From NCBI GenBank assembly GCA_000310025.1, contig FN649755.1:2110353-2163760 (forward strand): DNA of 53,408 bases. The letters run 5' to 3'. A program made the position numbers and the translations under genes. The notes beneath the pieces were generated by a model. The model saw only the letters and a program-made list of their open reading frames with translations, did not search any database and was not told the DNA's origin. The stretch comes from Ectocarpus siliculosus (taxonomy: Eukaryota > Sar > Phaeophyceae > Ectocarpales > Ectocarpaceae). Below are positions 1 to 53,408 of this stretch, piece after piece (the first letter of the stretch is position 1; every line of letters begins with the position of its first letter).

Positions 1-53
1 TCCAGTAGTCATGTATCGCATGCCGTATTGTAGGGGTTGGCATGTACAGCGTT

Positions 54-686
54 TCATAAAATTTTTGGGGGGGGTAGGACCCGGGGGGGGGGGGGCGTAC
101 TCATTTGTTGCTTGCCGTAGTCATTTGACCATTGGACCACGCGTCCCTTTCGAGACGGAGCACCGTTCCTACACCTACTAGAGACACCACCAACATTTGG
201 GAGCTCTTTACGTTTCTGCCACAAACTCCATAAAAATTTCTTGCACATCTTATCCCCGTCCTCTAGGGCCTCTTGTGCCCACCATCTATCCCCAATTATC
301 GCGATCGTTTTTTCGCTGTTGTCTAATTTACCAAACTTGTCCATGTCACACCCTCTCTGTCTCATTTCCTCCTCGAGATCCTCTCTTTCCTTCCTGTACA
401 ACTCACACTCCCCAACTATGTGGGGTCTACTCTCCTCCGATTTGCCACATGGACATGTGTGTCTATCCTCCTCTTCCTCTCTCCTACGGCTGGTATACCT
501 CTTCCTCCGTTCTGGCAAGTCCAGATCGCCTACTCGAAATTGCAATTTCAGCTTTTTCGCATAGTCCATGGGGCCGTCCAAGTACTTCTTCATCCCTATC
601 CCTTCTTTCAACTTCCCGTATATCTCCAAGTGGTCTTCGCTTCGTACCTTCTTGCGAAGGGTTGTCTCCTCCCTACTCTCTAGCAT
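54..686 (-). pseudogene. LINE ORF C-terminal part, out of frame
   Basis: Continuation of the reverse transcriptase polypeptide in another frame. Taking one base out of the G run just upstream would link the two reading frames, so this is a frameshift rather than a second gene. It carries a Cys/His cluster (HTCPCG...H...C, roughly residues 76-95) of the kind found at the C terminus of many LINE polymerases, within a charged Glu/Lys/Arg-rich region. The last 40 or so residues are translated 3' tail and not genuine protein. The shift may be a real mutation or a homopolymer sequencing error. Confidence 0.7.
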
Positions 687-2193
687 CTCCTTGACTTTCG
701 TCTTGAACCCCCCCGAACCCTTCCGTGTCCAACGTCTCCTCCTCGTCTCCTATCTCCTTCCAAACCTTCTCTACCACCTTGTCCCATCTGATTCCCTTCT
801 TCCCTGGAGTCGCTTTTCCCCAAGCTGCCTCGTCAACCATGGCTGGTAGTCTATCGTCCGACATTCTACTTACCTTGTACTGCCACTTCAACTTCTGCAT
901 GTCTCTCTTTGTTTTAAGAGAGTACATTCCCAATTCTGCTCTCAATACAGTGTTGCTCGTTGTGCTTGAACATCCTAGTATTTTCTTGGCCGCTGCCATC
1001 TGCACCGTTTCCAGCTGCTTGACGGCCTTTTCGTTACCTTCCCATATCTCTCCTGCATACTCTAGCTTAGGTACAATCACCTTCAAGAGAATACACCTCT
1101 TAATCCTAGTGTCTAGGTGTGGGTCCGTAAGGATCTCATCCATCTTGCCTATCTGAGCTTTACCCTTCCCAATCAACTTCGCTATGTGTGCGTCCCATGA
1201 GCACTCCTTCGAAATCTCTACTCCCAGGTACGTATACTTGTCTACTACCGGTAGTTCTTCCTCCCCCCATTTCCATTTGAATTCTACGGGATTTTTCTTA
1301 TCTTCGTTACAGACCACTACTGCGCATTTTCCTACGTTCGCCGACAGTCTCCATTTTCGGGTGTATCCTACCGCCGCATCTATTTGTTCTTGCAACCCTT
1401 CTGGTGTTTCGGATACCCCCACGAAATCATCTGCAAACATCAGTCCGGACACACTCTTTCCCTCTACTTGGACTCCCTGTCTTACTGCTTCAACCGCCCT
1501 TATCAAATCGTTGATGTAAATCTTAAAAAGAGTGGGTGACATCGTACAGCCCTGTGCGACTCCTTGGAGTATATCCACGTACTTCGAAATTTCCCCATCC
1601 AACATCACCGCACTTCTTGTGCATTCTGTCATCTTTTTCAACATCCTCCACATTTTCCCCCGGATGCCGATGTCCCACATCTTTTTCCACAATCCATTGC
1701 GCCATACGGTGTCGTAGGCTTTTTGTATATCGAGGAAGAAACAGTATGTCGTACGCCCGGCGTCTTTCCTACCTTGGATGATTTTACTCAACGTATATAC
1801 ATGGTCTACACAACTACGATCTGGTCTAAATCCAGCTTGTCCTTCGCTGATCTTTTGTTTCCCCTCCAACATGTCTCCCATTCTATTGTCTATCATCTTG
1901 CCAAACAGTTTCCCCACTGTGCTCAACAGGGTTATCCCTCTATAATTCCCCGGCTCAGCTTTATCCCCCTTTTTGAACAGGTTCACGACTACTCCTTCTC
2001 TCCATCTCTTCGGCGCGTACTCGTGTTTCCATATCCAGTTGAATATCCGGACCAACATGTTAATCATCCCCTCCCCCCCCTGTTTCAAAAGCTCGTTCAC
2101 AATTCCATCAGCCCCTGCCGCTTTTCTATTCTTGAGTTTCGCTACGCAGTCCTCTACCTCTTCTGGGGGGGGGGGGGATACGGCACCGACCAC
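673..2193 (-). CDS. LINE reverse transcriptase, main ORF
   Basis: 506-residue ORF with the ordered motifs of a non-LTR reverse transcriptase: NRKAAGADG near residue 22 (fingers), NYRGITLLSTVGKLF near 83, QAGFRPDRSC near 119, FLDIQKAYD at 153-161 (motif A, first catalytic Asp), LQGVAQGCTMSP near 209 (motif B), FADD at 253-256 (motif C, paired catalytic Asp), then the thumb motif YTYLGVEI. The catalytic Asp residues are intact. The enzyme would copy element RNA at a nicked target site. The annotated start is only the first Met after the truncation; a full-length element would extend further 5'. The ORF ends early because of a one-base shift in a C/G run near 709-715, after which the frame continues in 54-686. 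Confidence 0.85.
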   Translation of the reverse strand: MVGAVSPPPPEEVEDCVAKLKNRKAAGADGIVNELLKQGGEGMINMLVRIFNWIWKHEYAPKRWREGVVVNLFKKGDKAEPGNYRGITLLSTVGKLFGKMIDNRMGDMLEGKQKISEGQAGFRPDRSCVDHVYTLSKIIQGRKDAGRTTYCFFLDIQKAYDTVWRNGLWKKMWDIGIRGKMWRMLKKMTECTRSAVMLDGEISKYVDILQGVAQGCTMSPTLFKIYINDLIRAVEAVRQGVQVEGKSVSGLMFADDFVGVSETPEGLQEQIDAAVGYTRKWRLSANVGKCAVVVCNEDKKNPVEFKWKWGEEELPVVDKYTYLGVEISKECSWDAHIAKLIGKGKAQIGKMDEILTDPHLDTRIKRCILLKVIVPKLEYAGEIWEGNEKAVKQLETVQMAAAKKILGCSSTTSNTVLRAELGMYSLKTKRDMQKLKWQYKVSRMSDDRLPAMVDEAAWGKATPGKKGIRWDKVVEKVWKEIGDEEETLDTEGFGGVQDESQGDARE

Positions 2194-2661
2194 TACGGTA
2201 CACTACACAACCAAACACAAAAACACGAGACGCATACACAAGGCCCCCCCCCCGAAGGGGGAACCGGTTCCCCGAGAGTGATGGCGAAACCCGAAACAAA
2301 AGGGGGTTTAACTTCTGCGATGGCTCGTCGTCCGGGTGTTGTCGGGGGGTGCACCCTTCCCTAAAGGCACAATTCTAAAGTTCTCAGGGAAGAAAGAAGG
2401 AAAAAATAAATCATGGGCACCGTCCACAGCTTTCTCACGAAGCACGACAACAACAATCGGCACGACTCGTACCTGCTCATGAAACGCGAAAAGGACAAAA
2501 TAAGGGCACGATTCAAAGCGCTTCTCACGACATGACAAATAAACACCAACAATTGGCACGATTTCTCAATCTATCAAGAGAAGAAAAGAAGACACTACTA
2601 TGTATGCCACGGCTACTAACTTTCTTACGACAAAAAAATAAAACACCAAGGAAAATCTCAC
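2194..2661. other. Non-coding stretch between LINE and ARPC3 exons
   Basis: No ARPC3 exon is found here on the minus strand, although the last third of that protein should follow. The stretch contains a C-rich patch with a small GGGGGA/TTCCCC inverted repeat (2243-2275) and is otherwise A-rich. It is most simply intron DNA of ARPC3 interrupted by the LINE. Confidence 0.5.
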
Positions 2662-3289
2662 CGGTCTCCTGCGCTGAGGTCCCCCCCGGGAAGAGGGTGC
2701 CAAGGTGCCACCCTGCCTGCCCCGGTGCGGCAAAGTTCTGCATCGCCAGGTTCGTGAGTGCCCTCGAGGCTGAAGCGGCGGCGCCAAGGCCGTGGCAGAA
2801 AGTACATAACAGCGACAAGGATTAGAACAAAATGGAAGGTTATTGAGAAAATCGTGCACAGTCGGTAGATTGTTGCTGAGCGGAGATAGTCCCGCAGGTT
2901 TCGACTTCGTCGTACGGCCGGGGCGTGCCATTGGCAGGCAGTTGGCTTGTCCTCTCCTTACATGTGGCGACAACGAGGCCGTAACGACCAACCACAAACC
3001 AACAACTTAGCGCATAAGACCAACCCTGCAACCAAAATATACACACCACCTGCCAATACAACAGCAACAGCAGCAGCAGCAGCAGCAATAACTACAACAA
3101 CCACTGATCCCCCGATAAATAGTTCACCTTCCTTCTTGCCGGGGTGCTTCTCTAGCTCCTTTAGGCACTGCTGGATGAAGAACGTCAGGTAGATCAGAGT
3201 CCTGTCAGCGGAACCCTCGATCTGGTAGTTCCGGAAGAGCACGTTGGCGCGGAAGTAGTACAAGGCCTCCTCCACTATGTCTTCTCGCC
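2662..3289 (-). CDS. ARPC3: Arp2/3 complex subunit 3 (ARPC3/p21), two internal exons
   Basis: Actin-nucleating Arp2/3 complex subunit, acting in the cytoplasm at branched actin. Exon 3289-3128 reads [21 protein letters not shown] then a segment with [20 protein letters not shown], a close match to the conserved N-terminal half of ARPC3. Exon 2769-2662 reads [20 protein letters not shown], matching the family's following NFAIPG segment. The exons join in phase (one base plus two) across a 358 bp intron with AAG|GTGAAC donor and TTCAG acceptor. The first exon (start Met and LLPL region) and the last exon (the KWW segment) were not found; the latter probably lies beyond position 1, past the LINE. 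The family is usually about 175 residues and about 90 are seen here. Confidence 0.85.
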
Positions 3290-3766
3290 CTAGGATAATA
3301 ATTTTCGAAGTGTGGGGGGGGGTGGGGGGGGGGGGGTCGGGACTCCCGCTCGTGCTCGTCAATGCGTGCGAAGCCGTGCTTGATAAGAGTACACATCATG
3401 CCGTCTTTCACACGCACACGCCGTTTTTAACCGTGAAAAGCGGGAGAGAGCAAGTCAAAACCGGGACGGGATATCATAACCGGGACGTGATATGATTTGT
3501 CCAGGACGGAGCACGCGATTGGGGGCTCCACAGACAGGGCCCGCGTAGGTAGAATCATCCGTGAAAGAAGCGCTGCGGCGAAGCTGCACGAATGGTGGGC
3601 TGCACCTCCCCCCCCAAAAGAAACCGTGTGGGTGGATACAGCGGTAGCGAGGAGGTCACGTCCGGTTGCAGGGGAGAGTAATTCGCGCTACGCTCTGGTG
3701 CGAAAATCTCAAGTGCTTTCTAGAATTACAGTCGATGGCACTGCTGCTGCGTTTACCGTAAGTTGT

Positions 3767-3995
3767 GTAAGATATCACACCCCCTGGACCGATTTTCACA
3801 TCTCAGTTCCTCGGCAGGAAAAGCAGCGACGGTGCCGAAAATGGCGGCGTTACAAACCCTTCGTTGAGACCTTTCCGAAAACGCACCATGTGGTTTCGAC
3901 ATCTTCTTCGTCGTGGAGTATTTGAGCTTCGAAAATGGGTCCAGGGGGTGTGGTATCTTGCGTATGAAACCTACGGTAGTTGTTTCATGTACCGT
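3767..3995 (+). repeat. Dispersed repeat, copy 1
   Basis: Resembles 50797-51005 over about 210 bases in the same orientation. Shared landmarks in order: CACACCCCCTGGACC, GACGGTGCC, GACCTTTCCGAAAA or an equivalent, CGTCGTGGA, TTTGAGCTT, and a CCTACGGT end. The copies are strongly diverged. No ends, terminal repeats or coding potential are apparent, so the class is unknown. Confidence 0.5.
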
Positions 3996-6538
3996 TTCGG
4001 CCAAACGGCGTGAGACGGGGGCACGCGCCGCCGGTACCACCGCCCACCACGTCCTCCGCGTTAGGCTGAGCGTGAAACGCACGGATGACCACCGGACTAC
4101 AACCCTGACTGGTAGTCGTGGCTTAACAGCTAGACGGACTCCGGCCGGCAGTAGCTTTTCGTTGAGAAGCACGTATGACGGCTGGACCGCCAGTCAACGG
4201 GCTGAACGGTAGTTGTGCAGTGGCCTTCGTGCTTCTCAACAAAATTGTCAGTACTTCCAAAACACTATCCTTGGCTGCCACGCCCACCGCAAAAAAAAAC
4301 AAACAAAAAGCTTGCCTGGTTGCTCGGGAAATCGTGAAAATACAGGTAGGTAGCCCTCGCCGACGCTATGGATTCATTGCTAATCTATCTTAGACTCTAA
4401 AGATGGAGATGGATTCGTTGGGTCATATCGGGAAAAACAAACAAAAAAGCTTGCCTGGTTGTGCCAGCGGGGCCGGTCCTCGTACGGTGGTACTCAGCGG
4501 CAGAATCGCGCACCCGCAGCAGACTTGCGCGTTCTCGTCGGTTTGCTTGGAGTGATACGCCGGCTTGTGAGTGGTTGTTGGTTTGTTTGGTGGGAGAGCA
4601 GGTCCGAGCAAGGACAGCACAGCAAGGAAGGGGAGACATGGGATTAGTAAACGGATGTGGAAGTTGATTATTTACAGCAGTAGGAGTGGTAGTTTCGTTC
4701 ATGATTGGTTTGTGTGACGGAGAACAGATTCGACCAAGAATAGCGCTCAAGGGGAGACGGGGGAATAGAGGACGTAAAACTAACTATGCATGAGAAATTT
4801 TAAGAAGGTTTCGCTTGACGTAGAATTTCTTAACACCAGACATGGATATTTCACAAATACGGCTGTGTGCAGGTGTTTCCACCACGCATGTACTTAAAGG
4901 TCCTTTAAACAGACTCGAGTAGCTACAGATAGAGGCCAACCGGTCGGGTGACAGAGCGTATGCATACCCAACAGTGCGGTCACGGGAGCCGAAAGACGAG
5001 CTGCTGTTGCCACTACTTGCTGACGCATGGACCGATCCCCCTGAAGAACCAGAACCCACGCTCCGAGTGGCGAAGTGGCTACCTACCCGATTTCACCCAA
5101 AGGACGAACCACACGCTGGTCATTATCCTTGCGTGTGATGCGCCAAACCATCCGGGGGGGGGGGGGGGGGGTATACTGCAGTGCATGGAAGCAGGCGCTG
5201 AAGAACATATATGGCAAAACACGTGCCGACCAGTGCTGATTTCATCGCAAGGTAAGGCATGAGTGAGATAGGCTCCTCCAGCACTACCGTATGGCATTCT
5301 TGGCAGTGCATCAGCTACTACGGGCGGATGTGCCAAACACACGGCGTGGACACCCCCGCCGGGAGTCGGGACACAAGGGGCTGCGCTGGCTACTACGGTA
5401 CCCGCTGTCTCCCCTCATCCGGAACTCAGCAGACAATGAGAGGAACGCTTCCACGAAGAAGCACCTCTCTCACCCCAGAGCACACGAGCAAAGCAAGCAT
5501 CGAGGTAGAGCGCTCGGCAGGCAGAGACCAGCAAGGACGGGGGCTACCGGCGGGCGGAGGGATGGGTTGCCGGTTGCCCTAACGACACCAGTGTGCGCAA
5601 GAAAGCGAAAATTCCGCCGCATTTCTGTCTGCATAAGACATCGACGAGACTCGTCACTACTATTCTTATGGGGCTCACCATAGTTGATACACAGACGCAA
5701 ACCGAGCTACTCCACACAGCTGAGGAAGAAGAAGAGAGAGATAGAGAGAGAGGTTGACAATGGGGCGGACAATGCAACCGGGGAGGGACGGCGAGACAAC
5801 GGGGGGACGCGGCTATAGAAATGGCACACCCCTTGTTTCTCAATATAGATTCTGCGAGCCCCCCATTACTTTGCTTGTTGACTTGTTTGCCCACACACAG
5901 CCTCGTATCTTACGTCCATGACGAGCGTGCGCGTCGCCCGGGTACTCCCTCAGGCGCTACAGGATATCAGATCGCACACGAGCGCATAGAGAAGACCCGT
6001 TGCGAACGGGTGTAGCGGTTGGAAAATTCACGAACTCTCGCCAGGTCCTCGCGAAAGATCCAGAACACCTTGAAACACCGGATCCACACCCCTCGGGCTT
6101 CGCCAGCGAGAAAAGGCCCCTTGGAAGGTAAGACCCTCTACTAGAGGAGTTGGGTGGGAAGCTCCTATCCAATGAAGTGACTGATGAAGTAAGGCGCTGG
6201 AAACATCAGATCGCTGCGCGAGTGTGTAATGTACTCCATCATGCCATTTGTGGAGCACATGGCGGAGATCCCACCACGAAAGGCACACTGCTGTCGAGGA
6301 CGGTCCCCTCTCTTCTCGCGGGCCATAGTTGTCGTGCACCGCAGTACTCTACGTTGAAGACGCTCGAGTGCAACAAAAAGGGGCACGGCCCGAACGAGCT
6401 GTTGGTAAGACGCAATGATCCAATTCTTACCGGTCGAACTGCTTCCTTCGTCCTTCGAAAATCAAACCAGCAGAAACTATTAATACTATAAGTACGAAGC
6501 AGGACTTGTCATCGCTGACAACATGTTCTATTATAGTC

Positions 6539-6604
6539 TACTCCCCAAACCCAAAAACAATTAGATCCCAAACCCAAAAACAATTAATTAAATCAAACAC
6601 CCCT
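6539..6604 (+). repeat. MITE-like arm (CCCAAACCC... family), two partial arms
   Basis: Two tandem copies of the motif starting CCCAAACCCAAAAACAATTA, the second running on to ATCAAACACCCC. The same arm forms the foldback element at 21961-22112. The matching inverted arm is not seen nearby, so this is a solo or eroded end. Confidence 0.6.
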
Positions 6605-7115
6605 ATATTTGGGAAGGATTGATGTAAGAGTGAACGAGGGTGGGGACGCACAGGGCGGGGAAGGGAGCCCTTCCGCTCGCGGTGTTGTTCCATGATTTCG
6701 ATAAACGTTGGATTTCGGCTTCTAGAACCCACAACAGTAACTCCCAGGCGAGGGGGCCGCGCTTCTTCGCCATCAGCATGGACTTCTTCCACTATTTCCG
6801 CTCCGTCGGACGAGGCCTATGTGCAGCAGTAAACAACGACATTTCACCTCTCGCTTTGGTTTCAAATTGATCAAATGCGCCGGGGGGATCGCAGTACCTC
6901 CTCATACAAGATGGTAAGTGGAAAGTTTTAATTCCAGCAAAATGTGCCCGTAGGCTCGTGCGTTGTTACGTTGTTACCATTGGCTCGTTTACCACACAGC
7001 GACGGTGTTGAGTTGTGGGGGCGCCAGTGTGATTTGCAGAGAGGGGTGGTGGTGTTAATCTCATCATGAGCAAAGAGAGGGAGGCAACTCAAAAGCGTGT
7101 GATGGGGTGACCAGA

Positions 7116-7462
7116 CTCTCGCTTCCTCCGCCGATAGCTAACAGCAGTTACGTAGTAGGACACACGCTGTTCCCGCCGTCTCGCCCTCGCTGTGGTGTGT
7201 CTCCCTCCCCCTTTGTCCATGTCTGGCTCCGTGTGTGTGGTGTCACGTGCGAGCCGATGTCCCACAGGCCGCTGCTGCCGCTCGCTGCAAACAAAAAGCA
7301 ATCGAGACCCACAACTACCAAACATGTACTCTCCCCTCGCTTCCTCCACCGATAGCTAACAGCAGCCGTAGTAGGACACACCCTGCTCCCGTCTCGCTCT
7401 CGCCCAAACTCTCGCTGTGGTGCATGTCTGCCTCCCCCGTTGTCCATGTCTGGCGCCGATCC
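7116..7462 (+). repeat. Spaced direct duplication (~130 bp units, 218 bp apart)
   Basis: The unit beginning CTCGCTTCCTCC, followed by GATAGCTAACAGCAG, and ending with TTGTCCATGTCTGGC occurs at about 7118-7235 and again at about 7336-7462. Long minus-strand reading frames across it come from the repeat and are not taken as genes. Confidence 0.65.
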
Positions 7463-7910
7463 ATGTCTCTTGCATGAGCTGACGTACGCATACGTCTGGT
7501 TCCACCCAAGCTTCCTCCTCGGTCTCGGGGCCGCGTGAATCCGACATTGATGTCGGCACAAATCCTGTGCTATCTTGACGCGCCGACCACAGATTGAACA
7601 GAAGGTTCGAGGCAGGAGGGCAAGCAATATTTCATCGCAGCTAAACCACAGCAGCCAGGCCCGCCGTTCTCGGGATCGACCATCGTGTTGCCGATTCTTC
7701 CAATCAGCCGTGTCACAAGGCTTGCCTATCGATAATAAATATTTCGGCCTAAGAAAAGCTTTTCGGTCTTGTTTGCAGGTATACGGAGGCACCTCTCTCC
7801 ATTTCCGTCAAAACAACAAGCAGTGTATTTTTTCGGGTGCCTGTTCCTTTTTTCAACAAGCGAACAGTTTCCATACCCACTAGCCGATGCTGACCCCTGA
7901 CTGTCCCCAG

Positions 7911-10900
7911 GGCTCACGATGCGCGTACGGGAGGACCCCCGGGGCGCCGCGGAGCTCTTCTGCGGGCAGCACGGCATCACCGACGCGAAGACGATCGATC
8001 TCCTGGGGGAAACCCTGGCGGAACTGCACAATTCCTCGCCGTCTTCACCTCCTTCGTCGATGCATCGGCCGTCGTCTCTGACGTCGCAATATTCAACACA
8101 GCCATCCCCACCACCACTGGAGGCAGAGGAGTCCACGTGGGGGGCACCGCGGAGAGGAAATGGTGGAGTGGACGAGGGTGCAGCATCCACCAGAGGGGGC
8201 CGATCCGGAGAGCAAGCAGGACGAGACGCGGAGGAAGCAGTAGAGGGAGCGTTGGCGGGAACACGCGTGGAGGAAATCGCACGGAAAATGAGGGGTGAGG
8301 CTCACTGGGGCGTCTCCCATTCACCCTGTTACCCCCTTCCTGAGGCCGGTTGCTCCGTCCGCAAATATTGCTTGCCCTGCCACAGGCCGTCTCCTCTCTC
8401 CCCCCCCATAAATCGGTGCGACCCGCTCGATCCCACTCTCGTCCGAACCCGATAAGTTACGTGTTGTATCCTTCCGCAAGCCCCAGGCAGGGAAACATCA
8501 ACGCCCCGTGCCCGCCGCTCATCCTACCTTAGACCCCCTTTCATGTAGCTCTCCCTCTTTCCTGGTATATCTCGCCCCCTAATTTCCCCTTCTGCTTCTC
8601 CGTCGAATTCTGATGGCGACCTTGAGAACCGTTCTCGTCCCAGCCCCCTCCTCTCACCCCACCCGGTCAAACGGTCTAATTGCTAACGCTTACGAAACAT
8701 GCGCACAACCCCCCCCTTCCCCGTCCCCATCCAAACAGCAACGGCAGAGGCCTCCCACGACCCCGCCGACCCCGCCTCGGTGTTCGTAGACCTTCTCGTC
8801 AACGGGGACCCCGCCCCGCTCGTGTTCCGCATCCCTCCCAAGAAGGCGCCTCACCGGCAGCCGCGATTATCCGACGGCGGCGTTTCTGAACTGCAAGGAG
8901 AGACGGGACAACCACAACAAGGGAGGGAAGGGGAGGAGAAGGAGGAGTGGGGTATGGAAGATGCGTGGGAGGAGGAGGAGGAAAATAAGAAGGAGGAGAT
9001 TGCGGCGGCAGCTGCAGCGTGGTGCCGAGAGTTCGGGGCCAACCGACCCGAAGAAATAGCTTTCGTGGAGACCGAGATCGAGAAGGCCGTTGAGTCGGCC
9101 GCGGAGGCGGCGGAGGCGTCAGCAGCGGTCAGGCCAGCGGCGGCGACCGCTGGCGTAAACGGAAGGTACCATGCCCCGACGGCAGCTTCGGGGGCTCGCG
9201 AAGAAGGACATTCGGCAGCAGTATCCGGTGCCCGGGAGCTGCTGCAGAGGAAAGAGTCGGAGTTGTCGGACAAGGACGGCGTGCGGCCGAAGCGAAGCGA
9301 TCTCGAGGACAGCAGCAGCCGCGGGAAGATGAGGAGGGGCACGGTAGAGGAACGCCTGACGCTGTCGTCCGTGCTTGCGCCGGACGTAGAGAAGGGCACG
9401 AGCATCTTCTGGGTGAAGGTATTCGGTGTACATAGCATGTCATATGCTTACCTTAGTTGTCGAGCATCCTCGGTCTTGTAGTTGTGGAGCATTCTCGATT
9501 ATGTGGCCACACGATACAGGTCGTCCGTGTCCCCATCCCTTCTTGAGAGGTCGTATCCCCGAAACCACGAGCAAACATGCCACCCTAAACCCCGCACGCA
9601 ATGGTGTTGCACAAATCGCGTGCAGGTGGATCCCAGTCTGCCGGAGGCATACGTGACGGCAGGCTCCTCCGCGCTCGAAATTTCGGAGCGTTTTTGCCGG
9701 ACACACAACCTAGGGCCGTCGCAGGTTCCCCTGGTGCGGACACGATGTGACCTGACGCTCCGAACATCTATTCATGAATCTTTTCAGACCTTGGTTGTTT
9801 TTCTCGCCTCGTCTGTTGAACACCTTTGAAGTTTGCCGTTGTGTTGTCCTCCGACTCCTCTTAACTGCGTTCTATTAGTTGCGGTTCTCACCGAGTACAT
9901 ACATTGAAATGAGATGCCGCGAAGAGAGAACCGACAACGCCAACAGCAACGGCAACACCACCACCACCACCACCACGCGCGATCTCGAAGAACGCTTCAT
10001 TCTCCACCTGGCGGTATCTTATGAAAAGGTGGCATGGAAGCTGCTTGACGCGTACCCGGCGCAGATGGAGGCTGCCAGGAGGGACGGAACGCTGCTGCCG
10101 GCTAGGGTAACGCTGCGGCACGCAGCCTGCCAACGAGAGGTGCAGGCAAGGAGACGCCACACCTGCGGCAAAATGTTTACATAGAAAATATAGTCTTGAA
10201 AAGCGGCGAAAACCGTCGACACTACTGTACTGGTGTTTTTGGGGGAATTTCTTGGGAACTCTGAGTGGGAACTGAACGGCACTAGAATCTCAGCGTTCTT
10301 TTCACTTCAATCAAGCACCGTTCGTTGTCGTGGGATAGTGTCTTCTCTCGTGCAGACCGCGAGCTCGAGGAAAGCGTGGGTACGGTACGCGGTCAGTTGG
10401 TGGATCCCAAAAAGCTCCATCCTGGCCATCCCCGCTCCCGTCCTAGCGAAACACCCCCCCGACCAACATCAACCACACAATATTGCCCCGCAGGTGGCGT
10501 TCGTCTTGATCGTTGCAGTGTTGTGGGTCGCACGAAGCCGGCGTTGGTGGTTGTTCAAGCGTGCGACTCCCGCTCCCGCCGACTATCGACGGAGGAAAAA
10601 AGGAACCCCGCTGATCCTGTCCCGAGCGTACAGACTACTGGCCCGTGCCTGGGGACGCACGCGGGGCAAGAACACCCGGGGACGGAGAACTGTCATCCCC
10701 TCCCCCGGAGGGTGCAAGGTTGAGACTCCTCCGGTTTGTCACGATCGAGGCGACGTCCGCACTGGTTTCGTCGGCCGCTACTTCTTTGGTCGCGTTCTCC
10801 GCACGGCACGCGGGAAGAACGTCACCGCTGCACGCGCAGAGGTGGACGGCGACGGTCCTGCCTCTTCTGCAGCTCCGACAATCGCCGCCAAAAGGGCTCC

Positions 10901-13900
10901 CCGGAAGGGCACCATCACCCCCACCGAAACGGCCGTGGACACGACGACCGCACCCGATGTAAACAACGATCACCGCAGCAGCAGCTACAAAAACGACGAC
11001 GACGACGACGGCGACGTCAACGGGAGTGGTGAGAGTCTCCCGGGCAACGGGTGGTCGTCGTCGTGGGCGGAAGCTGCCTTGTTCGAGGCCGGTCGCGTCG
11101 CCGGGACGTTCGTCCGCGTGGGCGTGATTCGACCGCTGGCGTACTTTAGCGGCCGTGGGACGAAGCCCCACACCCCGGCTTTGCCGTCAAGAACGAAATC
11201 AAAACCGGTTTCGGCGAAGAGCCGCAGAAGAAATGTCATTGGTAGCAATCCGAGAAGGACCGGAATCGTCGCCCCCAAGAGACCGCGGATAGATGCGAAA
11301 GAGTGCGGGAAAACCCAGGAAAAGCCCGCGGATATTCGTGAACCTCTTGCGGGATTTCCCGCGGACGTCAACGCCCAGCGTACATTTGAGGGTGCGGACG
11401 CCTGCAGAATGCCACCCTCTTCGGTAGCAGCGGTGAAGCAGAACCAGTATGTACCACCAGGATGCATGGCTGGAACTGGGAGGGACAAAGCTGAGGAGGT
11501 TGCGGCAAAGACCGACTCCGTTCCCGGCAGTGGGAGCTGGACATCGGTGTTGGACGGATTATCGAGAGATCCAGGAAACAGGTGAGTGAGTGACGGGGGG
11601 GACATCACCACGGTTGTTGCCTCTCTTCCATCCGAAGAAACTTTCAGAGTCGCACATACATGAGGCGGGCAGGAGAAATTCTCTGTAGCGGTGCTGGTCC
11701 GGATGCGCTCGGCTGGGCTGGGCGCGGCTGTTTGTGTGTGTACACGGCAGGATACAATTCTCCGAGATCTCCGAGGGGGTTACGCAGATGAGATAGATAT
11801 GGATATGATAGACAGACTTGGTGCAGCAGGCTTTGCCTCTTCTTGCTCACGTCTGTCACTCGTTAAACTCTCTAATAAGCAAGGAACTTGAGTCACTCCT
11901 TTGTGCAACACGCTCTCGACAAGAGCCCGCGAGCGCGATAACATAGTACACGCGCCGACACCCCAAACACGATATCGTGGAGTCAGCTGACGTCGGTAGG
12001 GAAAAGGTTCGGGAGGTAGGCACCGGAATACAAGGACAGCAGCAGGGCGGTTTTTGCTCGCGCTCGTCAAGGGGGACCAGGGTTTGGAATACAAGGGCAG
12101 CAGCTGCAGGGCGGTTTTTGCCTGCGCGTGCCAAGGAGATCCAGGGAAAGCATTTGGAACACAAGGGCAGCAGCAGCCGGGCGGTTATTGCCAGCGCGCG
12201 TCAAGGAGATCCAGCTACAAAACAATACAGCAGTAGGAAAGGAGACACATTGTGCCGCGTTTTATTTTTTTTTGCGGCGTAATTTGGCGGAGGAAGAGAA
12301 GAGATGGCGAGGGAGAAGGACATGACGGAGAGGGAATATGGGCATCTATCGGAGAAGAATGATGCACCGGCAAGAGTAATGGCTGCCGGGAGAACGTCTA
12401 CCTGGGCAGCTGGTGGAGCTGGTCTCGGTACACAACGGGTGAGCATGATGAATGACGGAAATTGTGCGTTGAGCGGCTACAGCAGCAGTCGCATACCGCC
12501 CAAAATCCCGAAAGATTCGGCGAAGGCCGTGAACTGGCTGCGGAGATTGCGGATTTTCCTGGCTAGCGAGGGTTTGGAGCAGACGCTTGAAGACACCTAT
12601 CCCACTGGCTATGTTCCTGTCATCAGCTGTTTGGATTGCATATATCTGAACCGGGTTCATGGTGCGGCGCTCGTTACGGCACACAAGCGGGCGTGGGGAT
12701 ATCTTTTGGAAGCAACCTGCGGCACGGACATTGAAGAACGGTTGGCTGCTTGCGACTGCGTCCCTGAGGCGTGGAGGGTGATCCGCAAATGGGTTTTGCC
12801 TACTTTCGACGCCGAGAAGACATTGCTTGTGCGACGGTTGGAGGCAGTTGAGATGTCCCCTGGCGAGAACCCGAAGCTTTTCTTTGCCAGAGTTGATGGC
12901 ATCATCAACATCATGCGAGCTGTCGGCATTGAAAAATCCGAGCGGGAAATCGTCCACATCATTGTTCGCCAGCTTTCGCCCGAGTACGATGTCGAACGCA
13001 AGTCTATCCTGGCCGACCCCACCATTCCCCGAGCGAAAGTGGAAAAAGTTGTTCGCACGGCATACGCTAACAACGTCGAGATCAAGGAATTGGGCAAATC
13101 GAAGGCGATCGGTGGTTTGGGGTGCGGTCATGGCGGCGTCGGTCAGAAGGGGAAACAACGGCGGCGGCAGCAGCAGCAGCAGCAACAACAGTGGGTTCAT
13201 CCACAACCACCACCTGTACACCACCCACCTCCTAATTTCCCGACGTGGGGATTTGGGGGGCTCTATGACTGTGGGCGCAACGCCGTGTACCCGCAAGAGG
13301 AGTCAGCTCCGTCGCCAGGCGCTCCGATGGGTGCCGTTCATCAGTGTGTGAGGTGCGGGAGGCATGGACACTCACTCGGCGACTGTAATGCGCCACGACG
13401 CTTTGAAGGCCACTGCACTGCCTGCGGTGAGTATGGTCATCGGCGCCGCATGTGTTGCACAACCGGCCGCATGCAACAGCACGTGCATGTCGGTGATGGA
13501 GAGGGTTTCAACGCGAGTGGCAACGACACTATGCCGTACCAGCAGCGGAAGCGACGACGCTGGAGGAGGCACAGGCACAGGCATCAGCCGGAGTCGCTCC
13601 TCCCCTTTGCAGATGGAGCGGTGGCATGGGGCACAGCAACTGCTGTGGGAGCGGCGACCGGTGGTGGTGGTTTCCCCGCTACGGTGGCGGGGGGAACGGC
13701 CGCGGGGCAGGCACTCGCGGCTGGAGCGGCGGCATCGGAGGCAGCAACGGCGGCGAGAGCGGGGACCCCCGGCAACAGAGTCTTCCCCGCGGCGGCGGCA
13801 GGGGGAACGGCCGGGGAGCAGGCACTTGCTGTTGAAGCGACGGTATCAGTGGTGCCACCGGCGGCGGCACCGGCGACGGATACACTCGAAAGCATGAAAG

Positions 13901-16900
13901 AAGAGCTTGCTGACATACGGAGGCAATGGGGGAAACTGGCGGCCAAGAAACCGGCACTGCATGTGCAGTCGGGCCCACCACTTGTGTCGTCAGCAGGCGT
14001 GGCTTCAGCAGCGGAAACAACGGTGGGGACGACTACAGGTATTGGTGTTTTCCCCGACTCGTCGATGGGGGGAACGGCCGGGACGCCGTCAGCTGCAGGA
14101 ACGGTGGCACTGGAGGTTTCGTCGACCTGCGGCCAGATACCCCCCGCCGTATCAACTGGGGGGGCGATCGCAGTGCCCACATCAGCAGCTACACCGGCAC
14201 CAGCAGCGCAAGAAGCGGAGGACGCGTGCGATGAGGATGGCTGTTGGTTGGACAATGGCGACGAAGGCGGCAACAGCAACGGCGGCAGCGGCGACGGCAG
14301 CTTCGTGGCGTTGTCTGCGGGTGCGGGTGCGGGTGCGGGTGCGGGTGCGGGTGCGGGGCATCCCGGCGCCCATCCGACCGTGTACAATGGTATCTGCGTG
14401 GTGCGGGACGATGGGGGTAATGCCAGGGCTGGACATTCGATCGTGGCTGGGAGGGTGCGGTATAAATTGAGAGACTACGTGTTCGGGGGCTAGCGTGCGA
14501 GATGACCGGTGGTTGCACCATGAGTCTACGCGCGATTCAGGCACGTTCGTGAGAATTATGTTTATTTGGCTTTCTATTTTCTGGGTCGATTTTGTTTGTT
14601 GAAAGCCATGAGTTTGAGAACTGCGTCGACGTAGGCTGTTGTGTTGCGATGCGCACGAACGAACGTGGTGTTTATGGTCTGTGGTACATGTGTTTTTCAT
14701 TTGTCAAGGATATGGTTTGCATAGTCTAGGACTTCACCGCGCCAAATGGTGCAGTTGATGTTGTTGGGTCACTGCTAGCACTGCTGTCGAAAATCATGGG
14801 GGGGGATGAATGTGATGCTGAGATGCCATGATCTTCGCCGCAGTACAAGCAGAGTTCTAGCGGACGTTCGGGTTTGATTGTTCATTTTGTTCACGTTTTC
14901 CGCGTTTTACCTGCGGAAAATGAGGAGAAGTCCTCCATTGTTGTTTGTTTGCGATTCCGCGTTTACCTGCGGAGTTTGAGGCAACTTCGTCCAATTCTTG
15001 TTTGTTTGCGATTTCGCGTTTACCTGCGGAGTTTGAGGCAACTTCATGATACTTGTCTGATTCCTCGTTGCTAGGATAAGAAATACATTTCTTGTTTATT
15101 CGCGATTCCGCGTTTTTCCCGCGGAGATCGGACGTACTTCATGATATTCGTTTGATTTCTCGTTGTTTGGATCCGAGAGTTGTTGCAGCAGGGGGGCTGT
15201 TAATCTGTTGTGTTTTGAGAGATGATGCAGCAGGGGGGCTGTTAAGCTTTTATGTTTTGGAAGATACTGCAGCAGGGGGGCTGCTAAGAAATCCATGCCT
15301 CGATGTTTGAGAAACGGCATAATTGGCGAAAGTTTCCTCTGGCGTCTTTGAACGCCGGGTTTTTAACGTTTGTCTATTTGTGCCGCATGTATTTGGTATT
15401 GATGACTGTTCTGAACGATGTATTGGAGGAAGGATTTGACATATTTTGGTAAGACATGGTTGAGGCCTATGTGCTTCCGAAGCTTATTTCAAATTGGTCA
15501 ATGAGTTGAAACACAGTTTTGTGCGAGGGTTTTGTTCGAGGTGTTTGTTGACGCGTTTTGCCAGAGTTGTCCGTCCAGAGTCTTTATGACGTGGCTCTGA
15601 TGTAATGTTGATCTTTGCTGAGTAATCTTCCAAGGATAATTCTTTGTGTTTGACTACTTGAGAATGTGGTGACGACATTTTCTCGAGAGGGGTGCTTGTT
15701 AAGACTCTTAGTGAAGTTCCATAGTCGTAGGAGGAGTAGTAACCTGAAACTTGAATATTCGATAGATCCGGGAGTTGAGATGATTTATTTGTGGATACGA
15801 AAGATGAATGGTTCTTAGATTTGTTGCCGTTTTACCTGGCGACATGTACGGAGGATCTCGTATTAGATCGTATCTCGTAACGAGTAGGGGGGCTGTTTGT
15901 GTGTGTACACGGCAGGATACAATTCTCCGAGATCTCCGAGGGGGTTACGCAGATGAGATAGATATGGGTATGATAGACAGACTTGGTGCAGCAGGCTTTG
16001 CCTCTTCTTGCTCACGTCTGTCACTCGTTAAACTCTCTAATAAGCAAGGAACTTGAGTCACTCCTTTGTGCAACACGCTCTCGACAAGAGCCCGCGAGCG
16101 GGATAACATAGTACACACGCCGACACCCCAAACAGCGGCGAATACTCATCTCTGGGAAAATTCTATTGCAACGGGATGGGTTCCCTGAACCAACACGTCT
16201 GTCCATCCATGTGTTACGTAAAACAAGACATCCATTCGACCGGACCCATCAAAGCCTTCTCTGTCCTCCGGAAGCGAGGTGTTTCGATGACTTCATGACA
16301 AGAGTTTCGGGGCTAATTGCGATTGCCACATAGCACGTGCTACAATTGTAGGTCGCCCATGAAAAACGCTCCGAAGTGACGACGTCTATACCTGTGCCCC
16401 GGCCGTATATTTTTGCTTTAAGCCGTCAGGATCATCTGCACCGTTTTCGTGCGAAGTGCTTCCGCCCCCCCGCCCCCCCCCAACAAAACGAATCCAAGCA
16501 CCGCAAGGGAAATACGATGGGGACGAAAAATGAAAGCGTCCCTGCCGATATCTGTATCAACAATGTAGACCGGCAGCGCCAGAATGGATGGAAGGAGAAA
16601 ACAACACAGACTCGCTACAATAGTGTCGAACGATCACCGCGCAGTCGATTCTGGAGCCACATAAGCTGTTGTGCACTCCTTTCATGTCGCGCTCCGACAC
16701 GTGGGCTAGATAGGTTTTGGGCGATTCCAACGTCAGATCCCTTAGTGGCGATTTAGGTATAGCAACGAATATGCGTAATATTGCTCCTACCATGAGCGGT
16801 GTGTGTGCCCGAATCATGTATGAGGAGGACCTCTGAGCAATTTGGCGGGTGCTTAGAGACAGATGCCCCTTGGCAATTGAAAACATGTGCCGGCGAAAAA

Positions 16901-17738
16901 CCATGAATGCCGATGGTCGTGTACATGGGGGCACCGATTTATGCCTTCATTGTCGTTGCTTGTTGTCCGTTGCGTCTTTTGTCCACCCAACCTCACCCCT
17001 CACTCTGTCAAAGACTCTTCGAACACTCATCGATTACCTGCCTTGGATCCGTCAGGTTCATGCAGGCCGCTGTCCTGTCGAGCGTGGGCAAGGTGCTGGC
17101 CAAGACCGACTCTTTTGAGATTGAGACGCACGAGGCTTGCGACTGGGTGCGGCTGTTCAAAAGCAAGAAGGCAAGGCCCCAGCAGCACCACCTACTTGCA
17201 TACCTCTGGGCTGCAAGAGCGGCTGGCCACATGTATCAGGTTTTGGGAGAATGAGCTATTCTGTATATCAATGAATCTCCCTGCTGTTCGTGCCGACATT
17301 TACGTTGGTCTTCAATAGGCTGGAAGTTGGCTGGAAAGTTAACCGAAGTGCTTCCGTGCCAGCCCTGTCAATAATAGCTCACATAGGCCTTCCAAACAAC
17401 CGGCTTTTTTGTGGATTCCCGTCCTCAAGAGCCTCAAGAACTTCAAAACGTTTTGAAGCCGCCCCCAAAGTACACCACCGTTTGAGGAGGTGCGGCCGTC
17501 GCCTCCCGCATACAACGGGAAGACTCGCGATGTATGAGAAACGCTTCGTCCACGCAGTACTTGCCATCAATGCACGTCCCGCGCCTGGTCCGTGAACTGT
17601 CGTTTGACCTCATTTGATGTATTCATACCGCCCAACTTGAAACAACAGGGTGATATCACGGTAGGTGGGCGCAAGTTAATGGTGCTATCGAGGCAGGAAG
17701 GCAGCATCATCCTTTCAAACAAGGCTCTCGGAAGCAAG
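7911..17738 (+). CDS. Gene A: multi-exon membrane protein with repeated FC..HG modules (5' incomplete)
   Basis: Not recognised. Exons supported by splice sites and phase: 7911-8294, 8739-9418, one starting at 9626 (end unclear), one within about 9900-10180 (ends unclear), 10494-11581, 17056-17239 and 17649-17738. Exon 1 holds GAAELFCGQHGITDAKTIDLL; exon 2 holds VFVDLLVNGDPAPLVFRIPP and, after an acidic stretch, AAWCREFGANRPEEIAFVE; exon 3 holds ISERFCRTHNLGPSQVPLV. These look like repeats of one module (VDLLVNG..PL.F, then FC..HG.....). Exon 10494-11581 opens with a membrane helix (VAFVLIVAVLWVA) followed by Arg/Lys-rich sequence and a poly-Asp patch. Its end (phase 2) joins exactly to 17056 across an intron holding an LTR element. 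Start codon and 5' exons were not found. Inferred: a membrane-anchored protein whose modules face one side and whose basic part faces the other. Confidence 0.55.
11729..11969 (+). repeat. 5' LTR
   Basis: 241 bp, TGTTTG...CAAACA ends. Compared with the 3' LTR it differs by A/G at GATATGG(A/G)TATG, C/G at GAGCG(C/G)GATAAC and G/A at GTACAC(G/A)CGCC. Confidence 0.93.
12026..12216 (+). repeat. Leader tandem repeat of the LTR element (3 units, ~60-70 bp)
   Basis: Three imperfect units, each containing ACAAGGGCAGCAGC then GGGCGGTTTTTGC then a CAAGGAGATCCAG-like end, lie between the 5' LTR and the gag start codon. This position would correspond to the untranslated leader, where packaging signals usually lie; a role in packaging is only inferred. 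Confidence 0.75.
12304..14493 (+). CDS. gag: Gag polyprotein of the LTR element
   Basis: 729 residues. Residues about 75-260 form the helical Gag domain of copia-type elements (AVNWLRRLRIFLASEG; later IIVRQLSPEYD and VEKVVRTAYA). Two CCHC zinc knuckles follow: CVRCGRHGHSLGDC from residue 348 and CTACGEYGHRRRMC from 371, both with the C-x2-C-x4-H-x4-C spacing that binds the element's RNA. A polyglutamine stretch precedes them. The C-terminal half is low-complexity Ala/Gly/Thr sequence with repeated GGTAG-type units and a (GA)n run encoded by a GGTGCG microsatellite (about 14318-14358), in place of the expected protease, integrase and polymerase. The frame is intact. The first Met is used, 335 bp after the 5' LTR. 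Confidence 0.88.
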   Translation: MAREKDMTEREYGHLSEKNDAPARVMAAGRTSTWAAGGAGLGTQRVSMMNDGNCALSGYSSSRIPPKIPKDSAKAVNWLRRLRIFLASEGLEQTLEDTYPTGYVPVISCLDCIYLNRVHGAALVTAHKRAWGYLLEATCGTDIEERLAACDCVPEAWRVIRKWVLPTFDAEKTLLVRRLEAVEMSPGENPKLFFARVDGIINIMRAVGIEKSEREIVHIIVRQLSPEYDVERKSILADPTIPRAKVEKVVRTAYANNVEIKELGKSKAIGGLGCGHGGVGQKGKQRRRQQQQQQQQWVHPQPPPVHHPPPNFPTWGFGGLYDCGRNAVYPQEESAPSPGAPMGAVHQCVRCGRHGHSLGDCNAPRRFEGHCTACGEYGHRRRMCCTTGRMQQHVHVGDGEGFNASGNDTMPYQQRKRRRWRRHRHRHQPESLLPFADGAVAWGTATAVGAATGGGGFPATVAGGTAAGQALAAGAAASEAATAARAGTPGNRVFPAAAAGGTAGEQALAVEATVSVVPPAAAPATDTLESMKEELADIRRQWGKLAAKKPALHVQSGPPLVSSAGVASAAETTVGTTTGIGVFPDSSMGGTAGTPSAAGTVALEVSSTCGQIPPAVSTGGAIAVPTSAATPAPAAQEAEDACDEDGCWLDNGDEGGNSNGGSGDGSFVALSAGAGAGAGAGAGAGHPGAHPTVYNGICVVRDDGGNARAGHSIVAGRVRYKLRDYVFGG
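14895..15150 (+). repeat. Internal tandem repeat with CGCGTTTACCTGCG core
   Basis: About four units of 56 bp or so, each with TTGTTTGTTTGCGATTCCGC or a variant, then GTTTACCTGCGGAG, then TTGAGGCAACTTC or a variant. Units at about 14895, 14941, 14997 and 15094. The core is a short inverted repeat (CGC...GCG). The stretch is non-coding and lies between gag and the 3' LTR of the element. Confidence 0.75.
15185..15283 (+). repeat. Three spaced copies of a polypurine-tract-like motif
   Basis: GCAGCAGGGGGGCTG occurs at 15185-15199, 15227-15241 and 15269-15283, exactly 42 bp apart. The first two continue into TGTT, so AGGGGGGCTGTT copies the junction of the true polypurine tract with the 3' LTR at 15886-15897. 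Confidence 0.85.
15881..15893 (+). promoter_or_regulatory. Polypurine tract of the LTR element
   Basis: Purine-rich run CGAGTAGGGGGGC directly upstream of the 3' LTR, the expected primer site for plus-strand DNA synthesis. Confidence 0.75.
15894..16134 (+). repeat. 3' LTR
   Basis: 241 bp partner of the 5' LTR, followed at once by the target duplication GCGGC. Confidence 0.93.
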
Positions 17739-18441
17739 GTACGGCATGGGCGATGTTCCGTTCATTCGTGGTCGTCCGGTTGGTGTCTACAGTCATGGTG
17801 TCTTTCGCATTGATACCCATCATATGCGGGGCTTCCATCCTCGCCAAGGCTCCCACCTTTGGTATAGAGATTTTCAAGTGCGGGTCGATTTTCTGTTTAT
17901 TCATTCGTTTCCACCGTCAAGTACACGCTACTTAGGAGGGTTTCGCGTAGGATTCGTGGCCGAATTACGCCTCCGGACCCTATTACCAAAACGTTCGTAT
18001 GTTAAGAATGGCAGGGCCAGTCTGTACCACCACAATCTGCCGAACAGAGCAACTGTGACCTCACCTGCACATATTTTGGCCGAAGGGGATGTTGGCCTGC
18101 ACTACGGTAGCGGTAACAGCTATTTTCCAGGTTTTTTGTAAATTGACGACATCAAGCTACCGCTTGTGGTGTGTCGACTTTGTCGCCGTTGTCAAGTATT
18201 GTCGGCCTGCTACACGGGTCGCAGTGCAGCACCATGACAAGGTCGTTGATGTGGCGCTCCCTCGCTGCAGTCCATACGCATTTTATAGCTGCAAGTGTGG
18301 CGACGAAGTTTTGCGAGGCGACTTGCGGGCACTTGAAAAGACGACTGAATATTCATTATCGTCTGCTCAGGATTGAGACCACCACTTCTCATCTGACCAC
18401 ATAATTCAACGCTACTGTTTATCGACGGTGTTTTCCCCGCA

Positions 18442-18612
18442 ATGAAATACGTTCCTCGTCCCCTACCCCCTCACGACGACTGGCAGATGATCGGGCTTAA
18501 AGGTCGGTCCGGCACCGTTGTCCTAGGAACCTACACGGATCTTTCAAAGCTGGAGGCCAGGGAGAGTGTGACATGGCTTGCTGATGCGCTCGCATCTGCC
18601 CCTGTCCGTTGA
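18442..18612 (+). CDS. Possible last exon of gene A or small separate ORF
   Basis: A 56-residue reading frame from an ATG, with GLKGRSGTVVLGTYTDLSK in the middle and ending SAPVR-stop. The composition is protein-like and unlike the surrounding intron sequence, and it follows exon 17649-17738 on the same strand. No AG acceptor lies directly upstream (the sequence is TTTTCCCCGCAATG), so the join to gene A is unproven. Not recognised. Confidence 0.3.
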   Translation: MKYVPRPLPPHDDWQMIGLKGRSGTVVLGTYTDLSKLEARESVTWLADALASAPVR

Positions 18613-19924
18613 TTGCTGTTGCCCTTGTCGGGAATATGTCATTTGCAAAGCGTTAGTAGCAACAGCCCAGCAGCGGCAGCAGTTATTATATTTCTACCTC
18701 GAAGTTGGGCCTTCATCTGGGTTGCTCCATACGTTGTTGGGCTGGCTGCTACTGAGATCGTTTATTGATTTGTCTTTGAAAAGCGCCAAAGAGGAGGCAC
18801 AGGATTTTTCTGTGAAAAAGCAAGATATATATATATATGCCTTCAGCATTCAGCATGCGATATCGACTGTCCCAGGAACTATATGTCGAATTTTGCCGCC
18901 TGTACCTACAGCTGGTAAACGGGTTTGCAATATCTTTGGGGGCCATAGGCATACGAGATATTGCGAGCGCATGAACCCGAATGGTGGGTGTCCTGCGGGA
19001 AGAAGCCGGCGTTTGATGTGTTCGCTATATAGTCTTCTCCGTGTCATCAAACATGAGAAGATTCGTCTCAAGTGGCCTAGCCGTCTGAATGACGGTTTTG
19101 ATGCCTAGACTACATATGTCGAAGCCATAGACTATAGGCGTAAGCGAGCTTTTCTTGCAAAGTGAGCTTTTCTCTCGCTTCCGCTTCTGGCCAAGTGGAT
19201 ATCGCTAGTTCGTGTGTACACAGATGTTGATTTCTTCTCGCATTAAAAATCGAAGGCAAAGTACCGCAGGAGGGGAGGGTAGAGAGAGGCTCTTCGGTGT
19301 GACCACGGGTTGGAGTAAACGGCACTAGTGCTGTGAGCGCTGATTTGAAGTGAAGACGAAAAATAAAGTAAAATAAAAATACAATATACAGACTATCGAT
19401 TTCGTGTCGAAATATCGATATTCGAACCGATATCGAAAAATTGTTCCGACCGGCCGCCCTCACCGGTTCCGTAAACACGATGATGGTGAATTATTCACTC
19501 TGGTCGCGAGTATTCGGAGGGCGCAGGATGACTCGATCGGGGAATTGAAATACCATGATAGTGTTTCCCCGATCCAGCCTGCTGGAGGGGTTCAGCGAAT
19601 TGTCAACTGTGACCCCTCGGGCAAACGCCTCCTCAGGCGGTTGCCCGACCACCAAACACCAGGCGTAACTTGACACCGCCCCTGAAGCGAAAGATCAACT
19701 GAATGAGCCATATCCTGTGCCGTTGCCCAACAAAAGTGTGAATTCCTGTGAGTGCTGAGCCTGATATGCTCATTGCTGAGCTTGCGAGGAACTGTGTGAT
19801 TGCTGTTGGATGTCTCCAACCGCCTCCTAGTCGTGCTGCTGCTTGACTGCTGTTCTTCACAGATCGTTCTCCGCAGATACAGGTAGTAGGTGTACAATCT
19901 CTGCCCAGGTGAGTCATGCATCAT

Positions 19925-20155
19925 CTGATGTGGACATCCATGGAACTTTTCAAGAACGTTTATGAAAAGATTCCACGGTACTCCATGGAATTTCCACGGC
20001 CTTTCAATTCATTCCATGGGATTCTATGGAAGGCGGGAAGTTCCACTTCATGGAACTCCATGGAAGCTTCACGGACATCCATGGAATGTTTCATGGGCTT
20101 CCATGGAACCGTTCCATGGACCTCCATGGGTTTCCATGAAATGTTCCATGGAAAG
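19925..20155 (+). repeat. Array of CCATGG-centred palindromes
   Basis: At least nine copies of the hexamer CCATGG, mostly within TTCCATGGAA-like decamers, are packed into 230 bases together with variants such as TTCATGGAA and TTCCATGAAA. Spacing is irregular (10-45 bp), so this is a degenerate minisatellite of short palindromes. Reading frames on both strands run through it as an artefact. Confidence 0.85.
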
Positions 20156-21960
20156 GTACGGAAACGTACAACAAGCCCCGCGTATCTTTCGGCAGGCCTC
20201 CCTCGCAAAGGGACCGCTACAGTCGCAAAGACGATTCTCCAAGAAGAGTCAAAATTGAGAGACAGACGCAATGAAATGAATGAGTTTCAACGTAGATGGC
20301 GCGTGGGAGGGATGCCACTATGACCGCTCGGCGAAACGCGACCGAATGACCGAATGAAAACCTAATACCACTCACTCCCATTTCATCACATTTTCGTATT
20401 GTATCCGACACGATAACAGATGTTCCGAGCATGTCCTCGAAACAATAATATTTTTTCCGAATCAGCGTACGTACGGTGTGCGCATTGTCGTGAAGGGCCA
20501 ATAGAGCGAGATGACGCATTCCTAGGAGTGCCCCCCCCTAAAAAGAGCGTCACTTGTTCGGACTGGAGGAGTGATGCATGCATGTAGATCGTGTGTCGCT
20601 CCCCCATTATTTCGATTCCCGCCCGGCGGCAGCTTGATTTCCCCCGGCGGTGGAAGAAACCTCGAACGATTAGACTCCAAGACATATGTACGATCAGAGT
20701 ATTCAACCCACCGAAAGAAGGTTGTTGAATACAAACAAACGACAACGGCGCGATCGTTGGAGACCGAAAAACTACTTCTGTCTCCATGTTCTCAGTCTCC
20801 AGCTGTCTCCTCTTTGCCTCCTCCCTCAACTCTCTCGCACCCACGCGCCCATTTCTGAGGTAAGACCACCGTGCGTGCGTGTGGTTGCCGTGTGCCCCTC
20901 TGCAATAGGTTCCGGTGTGGTCTCTCTTCCTACTCACAAGGCATTGGTATTGTGTAGATTGTCCTTGCGTCAATACACAGGTATGTATGTGTACATAGTA
21001 GTCTAGAAACTAACGTCAGCGGTTGGAAGCAAGGACACGCCCATGACCACTCCCTAGCATCCGCCTCTCGCATGCTCTTGTGGAGATCAACTTCTTTGTA
21101 ATGGCTACGATCTTCCAACGTCTGCCCTCTTTTCACAAGGACATGAATGCATCGCGCGGTCTTGGTAGGTCTCCTTCTCACACCTCCATTGACGTAGCTC
21201 GAGTTCGTGGTTTGTGAACGAACCACTTTCAAGGGCTGAACCGCCTGAACGACCGCTACTGTACGTTGACAGGTGTACAGGAGGCAACATACGCGACCCT
21301 TCCTTTTGGTCATATCCCAAGTTTTTCCTTTGGACTAGTCTATGGGTCCTACAGCCAGTCGTACACCAGTATCCTGGTTTGCCTACGGCTTTAAATGCTA
21401 CGCCAGTACAAATAGAGTAGGTGGGTTTCAGTTTCGTTCGAAAACGTTCTTCTGTATGCTCCCAAGGTCGGTCGACCGGGCGTTCTTGGGTAAACAAAAA
21501 ACACAGTCACGTTTTCACGAAAAACAGACGGGAAGCGAAAGGCGTGGCGCACACCCAAATGGTGCACAGCAAGAGCTCGCCAACTTGCGGTGTGCGGGGT
21601 CAAATCCGACAGCACCACCGGATAATCAGCAGATGCCGGGCGATATGCGGGCACCAAAGCAGTCTCGGCAGTGGAGGAGGGAAGCATGCTGTCATCTCGC
21701 GCACGACCGCACAAAGCGAGTACCTGTGGCTGCCGTGAACAAGTTTGGTCTGCTACTGAAATGACCTCGTGCAACGAAGTCACGGAGAGAAGAGCGCGAG
21801 GAGGTTGACGAACATACGAGAAGTCTCCTGCTACGCCTGAAACATCTCCGATGCGAGAATCTGTCGCTAGATCCTATTCACGTGCGCTCGCGGCAAACAA
21901 ACGCATCGTAGGCAGGCATCCGATCCCTGAGTGCCCCGGGCACTCAAAACAAGCTCTTGT

Positions 21961-22112
21961 AGTCCCAAACCCAAAAACAATTAATTAAATCAAACACCCC
22001 ATAAAATTAATTATATGGGGTGTTTGATTAAATTAATTGTTTTTGGGTTTGGGGAGTACAAACATATATGGGGTGTTTGATTTAATTAATTGTTTTTGGG
22101 TTTGGGGAGTAC
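21961..22112. mobile_element. Foldback MITE-like element
   Basis: Left arm 21963-22003 (CCCAAACCCAAAAACAATTA... to ...AAACACCCC) is followed after a short AT-rich spacer by its inverse (22014-22057, GGGGTGTTTGATT... to ...TTGGGTTTGGGG), then by a second copy of the inverse arm at 22069-22111. The arms pair along about 40 bp. No transposase is present, so this would be a non-autonomous DNA element with a duplicated end. Confidence 0.75.
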
Positions 22113-22968
22113 ATATGGTGAGACCTAAAATTGCAAGCAACAAGCAATCAAAAAAGAGGACGCACCAAGCAACAACGCTAGGGAGTACAGCGCCGCGTCC
22201 AACGCTAGCTTACCCGTAGACTTGCCCGACGACGCCAGATATAAATAAAGGAGCTCCAGCTGTTGGACGCAGCTGGGTCCTAGGGTAAAGAAAGAGAGGT
22301 ATACGGTCGCTTGATGTCTTGTCTCCACGATTGTGTAGAAATGAGATGTTGCTTGAATTGAGAGCGAGGAAGGTCTGGTTGATGAGGGGATCCTCCTAGT
22401 GCTCCTAGCAACCAAGGGGCACGCAGATAGCTGAGTCCTGATGTGGTACGGTCCCTCAGAGTTATACCTCCCGGGCATCCCACATCCTATTCTTGACCAA
22501 GATGTACTTTCTAGACTAGGCCCTACAGCAACACAACAACCCCTTTAGGGCTGGATCGCCTTTTGGGGACACTTTTTGTCCCCATCTTCTTCACCTGCTT
22601 TACCTCGCGAAGAATGGCATGATTGTCTCCTCCTTTGCACTACTCGACCAGGGGGGTGCCGGGGTACACAAAGACGACTCTAGTCTTCTACAGTAGTATG
22701 GATGCTTTGTAGAGTGCGGTAATGAGTAATGAACAGGTCGAATTGCGGGGCGATTGCGCCGCGAGTTCAACACAGAGGTTGCGCCGCGTCTGCCTACCCT
22801 TGGGTGGAAAGCGCTACTAGGGGCAAGCGCGGAAGAAGTACCTAGCCCACCGTTGATAGAAGGCACCGAGCAACCTAGGGCTTGAGTTAGAAGGTCTCGC
22901 TTTCCCTCTAGAGAAATATTTTGAAAACTTTCTTTTCGTGCCCCGTTTACCACGCTCCGCCAGTTGCT

Positions 22969-23044
22969 GTCTACAATAATCCCTATCAAATGTCCCCTCG
23001 TATGTCCCCTCGTATCGAAGGGACATTTGATAGGGATTATAGAC
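22969..23044. repeat. Near-perfect 76 bp hairpin
   Basis: Left arm 22969-22996 (GTCTACAATAATCCCTATCA then AATGTCCC) pairs with 23020-23044 (GGGACATTTGATAGGGATTA then TAGAC). The loop contains a duplicated CCTCGTATGTCC piece. The size fits a small MITE or a precursor hairpin. Confidence 0.75.
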
Positions 23045-23365
23045 AAGAGACGGTTCAAGTGGGAAGGCAGCTTTGCACTTGCACTTAGGGATGGAACTGT
23101 CTGCACCATCCAATCAGCAGGCGTCGTTCGCTCTTTTTCTTGCGTTTCAGAATTTCGCAAGAACGCCGAATTTTCTGTGCGTGGTAAAGGGGGTTTTAAC
23201 ACCATGGTGTGTCGGTCGTCGAACGCTCCCCATGCTCCATGGTGTGTCGGCCGTGTTGCTTGTACGTTCCGGAAGTCGGCCGCACGTTGTACACTTCACT
23301 TCTCCTCTGGGGCGTGTGTGTGCTTGTCCCGTGCACGAAAGGGAGCCGCACTTCCAACATCAAAA

Positions 23366-24060
23366 TTTGACAAGTTCTACCGCTCGCAAATATTTTTGTT
23401 CTAAAACACTCGAGAGCGTGTGTGTGCATGTGCAAGCGTCGCGATGGGGGTATATACGATGAACCGCGTACGATGCACGAGAAAGTCGAAACCAGGATGC
23501 CGATTTATCGAAGAGTACGACCGTGTTCGGGAAGAACGAAGACAATCGCCGTGTCTTGAAGAGATAGAGGCGAAGCAGCAGAGTGTAATTTTTTTGGGGA
23601 GAGGATTTTTAGACTAGATCGGATGCTGCGAGACTGAACATGAATGAATGGGATGGGGTGGGACGAGCGGGGGAAGGGCAGCCCATCCGACGGCGCTGTT
23701 GTTCAATGATTTCGATAATGTTGGACCAGCCGCCACCGTTACGTCACGGTACCCGCCCCGCCACGTCTAGACTACCCGCCCGAGGCCGGCAGATTGCGCG
23801 TTGCAGCTCGTCGGAAATATCACAGTGAAGGTTGGAGAAGTTCTGCCGCTCGGAAATTATTCGTTCAAAACAGTTGGAACTGCGGGGCGTGTGCGTGCAT
23901 TGCACGAAGGACTACACTTCATAAGTTCTGCTGGTCGGAAATTATTCGTTCGAAAGTACTTGGAACTCTGGAGCGTGTTTGCGTTGTACATATTCTACAT
24001 ACATTGCGCTTTGTTACCATGCAGCAGGTTCTACGAATCGCAAATCAATGCACCGTCCAC
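23366..24060 (+). repeat. Diverged ~90 bp direct repeats
   Basis: The motif AAGTTCTGCCGCTCGGAAAT, ATTCGTTC, then GGAACT and GCGTGTG is found at about 23366, 23836 and 23925, with a weaker copy near 24029. The units also carry a GCACGA(A/G) element. Non-coding. Confidence 0.6.
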
Positions 24061-24248
24061 GAATCTGGCCAGCTGCTAATACCTGGAGGGAGCGGCTGAT
24101 GGGTGGAGCCGTTGGGTTTATCAAGTCGAGATGCGGGTTTGCTGTGCTCATGTGCTGTATTGTAATAGTAGAGAGTGTTGTAGACGAGGATCGGTGCATA
24201 CAGACTAATTGGTGACATATCTCAAGCAGGAGGACGGAGGGGTGGTGG

Positions 24249-24344
24249 GACAACCTGCGGGCAAGAACAACATATATATATCTATATTCTGAGAATCTTG
24301 AGATGCTCAGAATATATTTTGTTGTTCTCGCCCGCAGGTTGTTC
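24249..24344. repeat. Long hairpin with ~40 bp arms
   Basis: Left arm 24249-24293 starts GACAACCTGCGGGCAAGAAC and ends ATATTCTGAG; right arm 24306-24344 starts CTCAGAATAT and ends CCCGCAGGTTGTTC. The loop is about 12 bases (AATCTTGAGATG). The only notable asymmetry is a slippage-prone TA run in the left arm. It could be a small MITE or a microRNA-like precursor. Confidence 0.75.
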
Positions 24345-26852
24345 AGTGAAAAATTCACCGGATACATACTGCTGTACATGCCGCCACATGCATCACAGCA
24401 AAGCACGAGAGAGTGGAAAGCACCTGTCTGTCTGTGCAGGTTGCCGCAACGATGTTGAGAGAGAAAGAGAAAATAAATATAACGCGAGGCTGGCGACCCT
24501 AATGTCGTCAATCAATCTTGATTATTGTCGTTCAGGGGAGTAGAAGAAGATGAACTTGTTACTACGCCCACAGGGGGAGCAAGATCGAACGCGAAGTTTT
24601 TGCCGTACCGACATGCATGCAGCCATCTCCCCCCGCCCCCCATGATCACTCCTCTCCTCATCCTCTGTCTGCCTTGGCAAAAACACAGCAGCAGCAAGAA
24701 CAAACAGATTCTTTGCGCAGGTACGATCGCAACACTCCGGGGAACGAGCATGTTGACCATCCTGTAGCCCTCCAGCAAATCACATTCAGAGGGCGCACGG
24801 TATAGGACTCGCCAGGAGTTAGCCCAACCTACGTAGGCTACCGTACCGTTCAAAACGGGAAGCTTCTTTTTCCTTGGTTGCCTATCTATGTCTAGACTAG
24901 ATATGTAGGATCTTTTTGCGGATGCAGACGGGTGTTTGGGGTGCACGGCGGGAAAAGACAAACACGGAGAGGGCGCATATGTTGTAGCAAGACGCGGGAA
25001 GCGCATAGACAGGCCCACGTTGTTTTTCTCGTCAAATGCCCTTGGGGCGAACGATCGAAAGGCGCGTCGAAATATACCTACGACGAAAATGTAATGACAA
25101 AGATTCTGCAACAAATTGGAAATTTCGATGGAACGTGGAGATCGTTCTCCAGTGTCCGCGTAACGTTCCTCGTTCCCCACAGTCTCGCCGAAGGCTGCGA
25201 CAGGTACACACCAGCCATCACACCTCCCTGTCATCGACAATCAACGCTCCTTTATCACCATGTGTGATGCCATGGTTCTGTGTCCGTCGCTACCGTCTGC
25301 TTCATGTTTTGGATTTGGAGATCAAAGGTTTGATTCCTGCTCAAAAAAATCTAGTTGAAACTGACGGGCAAATCGCCAAGCGGGAAAGGCTCCGTTCTGC
25401 GTCGCTTGTCCGATACACGTCTCGCATTGGCTCACCCGACACGTAAGTCGGCAGGCGGTATGATGCCTTCGCAAAAAATGTTGACACCGTTTAACGCCAC
25501 AAGGCTCTTATCCACAACCTGCTTGGAGGTTTGCGGAGAATGGGCCCAAAGGTAGAGCCTACATGACTATAGAGTAGAGTAGATAATCGCGGATCTTCGC
25601 TTTCCCAGCAAAGGAACCTATCCTGGCGTTGAACATGAGCAAAAATAACCCCAGAACGGTGACAATCGTGCGCGATCAAAACGACATCGCCAATACGAAC
25701 AGGTCTGGCAGTATGTACATGGGCGTCGTAGCCCGCGGCGTGGTAGCCGGGAAAACAAAATATGAATAAACCAAGAACGCGTTGGTTGCCATTCTTCTTA
25801 CTATCCTCTCTTGTGTGCATAGCTCAAACGTCACAGACAAGGGGTCACTCCAACGGCTTTTTTTTTTACGTTTTGTTTATTAGCGTGTGCAAACAATTCA
25901 TCCATGAATCCATCAAATTTCGTATTAATCCGACGACCACATCCTGCATGAATCGATTTGGTATGTATATGATCATGCAAGGTCACGTGGTCTCTCATCA
26001 TGCAAAGTCGTGCGGGAAAATAGTTAAAGAATGCTTGCGAGTAAGAAATGTAGGCTCCAAGCCGGACTGCTGTACAAGCACCGTTGCACGTTCGTTCGTT
26101 TTGTTCCCGGTTTCTCAAGGACAGATGTCTTTCGAGCAGAGTACGTCAGCGTGACAGGCGATATGTAGAGCCTGGCTATAGAGACTATCGGTCAACAGTT
26201 GACCAGCTGGTCGCCGGATTGATGCCATCAGAGAGTCAAGAGGTATGGGGGGAACCTTGTAGAATCACACATGAGCCGAAAAGCCCGACGTCGATTGGTG
26301 TGGCAAGGGAAATTCTAGACTTTTATGGCGGCCACAACCTCTCACAACCCATTTCCACCCACACAAACATTGCCACAAGGCTCACACCGCAGCATGTAGC
26401 AGCAGTGCCAACCATCTTTTTGGTGCGTGGGTCCAAGCCACTGCACGACGTGTGGCCCCGGAACCTCACACCGGTACTACTGGTCCGGGCAACTCACGAA
26501 AGAGGGTGAGAGAGGGTGAGAGAGCAAGGTGCAAGAAGTGGGTGTGAGATGACGTGATGGCTGATGGGGCGTTGAGATGAGAATAGCAGGGCGCTGCTGC
26601 TGATAAGTTTCTAAAGCTGTCGTACAATCCACTGTCTCTCGTTTGAGCGAGGCGGGTACACTCTTGCTCGACACCACTCGTATCCTTTTGATCGCTTCTC
26701 GTCCAAGTCGGGATCAGAATCTGCTCATTCTTCCTTACTCTTAAACAATTCTTGAACCATAATATCATTATTTCTTACCTCCCCGTAATTTTTCGCAATA
26801 TTACGCTGTGACGTGTCGTGTCAAATACAGCCATTGAAGATCCAGCACCAAG

Positions 26853-28362
26853 ATGCCTCTCCTGGGGGCACTCTTTTTGGCACTCACCAGCGGTGCAGTG
26901 ATCGGACGCGCTTCCGGCGAAAGTGTCGAAAGCTCGGCGTGCGAGTTTTCAACGTTCCTTTCGCTCAGGTGCGGCGTTGCATGTGCACGGCGTGTCGTTG
27001 TTTTTTTGTTTTTTTCAACGAAGAAGACCGCTGTAGGATTCCGTCGGGATCGTGTGCTTCGGGAATGTTTGCCTTCACTGCTGCAAACAAGCACCCAATC
27101 GCGGGCTGTTATCGAGCAGGACCACTTCGAAAGAACCACAGCGTCCTACTCGCGTGTAGCAAGAACATTATTGCAAACAAACGTGGAGCGTGTGCGACTC
27201 CTACCTATGATGAACCCTCCCTTTCGCTTTCATTGCGGCCGGAACATGTTTGTTTCCGGTGTCTTTGCTTGTGGGCATTTTCCTTAAAGTTCAATGTGGC
27301 TGCTGTGTCCATGGGAGGTCGTCTCAGCACTTGGTCATTTGACGGCGTCGAACGAAATAAACAGCCCAATGAACTACGGTGCATCATCGACGCACCCCTG
27401 GAGTTCATGAGATGTAGACATCGAAAACGTAGTGTTGTGTTAACTTGCGGGGATCGACGTTCGAGAGTTCTCATGCACAGTGCAAAAACACATGTCGCAT
27501 GATATCGTTCGTTCATCAGAGCGGAGTGGGATGCGGACGACGAGCCGTGCCAGAAAAAGCTATCCTTCGAGCTATGGACGTTCATGCAGGCCGAGGGATC
27601 AGCCCAGAGCCCTGACGCTCAGCGCGTTCGAGCCAGCTGCGTCGAGCATGAAGAAATTGGAGTGGTAGAACTCATCACTCCCAAGGTGCACGATTGGTTC
27701 TATGTGGTGATGTTAGATTTGACTTACCGACACAACCATTCCTCACGCGGTGTTCGTCTAAGCCGAACGCAAACGTTGTTGTAAGTGGTACACACAACGC
27801 TGGACGCATCACAGCGATGCTACCTTTTCCATCTTGTCGGGAATGAACGGTACATACTCTTCATCCAAGATGGGCAATTTTATTTATTGAAAACCTACCT
27901 TCTCTGCCTCTTCATCGCCTTTGAGTGCAGGGATACACCATGTCTGACAGCGTGAGCGCGGCCCCAGGAAGCGTGGTCAGCGAGACCGACCATGCCTCTT
28001 CGTACCAGGGCGCCACCGCCATGACGTTCGAAGGTGGCCATGAAACGATTGCCTCCCGCTAGGTAGTCGGTGATAAATATATAAATCGTCAAGAACTTTT
28101 TGGCGTTACGCATGCAATACTCCCTCCGTAGATCCTGTACTCGTAGCTGCCCATCACCAATCAAAAGGCTGATGACGTCCACTGCTGCATCGATTGGTAC
28201 CGTTCGCACGAATTTTAACACGTAGCGTTCTGCGAGGACGAGAACATTGAGCGAGTTACTCGGGTTGCCTCTGTTCTGGAGGCGTACCCGCGCAACAAGC
28301 GGAGTGGCCGAACGAGGCGCCACCTTCAAAGCACCACCAGCGAGGCAGGACAAGCGCATCAA
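26853..28362 (+). other. Signal peptide and propeptide exons of the protease
   Basis: Exon 1 encodes MPLLGALFLALTSGAV, a classical cleavable signal peptide with a hydrophobic core of about 15 residues. Its phase-2 end (AG) joins the A at 27520. Exon 2 gives an acidic, Cys-containing segment (EWDADDEPCQKKLSFELW). The fourth exon ends with NKRSGRTRRHLQST: RTRR is a furin-type site, the likely boundary where the mature enzyme starts. The fourth exon's acceptor (CACGTAG, poor pyrimidine tract) is the least certain here. Confidence 0.7.
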
Positions 28363-31300
28363 GTAAGACGACCTCGACTATTGTTGCATTTGGTGGCATC
28401 GTGCAGATCAAAAGGTTGCGGCAAGACAACAATGTTTGCTCTTTGGATTGAAGATGTGGCGACATCAACCTCGACATATTTAACGGATTCCCGCCAGTAA
28501 ATCAACTAGTTCCCTGCCTTGAAAACGGTTGGCAAAGCACGTGGGGGCCGTTTTAACCGACTTCTCAGAAAACCAAACACGTCACGTTTAGAATTGGACC
28601 CGTCGCACCGCCAAATGAACGTTTGCCGAACAATGCAGATGTTGAGTTTCGTACGGGTGCAACCTGATATGTCAACCACAGGTAGCCGAGCTCATCGACG
28701 GTCTGAAGAACCTCGGGTGTACGAGAACAACGGGGGAAGATCAAAAACTCTGCGTTTTGTCAGACAGCTTCAACTACTTTGGCGATGCCGCAACCCTGAA
28801 GGATTCCGGAGACCTGCCCGAGGTCGAGGTTGTCAAGGTACGACACAGGTGGATGTCGACCCACAAGGACCTGGATCGTTCGATCCTTAAACCGATTGGG
28901 TTACTGTAGTTTCTATTGAACAGTGATGTCGCACATTACTCGAAGGTTTGCAGGTTCTCTTCTCGTTCTCCGAAACGCCGGACAAAGATGGTGACAACAC
29001 GAACTACGGGCAACGACAAACATACAACCCAAGTCTCGTGTTGGGTAACAATTTCCTGATGACCACACACAGAGGCTGTTATCAGCAGGTATCATTCCAT
29101 ATTCCATATATTGTGTTTCATAAGAGATCGATATTGTCTTGCTTAAGATATCGAAGTTCCACGCAGGGAGAATCAGTAAATTGTATCTCACGCCAAACAT
29201 CTTTGGGTGAACTGTTAGAGATGAAACATTCGCAGATTTCTACGGAGACTCACAAACGGATAGCGAATGGTGGACCCTTCAAATACCGGACAGTCTGACG
29301 TCAGTACGGCACCAATATCCGTGGAAACAGGCAAACCGGAAATTCTATGTTCTCCCGTTGGACACCACACGTCAAAAACACGAAAAGAGCCGTCGAACCG
29401 CTCACTAGCCATTGTTTGTGACGAGACACGAAGAAAAGACGCAATCCCTATTTTTGGCAAGTCTGCCACAGTTCTTGGTGTTGATCCCCGCCCCCAAGGC
29501 AAGCCACACGCAATTTTGCTCCGGGTGAAATTGCGATCTGTGTGTAACACGACCTAAATTCTTACAAACGCGATCGACCAAGAGCCAAGCGCAGCGCCGA
29601 CACGCAAGCTCGAGATGCCCCTTATAACCCATTCCCTTGATGTTCGCTGATGTTGGTGACTAAAAAACAAATGCGCGTACTCTGTCATTTTCCAGGAAAT
29701 CCCCGAAGGCTATGAGGGCGTTGACGAAGGTGCGTGCGTTTCTATCTTTGGTATGTTGACGCATGTATGCACGTGCGTTCTACGTCCCATCGATTCTTGA
29801 TGCCATTCTGCACGCTGTGTCCGATTTAGGAACGCCAACCCCTTCGTCATTGGGTTACTCGCTGTACCTGTACCACCATCCCGTGAACCTATTAGCAGCA
29901 CGGTTCAGCTCAGGTCCCACTCTCCAGCTGAATCTACATGTGCGCGTGTTGTAACCCACGAAAGAGTGAAACGATTGCTGCACCCGCGCCTTAAGTATGA
30001 ACCACAAGCAAGCACAAAGGAGGAAAGGGTGAAAAAAATAGTACGAGTAGATAGATATCTCGGTAGACGTGTGATTTTTTGTTTCATCGTACCTGCCGTT
30101 TCTGTTTTCAATCTGGAGAATGAGGGTACGCCGCCCCCTCACGGTGCCCAGGGTCACGGCCTTGAAAATACCTTGCCGTTTTTACCCAAACTGAGACGAC
30201 GTAGTTCCGATGGCCAACTGGTGGTCGATGCAAAGAAAAACAATTACGCGCGTACACCTGTGGTCTAGTGCGGTATTTTGGACTGAGAAACTCTTTCTCT
30301 GTCCTCTGCACATGCTTCATCTTGTCTTCATGCACGCAAGTTTCACTTTTACACTCTGCACTAGCGTCAAGAGTTGGCGTTCTGATACGCATCCACCGCA
30401 CGTGTTTGGTATCTAGGATCTGCCATGATAGAGCTCGCGTACGATATCGCGTCTGGAGCAACGTTCAAGTTCAGCACGGCCTATGGTGGCGAGCAGGTAC
30501 GGCGGGTAAACCGGACAACTTTTCGTCTGAGCCTACATCCCCGCGTGACTTGATGATATCTGTACACAGCGAAAGCTTGTGATGAGTACTGAAAGCTACG
30601 ACAGTTTAGGCAGGTGGAAATGCAAAATGCAGCACAACTATAGGGAACCGAATGGGGATCAAACTGTCACACGTGCTGAAGTAGATAGATCCTACAGGCA
30701 CAAGGGCAGTGCACGGCCTTAGCATGCGCCGTGGAGCAGCTCACTGTCTTCGGGCTGTCGCTCGAACGCTAACGTTTAACTTTCTTCGCCTTCCCCCCTA
30801 CTTGCTGTTTTTGCCGTTTCCGACTCGCGCTTGTACCGTTTGCACTACGGCTTGCACCGCTGTCGTATGCCAAGATCTTCGCAGACAACATTGCGGAACT
30901 AGCGGGTGAAGATCATCAATGCGACGTGATCGTCGATGATTTCGTGTATGTCACAGAGTGAGTTTTCAAGAAATACTTTTTCCCCTGGGTACATACCCCC
31001 CCCCCCCCGGTGTTTTGCCATCGGGGTTGGGTTTTCGTCGCTTGGCAACGACCTTGTAAAACAAACCGCCCCCCCCCGGTGTTTTGCCATCGGGATTGGG
31101 TTTTCGTCGCTTGGCACCGACGTTGTGAAACAAGCCAATTCACTTCGTGAACTCGGCAACCAGGTTACCGTTTGTTTTTTTTTACCTCGTTTTTTTTTGT
31201 TGGCGGTAACCATAATGGTGGTGGAGTAGATCAGGTTGTGCGGGGTGGAGAACCCTCACTCCGCGCAACGGGGGATGATCGCACCACGTTGTGTCAAAAT

Positions 31301-34300
31301 GGTCAAGCATCCTCGAGGCAGTTACACAGTGCTTACAACTGTCTCTGGAAGTGAAAGCACCAGAAAATAAATTAAGTCATACGTAGCTGTCATCCGCAAG
31401 CAAGTAAGCACAAGATGTCGAACACCCTTAGCAGGATGCAGCTCACCCTTCATGCGGGTCGCCAAATACCTCACGGCGCTTCGCGCTTGGTGATGTGAGA
31501 GCCTGGTCCGGTGAGAACCCGGCGTGCTCCGTCCCGGCTTTGTAGGGATGCGAGGTCAATGGTCTAACGACTACGGCATGCACGACTATGATTACAACTG
31601 CCCCCCCCCCCCTGGGTACACACGCACGTTTGTTTGTTGATGGTAGGCCGAAAGCTGTGCTGCTCTTCGCTGCTGATCCATCACAGAAACACAAGCAACG
31701 CTCTCTCGCTGAGCCGTCACGGGTGATGCCGCCTGGTGTTGCGAGCTAGGCATTAACTGGCCGGCCCGCGCCACGTCTCCCATTATTTGATAAATATCGT
31801 ATGACCCTTCGCTGGGCAAATCCTCAACGTTTCAACCGGGCACTCCCGTTAATTGCAGTGTACTTTCAAGCATGCAGAGGCGTTCATTGGGGAAATATAT
31901 CGTCAAATCAATTCTGGGATTAATCGTATATTTTTATGGCCACATCAACATCAGTAATGCTCTACGCAGCCACCTCAAATTAATGTATCCCGACACGTGC
32001 CAGCATTCCCCCACAACTGTTCATCAGATTTGACTTTATTCCCTGCCTGAACACCTCGAGCCGACGGCCATAATTTTCGTAGTTTGGGTTAATCTACCAA
32101 CGAGCGACTTACCGCATGCTGCCGGGCAACAGTACCGCGCTCGTGTTCCAGGAGGTAGCCATCGGTACGTTGCTCTAGTTAAGCAGTTCCGTGGTACCCT
32201 GCCTCCGTCACACACCACAGGCCCGCCTTCCGCGACGGCGTGGTTGCCAAAGAGGTGGACGCTGCCGTCGGAGGAGGAAGTCTGTACTTTTCGAGCGTTG
32301 GAAACAACAACGGCCTCGACGCTGGAAATTTGGCGGGAATGCGGTTCCCCTCGGTAAGAACCAACCCGACCGTACCTCGTTGTTGTCTTTTTCCATCCTT
32401 TGGTGACGTTCTGGGAAGTGTGGTCTGGTTTGTTCGCTGGGCGGGGCTGCCTCTCGTTTGATTGCCGCGATCTTGTCACGCGGTGTTGTTCAACTGCGCT
32501 GAAAAAGGTGTCCTGGCCGGACTGTCACTGCAGTCGAGTGCACTTCGTGGACGAGAGACTCCTTTTGGCAGGGAACAAAAGCAAACGTTGTGTCCGGTTT
32601 GCGCTTTGTCCGGATGCAGGACTTCGAATGTGCGTCGGGATTTGGGCCAGTTTTCACCGGTATTGGAGAGTGCGGCACGAGTGTTCCATCGCACGTGTTC
32701 CAACCCGACCTGGGCACGAACGATATCAACAGGTAAGTGTGCGATTAAGAATAAACGGCACACACCACTTCTGGGAACGATATATGTCGAACTGGGCCGC
32801 AGTAGCCGTGCGCTTTCGCTTCCTATTGCTTGAAAGCGATAGCATTTATCCTGTAACCTTGACTCATAAAAGCGCTGCGGAAACGTTGTTCCAGCCTCGC
32901 CCTTTGTCTGTTTTTAATCCGAGGGAGGTTGGCCGCGCAGCTCCACTTGGGTTGTGATTCTTTCTTTGTGCGGAATCGGAATAAACATACTTTTTTGAAG
33001 GATTGTGTGCTTGTCCCTTTCCCTGCCTGCGGTCTTGCCCGACTGTTTTCTACCCTTCCCGAAACTCGATTGCCATTCTCGAGGTATCTGCTTCCGTTGG
33101 ACGCAGTCGCGCCCCAGAATAGGCTGTACGTGCACTGGGACGCTGATGGCGGGACCGACCAAGACATCATGATCGTCATATACTTCCAAGAGTTTGGCTC
33201 AAACACGTATTCCGCTCTCATAGACGGCGACGCCGTAAGTATGCCAATCATCAGTGCACAGCTGGTAAAGAATGTTCGACTGGTAAATCGTCGACGCTGC
33301 TTCGCTTCGCGGCGTCCTACAGTTTAGATAACCCGAAGTTGTTTTGACGATCGGCTCCGCGCTCAGTGAGAGAATGTACGAAGCTTCCGAAATTCCAATA
33401 CCGGTATCGATGGCGCCTCGGATCCCAGTTAGCGCTTGCAACTATCATACTTGGGACAAAGCAACGGTTCGAGGGGTATCCATACCCCTCTCAAGGTTAC
33501 CCTTCCCCCTCGCAGATGGGGAGCTGGCTATCATGCCCACCTCCCTGCATGAAACTGCCCCGGCTTTTGTTGCGTGGAAGGCGCAGCAGGCGTCTGAAGT
33601 CGATTTTGCGGTAGGCGTTCCAAAAGCAGATCGTCACGAGTTCTCGTTTGCACGATGCAACATCCCTCTTCATGGGCATCTCTGCGTGCTCCACACCACC
33701 AGGTTTCTGGAGGCTCTCCGGTGGACTGGATTGATTTTTTCCCCTCCATCGTCGTAAGTTAACGGGGTGGTTTCGTTTGATTTTGTATTTGCTGTCGTCT
33801 TCTTGGCCGCCTATGGACTCGCGCTTATCAAGCCTCCCTTCCCCCACCAACGTGTGGGTTTTGGCTTTTCTAAGAACGGCAGGCAAAACAAAGTTATACG
33901 GGAATAGTACGTTTTACACTCTGTCATACTCTCCGTATCTTACATTTACCTGATTCCTTGCCCATCCCCTCTTTCGTGCTGCTCACTGCCCCCTTCGACT
34001 GTAGGGCAATTATTACCTGCAAATTATCCACTTTGGTCCAACGGTAAGTCTCGCCTGGTTTGTGGTCGGGACTCTCGTTCGGTCGGAGGTGCTGTGTTGC
34101 CGGGTTCCAATGCTTAATCTTGGCGGTAATCGCTGCGTTTCTCAGCCCCAATGTGGTGGTAACGGCGGAAGTTGCCCCAAGTTGATTTCGTTCATCGACG
34201 GGCTACCCCTTCCGGCTTGCTGCATGTGCATCATAGAGGCCTCCAGCAAAGCCGACCCCTGTAAGGGTTAGCATGAACATATTCGTGAGATGAGTGTCTC

Positions 34301-37300
34301 CAAGTATTGTATGCCGACGCATTATATTCCTTTCTCTATCATCAGGCGGCATACATTGATGCGGACTTTCTCCTGCTATCTAGCGGCGGTATCGGAGGGC
34401 ATACCGACGGAAACATCTACGGTCACGCATGTGCCAAGAACTGTGTCGCCGTCGCAGCCATCAATTGGGTGAGAGCGTTTTCCCTCGACCCACAAGTGAA
34501 TCAGCCGCGAAACATTTCTTAATCACCAACATGAACGGTAGCAGATCAGAAATTAGACGGATTTTCTCTAAAACAGCCCCACCGGACGCTCTGTTGGTAT
34601 TTTGTATCAACACTGCAGTAAGCTCACTCGTGGGCAGCAAGATATTCATCAAATGACATATACACGGTGTAACTCATGGTACTGGTAGTTTTTTCCATAT
34701 AACCATGTCGTACTTCGCGGTTTGGCATCTGGCAGCAAGAAGGAGATGGGCCTGGCGGTTCTTTCGAGGACCCCGAAACCAGCAGAGTGGAGTATTTTTC
34801 ATCCACGGGACCATGCATCGTAGACCCTGGCAGCGGTAAAGAGACCAGGGAAAAGCCGACAACTTGCGCGGCTGACGGCCTCGCGACATCGACAACCGGT
34901 AGGTGAATTGTAGTTTAGTTTTGCGTGCGCGCCACAAAAACTACCAGCGCGATGTACACGTTACCAAAAATGAGCTCGATAAAAAGCACTTTCTAGAAAG
35001 CACTTGGTTTGCCCGAAGTGTTGAATAGATTAATGGGCTTGATTTTGACTTGTGTTGCGTATTTTCCCAACGTATTTCCAGCCTAAAGGACGATGCTGTA
35101 GGGATAAAAATAAATAAGGATGTAAAGCTAAGACCGGAGTAACAACATGATCTCCCGCCCTACCTAACGTGTGGTTAGGTAGCAAAGTTAATTACGCAGA
35201 TTCTGCTGGTCGTGAAAGCATCTCAGCTGAACCTGTGCGGCTTTGTGGGTGTGCACTTGGCGTTGAAAACGTATTATTCCTGGCAATGCTGCATAGGTTT
35301 GCCTTCCGAGTCTCAAAAAGCCCTTTTGCTATCTCGGGAATTTACTTAAGTGCCATTTTACTAATCTTGTGTGCGCGTGATCACCCCTGTAACTGGCGCC
35401 AGTTTAAACACCTTTCGGGTGTGAGTTAAACGTTTGACGTATCAGCGCCGACCTCCCACCTGTGGTTGTTGCCTTTATTCTTTGATCGCTGTGTGAGTCC
35501 ATTGGCTACTTGTCATGGGGGACTTAGAGTCGCGATTTCTCTCAACTTTTTCGAATATCGCGTTGAGTTGTACGTCGTCCACAGCAGTAAGTAGCAAACC
35601 TCAGCACGCTGGCGCGCATCATGCCCTACTTCAAGTTCCATCGGTTGTGACGTGACAGGATTCTCTGAATTCTTGGGCACTTCGGCGTCGGCACCGGTGG
35701 CGGCGGCGATCGCGACCATCGTAAGGGCTGCATGCTTCCCGAGGGTGCGTCGAGTCAGCAGTCTTTACCTTCCAGACTAAGTTAATTGGTGTGTGTGGTG
35801 TAAAGAACGTTGACATTCTACGTTGTGTAATAGCACTCGATTAATTTGGTGATATTTCTGGATATGGATCGAATCGTCGTAGAACCTGTCGTTGGTTTAC
35901 CCAGCATCCGCGCCGTGAACATCTCGACAGGTGGTGGAGTACGGAGAAGTGATGGAGATGCTGACCAACTATGAGTACACAGTCGACTATACTAATGACG
36001 CCGATGGAGCTGCCGAGACATGGGGCAACGAAGCTGGACACGGGATTATTTCCGCCGCCCAGATGCTCGCATGGGTGGAGGAGAACTGTAGCGAGGCCTG
36101 CTCAGGTAAACTGGCAAGAAAAGGAGTGGTGATAGTATCCGGCTACGGCGGGACTGGTCCAGCGCACCCAATTATGAATCGATCGGGGCAGTTGATTGTG
36201 CAGGCACGAAGAGTAACGCATTATAAGAAGATAGTCAAGGGTCATGACGAAGCTGAGGCAGTACTTCTGAAAGATGAAGATCGGAAGGAAGACTGACGGC
36301 GAAAGGTGTAAGGCGAAACAAAGAAAAGTAACTAGAGGAAGCAGGCAGACACGACTCGAAAATATATTGTATATGGAACGAGGTAGGAGACCGAGCATCG
36401 ACAGTGCGGGTCGCGAGATCCAGGAACAAAGGAAATGAATCAAAGGTAGAATGGAAAGGGAAGCCTTGCTATGTTTTGAGGAAGGGAAGCAAAACACCAC
36501 GAGATATTCACGGGGGCATAGATTCGTCCCTCTATAAAAACCTGCAGGCTGTCCCACGTAGACCATTCGACGGCCCCACCCCGCACCCCCAACAACCCGC
36601 TTTTGCCTTCTTTGCCTTTTGGTTGTTCTCAGGAGCATCCGGATCAACCCCGGCGCCAACACCTACCACTGGTGAGTTTAAGCCAGAAAGGTTTTGGGGT
36701 TGAGACTCCACGGTGAGATCGTTACGGCCCTGCGTTTCCCGTGCACGAAGAAGCATCCGCCGAAAGCTGTCCGCATGGAACTGAAATTAATCCAGGCAAA
36801 AAAACGGCGCCAGCCGCCAATGTCAAAACCTCTGCTGCAACTACACGTTCGACACGGCCCGCCTAGTGCCCGGTTTGACCACATGGTGTTCTGGATGTAG
36901 CACGCCCTTGCACCACAATGAAGGTCATCGTCTGGTCAACACAATACGCCCCACTCTCGTTCATCATTTGCATGCAACACAGATGGATACACGCCTGTTC
37001 CGACGCCGTCACCCACCAAGGCCCCTACACCGGCCCCTACCGAGAGTTAGATTCGATTCTTCTCTCGGTTGTTTTGGATGCTGTCGCTGTGTGTTCTGTC
37101 CTGTTCTGTACGACTAGTCTACTCCAATGGTCCCCGTATGGCCTAATAACGTTTTCGACATTGGCAAGACAAAAGGTCAAGAGGTGTTCGAAGCGCCGCT
37201 GATCTCGTCCTCCGTTTGCCACGCTTATATATCAGATACGGCGGGACACACTCCGGTACCGACTCCCGCCCCCACCACCATGAGTTTCTGATTTAGTCAA

Positions 37301-40300
37301 GTTTTGCCTTTCGCAGAATCGATCGTGGAAATGGTGACGTTCGCATTGCATGCATAGGACGGAGCGACAGGAACACCGGGAGCGTTCCGATACTGATGGC
37401 CACACCGAATTTCTTCGGAGATTCCTTGTCCAGATTTCTAGAAGAATTGAGAGTTCTCTGGCAGAGGTGTAGAACCTCATGAGTTTCCGGTGTTTTTCGC
37501 TGAAACACCACGCGTCGCCAAGTCTATGGTTGTAGGGCTACATTTGCGTCCTAACCCTGCGTGTTTCAATTTGCGCTGTACGTGCCCAGCTCAACCGGGC
37601 TCCCTCGGCTGTTACAAGGATGATCCGTCCGACCGAGTGCTGACGGCAATGTGGTCGAGTCCCGTCATGACTCCTTCGGTAAGTACGCTAATCACGCCTG
37701 TCCGAGACGCCCCTACCAGAGCTTTGAGCAGCGGGCGACTTGGATGTGGCGACCCCGTCAACAATACCCTCGCGGCTGAACAATCGAATAAAAGTCCGAC
37801 GTGGATACGTACTTTTCGGTTCGCAAGAGACTGTGCTGCACTGATTGCGATAGTTTATGTAGGTACACTATGCTACCATGCCGAACGGCGCCCTAGAAAG
37901 ATCCAAAAATTGGCTTTCGGACGAGAGTGTTTCGTAGGGGTTATCCGGCGGGTACTTCGGGGTAACAGGTAAACTTGGGTAAATCAACATATATACACGA
38001 CTGGGTTGGCTCTCAAGCTTCGTGAAACGTCTTCACAACGCACACAGCCAGTACCACCATTGAACATTCGCACTGGCCGACATGGAGTATCTCCTTGGTG
38101 TTGTTCATTCGCCTGCTCGTGTTATCTTGGACGTTTTACTTCCTTAAAACCAGGTCTGCGCCGCCTACTGCCACAGGGAGTCTGCCAGCTATGCCTACTA
38201 CGCAATACAGTACGGCGGCGAGGTGGGTGTAGCCCCATCAGGGCTTCTTCGCCAGAACCCTCTTGGCCAGCTGGCACCAATCCTGGTTTGGTTTGCCTTA
38301 TTTTTTTTCCTTGGTCCAGTTGGCACGACCACGTATAAAAGGCCGTACTCGAGTCCCCATTTCCGATTACCTGTATCCGCACTTTGCGTGATCGTCCTCG
38401 AGCTTAGCGTCCCGGAACCGGTGCCCATGGTGCTTCGGCCCTTCGATGCAGTGTTGGTGCCAAGACACTGACATCGACCTCAGGCACGGAGAAGCCACAT
38501 GCGACTACGCTTGCTCGGGGGATGCGTCGATTTCGTGCGGTGGGTTCTACGCCTTTACCTTGTACGATCTCGAAGGAGCCAATCTGCCCACTCCTCCTGC
38601 GGACGACAACTACGTGGGGTGCTTTGCGGACGACCTGCAAGACCGCGTGCTTGGTGCCGAGACTTCATCCAGTTCTATGACCTCAGAGGTGCCGGTATTC
38701 GTTTTCCAAAAGAAGTAACTGGCTATACATCCACGCGCACACGTCAAGGGAGTATTATTAATCCACCGCTGGTTGTTTTTGGAACTCTGGCACTCACAAA
38801 ATACGTGATGCTTGTACTACCAGCACGTGTGGTGTGCTTCCCCGACTACTTATACCTCGTACTGTAGTTAGACTATGTTGAGCACGTGCATGCCATGCGT
38901 TGGACTCTCGTCTCAAACTCACCTAACCCTGTTCCCACTGTTTCCCCGACTCTACTGACTTCCTTTTTCAAGGCCTGTGCTGACTACTGCGCCAACGAGT
39001 CCCCCCGCAACATGTACTACGCCACGCAATACGGCGCACAGGTGTGTACGCAAACTGTGTAGCACATTTCTTACGTAGAATTAGCTCTAGGTCGTGACCC
39101 AACGCGATAGCGTGGGCATCTTTTACAGTTATTCTTTGCAACTCACCTCAGATCAAGTTTCACTTCGTATTTGTTTTTCATATTGGAATTGCTTGTCGCA
39201 GAGCCACCCGTTTCTGGCTGATGGGTTCGCCCCGTTTCTTATTTAGGTGTACGTGAATAGTAGCAAACGCCACAAGTGCTCACGATACTTATCCATCCCA
39301 CGGTGGCCACGTACTTTCTCTCCGCTTTGCCTCCGCCCAACCATATGGCGAAGGGGGTAAACTCGACCCTTGCACTCCACGGGCCGTTTGGAGTGCTCCA
39401 AAATTGGTCCCAAGTTTTATTCACCCGACGTCCGACTCGACAACTTCAAACTTCTTTTTTTCTTCGTGATGCTCAAATAGAGTGATTTCTTTCTCCCGCA
39501 TTCATTGATGTGTTTGCGCAGAACAAACTTTGGCTCGAAACGACCAGTTCGGGGTTATTTAAGTTCCTCCGAGGCCGTTTTGCCTGAATATTCCAAGTTT
39601 CTGAGATCGTCTCAAACACGTTTGACCGCGAAATCAACCTTCACGATATTGGGAATTCTGTAAACTCTTCCGGCGCTTCAAACGACCCATTATGTGTATG
39701 TTTGGCGGCTAAATCAAGGGAAAAGTTAGTGGTATATGTTTCTCCTGTCGGTACTGTACGGACCCAGTAGCGGCCCCTAATATTGCTGGCCTGCGACTCC
39801 GTAGCTAATTTTTGCTCTTGCCAAGCGTTAAACTGCTCACGGTCGATCTCTCGTTCCCTCTAAAAGTGTTGGTGCGCAGAAGAAGTCGACCTCAGGCACG
39901 GGGAGGGCAGGTGCGCCTACGCTTGCACCGGTGATGCCAAAACCACATGCGGTGGCTTCGAGGCGTTTGATCTCTTTGAGGTCAACCCGCTATCCCCGCC
40001 CACGGAAGACTACTATGTGGGATGCTTCGCGGACGACCTAGAAGACCGCGTGCTCGAGGACATGATCTCGGCCGTAGACATGACCCTAGAGGTAAACCGG
40101 TACTTGAAAGGCACCCGGACTGTGCAGTACTAGGTAGACGATGTTTCAACCTCAACCCCCCCTGTTCAATCAGAATACTCTGGGCTGATGAGGTGGCTGG
40201 CCAACAGTAAGCACTGCCTGCGTGTACGAAGGATTGACGAAACAATGCTGACCCTCACTTCTCTGCCCCGTGTCTTGTTCGGCGCTGCAGGCGTGCGAGA

Positions 40301-41206
40301 ACCACTGCACGGAGAGGAACAAGCCTTTCTTCGCCCTTCAGTATTCAGTAGAGTGAGTCCAAGATTATGCAGGAAGGTTGCGTATTAAAACATGGCAAGA
40401 TCGAGGTATCTTTAAAGCAACTGCTGTCAACATCCCGGGAGGGTCTGGGCAGTGTGCAGTGGGTTGCATTAACCACACTTGGTCCAACCCCTCCTCCACA
40501 TGGTGCAATGACTCGAAAGATACGTGACCAAAGTAAAATGACGAAGGCAAGCAACCATTAAGTACGCGACCCTCTTCCGTGGGAAGACCATGTCACACCC
40601 TACCTGCTCCACACCAACCCAATTTGACGTGCGCTAGTAGAGACGAGGCCTAAGGAACCTCCACTGCATACCGTAGACACTAAACATGGAGTTGAGCTTC
40701 CTGTTAGGTGCTACAGTTCGAAAAAAACACTTCTTGTATTTGCCGCCGCGCACGTCCTTTCTCCGACAGATGCTGGTGCGGTGGTTGCGAGATATTGGAT
40801 GATGGACCCGACAAGTACGACAGGCACGGCGCCGGCGTTTGCAACGACTTCCCATGCTCAGGCGACCCAACTCGCCAGTGCGGGGGACTCGTCGCGTTCT
40901 CGCTGTACGAGCGCGACACTTGCGGTAAGTTCGAAGTATTATAAAGCACACAAACCGTTGGGTGGTTCTTTACATCGATTTATCATGCGGCTGGCAGCGA
41001 TCTGATGCGATAGATAGTATAGTAAGCATGCAGCACGGCCTGGACAGGATACACGAAAGCACCGAAATGTTGCAATTTCATGGAATCCTTGCCACCATCG
41101 GTGGAGAGTGGAGAAGTGTGCGTGTGATAGTCTGCCGCATCCTCTCCCTCCAACGACTTATCTCAAATTCTGCCACACGTGACCTTCCGCCGATGTTGCA
41201 GTCTAG
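26853..41206 (+). CDS. Secreted subtilisin-like protease with three C-terminal WSC domains
   Basis: Extracellular S8-like protease of about 1000 residues. Exons: 26853-26968, 27520-27685, 27931-28033, 28226-28362, 28682-28837, 29696-29729, 30417-30496, 30875-30957, 32221-32353, 32620-32732, 33084-33234, 33703-33753, 34005-34043, perhaps one from 34146, 34346-34468, 34736-34898, 35659-35720, 35931-36105, 36633-36671, 36983-37045, perhaps 37236-37283, 37590-37678, 38154-38222, 38452-38688, 38973-39041, 39867-40091, 40291-40352, 40770-40924, 41202-41206. Phases agree at every junction except around the 34146 exon, whose only good donor gives phase 1. Order: signal peptide, propeptide, catalytic domain (Asp about 202, Glu about 237, Asn about 320, Ser about 558), Pro/Thr linker, WSC x3. 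Inferred role: wall or matrix protein processing while bound to polysaccharide. Two internal exon choices and the final 5-base exon are the weakest points. Confidence 0.85.
28682..36105 (+). other. Catalytic domain of the protease (S8-like)
   Basis: Family landmarks in order: LCVLSDSFNYFGD (28682-28837; Asp of the D-[ST] motif), EGYEGVDEG|SAMIELAYDIASGA (junction 29729/30417; takes the place of the usual HGT.VA....AP), CDVIVDDFVYVTE (30875-30957), PAFRDGVVAKEVDAAV...SLYFSSVGNNNG (32221-32353; oxyanion Asn), NIYGHACAKNCVAVAAINW (34346-34468), VEYFSSTGPC and KPTTCAADG (34736-34898), FLGTSASAPVAAAIATI (35659-35720; nucleophile Ser codon 35682-35684), then GNEAGHGIISAAQML (35931-36105). The layout fits the large subtilase group with VxSDS and DEGRAM-type motifs. 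The usual His after GTSxAAP is Val. Confidence 0.82.
30994..31610 (+). mobile_element. SINE-like retroposon in a protease intron
   Basis: 617 bp insertion flanked by the direct repeat CCTGGGTACA (30984-30993 and 31611-31620), a target-site duplication of the length produced by LINE machinery. 5' part: two ~66 bp minisatellite units (GGTGTTTTGCCATCGGG...). Middle: a GGTTACCG/CGGTAACC inverted repeat separated by poly(T) runs, then about 400 bp without coding potential. 3' part: GCTCCGTCCCGG...ACGACTACGGCATGCACGAC, then a run of 13 C. The 3' part resembles the LINE 3' end at 54-170. It is the inverted equivalent of units in 52226-53408. It lies wholly within the intron 30958-32220, in sense orientation. 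Confidence 0.88.
36633..37283 (+). other. Pro/Thr linker exons of the protease
   Basis: Small phase 1-1 exons coding flexible linker: 36633-36671 (GASGSTPAPTPTTG), 36983-37045 (GYTPVPTPSPTKAPTPAPTE) and probably 37236-37283 (TAGHTPVPTPAPTTM). The last two are related, as if one exon was duplicated. Both end at weak donors (A|GTTAGA and A|GTTTCT). Without splicing, the second exon would stop at once (GAG AGT TAG). Such linkers are typically O-glycosylated in secreted proteins. Confidence 0.6.
37590..38580 (+). other. WSC domain 1
   Basis: Encoded by 37590-37678 (GSLGCYKDDPSDRVL), 38154-38222 (VCAAYCHRESASYAYYAIQY) and the first part of 38452-38688 (CWCQDTDIDLRHGE...CSGDASISCGGFYAFTLYDL). This is the eight-Cys WSC pattern, a putative carbohydrate-binding module common in brown algal wall proteins. 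Confidence 0.88.
38600..39985 (+). other. WSC domain 2
   Basis: Starts in exon 38452-38688 (NYVGCFADDLQDRVLG), continues in 38973-39041 (ACADYCANESPRNMYYATQY) and 39867-40091 (CWCAEEVDLRHGEGRC...CTGDAKTTCGGFEAFDLFEV). Introns fall at the same two places as in domain 1. The third exon's acceptor is TCTAAAAG directly before TGT TGG TGC. Confidence 0.88.
40000..40924 (+). other. WSC domain 3
   Basis: Starts in exon 39867-40091 (DYYVGCFADDLEDRVLE), continues in 40291-40352 (ACENHCTERNKPFFALQYSV) and 40770-40924 (CWCGGCEILDDGPDKY...CSGDPTRQCGGLVAFSLYER). The second intron is phase 2 here (GTAGA|GTGAGT, then A TGC TGG), one base off the phase-0 position in domains 1 and 2. The chain ends after DTC by splicing to a TC TAG at 41202-41206. 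Confidence 0.88.
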
Positions 41207-44200
41207 GGTCTCTACTCCTGCGCCTACCATTTGGACCACCTCTACCCGGAGCGCGAGTCCCCCGCTTTGAGCCACGACGGTGATTCCACGGCCGGCATCT
41301 AGCTGTCCTTTGGAACTGACATTGCTGAATACCGAAATCAGAGGAGAGGGGTTTGACGCGGTACGAGGGTTCTGTTGCCGCGAAAAGTCGTGAGGACCAA
41401 AAGAAGCTACCAAGCAAAACGCGTTGCAGAACGATCTCCTATACAGAGGAAGCTGAAGGAGTTTTTTTCTTTTGAGCACGTACCGTGAACCGTGCTATAT
41501 GACTCATGAATGTAGACAATGATATCAATGAAATGCAGAAAAAAAAAAGCGCTAGCACTAACACTTGCCCAGCGGTAGTAGATTGACCGACTGATACGTC
41601 GACAGTGGACATCAACGGTCGTAGATTAGCTGCACATGAAGCGATGGTGCATGAAGCGATGAATGCTCGTTATTTCGTCGCCGTCTGGAGGGATGGGTGG
41701 AAGCATGGAGACGGGCGTGCCATGAGCAATAGTAGGATACACCTGTTCGCATTTGAAAGTTAGGATTGCTTTCCGTAGTTACTTTGGTGTTGGAATTCGA
41801 TTAGTAAAAGATCCAGGTCTGGACGACCTACCGTACTATTTCACCGTGGTAGGGATGAGGAGGTGTGGAAATCTACGGTGAAGGTTGGGTTGTTTGACCA
41901 TTACATGGATTTAAGATCACCCAAGTAGTGCGATCTGAACGATTGGAACTTAGGAACGTTTCAACGGTTGCGAAGGATGTACTACGCATATGAGAAGGAA
42001 TAGTTTTCTGGGGACGTGAGTGCAATAGCTAGCTGTAATTGCATTAATAGCTTTATTGTACTAATTTCATAGGAGTATTCTTGGCATTGTTTCAAGCGAG
42101 CACGCCCTCCGTCCCTACCGCTGGTTGCTGTTGCTCGCATTGTCAATGGAAAATAACGAGGAATGCATTCGGAGGTTAAAGCGCGCGGGGCAGCGCCTGC
42201 ATGCCTTGTGGACCTCAATTGAACTGTTTTGTGATAGAGGCGTATGACTCATCGTGCCATCGGTTGCAATGGCCACAAAAGGGCAACGCGTTTGTGTCGC
42301 TTAGGTTCATGCGCCAACACGTGAAAAGGTTGTTCTCGCATGCTTGTTACAATTGTAGTGGAGCAACTAGTGTATGAGCGTTATTGTCTATTTTCGTTAG
42401 TTGGTGTGACTAAGATTCCAACCCCTGTTCTCACTCTCGACTTGTGAGCGCGGAACGCTGGCTAGGTATGAAGAGGACAAAACATGAAATACAACAACAA
42501 CTGTGAGTGAGCCAGCAAGGAGCAGCGGACCTGCTCCCTTCCCTCTTTTGTTCCTCTGTTCCTCCATAACACAATGCATATTTACGTTGTACGGATGCGC
42601 CTGTGCACGGCGAAAAAAATGGCGAACATCTAAATTTGAAAAATTGCTTTCGCTGTTTGTGGGAGCTGTCTTGCGACCGCAATTTCGAAGCAGGATAATA
42701 TATTCATTTCCCGATTTATAATTTCCGAGCTGACGCTGCACTGCGATGAACGACCTTCACAACCCCCCCCCCCCAACAGAGCCAGCGACGAGGTGAATTA
42801 TCCCGACCATCCACGTTTATCCAGCAACGAACCCATGTCGTTTTGAGACCGCTATTTTAAAGTAGTCACTATGGCGAGTGACCACCAAAGAGCCCGTGGT
42901 TTCGTCACCTTTTCAAGGTCCTTCTCTGTTAGGTTCTCCCCATCCGACCCTCTGCATGCCGCTAGAGTCTTCTCTGCTTTTTCCGCCTGTATCTTTGTCG
43001 ATGCTCGTACCGCCGCCACGTTGGCTCTGGGCCTCTGAAAGCCGGCCGTCAGGTGCTTCTGCGTGCGTGAGGTACGCCAAATATACGGTTCCAACGCAAA
43101 GCAAATATACGTGAGGGACACACAAGCGCGCCAAAGGTTCTCACCTTTAACCCGCTTGCTCTTCGCGTGATTTACGACCAGCCCGATTTCGCTCTCGAAG
43201 GCATCCTCGTTGTTGCACTATGGGGGCAAGACAAAATTCAGCCGAGTCCCCTTCACATGAACCTTGCTCGCTAGGTACCCGAGCCAATCCTGCAGGCAAA
43301 GACATGCCGCCGTTATTAACGAAACGAGGAGCTATTCATCACACAGAGAGAGACGTCTTGTTGTGTTGCTGCAATCGACGACAGCAATTGATTACAGAGG
43401 GAAACGTGTTTAGTGCGCAGGTATCAAGCAACGATGCATGTCCCCGGCAGCAGCGGTGTGATGAACATTTTGAAGAAGCAAAGCGAACTGAAACCTTCGA
43501 GGCTCATAGAGTCGCAAACACCGCCAAGGCCCTGGCTTCCAAAGAGAAGGCCAACGCCAAGGCGGCGGCAGATGTTTCCACCAAGAAAAAGGTCACGCAT
43601 GCAACTGTAGATGCAGGGCGGCTGACGTTGTCAAGAAGGCGCTTGCGGCTGTTGTTCGAGCAAGAAAGCTAAAGAAGGAAGCCGATGCAGCCAAATCCAA
43701 GGTGACGAAGGCCAAATCCACCTCCACCACTTACTTCCAAGTCACCCGCGGTTGTGAAAACATCCAAGTCGAGGGACCCCAACCCAACAAGAAGTCAGAA
43801 CAGGCTTCAGCGGTGAGGAGGAAGGCGAACACCTTGAAAACTAGTGCGAACAGAGCCACAAACAAGGTCAGAGTTACGGAGAATGCTCTTGACTTGGCCA
43901 AACCGACAAAGGCCCGAGTACAGTGCCGGCCCACTCGTCAGAAACACCTTCGTAAGAAATCGAGGGTAAGAACTTTGAAAATACAATATAAACGCGTAAG
44001 AAATTGAGCTCATTTGACTGAAAGTGATAAGAAACGCCCTAAATAAGATATAGCACAATGTCGACTTCTTAGATAAAGAAACAGAAACAGAGGATTCGAG
44101 GTTGTCGCAGGAAATAAGAAACGGCCCCCGCACGAATACAGCGGGCAAGTGGGCTATTATATCGCCCCAAGTGGGGTGGGTCTCCTTGAAACTGAGTCGA

Positions 44201-44283
44201 CGGACCCCCCTCGATGCGCCGACGCGGCGCTTCACCACAACTTGCACGCTCCTAGAAGAGTAGTTGTCTACAGGCAACGAGGT
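41207..44283. other. 3 kb downstream of the protease gene, no clear gene
   Basis: The start contains a frame with STPAPTIWTTSTRS (about 41203-41270) that could be an alternative C-terminal tail if the final splice differs. Otherwise AT-richer sequence, a C run at 42764-42776, and the Ala/Lys-rich degenerate stretch at 43480-43990. No other coding signal was recognised. Confidence 0.4.
43480..43990 (+). pseudogene. Degenerate Ala/Lys-rich coding stretch
   Basis: Two overlapping frames give protein of the same style: one with RVANTAKALASKEKANAKAA (about 43505-43570), then in another frame ADVVKKALAAVVRARKLKKE and ADAAKSKVTKAKS (about 43620-43725), with further Lys/Ala/Thr/Val-rich sequence to 43990. 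This looks like a helical, possibly coiled-coil, repetitive protein interrupted by a frameshift near 43615. A splice could not explain the shift, since the only candidate intron would be 28 bases. The parent gene is not recognised. Confidence 0.35.
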
Positions 44284-46658
44284 GCGCATCGGCCGTCGTC
44301 TCTGACGTCGGAACATTGGACACAACCATCCCCACCACCACTGGAGGCAGAGGAGTCCACGTGGGGGGCACCGCGCAGAGAAAATGGTGGAGTGGATGGG
44401 GGTGCAGCATCCACCAGAGGGGGCCGATCCGGAGAGCAAGCAGGACGAAACCGAGAGGAAGCAGTAGAGGGACCGCTGGCGGGAAAACGTGTGGAGGAAA
44501 TCGCACGGAATATGAGGGGTGAGGCTCACTGGGGCTTCTCCCATTAGTCCTCTTACCCACCCCAGGCCGGTTGCTCCGTCCGCAAATATGTGCTTGCCCT
44601 GCTACACGCCGTCTCTTCCTCCCCCCCCCTATATCGGTTTCACCCGTTCGATCCCATTCTCGTTACATGTTGTATCCCTCCGGCAGCCCCAGGCAGGAAA
44701 ACATCAACACCCCGCGCCCACCGCTCGTCCTACAGTAGAACCCCTTCCCCTCCATGTAGTTCGCTCTCTTTCCTGGTGTATCTCACCCCTTGATTTCCCC
44801 TTTTCCTTCTCCTTCGAGTTCTGATGGTGACCTTGATAACCATTTTCGTCCCCGCCCAACTCTCAGCCCACCCGGTCAAACGGTCTAACCGCCAACGCTT
44901 GCGAAACAGGCGTACAACCCCCCCTTCACCGTCCCCATCCAAACAGCAACGGCAGAGGCCTCCCACGACCCGTCCGACCCCGCATCCGTGTATGTAGACC
45001 TTCTCGTCAACGGGGACCCCGCCCCGTTCGTGTTCCGCATCCCTCCCAAGAAGGCGCCCCACCGGCAGCCGCGATTATCCGACGGCGGCGTTTCTGAACT
45101 GCAAGGAGAGACGGGAGAACAACAACAAGGGAGGGAAGGGGAGGAGGAGGAGTGGGGTTTGGAAGATGAGTGGGAGGAGGAGGAGGAAAATATGAAGGAG
45201 GCGATCGTGGCGGTGGCGGCAGCGTGGTGCCGAGAGTTCGGGGCCAACCGACCCGAAGACATGGCTTTCGTGGAGGCCGAGGTCGAGAAGGCCGTTGAGT
45301 CGGCCGCGGCGGCGGCGGCGGCGGCGTCAGCAGCGGTAAGGCCAACGGTGGCGACGGTCGGCGTCAACGGAAGGCAGCATACCCCGACGGCAGCTTCGGG
45401 GGCTCGCGAAGAAAGACATTCGGCAACAGTATCCGGTGCCCGGGAGCTGCTGCAGAGGAAAGAGTCGGAGTTGTCGGACAAGGGCGGCGTGCGGCCGAAG
45501 CGAAGCGATCGCGAGGACAGCAGCAGCTGCAGGAGGACGAAGAGGGGAACGGCAGGGGAGCGCTTGACGCTATCATCCGTGCTTGCGCCCGACGTGAAGA
45601 AGGGCAAGAGCATCTTCTGGGTGAAGGAATTCGGTGTACACAGCATGTCATATGCTTACCTTCGTTGTCGCGCATTCTCGGTCTTGTAGTTGTGAAGCAT
45701 TCTCGATTGTGTAGCCACACGATAAAGGTCGTCCGTGTCCCCGTCCCTTCTTGAGAGGTCGTATCCCCGAAACCAAGAGCAAACATGCCCCGCTAACCCC
45801 CGCACGCAACGGTGATGAACAAATCGCGTGCAGGTGGATCCCAGTCTTCCGGAGGCATACGTGACGGCAGGCTCCTCCGCGCTCGAAATTTCGGAGCGTT
45901 TTCGCCGGACACACAACCTAGGGCCGTCGCAGGTTCCCCTGGTGCGGACACGATGTGACCTGACGCTCCGAACATCTATTCATGAATCTGTTCAGACCTT
46001 GGTTGTTGTTTTTCTCGCCTCGTCTGTTCAACACCTTTGAAGTTTGCCGTGGTGTTGTCCTCCGACTCCTCTTAACTGCGTTCTATTTGTTGCGGTTCTC
46101 ACCGAGTACATACATCGAAATGAGATACCGCGAAGAGAGAACCGACAACGTCAACAGCCACGGCAACACTACCACCACCACCACCACGCACGATCTCGAA
46201 CAACGCTTTATTCTCCACCTGGCGGCATCTTATGAAAAGGTGGCATGGAAGCTGCTTGACGCGTACCCGGCGCAGATGGAGGCTGCCAGGAGGGACGGAA
46301 CGATGCTACCGGCTAGGGTAACGCTGCGCCGCGCAGCCTGCAAACGAGAGGTGCAGGCAAGGAGACGCCACACCTGCGGCAAAACGTTTACATAGAAAAT
46401 ATAGTATTGAAAAGCGGCGAAAACCGTCGACAATACTGTACTGGTGTTTTTGGGGGAATTTCTTGGGAACTCTGAGTGGGAACTGAACGGCACTAGAATC
46501 TCGACGTTCTTTCACTTCAATCAAGCACCGTTCGTTGTCGTGGGATAGCGTCCTCTCTCGTGCAGACCGCGAGCTCGAGGAAAGCGTGGGTACGGTACGC
46601 GGTCAGTTGGTGGATACTAAAAAGCTCCACGCTGGCCGTCCCCGCTCCCGTCCTAGCG
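44284..46658 (+). pseudogene. Truncated duplicate of the 5' half of gene A
   Basis: Parallels 8056-10448 along its whole length, introns included, with roughly nine bases in ten identical by eye. It starts inside the first seen exon of gene A (at the GCATCGGCCGTCGTC landmark) and stops 45 bp before the membrane-helix exon, so both ends are missing. Equivalent exons: to 44518, 44947-45626, and one from 45834. Exon 44947-45626 keeps the length of its counterpart (680 bases) and an open frame (VYVDLLVNGDPAPFVFRIPP, AAWCREFGANRPEDMAFVE), but the donor after GTGAAG is GA instead of GT (45627-45628). A GCG microsatellite has expanded at about 45303-45327. Probably non-functional. Confidence 0.8.
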
Positions 46659-47064
46659 TCTCGATGTCAACCCCCAAGCACTCTTGGCTGTCTCCCTTCG
46701 TCAATTTCACCCGGAAATGTTCATGCTCTCTGCCTACTTCTCCCCTTGCTAGGCAGTGCAGTCCCTCCCTGTCACAACAGTTCTTGAACTCCATCCTCGT
46801 CATGTCCCTTGGAATCCCAAACAGCAGCAGCTCCAACCTGTCTCCCTTCCACAGTTTCTGCTTCCATCCTCCCTTCATCACCATCCTCATGATCTCTACA
46901 GCAACTGGACCGTGGCCACTTGTTTTTCGTGTTTTTTCAGGAACAGGGGGGCGACAAAAATAACAACATTCGCAACGTCCGCGTGGGTTACGTCTACATT
47001 TTCGTGCTCCTCTGTCGTCCCGGTGACATGTTCTTGGGGGCGGGGGGGTGTTCGTATTGACCAA
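46659..47064 (-). other. Foreign sequence at the duplication breakpoint, possible transposon ORF fragment
   Basis: Directly at the breakpoint a minus-strand frame begins that is not in gene A. It includes GWKQKLWKGDRLELLLFGIP, EFKNCCDREGLHCLARGEVG and HFRVKLTKGDSQECLGVDIE. Composition and the highly charged style recall accessory ORFs of retroelements, but the family is not recognised. It is cut off by the junction at 46658. Confidence 0.35.
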
Positions 47065-48311
47065 GGCCTTCTCGAAATGTTATTCGGGAACACGAGCGGA
47101 CTGTGTGGCACAGGTTGATTGAAATCAATTCCACGGAACTTCACGGATAGTCGATCGGGTGCCACCGAGGCCCAAAGTGCTCCTCGGCGCGGCCCACATT
47201 CAACCGACGTCCACTGAGTTCGATGAGAATGTACTTTTGTCGGATGCTCTGCAGGTCACTGAACACTCGACCACTACAGTTAACAGAACATCGTGTGGAG
47301 TAAGGGGTATTTATTTGAACGTTTCATAATCTGGTCGTGGAGTGGTATCACCTACGAACGGGAACTGAGACGAGCGACGCCACGCTCTCCTGGACTTCCA
47401 GCTAAGCATCTACTGTAGGACGGCGAATCATGACCGTTCGTCTGCACTCGATCACGTACATCGAAGGTGATTGAAATCACGCTGTAGTCAATCGCATTGA
47501 ACAATGTGAATAGTCAAAGCTCATTTTTATATTTCTTCTTCCCGAGAGGAAGAATATTGGCGGCTGCTCCTGTGGAGGCGAGAGCCTTGATGTTGAGAAA
47601 CAGACGCACGCTCAAACTTTCGCGAAAAACAAGAAAAATGGCTGAGCACCTTATCGGTGGATCCTCACCCTAAACTCTTTGTAACGAACACTGTACAACA
47701 ACCTGTGCTCGACAGCAGTGGGGACGAAATAAGAAACTGACTTGACCCGATTTTCACGTTTTTATCTCCGGGGCAGTACTGCTGAAACAAGATTCCAAGA
47801 AATGTGCTCTGTAGAGTTTGTAAGTTCCGGCGGTGTTCGAGGAAGGAAGTGTCACAGAACTTACAGAAGTTCCGGTTCCGTTTTCCGAAAGCATCACGGA
47901 ACTCGACAGAACATTCAGAAGCTCCGGATTCGAATTCGGAAGCGTCACGGAACTCACAGAAGGCGTGTCGGACATGGGTAGATTCCCAGTAGAATTCCCC
48001 CTCGATGTCCTTTTGTATGCACCCGACAGATCACAGCCTTGCAAGGTTCCTTTTACGCGTAGATTGCTACGGTTGTGGCTCATCGTAGCAAAAACAGAGT
48101 CCGAACCGCTGCTGGTCGTGCGATCTTCTTTCCGGAACACAAAAAAAAAAATGGTGCAGAAAAACGCGTGCGCGTCGTAAGCCAGGCGCGCATGCTTTTC
48201 TTTGCTTCGACGATTCGTGTCCGCAACTCTCGCGAAACATTCATCCTGCCCCCCTCCTGTAAGGCTCTTGCCAACAGACTCAGAGAACCTTCAGCACCAA
48301 AAACGGATTTT
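47065..48311. other. 1.2 kb without a recognised gene
   Basis: Mostly AT-richer DNA with no coding signal. At 47833-47985 the plus strand repeats a short motif, giving GSVTELTEVPVPFSESITEL and again GSVTELTEGV in one frame. This is a small internal repeat of about 100 bases whose protein status is uncertain. Confidence 0.4.
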
Positions 48312-51209
48312 TCAGTAGGAACCGTTCTTCTCATGGTGCAGGGCCCACAGAAGCTTCAGGAGCAGGATCCCGACCTCGTCCGGAGGACCCGGCATGCAGA
48401 AGTGCGGGTCGTCTTCTACCGTTCGCTCCACCACCTTCCTCGTCAGCCTGTGGAGGCCCTGGACCATGTCGACCACGCGGACGAACTTTGCGCCGGACCC
48501 CGGAAAGTCGGTCTCCCTCTGCGGGGAGTTCCAGCGCTGAGGGTCCCCTTTCCCCTCGTACGTGCTGAGCCAGAAGAAGGGCACCTACGAGCGACGGGGC
48601 AAAGAAGGCCAGCGTTGGAGAGGAGGAAGGGAGGGGCGCAACCGCAAAAATCAATCTGGCTGGGAGGAGCGGTGCGTCGCAGAATACAATCAGGCCTAAC
48701 TTAGCCAAAATCGAAACTTGCGAACTTGGTGATACGAACAAGTGCTCAATCAAGGTGCCAAGGACGAACGTTGTAGCATAGAATCGCTATTTGATTTACC
48801 TCGCCGAGGAATAAGAATAAGAGAGCCTAGGGCTAAGCAATAGGATCTCTGGGGGGGGGCTGCTGCGTACTGAAAAGCGGGAAAAAAGTGTCAACAAACC
48901 ACAACAGAAGTGTCTCGACACAGACACCGCACGCATGTTGATGCTGTCCCACTCGACATCGCGCTTGCCGTACGGTGCTCCACTATCCCGGTGGCAAAGT
49001 AAAGACGGCACACGTCCAACTCGAGGTGTTCGAGAGGAGTCGGAGGGGAGTTGGGCGCACCAATTGCAAAACATTGAACCACATTGGCCACCAGTTTGCT
49101 CCACCGGGGCGTACGTAAGACGTACGGAGGTGGTGTTGGAGGAGCTCAGGTGGCGACCCCTGCCACCTGGGGTATTGAGAAATCACTCCCACATAAACAG
49201 TGAAATACACCGCGGGTTGTGGTTCCCGCGTACCAGAACAGGCTAGAGAATGATAACATAAAATTAATCAGACCATGTCGTACCTGGCTTGAAACGTGAC
49301 AACTCACAGACTTGGAAGCGCGCAGTCCAAAACGCCAGCATTGCGCCCCGGTGCAGCATCTATAGCCTAGATCCTCTTACCAAGTTCCAAAATTGCCGCG
49401 AACTAAGGCTACAAGAACAAAAATTAACGATCCGAGAAGCCATCAACGACACTACCACCACAATATTTCGACATCCTGATATATCCAAATTACGCTTCAC
49501 AGAAGCGGACACGAGTCAGTGCAGAGCACACCCACCCCGGCGGCCTGAAGCTCAAACGCAGCGTCCAGCACCGCGTCCGCCTCGACACTCGGCTTGTTCC
49601 CCGGGTTCGCGAAGACGGCGGTGTAGTAGGAGAAGTCCTCTTTGTCGTGCGGCGCCAGGGCGTCCGTAATGCGCTTGTCTTCGTCGCGGTTGGCGAAGTA
49701 GAAGTGCACGACGGCCCCGTTGGAGAAGAAAAACTCACCGTGGTCGTCGTCGCACCTGAGGGTTTCCACCACCGAGCGGTACAAACCCGACCAGACCACA
49801 AACCCCAAGTTGGACACAACCCATGGTAGCATCGTGGGTGGGCCAAAGTAGTCGTATCTTGAAAAAATACTAGTGAACAAGGGCTGTTGAAACCTAAATT
49901 CGTTCAAAATCGAACAATGTAAATAGAAGGACAAACGCACACATACAAACAGAAAATTTCTCACAAGAACAATGAGATGTCCCATCATAACAATGAAATA
50001 AAGTGTTTTCTCGGCTAAGCGCTTGTCATGGCTTCAGCCATACCCCCGCCAAAGGCGAAACACCCGCTAACGCTACTCAAGAGTTCTTGGAGAAAGGCGA
50101 AGCCTTGTAGCGTCTTCTCGTGGCCATCGCCATATTTACACCCAGTTGAAAGCGACTACCAAGCACAACCAAGCACCAACTTTTGCAAGAGTCCAACAAT
50201 GTGCGATGACAAATGCATGCGAAGGACCCCAAAGCACCAACAACCTTTTGCAAGAGTACAATGAGGAACACCATTGCATGCAACGCACAGCAAACCCCAA
50301 CCACCCACCCTTCGCACGAATCACGCAATGTGCGGTGACCACTGCATGCGAAGGACCACAAAGCATCAACAACCTTGGAAAAGAGTCCCAACGGCATGCG
50401 GCGAAGAACGGTTGAACGCGAAGGCCGAATCTACCACCACCAAACGTATTGCCAGAAACAGACAAATGCGGCGAAGAAGCCTTGCACCACTAAAACCGCC
50501 GGGACGACGGGTCGCCGCTGCTGCTACTTCGCTCCTTCTCTACTGCGGGCGTTGTCGGTACCACCGCCACGAGCGGAACCCGGCGTTTTTCTCGCGTTGT
50601 ACAGTAATCGCATTGCCTACCACCAACAACGACGTATCTCTCCTGAGAAAACGCCTGACTGGCTGCGCAAAAAGCCACTGCGGAGAAAGGCGGGGCGACA
50701 ACAACCCGTACCACCTCCTTCGCACGGACAGAACGTGTCTCTAACCCATCTTCCTCAAGGGCCCCACACCTAACAGTACCGTAAGCGCGACGTAGGGCTA
50801 CCACACCCCCTGGACCAAGTTTCAAAACCCGATTTCTCTACAGCACACATGGTGACGGTGCCACAAGAATGGTGGTGTGGAAACCGTCTCGTCGAGAGCT
50901 TTCCGAAAAAGGCATCGTCTGACTTTCAAAAACCCTCTTTGTCGTGGATTTCGAGCTTTTAAATTCGGTACAGTGGCGCGGGCGGTGTCGTATGTTATCA
51001 CCTACGGTGCTACCCACCCACCTGCACGCCTCGTCGCCATCATCGTCGCCACCACCACCCCCGATACAACCCGAGTTCAGCAGCGTGTCCTTGAACAAGG
51101 TCCCGACGGAGCAGGCGCGGCACGGAGTGTCGCCAGGCACCTCGAGGTAGGCCGTGTCGGTGGCGTTGGTGGCGGACACGAACCGCAACTTCTTCGACAC
51201 GACGTCATT
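48312..51209 (-). CDS. Unrecognised gene, last three exons
   Basis: Exons on the minus strand: 51209-51022, 49857-49536 and 48584-48312, with TTTTCCAG, TTTTTTCAAG and CTCGTAG acceptors and GTGGGT donors; phases 2 and 0 match across both introns. Exon one: SKKLRFVSATNATDTAYLEV, then PCRACSVGTLFKDTLL and a Gly/Asp-rich tail. Exon two: YDYFGPPTMLPWVVSNLGFV, later GAVVHFYFANRDEDKRI. Exon three: VPFFWLSTYEGKGDPQRWNS, then FVRVVDMVQGLHRLTRKVVE and DPHFCMPGPPDEVGILLLKL before the stop (48312-48314). Well-ordered globular sequence; no membrane helix is certain. The 5' exons were not found. Family and function unknown. Confidence 0.6.
50189..50387 (+). repeat. Intronic direct repeat (~65 bp, two copies)
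   Basis: CAATGTGCGATGACAAATGC then ATGCGAAGGACCCCAAAGCA (50197-) recurs with few changes at about 50326 (CAATGTGCGGTGACCACTGC...). Lies in the intron 49858-51021 of the minus-strand gene. Confidence 0.7.
50797..51005 (+). repeat. Dispersed repeat, copy 2
   Basis: Diverged partner of 3767-3995 in the same orientation: CACACCCCCTGGACC, GACGGTGCC, CTTTCCGAAAA, CGTCGTGGA and CCTACGGT occur in the same order. It ends just outside exon 51022-51209. Confidence 0.5.
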
Positions 51210-51700
51210 CTGGAAAAGGCACAGAATTGCCTCGAGCGTCTTCGGGAGCAGCGGCAGATATTTCGGAGATTTCGGAGATTAGGGAGACCAAGACCGCCAA
51301 AGAACGGAGAGTTAGCAGCAGCTTCTTCGACGTATGAGTCGTTGAGCGCGCCTTCGGGAGCACCAACAGCAGGAGCAGAGATTTCGGAGATTGCCGCAGG
51401 CGCGGGGAGTGGAAGATCAAGACCATCAAAGAGCAAAGGACTCAGGGGCACGTGGTAAATGGGATCCAACCGCAACTTCTTCTGAAACAGGCACAGTACA
51501 GCCCTCGAGCGCCGTCGGGAGAGCAGTCAGCGGCGGAGATTTCGGAGAATGAAGCAGGCGCGGGGAGGGGAAGATTAAGACCGCCGAACAACGAAGGGTT
51601 TGGGGGAACGTGCGGTAAATGGGGTCGAACCGCAACTTCTTCGGCGAGTAAGTCTTTCTGGAAAAATGTACAGGCAGTAAAGCCCCGACCGCTTGCGGAA
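51184..51700 (+). repeat. Diverged tandem units around an exon start
   Basis: Three units share AACCGCAACTTCTTC (about 51181, 51469 and 51628), GATTTCGGAGA (several copies, 51258-51545) and AAGACC(G/A)(C/T)C(A/G)AA (51291, 51421, 51577). The first unit includes the acceptor side of exon 51022-51209, so partial exon copies appear to have been duplicated upstream of the gene. Confidence 0.6.
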
Positions 51701-52225
51701 GCAGCAGAAAAAATTACAGGCGCGGGCCCCCGAGGATCGAAGCCAGCGATGATCGCACACGGTTAGGGGTCCGTGTCATGGATGGGGTGGAGAAGAACAA
51801 CGCCTCGGCAAAAGAACAAATGGCTGTCATAGATGGGGTCAAGGGCCGTGGGACTCGCGATGACGATATGCTTACTTATGTCGCGACGTCAATAAATAGT
51901 CCGCACACGACAGCAATCAAAGCAGGGCACACAAGCGCAAGCAGCGCGGAAAAGTAGGGGCGACCGCTCTGGTTGTGAAACGACGCTTGAGCGCCGACGA
52001 AGCGTACGTTATCGAGCGACGCTTCGCCTGCTTACGGCCAGCCCCGTGACAACGTACGGAAATTTCTCGCTTTCCATGGAAAAGGGGGGTCAACACACAG
52101 GGCTAAAGTCTTCCGTGCGATCAGCCCAGTTATTTAGGAAGTATACGCACAATCACAGAAGCAAGGCTGCATTACCCGTTCGATACAAAACAGTTAAGCA
52201 AGGCGGACAATATAGGTACGGCAGC
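51701..52225. other. Intergenic, nothing recognised
   Basis: No gene-like frame. Contains a small GACGCTT...AAGCGTAC/GACGCTTCG repeat cluster (51987-52030). Confidence 0.4.
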
Positions 52226-53408
52226 GGGGGGTGTACTTATAGCCGTGCATGCCGCAGTCGTTAGACCGCTGACCTCGCAACCCTACAAAGCGGGAAGCAC
52301 GCCGGATTCTCACCGGACCAGGCTCTCACATCACCAAGCGCTAAGCACCGTGAGGTATTCGGCGAGTCGCATGAAGGGTGCGCTGCATTCTGCTAAGGAT
52401 GTTCGGCATCTTGTGCTTACTTCCTTGCGTACGGATGACAGCTGCGTGTGACTTAATTTATTTTCTGGTGCTTTCACTTCCAGAGACAGTTATAAGAATT
52501 GTATAACTGCCTCGAGGGCGGTTGACCAATTTAGCACACGTGGTGCGACTATCCCCCTTGGGCGGAGTGAGGGTTCTCGACCCCGCACAACATAATCTAC
52601 TCGACCACCATTGTGGTCACCGCCAAAAAATAAAAAATACAACTACAAAAGCCGTAACCTGGTTGCCGAGCTCACGAAGTGATCGGCTTGTTTTACAACG
52701 TCGTTGCCAATCGACGAAAAACCCAACCCCGATGGTAAACACCGAGCAGCAGCGGGGGGGGGGGTGTACTCATAGTCGTGCATGCCGTAGTCGTTTGACC
52801 ATTGACCTCGCATCCCTACAAAGCCGGGACGGAGCACGCCGGGTTCTCACCGGACCAGGCTCTCACATCACCAAGCGCGAAGCGCCGTGAGGTATTTGGC
52901 GAGTCGCATGAAGGGTGAGCTGCATCCTGCTAAGGGTGTTCGGCATCTTGTGCTTACTTCCTTGCGTACGGATGACAGCTACGTATGACTTAATTTATTT
53001 TCTGGTGCTTTCACTTCCAGAGACAGTTGTAAGCACTGTGTAACTGCCTCGAGGAAGCTTGACCATTTTAACACAACGTGGTGCGATCATCCCCCGTTGC
53101 GCGGAGTGAGGTTTCTCGACCCCGCACAACATGATCTACTCGACCACCATTATGGTTACCGCCAAAAAAAAAACGAGGTAAAAAAAAAAAACGGTAACCT
53201 GGTTGCCGAGTTCACGAAGTGAATTGGCTTGTTTTACAACGTCGTTGCCAAGCGACGAAAACCCAATCCCGATGGCAAACACCGAGTGGGGGGCTTGTCT
53301 TACAACGTCGTTGCCAAGCGACGAAAACCCAAACCCCGATGGCAAACACCGGGGGGGGCGGCTTGTTTTACAACGTCGTTGCCAAGCGACGAAAACCCAA
53401 CCCCGATG
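52226..53408 (-). mobile_element. Head-to-tail array of SINE-like units with minisatellite
   Basis: Two units of about 530 bp (roughly 52226-52755 and 52766-53290) lie in direct repeat, inverted relative to the intronic copy 30994-31610. In element orientation each ends with GTCGTGCATGCCGTAGTC (plus-strand reading) and a C run; plus-strand G runs at 52226-52232 and 52756-52765 mark the tails. The 5' side holds ~66 bp minisatellite units (GGCTTGTTTTACAACGTCGT... ending CAAACACCG), one in unit 1 and three at 53225-53408 running off the window edge. An inverted GGTTACCG/CGGTAACC pair with A runs lies inside each unit. No ORF is conserved between units. Confidence 0.82.

Follow-up and report, generated by a model that had tools for sequence, protein, structure and literature searches.

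A predicted subtilase-fold protease of Ectocarpus siliculosus with glutamate at the catalytic histidine position and three WSC domains

Does a single gene of the brown alga Ectocarpus siliculosus join a protease domain to three WSC domains, and does the protease carry the active site implied by the label 'subtilisin-like'? These questions are raised by a locus within a window of 53,408 bases, which is the whole stretch of DNA analyzed here.

Gene model and support for a protease-WSC fusion

Our hand-built model for this locus (26853-41206, + strand) comprises 27 exons separated by 26 GT-AG introns that are in phase. In its 952-aa product, a signal-like N-terminal stretch precedes the subtilase domain, which Pro/Thr linkers connect to three WSC domains (Table 1). 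The model begins with the ATG at 26853 and ends with the TAG at 41204-41206, the same places as given in a preliminary description of the locus, and the gene may continue beyond the proposed last exon. Because phase guided the choice of exon boundaries, phase agreement alone provides no independent evidence for the model.

Table 1. Features of the hand-built gene model, with positions given in the window.
Feature	Coordinates	Strand	Remarks
Exon e1	26853-26968	+	Start ATG; signal-peptide-like N terminus MPLLGALFLALTSGAVIGRA (signal peptide by eye)
Exon e2	27520-27664	+	N-terminal, propeptide-like region; based on phase and splice sites only; least certain, with e3
Exon e3	28237-28362	+	N-terminal region; based on phase and splice sites only
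Exon S1	28682-28837	+	Catalytic domain begins; Ser156-Asp157 = codons 28760-28765 (Asp32 region); profile match
Exon S2	29696-29729	+	Motif DEGSAM; Glu192 (codon 29726-29728) at His64 position; no profile match of its own
Exon S3	30417-30496	+	Model and profile match
Exon S4	30875-30957	+	VIVDD; Asp240-Asp241 = codons 30935-30940 (Ser125 region); profile match
Exon S5	32221-32353	+	SSVGNNNG; oxyanion Asn275 = codon 32303-32305; profile match
Exon S6	32572-32732	+	Part of insert between oxyanion Asn and Ser half; no profile match of its own
Exon S7	33084-33234	+	Insert; no profile match of its own
Exon S8	33703-33753	+	Insert; no profile match of its own
Exon S9	34005-34043	+	Insert; no profile match of its own
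Exon S10	34346-34468	+	IYGHACAKNCVAVAA; model and profile match
Exon S11	34736-34898	+	Model and profile match
Exon S12	35659-35720	+	GTSASAP; nucleophile Ser529 = codon 35682-35684; profile match
Exon S13	35931-36105	+	Catalytic domain ends; profile match
Pro/Thr linker exons	36633-37283	+	L1 36633-36671, L2 36983-37045, L3 37236-37283
WSC domain 1	37590-38688	+	Exons 37590-37678, 38154-38222, first part of 38452-38688
WSC domain 2	38452-40091	+	Second part of 38452-38688, exon 38973-39041, first part of 39867-40091
WSC domain 3	39867-40924	+	Second part of 39867-40091, exons 40291-40352 and 40770-40924
Proposed last exon	41202-41206	+	5 bases, Val and stop TAG; weak

Further sequence support was obtained with a profile of 24 bacterial rows, from which the algal sequence was excluded, searched against the six-frame open stretches of at least 12 aa in the window. 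Eight matches were returned at E <= 1 (best E 3.8e-8, weakest 0.77), all on the + strand and each overlapping a predicted exon of the S8 domain, and the order of the matches along the profile follows that in the window (profile positions 26-60, 70-96, 97-122, 121-158, 285-315, 323-375, 370-399, and 422-445). Of the 13 S8-domain exons, 8 have a profile match, and S2, S6, S7, S8, and S9 lack one of their own in the six frames of the window at this threshold. For exon S12, the bacterial profile gives 238.8 bits with the donor at 35720 versus 238.2 bits with an in-phase alternative at 35744. We did not accept a further candidate exon, VLFSFSETPDKDG (28954 on), as the sole nearby donor seen is out of phase and the aligned relatives carry no such segment.

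The domain content that had been proposed for the spliced product is borne out by Pfam, which reports WSC in three stretches (129.7 bits, E 4.9e-38, cutoff 27.8) and Peptidase_S8 (30.1 bits, E 4.1e-7, cutoff 21.8). The WSC match (PF01822) exceeds the cutoff with the whole protein, whereas single exons each fall below it. WSC modules are thought to bind cell-wall sugars, and polysaccharide anchoring through these domains is plausible from the sequence. The three units hold 8, 8, and 9 Cys residues; up to eight conserved Cys are described for a WSC domain in the available part of one account (PMC12879055).

Two neighboring genes could in principle produce a similar picture, in which the protease gene would end near 36300 and the three WSC domains would belong to a gene of their own that starts before 37590. 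The donors of linker exons L2 and L3 are weak (GTTAGA and GTTTCT, respectively), and a second three-WSC tail is present elsewhere in the same genome (locus L122; 159 of 227 residues identical, or 70%, with matching exon boundaries and splice sites), so the WSC tail may be an independent module. However, every linker junction is in phase 1, the gap is filled by three Pro/Thr exons, and no signal peptide is evident by eye upstream of WSC 1, which leaves the two-gene arrangement improbable. Pro/Thr-rich, stop-free AG..GT segments of phase 1/1 form nine clusters on the + strand and none on the - strand when a 50% Pro/Thr cut, chosen after the exons were seen, is applied, and the linker exons are three of these nine. 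At the level of sequence, the Pfam matches, the collinear profile matches, and the in-phase Pro/Thr linker exons support the original proposal that one gene encodes the protease domain and three WSC domains. The second tail, through its matching exon boundaries, also supports the gene model.

A search of the same genome matched the S8 domain confidently at this locus only. We do not claim that the gene is single copy, because the L122 sequence expected to hold the N-terminal partner of the second tail cannot be read. A weak second S8 match (E 3.95) was rejected, as its frame resembles an alpha/beta hydrolase by eye and no DEG motif was seen in it.

Residues at the active-site positions

Profile alignment places Glu at the catalytic His64 of S8 subtilisins, Ser followed by Asp at the Asp32 position, and Asp at the Ser125 position, and Asn155 and Ser221 are kept. 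At Asp32, the ungapped alignment gives Ser with Asp one residue on, and a one-residue shift is possible. The S8 side of this comparison consists of nine ordinary S8 domains, selected by the motif [H/N]G[T/S] and aligned by using hhalign; alignment of whole domains covered the Ser half only, and the N half was then aligned by itself. In the N-half alignment, the Glu falls opposite the catalytic His of the nine domains and adjoins a shared Gly.

An alignment of the algal model with 83 ORFs from 82 loci (84 rows in total) carries Glu at the His64 place in 83 rows, with a gap in the other. The Ser preceding the Asp is likewise found in 83 rows (one gap), and the residue after that Ser is Asp in 82, Asn in one, and a gap in one. 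Asp-Asp and the oxyanion Asn are each present in 82 rows (two gaps), and the nucleophile Ser is present in 83 (one gap). The algal domain retains 34 of the 37 columns that are invariant in the 24 bacterial rows, one of which has Asn in place of the first Asp. The Glu was not introduced by the search, as evident by the fact that 78 of the 83 ORFs fail to match the DEG search pattern. The constancy of Asp-Asp is partly selected, because this pair belonged to a search pattern; the pair also occurs in all five profile-found loci among the matches listed, one of which is again the gene of locus L044. In savinase, segments 31-34, 64-65, and 123-125 jointly form an acid-base zone, according to the available part of a published account (PMC11593635), and the conserved acids of the proteins examined here are located in the equivalent segments.

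The algal Glu depends on one 34-base exon, S2. When scored with the bacterial profile, S2 is the best of 92 in-phase exon candidates between S1 and S3 (241.3 bits, next 235.6). At least five of these candidates place His before Gly, and the best of those listed scores 230.8 bits, which is the value for the in-phase alternative at 30119-30143 that encodes HG. S2 outscores this alternative by 10.5 bits, a comparison that is partly circular because the profile itself favors Glu. The HG exon bears on whether the protein is an ordinary S8 subtilase with an Asp-His-Ser triad fused to WSC domains, in which the base derives from another exon choice or from a His elsewhere, such as that of the GH motif. 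This reading, which the preliminary description implies, would agree with the Pfam S8 match above cutoff, with the subtilisin fold predicted for the relatives, and with a GH-motif His that 81 of the 84 rows share (Gln in two, gap in one). However, that His sits in the Ser half and is replaced in two rows, and Glu stands opposite His64 both in the profile comparison and in every ungapped row. We consider an ordinary S8 enzyme improbable.

Bacterial relatives and known protease classes

Among pattern-matched stretches in genome contigs, 260 of 392 encode a relative, and 79 loci were kept; a scan of viral sequences yielded a relative in 2 of 330 stretches. Bacterial proteins termed 'S8 family serine peptidase' that carry DEGxAM-like and VIVDD motifs (e.g., Mitsuaria sp. 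7 WP_067283605.1 and Cyclobacteriaceae locus L044) are about 28-35% identical to the algal protein in the catalytic domain, and identity between the algal domain and bacterial relatives reaches 51% in a short N part. The bacterial and algal proteins agree in their conserved acids, and in both a long insert separates the oxyanion Asn from the Ser half, but the bacterial relatives are single ORFs whereas the algal gene has many exons. Among seven bacterial members that were scanned, some have no further domain and others have T9SS sorting, RTX, laminin-G-like, cadherin-like, or P-proprotein domains, and WSC domains were found in none of the seven; the Pfam S8 domain was unseen in one of seven relatives scanned (L077). 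In a tree, the algal domain lies on a very long branch (3.04) and is not placed.

Fold predictions cover two bacterial relatives. The AF2 models (pLDDT 84.5, pTM 0.88 and pLDDT 87.9, pTM 0.90) adopt a subtilisin fold, as evident by VIA-align matches of the first relative to subtilisin BPN' (1sue; Z 34.1, rmsd 2.2, 254 aa) and of the second to 1suc (Z 30.5, rmsd 2.5, 241 aa). The 50 matches listed appear to be S8 types, and the absence of S53 there is uninformative. In both models the Glu opens a helix and the conserved Asp ends a predicted strand (E120-123 and E107-110). The catalytic domain had been described as S8-like, which holds for the fold of the relatives but not for the His64 place, where Glu is found. 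When the algal domain alone served as the query, a sequence search of the PDB gave no matches.

Judged by sequence, the active site appears to fit neither S8 nor S53. Subtilisins of the S8 family share the predicted fold, Asn155, and Ser221, but differ by alignment at the three positions described above. Sedolisins of the S53 family, including kumamolisin, share the subtilase fold and, by alignment, a Glu at the base position, and kumamolisin-As appears in the Foldseek list. However, the S53 helix motif 80-EWDLD-84 places an Asp four residues past the Glu (available part of PMC11593635), and this Asp is absent here, where the position holds Met in 21, Leu in 2, and Ile in 1 of the 24 bacterial rows and Met in the alga. 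The oxyanion Asp of S53 is also absent, with Asn in all 24 bacterial rows and in the alga. The Pro-kuma_activ prodomain is a feature of S53 sedolisins, and the algal model has no Pfam match to it at E <= 1; divergent prodomains can escape detection.

A novel prokaryotic subset attributed to Siezen in 2007 is said to be sedolisin-like but to have its catalytic Asp on a beta-strand and Glu for His, and we presume that the algal domain and its relatives probably belong to this subset. The subset shares the Glu for His, and the conserved Asp of our relatives, which lies at a predicted strand end, may correspond to its strand Asp; the subset is described from prokaryotes, whereas the gene described here has many introns and WSC domains. 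Literature searches for Ectocarpus with subtilisin and WSC, and for cd05562 / Peptidases_S53_like, returned no match. Brown-algal WSC proteins such as PR-1/CAP with WSC are also fusions, although with a different partner domain, and an S8-WSC fusion is not named in the available part of that account (PMC12879055).

A proposed wall-held serine-carboxyl protease

Given the exon model, the domains, the residue conservation, and the fold predicted for two relatives from bacteria, we consider it probable that the gene encodes a secreted serine-carboxyl protease of the subtilase fold that is held at the wall by its WSC modules. Ser529 would serve as the nucleophile and Glu192, which occupies the His64 position of subtilisin, as the general base, perhaps partnered by one or more of the conserved residues Asp240, Asp241, and Asp157, with Asn275 in the oxyanion hole. 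The N-terminal region would comprise a secretion signal and a propeptide, and a flexible Pro/Thr linker would join the catalytic domain to the three WSC modules, which may hold the enzyme on polysaccharide, whether in the cell wall or in that of another walled organism. Activity would be expected at acid pH.

We regard it as unlikely that the protein is instead a pseudoprotease, in which the fold is retained without catalysis as a wall binding or sensing module. The non-canonical triad and the long algal branch would suit this role, and CspC-CspA and CspB head the Foldseek list; CspC and CspA are termed pseudoproteases in the available part of one account (PMC12880746). However, drift would be expected at an inactive site, and the nucleophile Ser, the oxyanion Asn, and the Glu are retained across several bacterial phyla and the alga.

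The preferred reading as an active serine-carboxyl protease can be extended, more tentatively and at somewhat less than even confidence, to a third working plan of clan SB that is neither S8 nor S53. This plan would combine a Ser nucleophile, a Glu base at the His64 place, an acid partner at the end of the adjoining strand (the Ser125 place), and an oxyanion Asn. An alga-like eukaryote may have adopted this plan, which otherwise occurs here in bacteria only, and made a wall-bound protease of it by adding three WSC domains.

Available parts of three macroalgal accounts name WSC wall proteins but not a wall-bound protease, and in a red alga under infection, serine-protease genes are reported to rank among the most strongly induced (available part of PMC8307928). 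The label 'subtilisin-like' can mask a changed active site, and here it needs correction. The locus offers a testable case of a subtilase fold that would catalyze with carboxylates placed otherwise than in sedolisins, and of the recruitment of such an enzyme to a polysaccharide wall.

Gene model and support for its exons

The window occupies G000:C30:2110353-2163760 in a searched genome of 189 Mb and 492 contigs. The exon model was assembled by hand from open frames and sequence, with boundaries chosen with intron phase and the relatives' motifs in view. It joins 27 exons through 26 GT-AG introns, all in phase, from the ATG at 26853 to the TAG at 41206, and encodes 952 amino acids. The preliminary description had proposed a subtilisin-like protease fused to three WSC domains, and both families were recovered when the spliced product was compared with Pfam: Peptidase_S8 (PF00082; E 4.1e-7), with the match confined to residues 442-555, and WSC (PF01822; E 4.9e-38) in three stretches. 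In single frames, WSC is matched below the cut-off in two of five WSC-exon frames (38392-38718, E 5.5e-5; 39864-40133, E 2.7e-4), and S8 weakly in one of five S8-exon frames (35595-35780, E 0.045).

Features of the protease gene and of repeats and other elements in the window
Feature	Position or size	Strand	Basis
N-terminal hydrophobic stretch	model start	+	exon model
Region preceding catalytic domain	129 residues	+	exon model
Catalytic domain	~470 residues	+	exon model
Pro/Thr linker exons (three)	between catalytic domain and WSC	+	exon model
WSC domains (three)	C-terminal	+	exon model, Pfam
Reverse transcriptase ORF	673-2202	-	RVT_1, E 1.8e-33
Direct repeats (244 bases)	11726-11969 and 15891-16134		98.8% identical
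ORF between the direct repeats	12283-14493		copia-type gag match just under cut-off (E 9.5e-6, 25.6 vs 27 bits)
2.4-kb segment, twice, direct orientation	8062-10448 and 44286-46658		91% identical
ORF in one 2.4-kb copy	8687-9481		no Pfam match at E ≤ 0.001
Inverted 0.6-kb repeat (tandem unit 66-69 bases)	30998-31611 and 52754-53361		94% identical

The exons were compared with a profile of 24 bacterial relatives, the algal sequence excluded, by searching the window's six-frame open stretches of at least 12 amino acids. Eight stretches matched at E ≤ 1, all on the + strand and each overlapping a predicted catalytic-domain exon, and their profile positions increase along the window coordinates; five of the 13 catalytic-domain exons (S2 and S6-S9) had no match of their own in this search. 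The spliced protein scores 238.8 bits against the same profile. The 34-base exon S2, which carries the glutamate considered below, ranks first among 92 in-phase candidates between its neighbors S1 and S3, giving 241.3 bits for the domain versus 235.6 for the next. An in-phase alternative at 30119-30143, which would supply a His before Gly, gives 230.8 bits, a comparison that is partly circular because the bacterial profile itself has Glu there. Pro/Thr-rich, stop-free AG..GT segments of phase 1/1 form nine clusters on the + strand, three of which are the linker exons L1-L3, and none on the - strand, as counted with a Pro/Thr threshold fixed after the linker exons had been seen. The many introns of the gene speak against contamination.

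Among the other elements of the window, the region 11726-16134 looks like a young LTR element, and the reverse transcriptase ORF appears non-LTR-like by eye. One copy of the inverted repeat lies within the S4-S5 intron of the gene.

A glutamate aligned with the catalytic histidine

When the N halves of the domains were aligned by hhalign with nine ordinary S8 domains chosen by their [H/N]G[T/S] motif, EG fell opposite HG; in the Asp32 segment Ser-Asp faced Asp-Thr, and in the Ser125 segment Val-Asp-Asp faced Asn-Met-Ser. Savinase carries LDTG, HG, NLS, ASGN and TS at the successive motif positions, and sedolisin carries IT, EWDLD, NVS, SSGD and TS, according to the accessible portion of PMC11593635. 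The corresponding motifs of the Glu-type family are mostly LSDS or LSDG, then EG with Met, Leu or Ile at Glu+4, VDD, AGN and TS; the algal copy has LSDS, and VGN at the oxyanion place. By this comparison the family departs from S8 in one tested feature, the catalytic His, and from S53 in two, the Asp at Glu+4 and the Asp in the oxyanion place; it retains Thr-Ser and Asn as in S8 and shares the Glu of S53. Siezen, Renckens and Boekhorst (Proteins 2007) reportedly recognized a prokaryotic subset of such a kind, in which the Asp lies on a beta-strand. The accessible portions of PMC9549277 and PMC3937732, both citing Siezen 2007, name the classes D-H-S, ED-S and E-H-S and do not describe a Glu/strand-Asp subset. 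That changed triads in the clan can work is shown by an E-H-S member that is active and loses its activity on mutation of Ser to Ala (PMC3937732).

Relatives of the N part of the domain occur in three plasmid records, the Mitsuaria one being annotated as an S8 family serine peptidase. A scan of genome contigs with alignment A1 matched 392 stretches, of which 260 encode a relative, and the best 80 of these yielded 79 loci that were kept. The tree was built with 24 bacterial rows, which represent Actinomycetota, Acidobacteriota, Bacteroidota, Verrucomicrobiota, Kiritimatiellota, Pseudomonadota and Rokuibacteriota. Of the 84 rows aligned, comprising the algal model and 83 ORFs from 82 loci, 83 carry the Glu of DEG and one has a gap; none of the aligned relatives has His in this place. 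This constancy is not a selection effect, since 78 of the 83 ORFs fail the DEG scan pattern (76 match the DVIVDD pattern alone and two match neither); that of Asp-Asp is partly a selection effect of the scan pattern.

When 149 genomes belonging to one class were searched with a profile, with at most ten candidates scored per genome, at least seven full-length members were recovered in at least six genomes at E ≤ 9.3e-110. A gap to 2.9e-18 follows, and the matches there cover the C-terminal part alone, like ordinary S8 proteins. Six loci were cut from this search; EG and IVDD are present in all five that the motif script recognized, one being the L044 gene again, and the sixth fell outside the script's pattern and hence is not among the five. 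The algal domain retains 34 of the 37 columns invariant in the 24 bacterial rows, and the proposed catalytic columns are among those kept; it differs by Asp for Gly in one column, by Val for Ala in another, two positions ahead of the oxyanion Asn, and by a gap in the third. Its branch in the tree with these rows is very long (3.04) and its placement is unsure. The relative at L069, from a Saprospiraceae bin, combines a subtilase domain of the same catalytic type with another lectin-like tail, comprising three Laminin_G_3 stretches.

The His64 residue of subtilisin sits near the start of a helix. In predicted models of the bacterial relatives L044 (pLDDT 84.5, pTM 0.88) and L030 (pLDDT 87.9, pTM 0.90), a helix (77-88 and 64-75) likewise opens with the Glu, and the Asp pair is placed at the end of a strand or just after it. 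Both models superimpose on subtilisins in VIA-align (L044, Z 34.1, rmsd 2.2 over 254 residues; L030, Z 30.5, rmsd 2.5 over 241 residues), and Foldseek matches of the L044 model include CspC-CspA, CspB and kumamolisin-As.

The WSC tail and a second locus

A search with the third WSC domain found a second locus in the same genome (L122, on C21), which is read on its minus strand. Its exons 1b, 1c/2a, 2b, 2c/3a, 3b and 3c have boundaries matching those of the window gene within the sequence compared, and 159 of 227 aligned residues are identical (70%), with exons 1b and 2b outside the 227. Exon 1a was not seen in this minus-strand reading, and any N-terminal partner would fall in unreadable sequence. 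A Pro/Thr-coding tandem repeat lies downstream of the WSC tail at L122, and for this reason the gene there may extend past WSC 3, as perhaps may the window gene.

With 150 of 244 candidates scored, at least 102 WSC matches at E ≤ 0.001 were found in the genome, an abundance that points to a brown alga; 36 of these matches start at profile positions 46-49. Two exons of the window gene start at positions 48 and 49 and thus share this intron place. The genome holds eight S8 matches outside this locus, and no listed WSC match comes within 100 kb of any of them; such exon-level searches miss weak exons, and the window gene's own S8 exons are also absent from the S8 list.

Proposed function at the algal cell wall

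Neither an S8-WSC fusion nor a eukaryotic subtilase of the Glu/strand-Asp type was found among the literature matches listed, as judged by titles and the starts of abstracts, with subscription journals mostly outside this scope. Fungal sedolisins, which likewise have Glu, do appear there.

In the scheme that we consider most likely, the protein would be secreted and its propeptide then removed. Catalysis would use the Ser as nucleophile, the Glu as base and a neighboring Asp as its partner. Because Glu and Asp are both carboxylates, activity at acid pH would be expected, as for sedolisins, which are called acid proteases in the available part of PMC6278154. In brown-algal PR-1 proteins, WSC domains are described as putatively binding carbohydrate (PMC12879055), and the cell-wall proteins named for brown algae in PMC8307928 include WSC proteins. 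On this basis, the tail would keep the enzyme on the wall, where it may process wall proteins or meet attackers.
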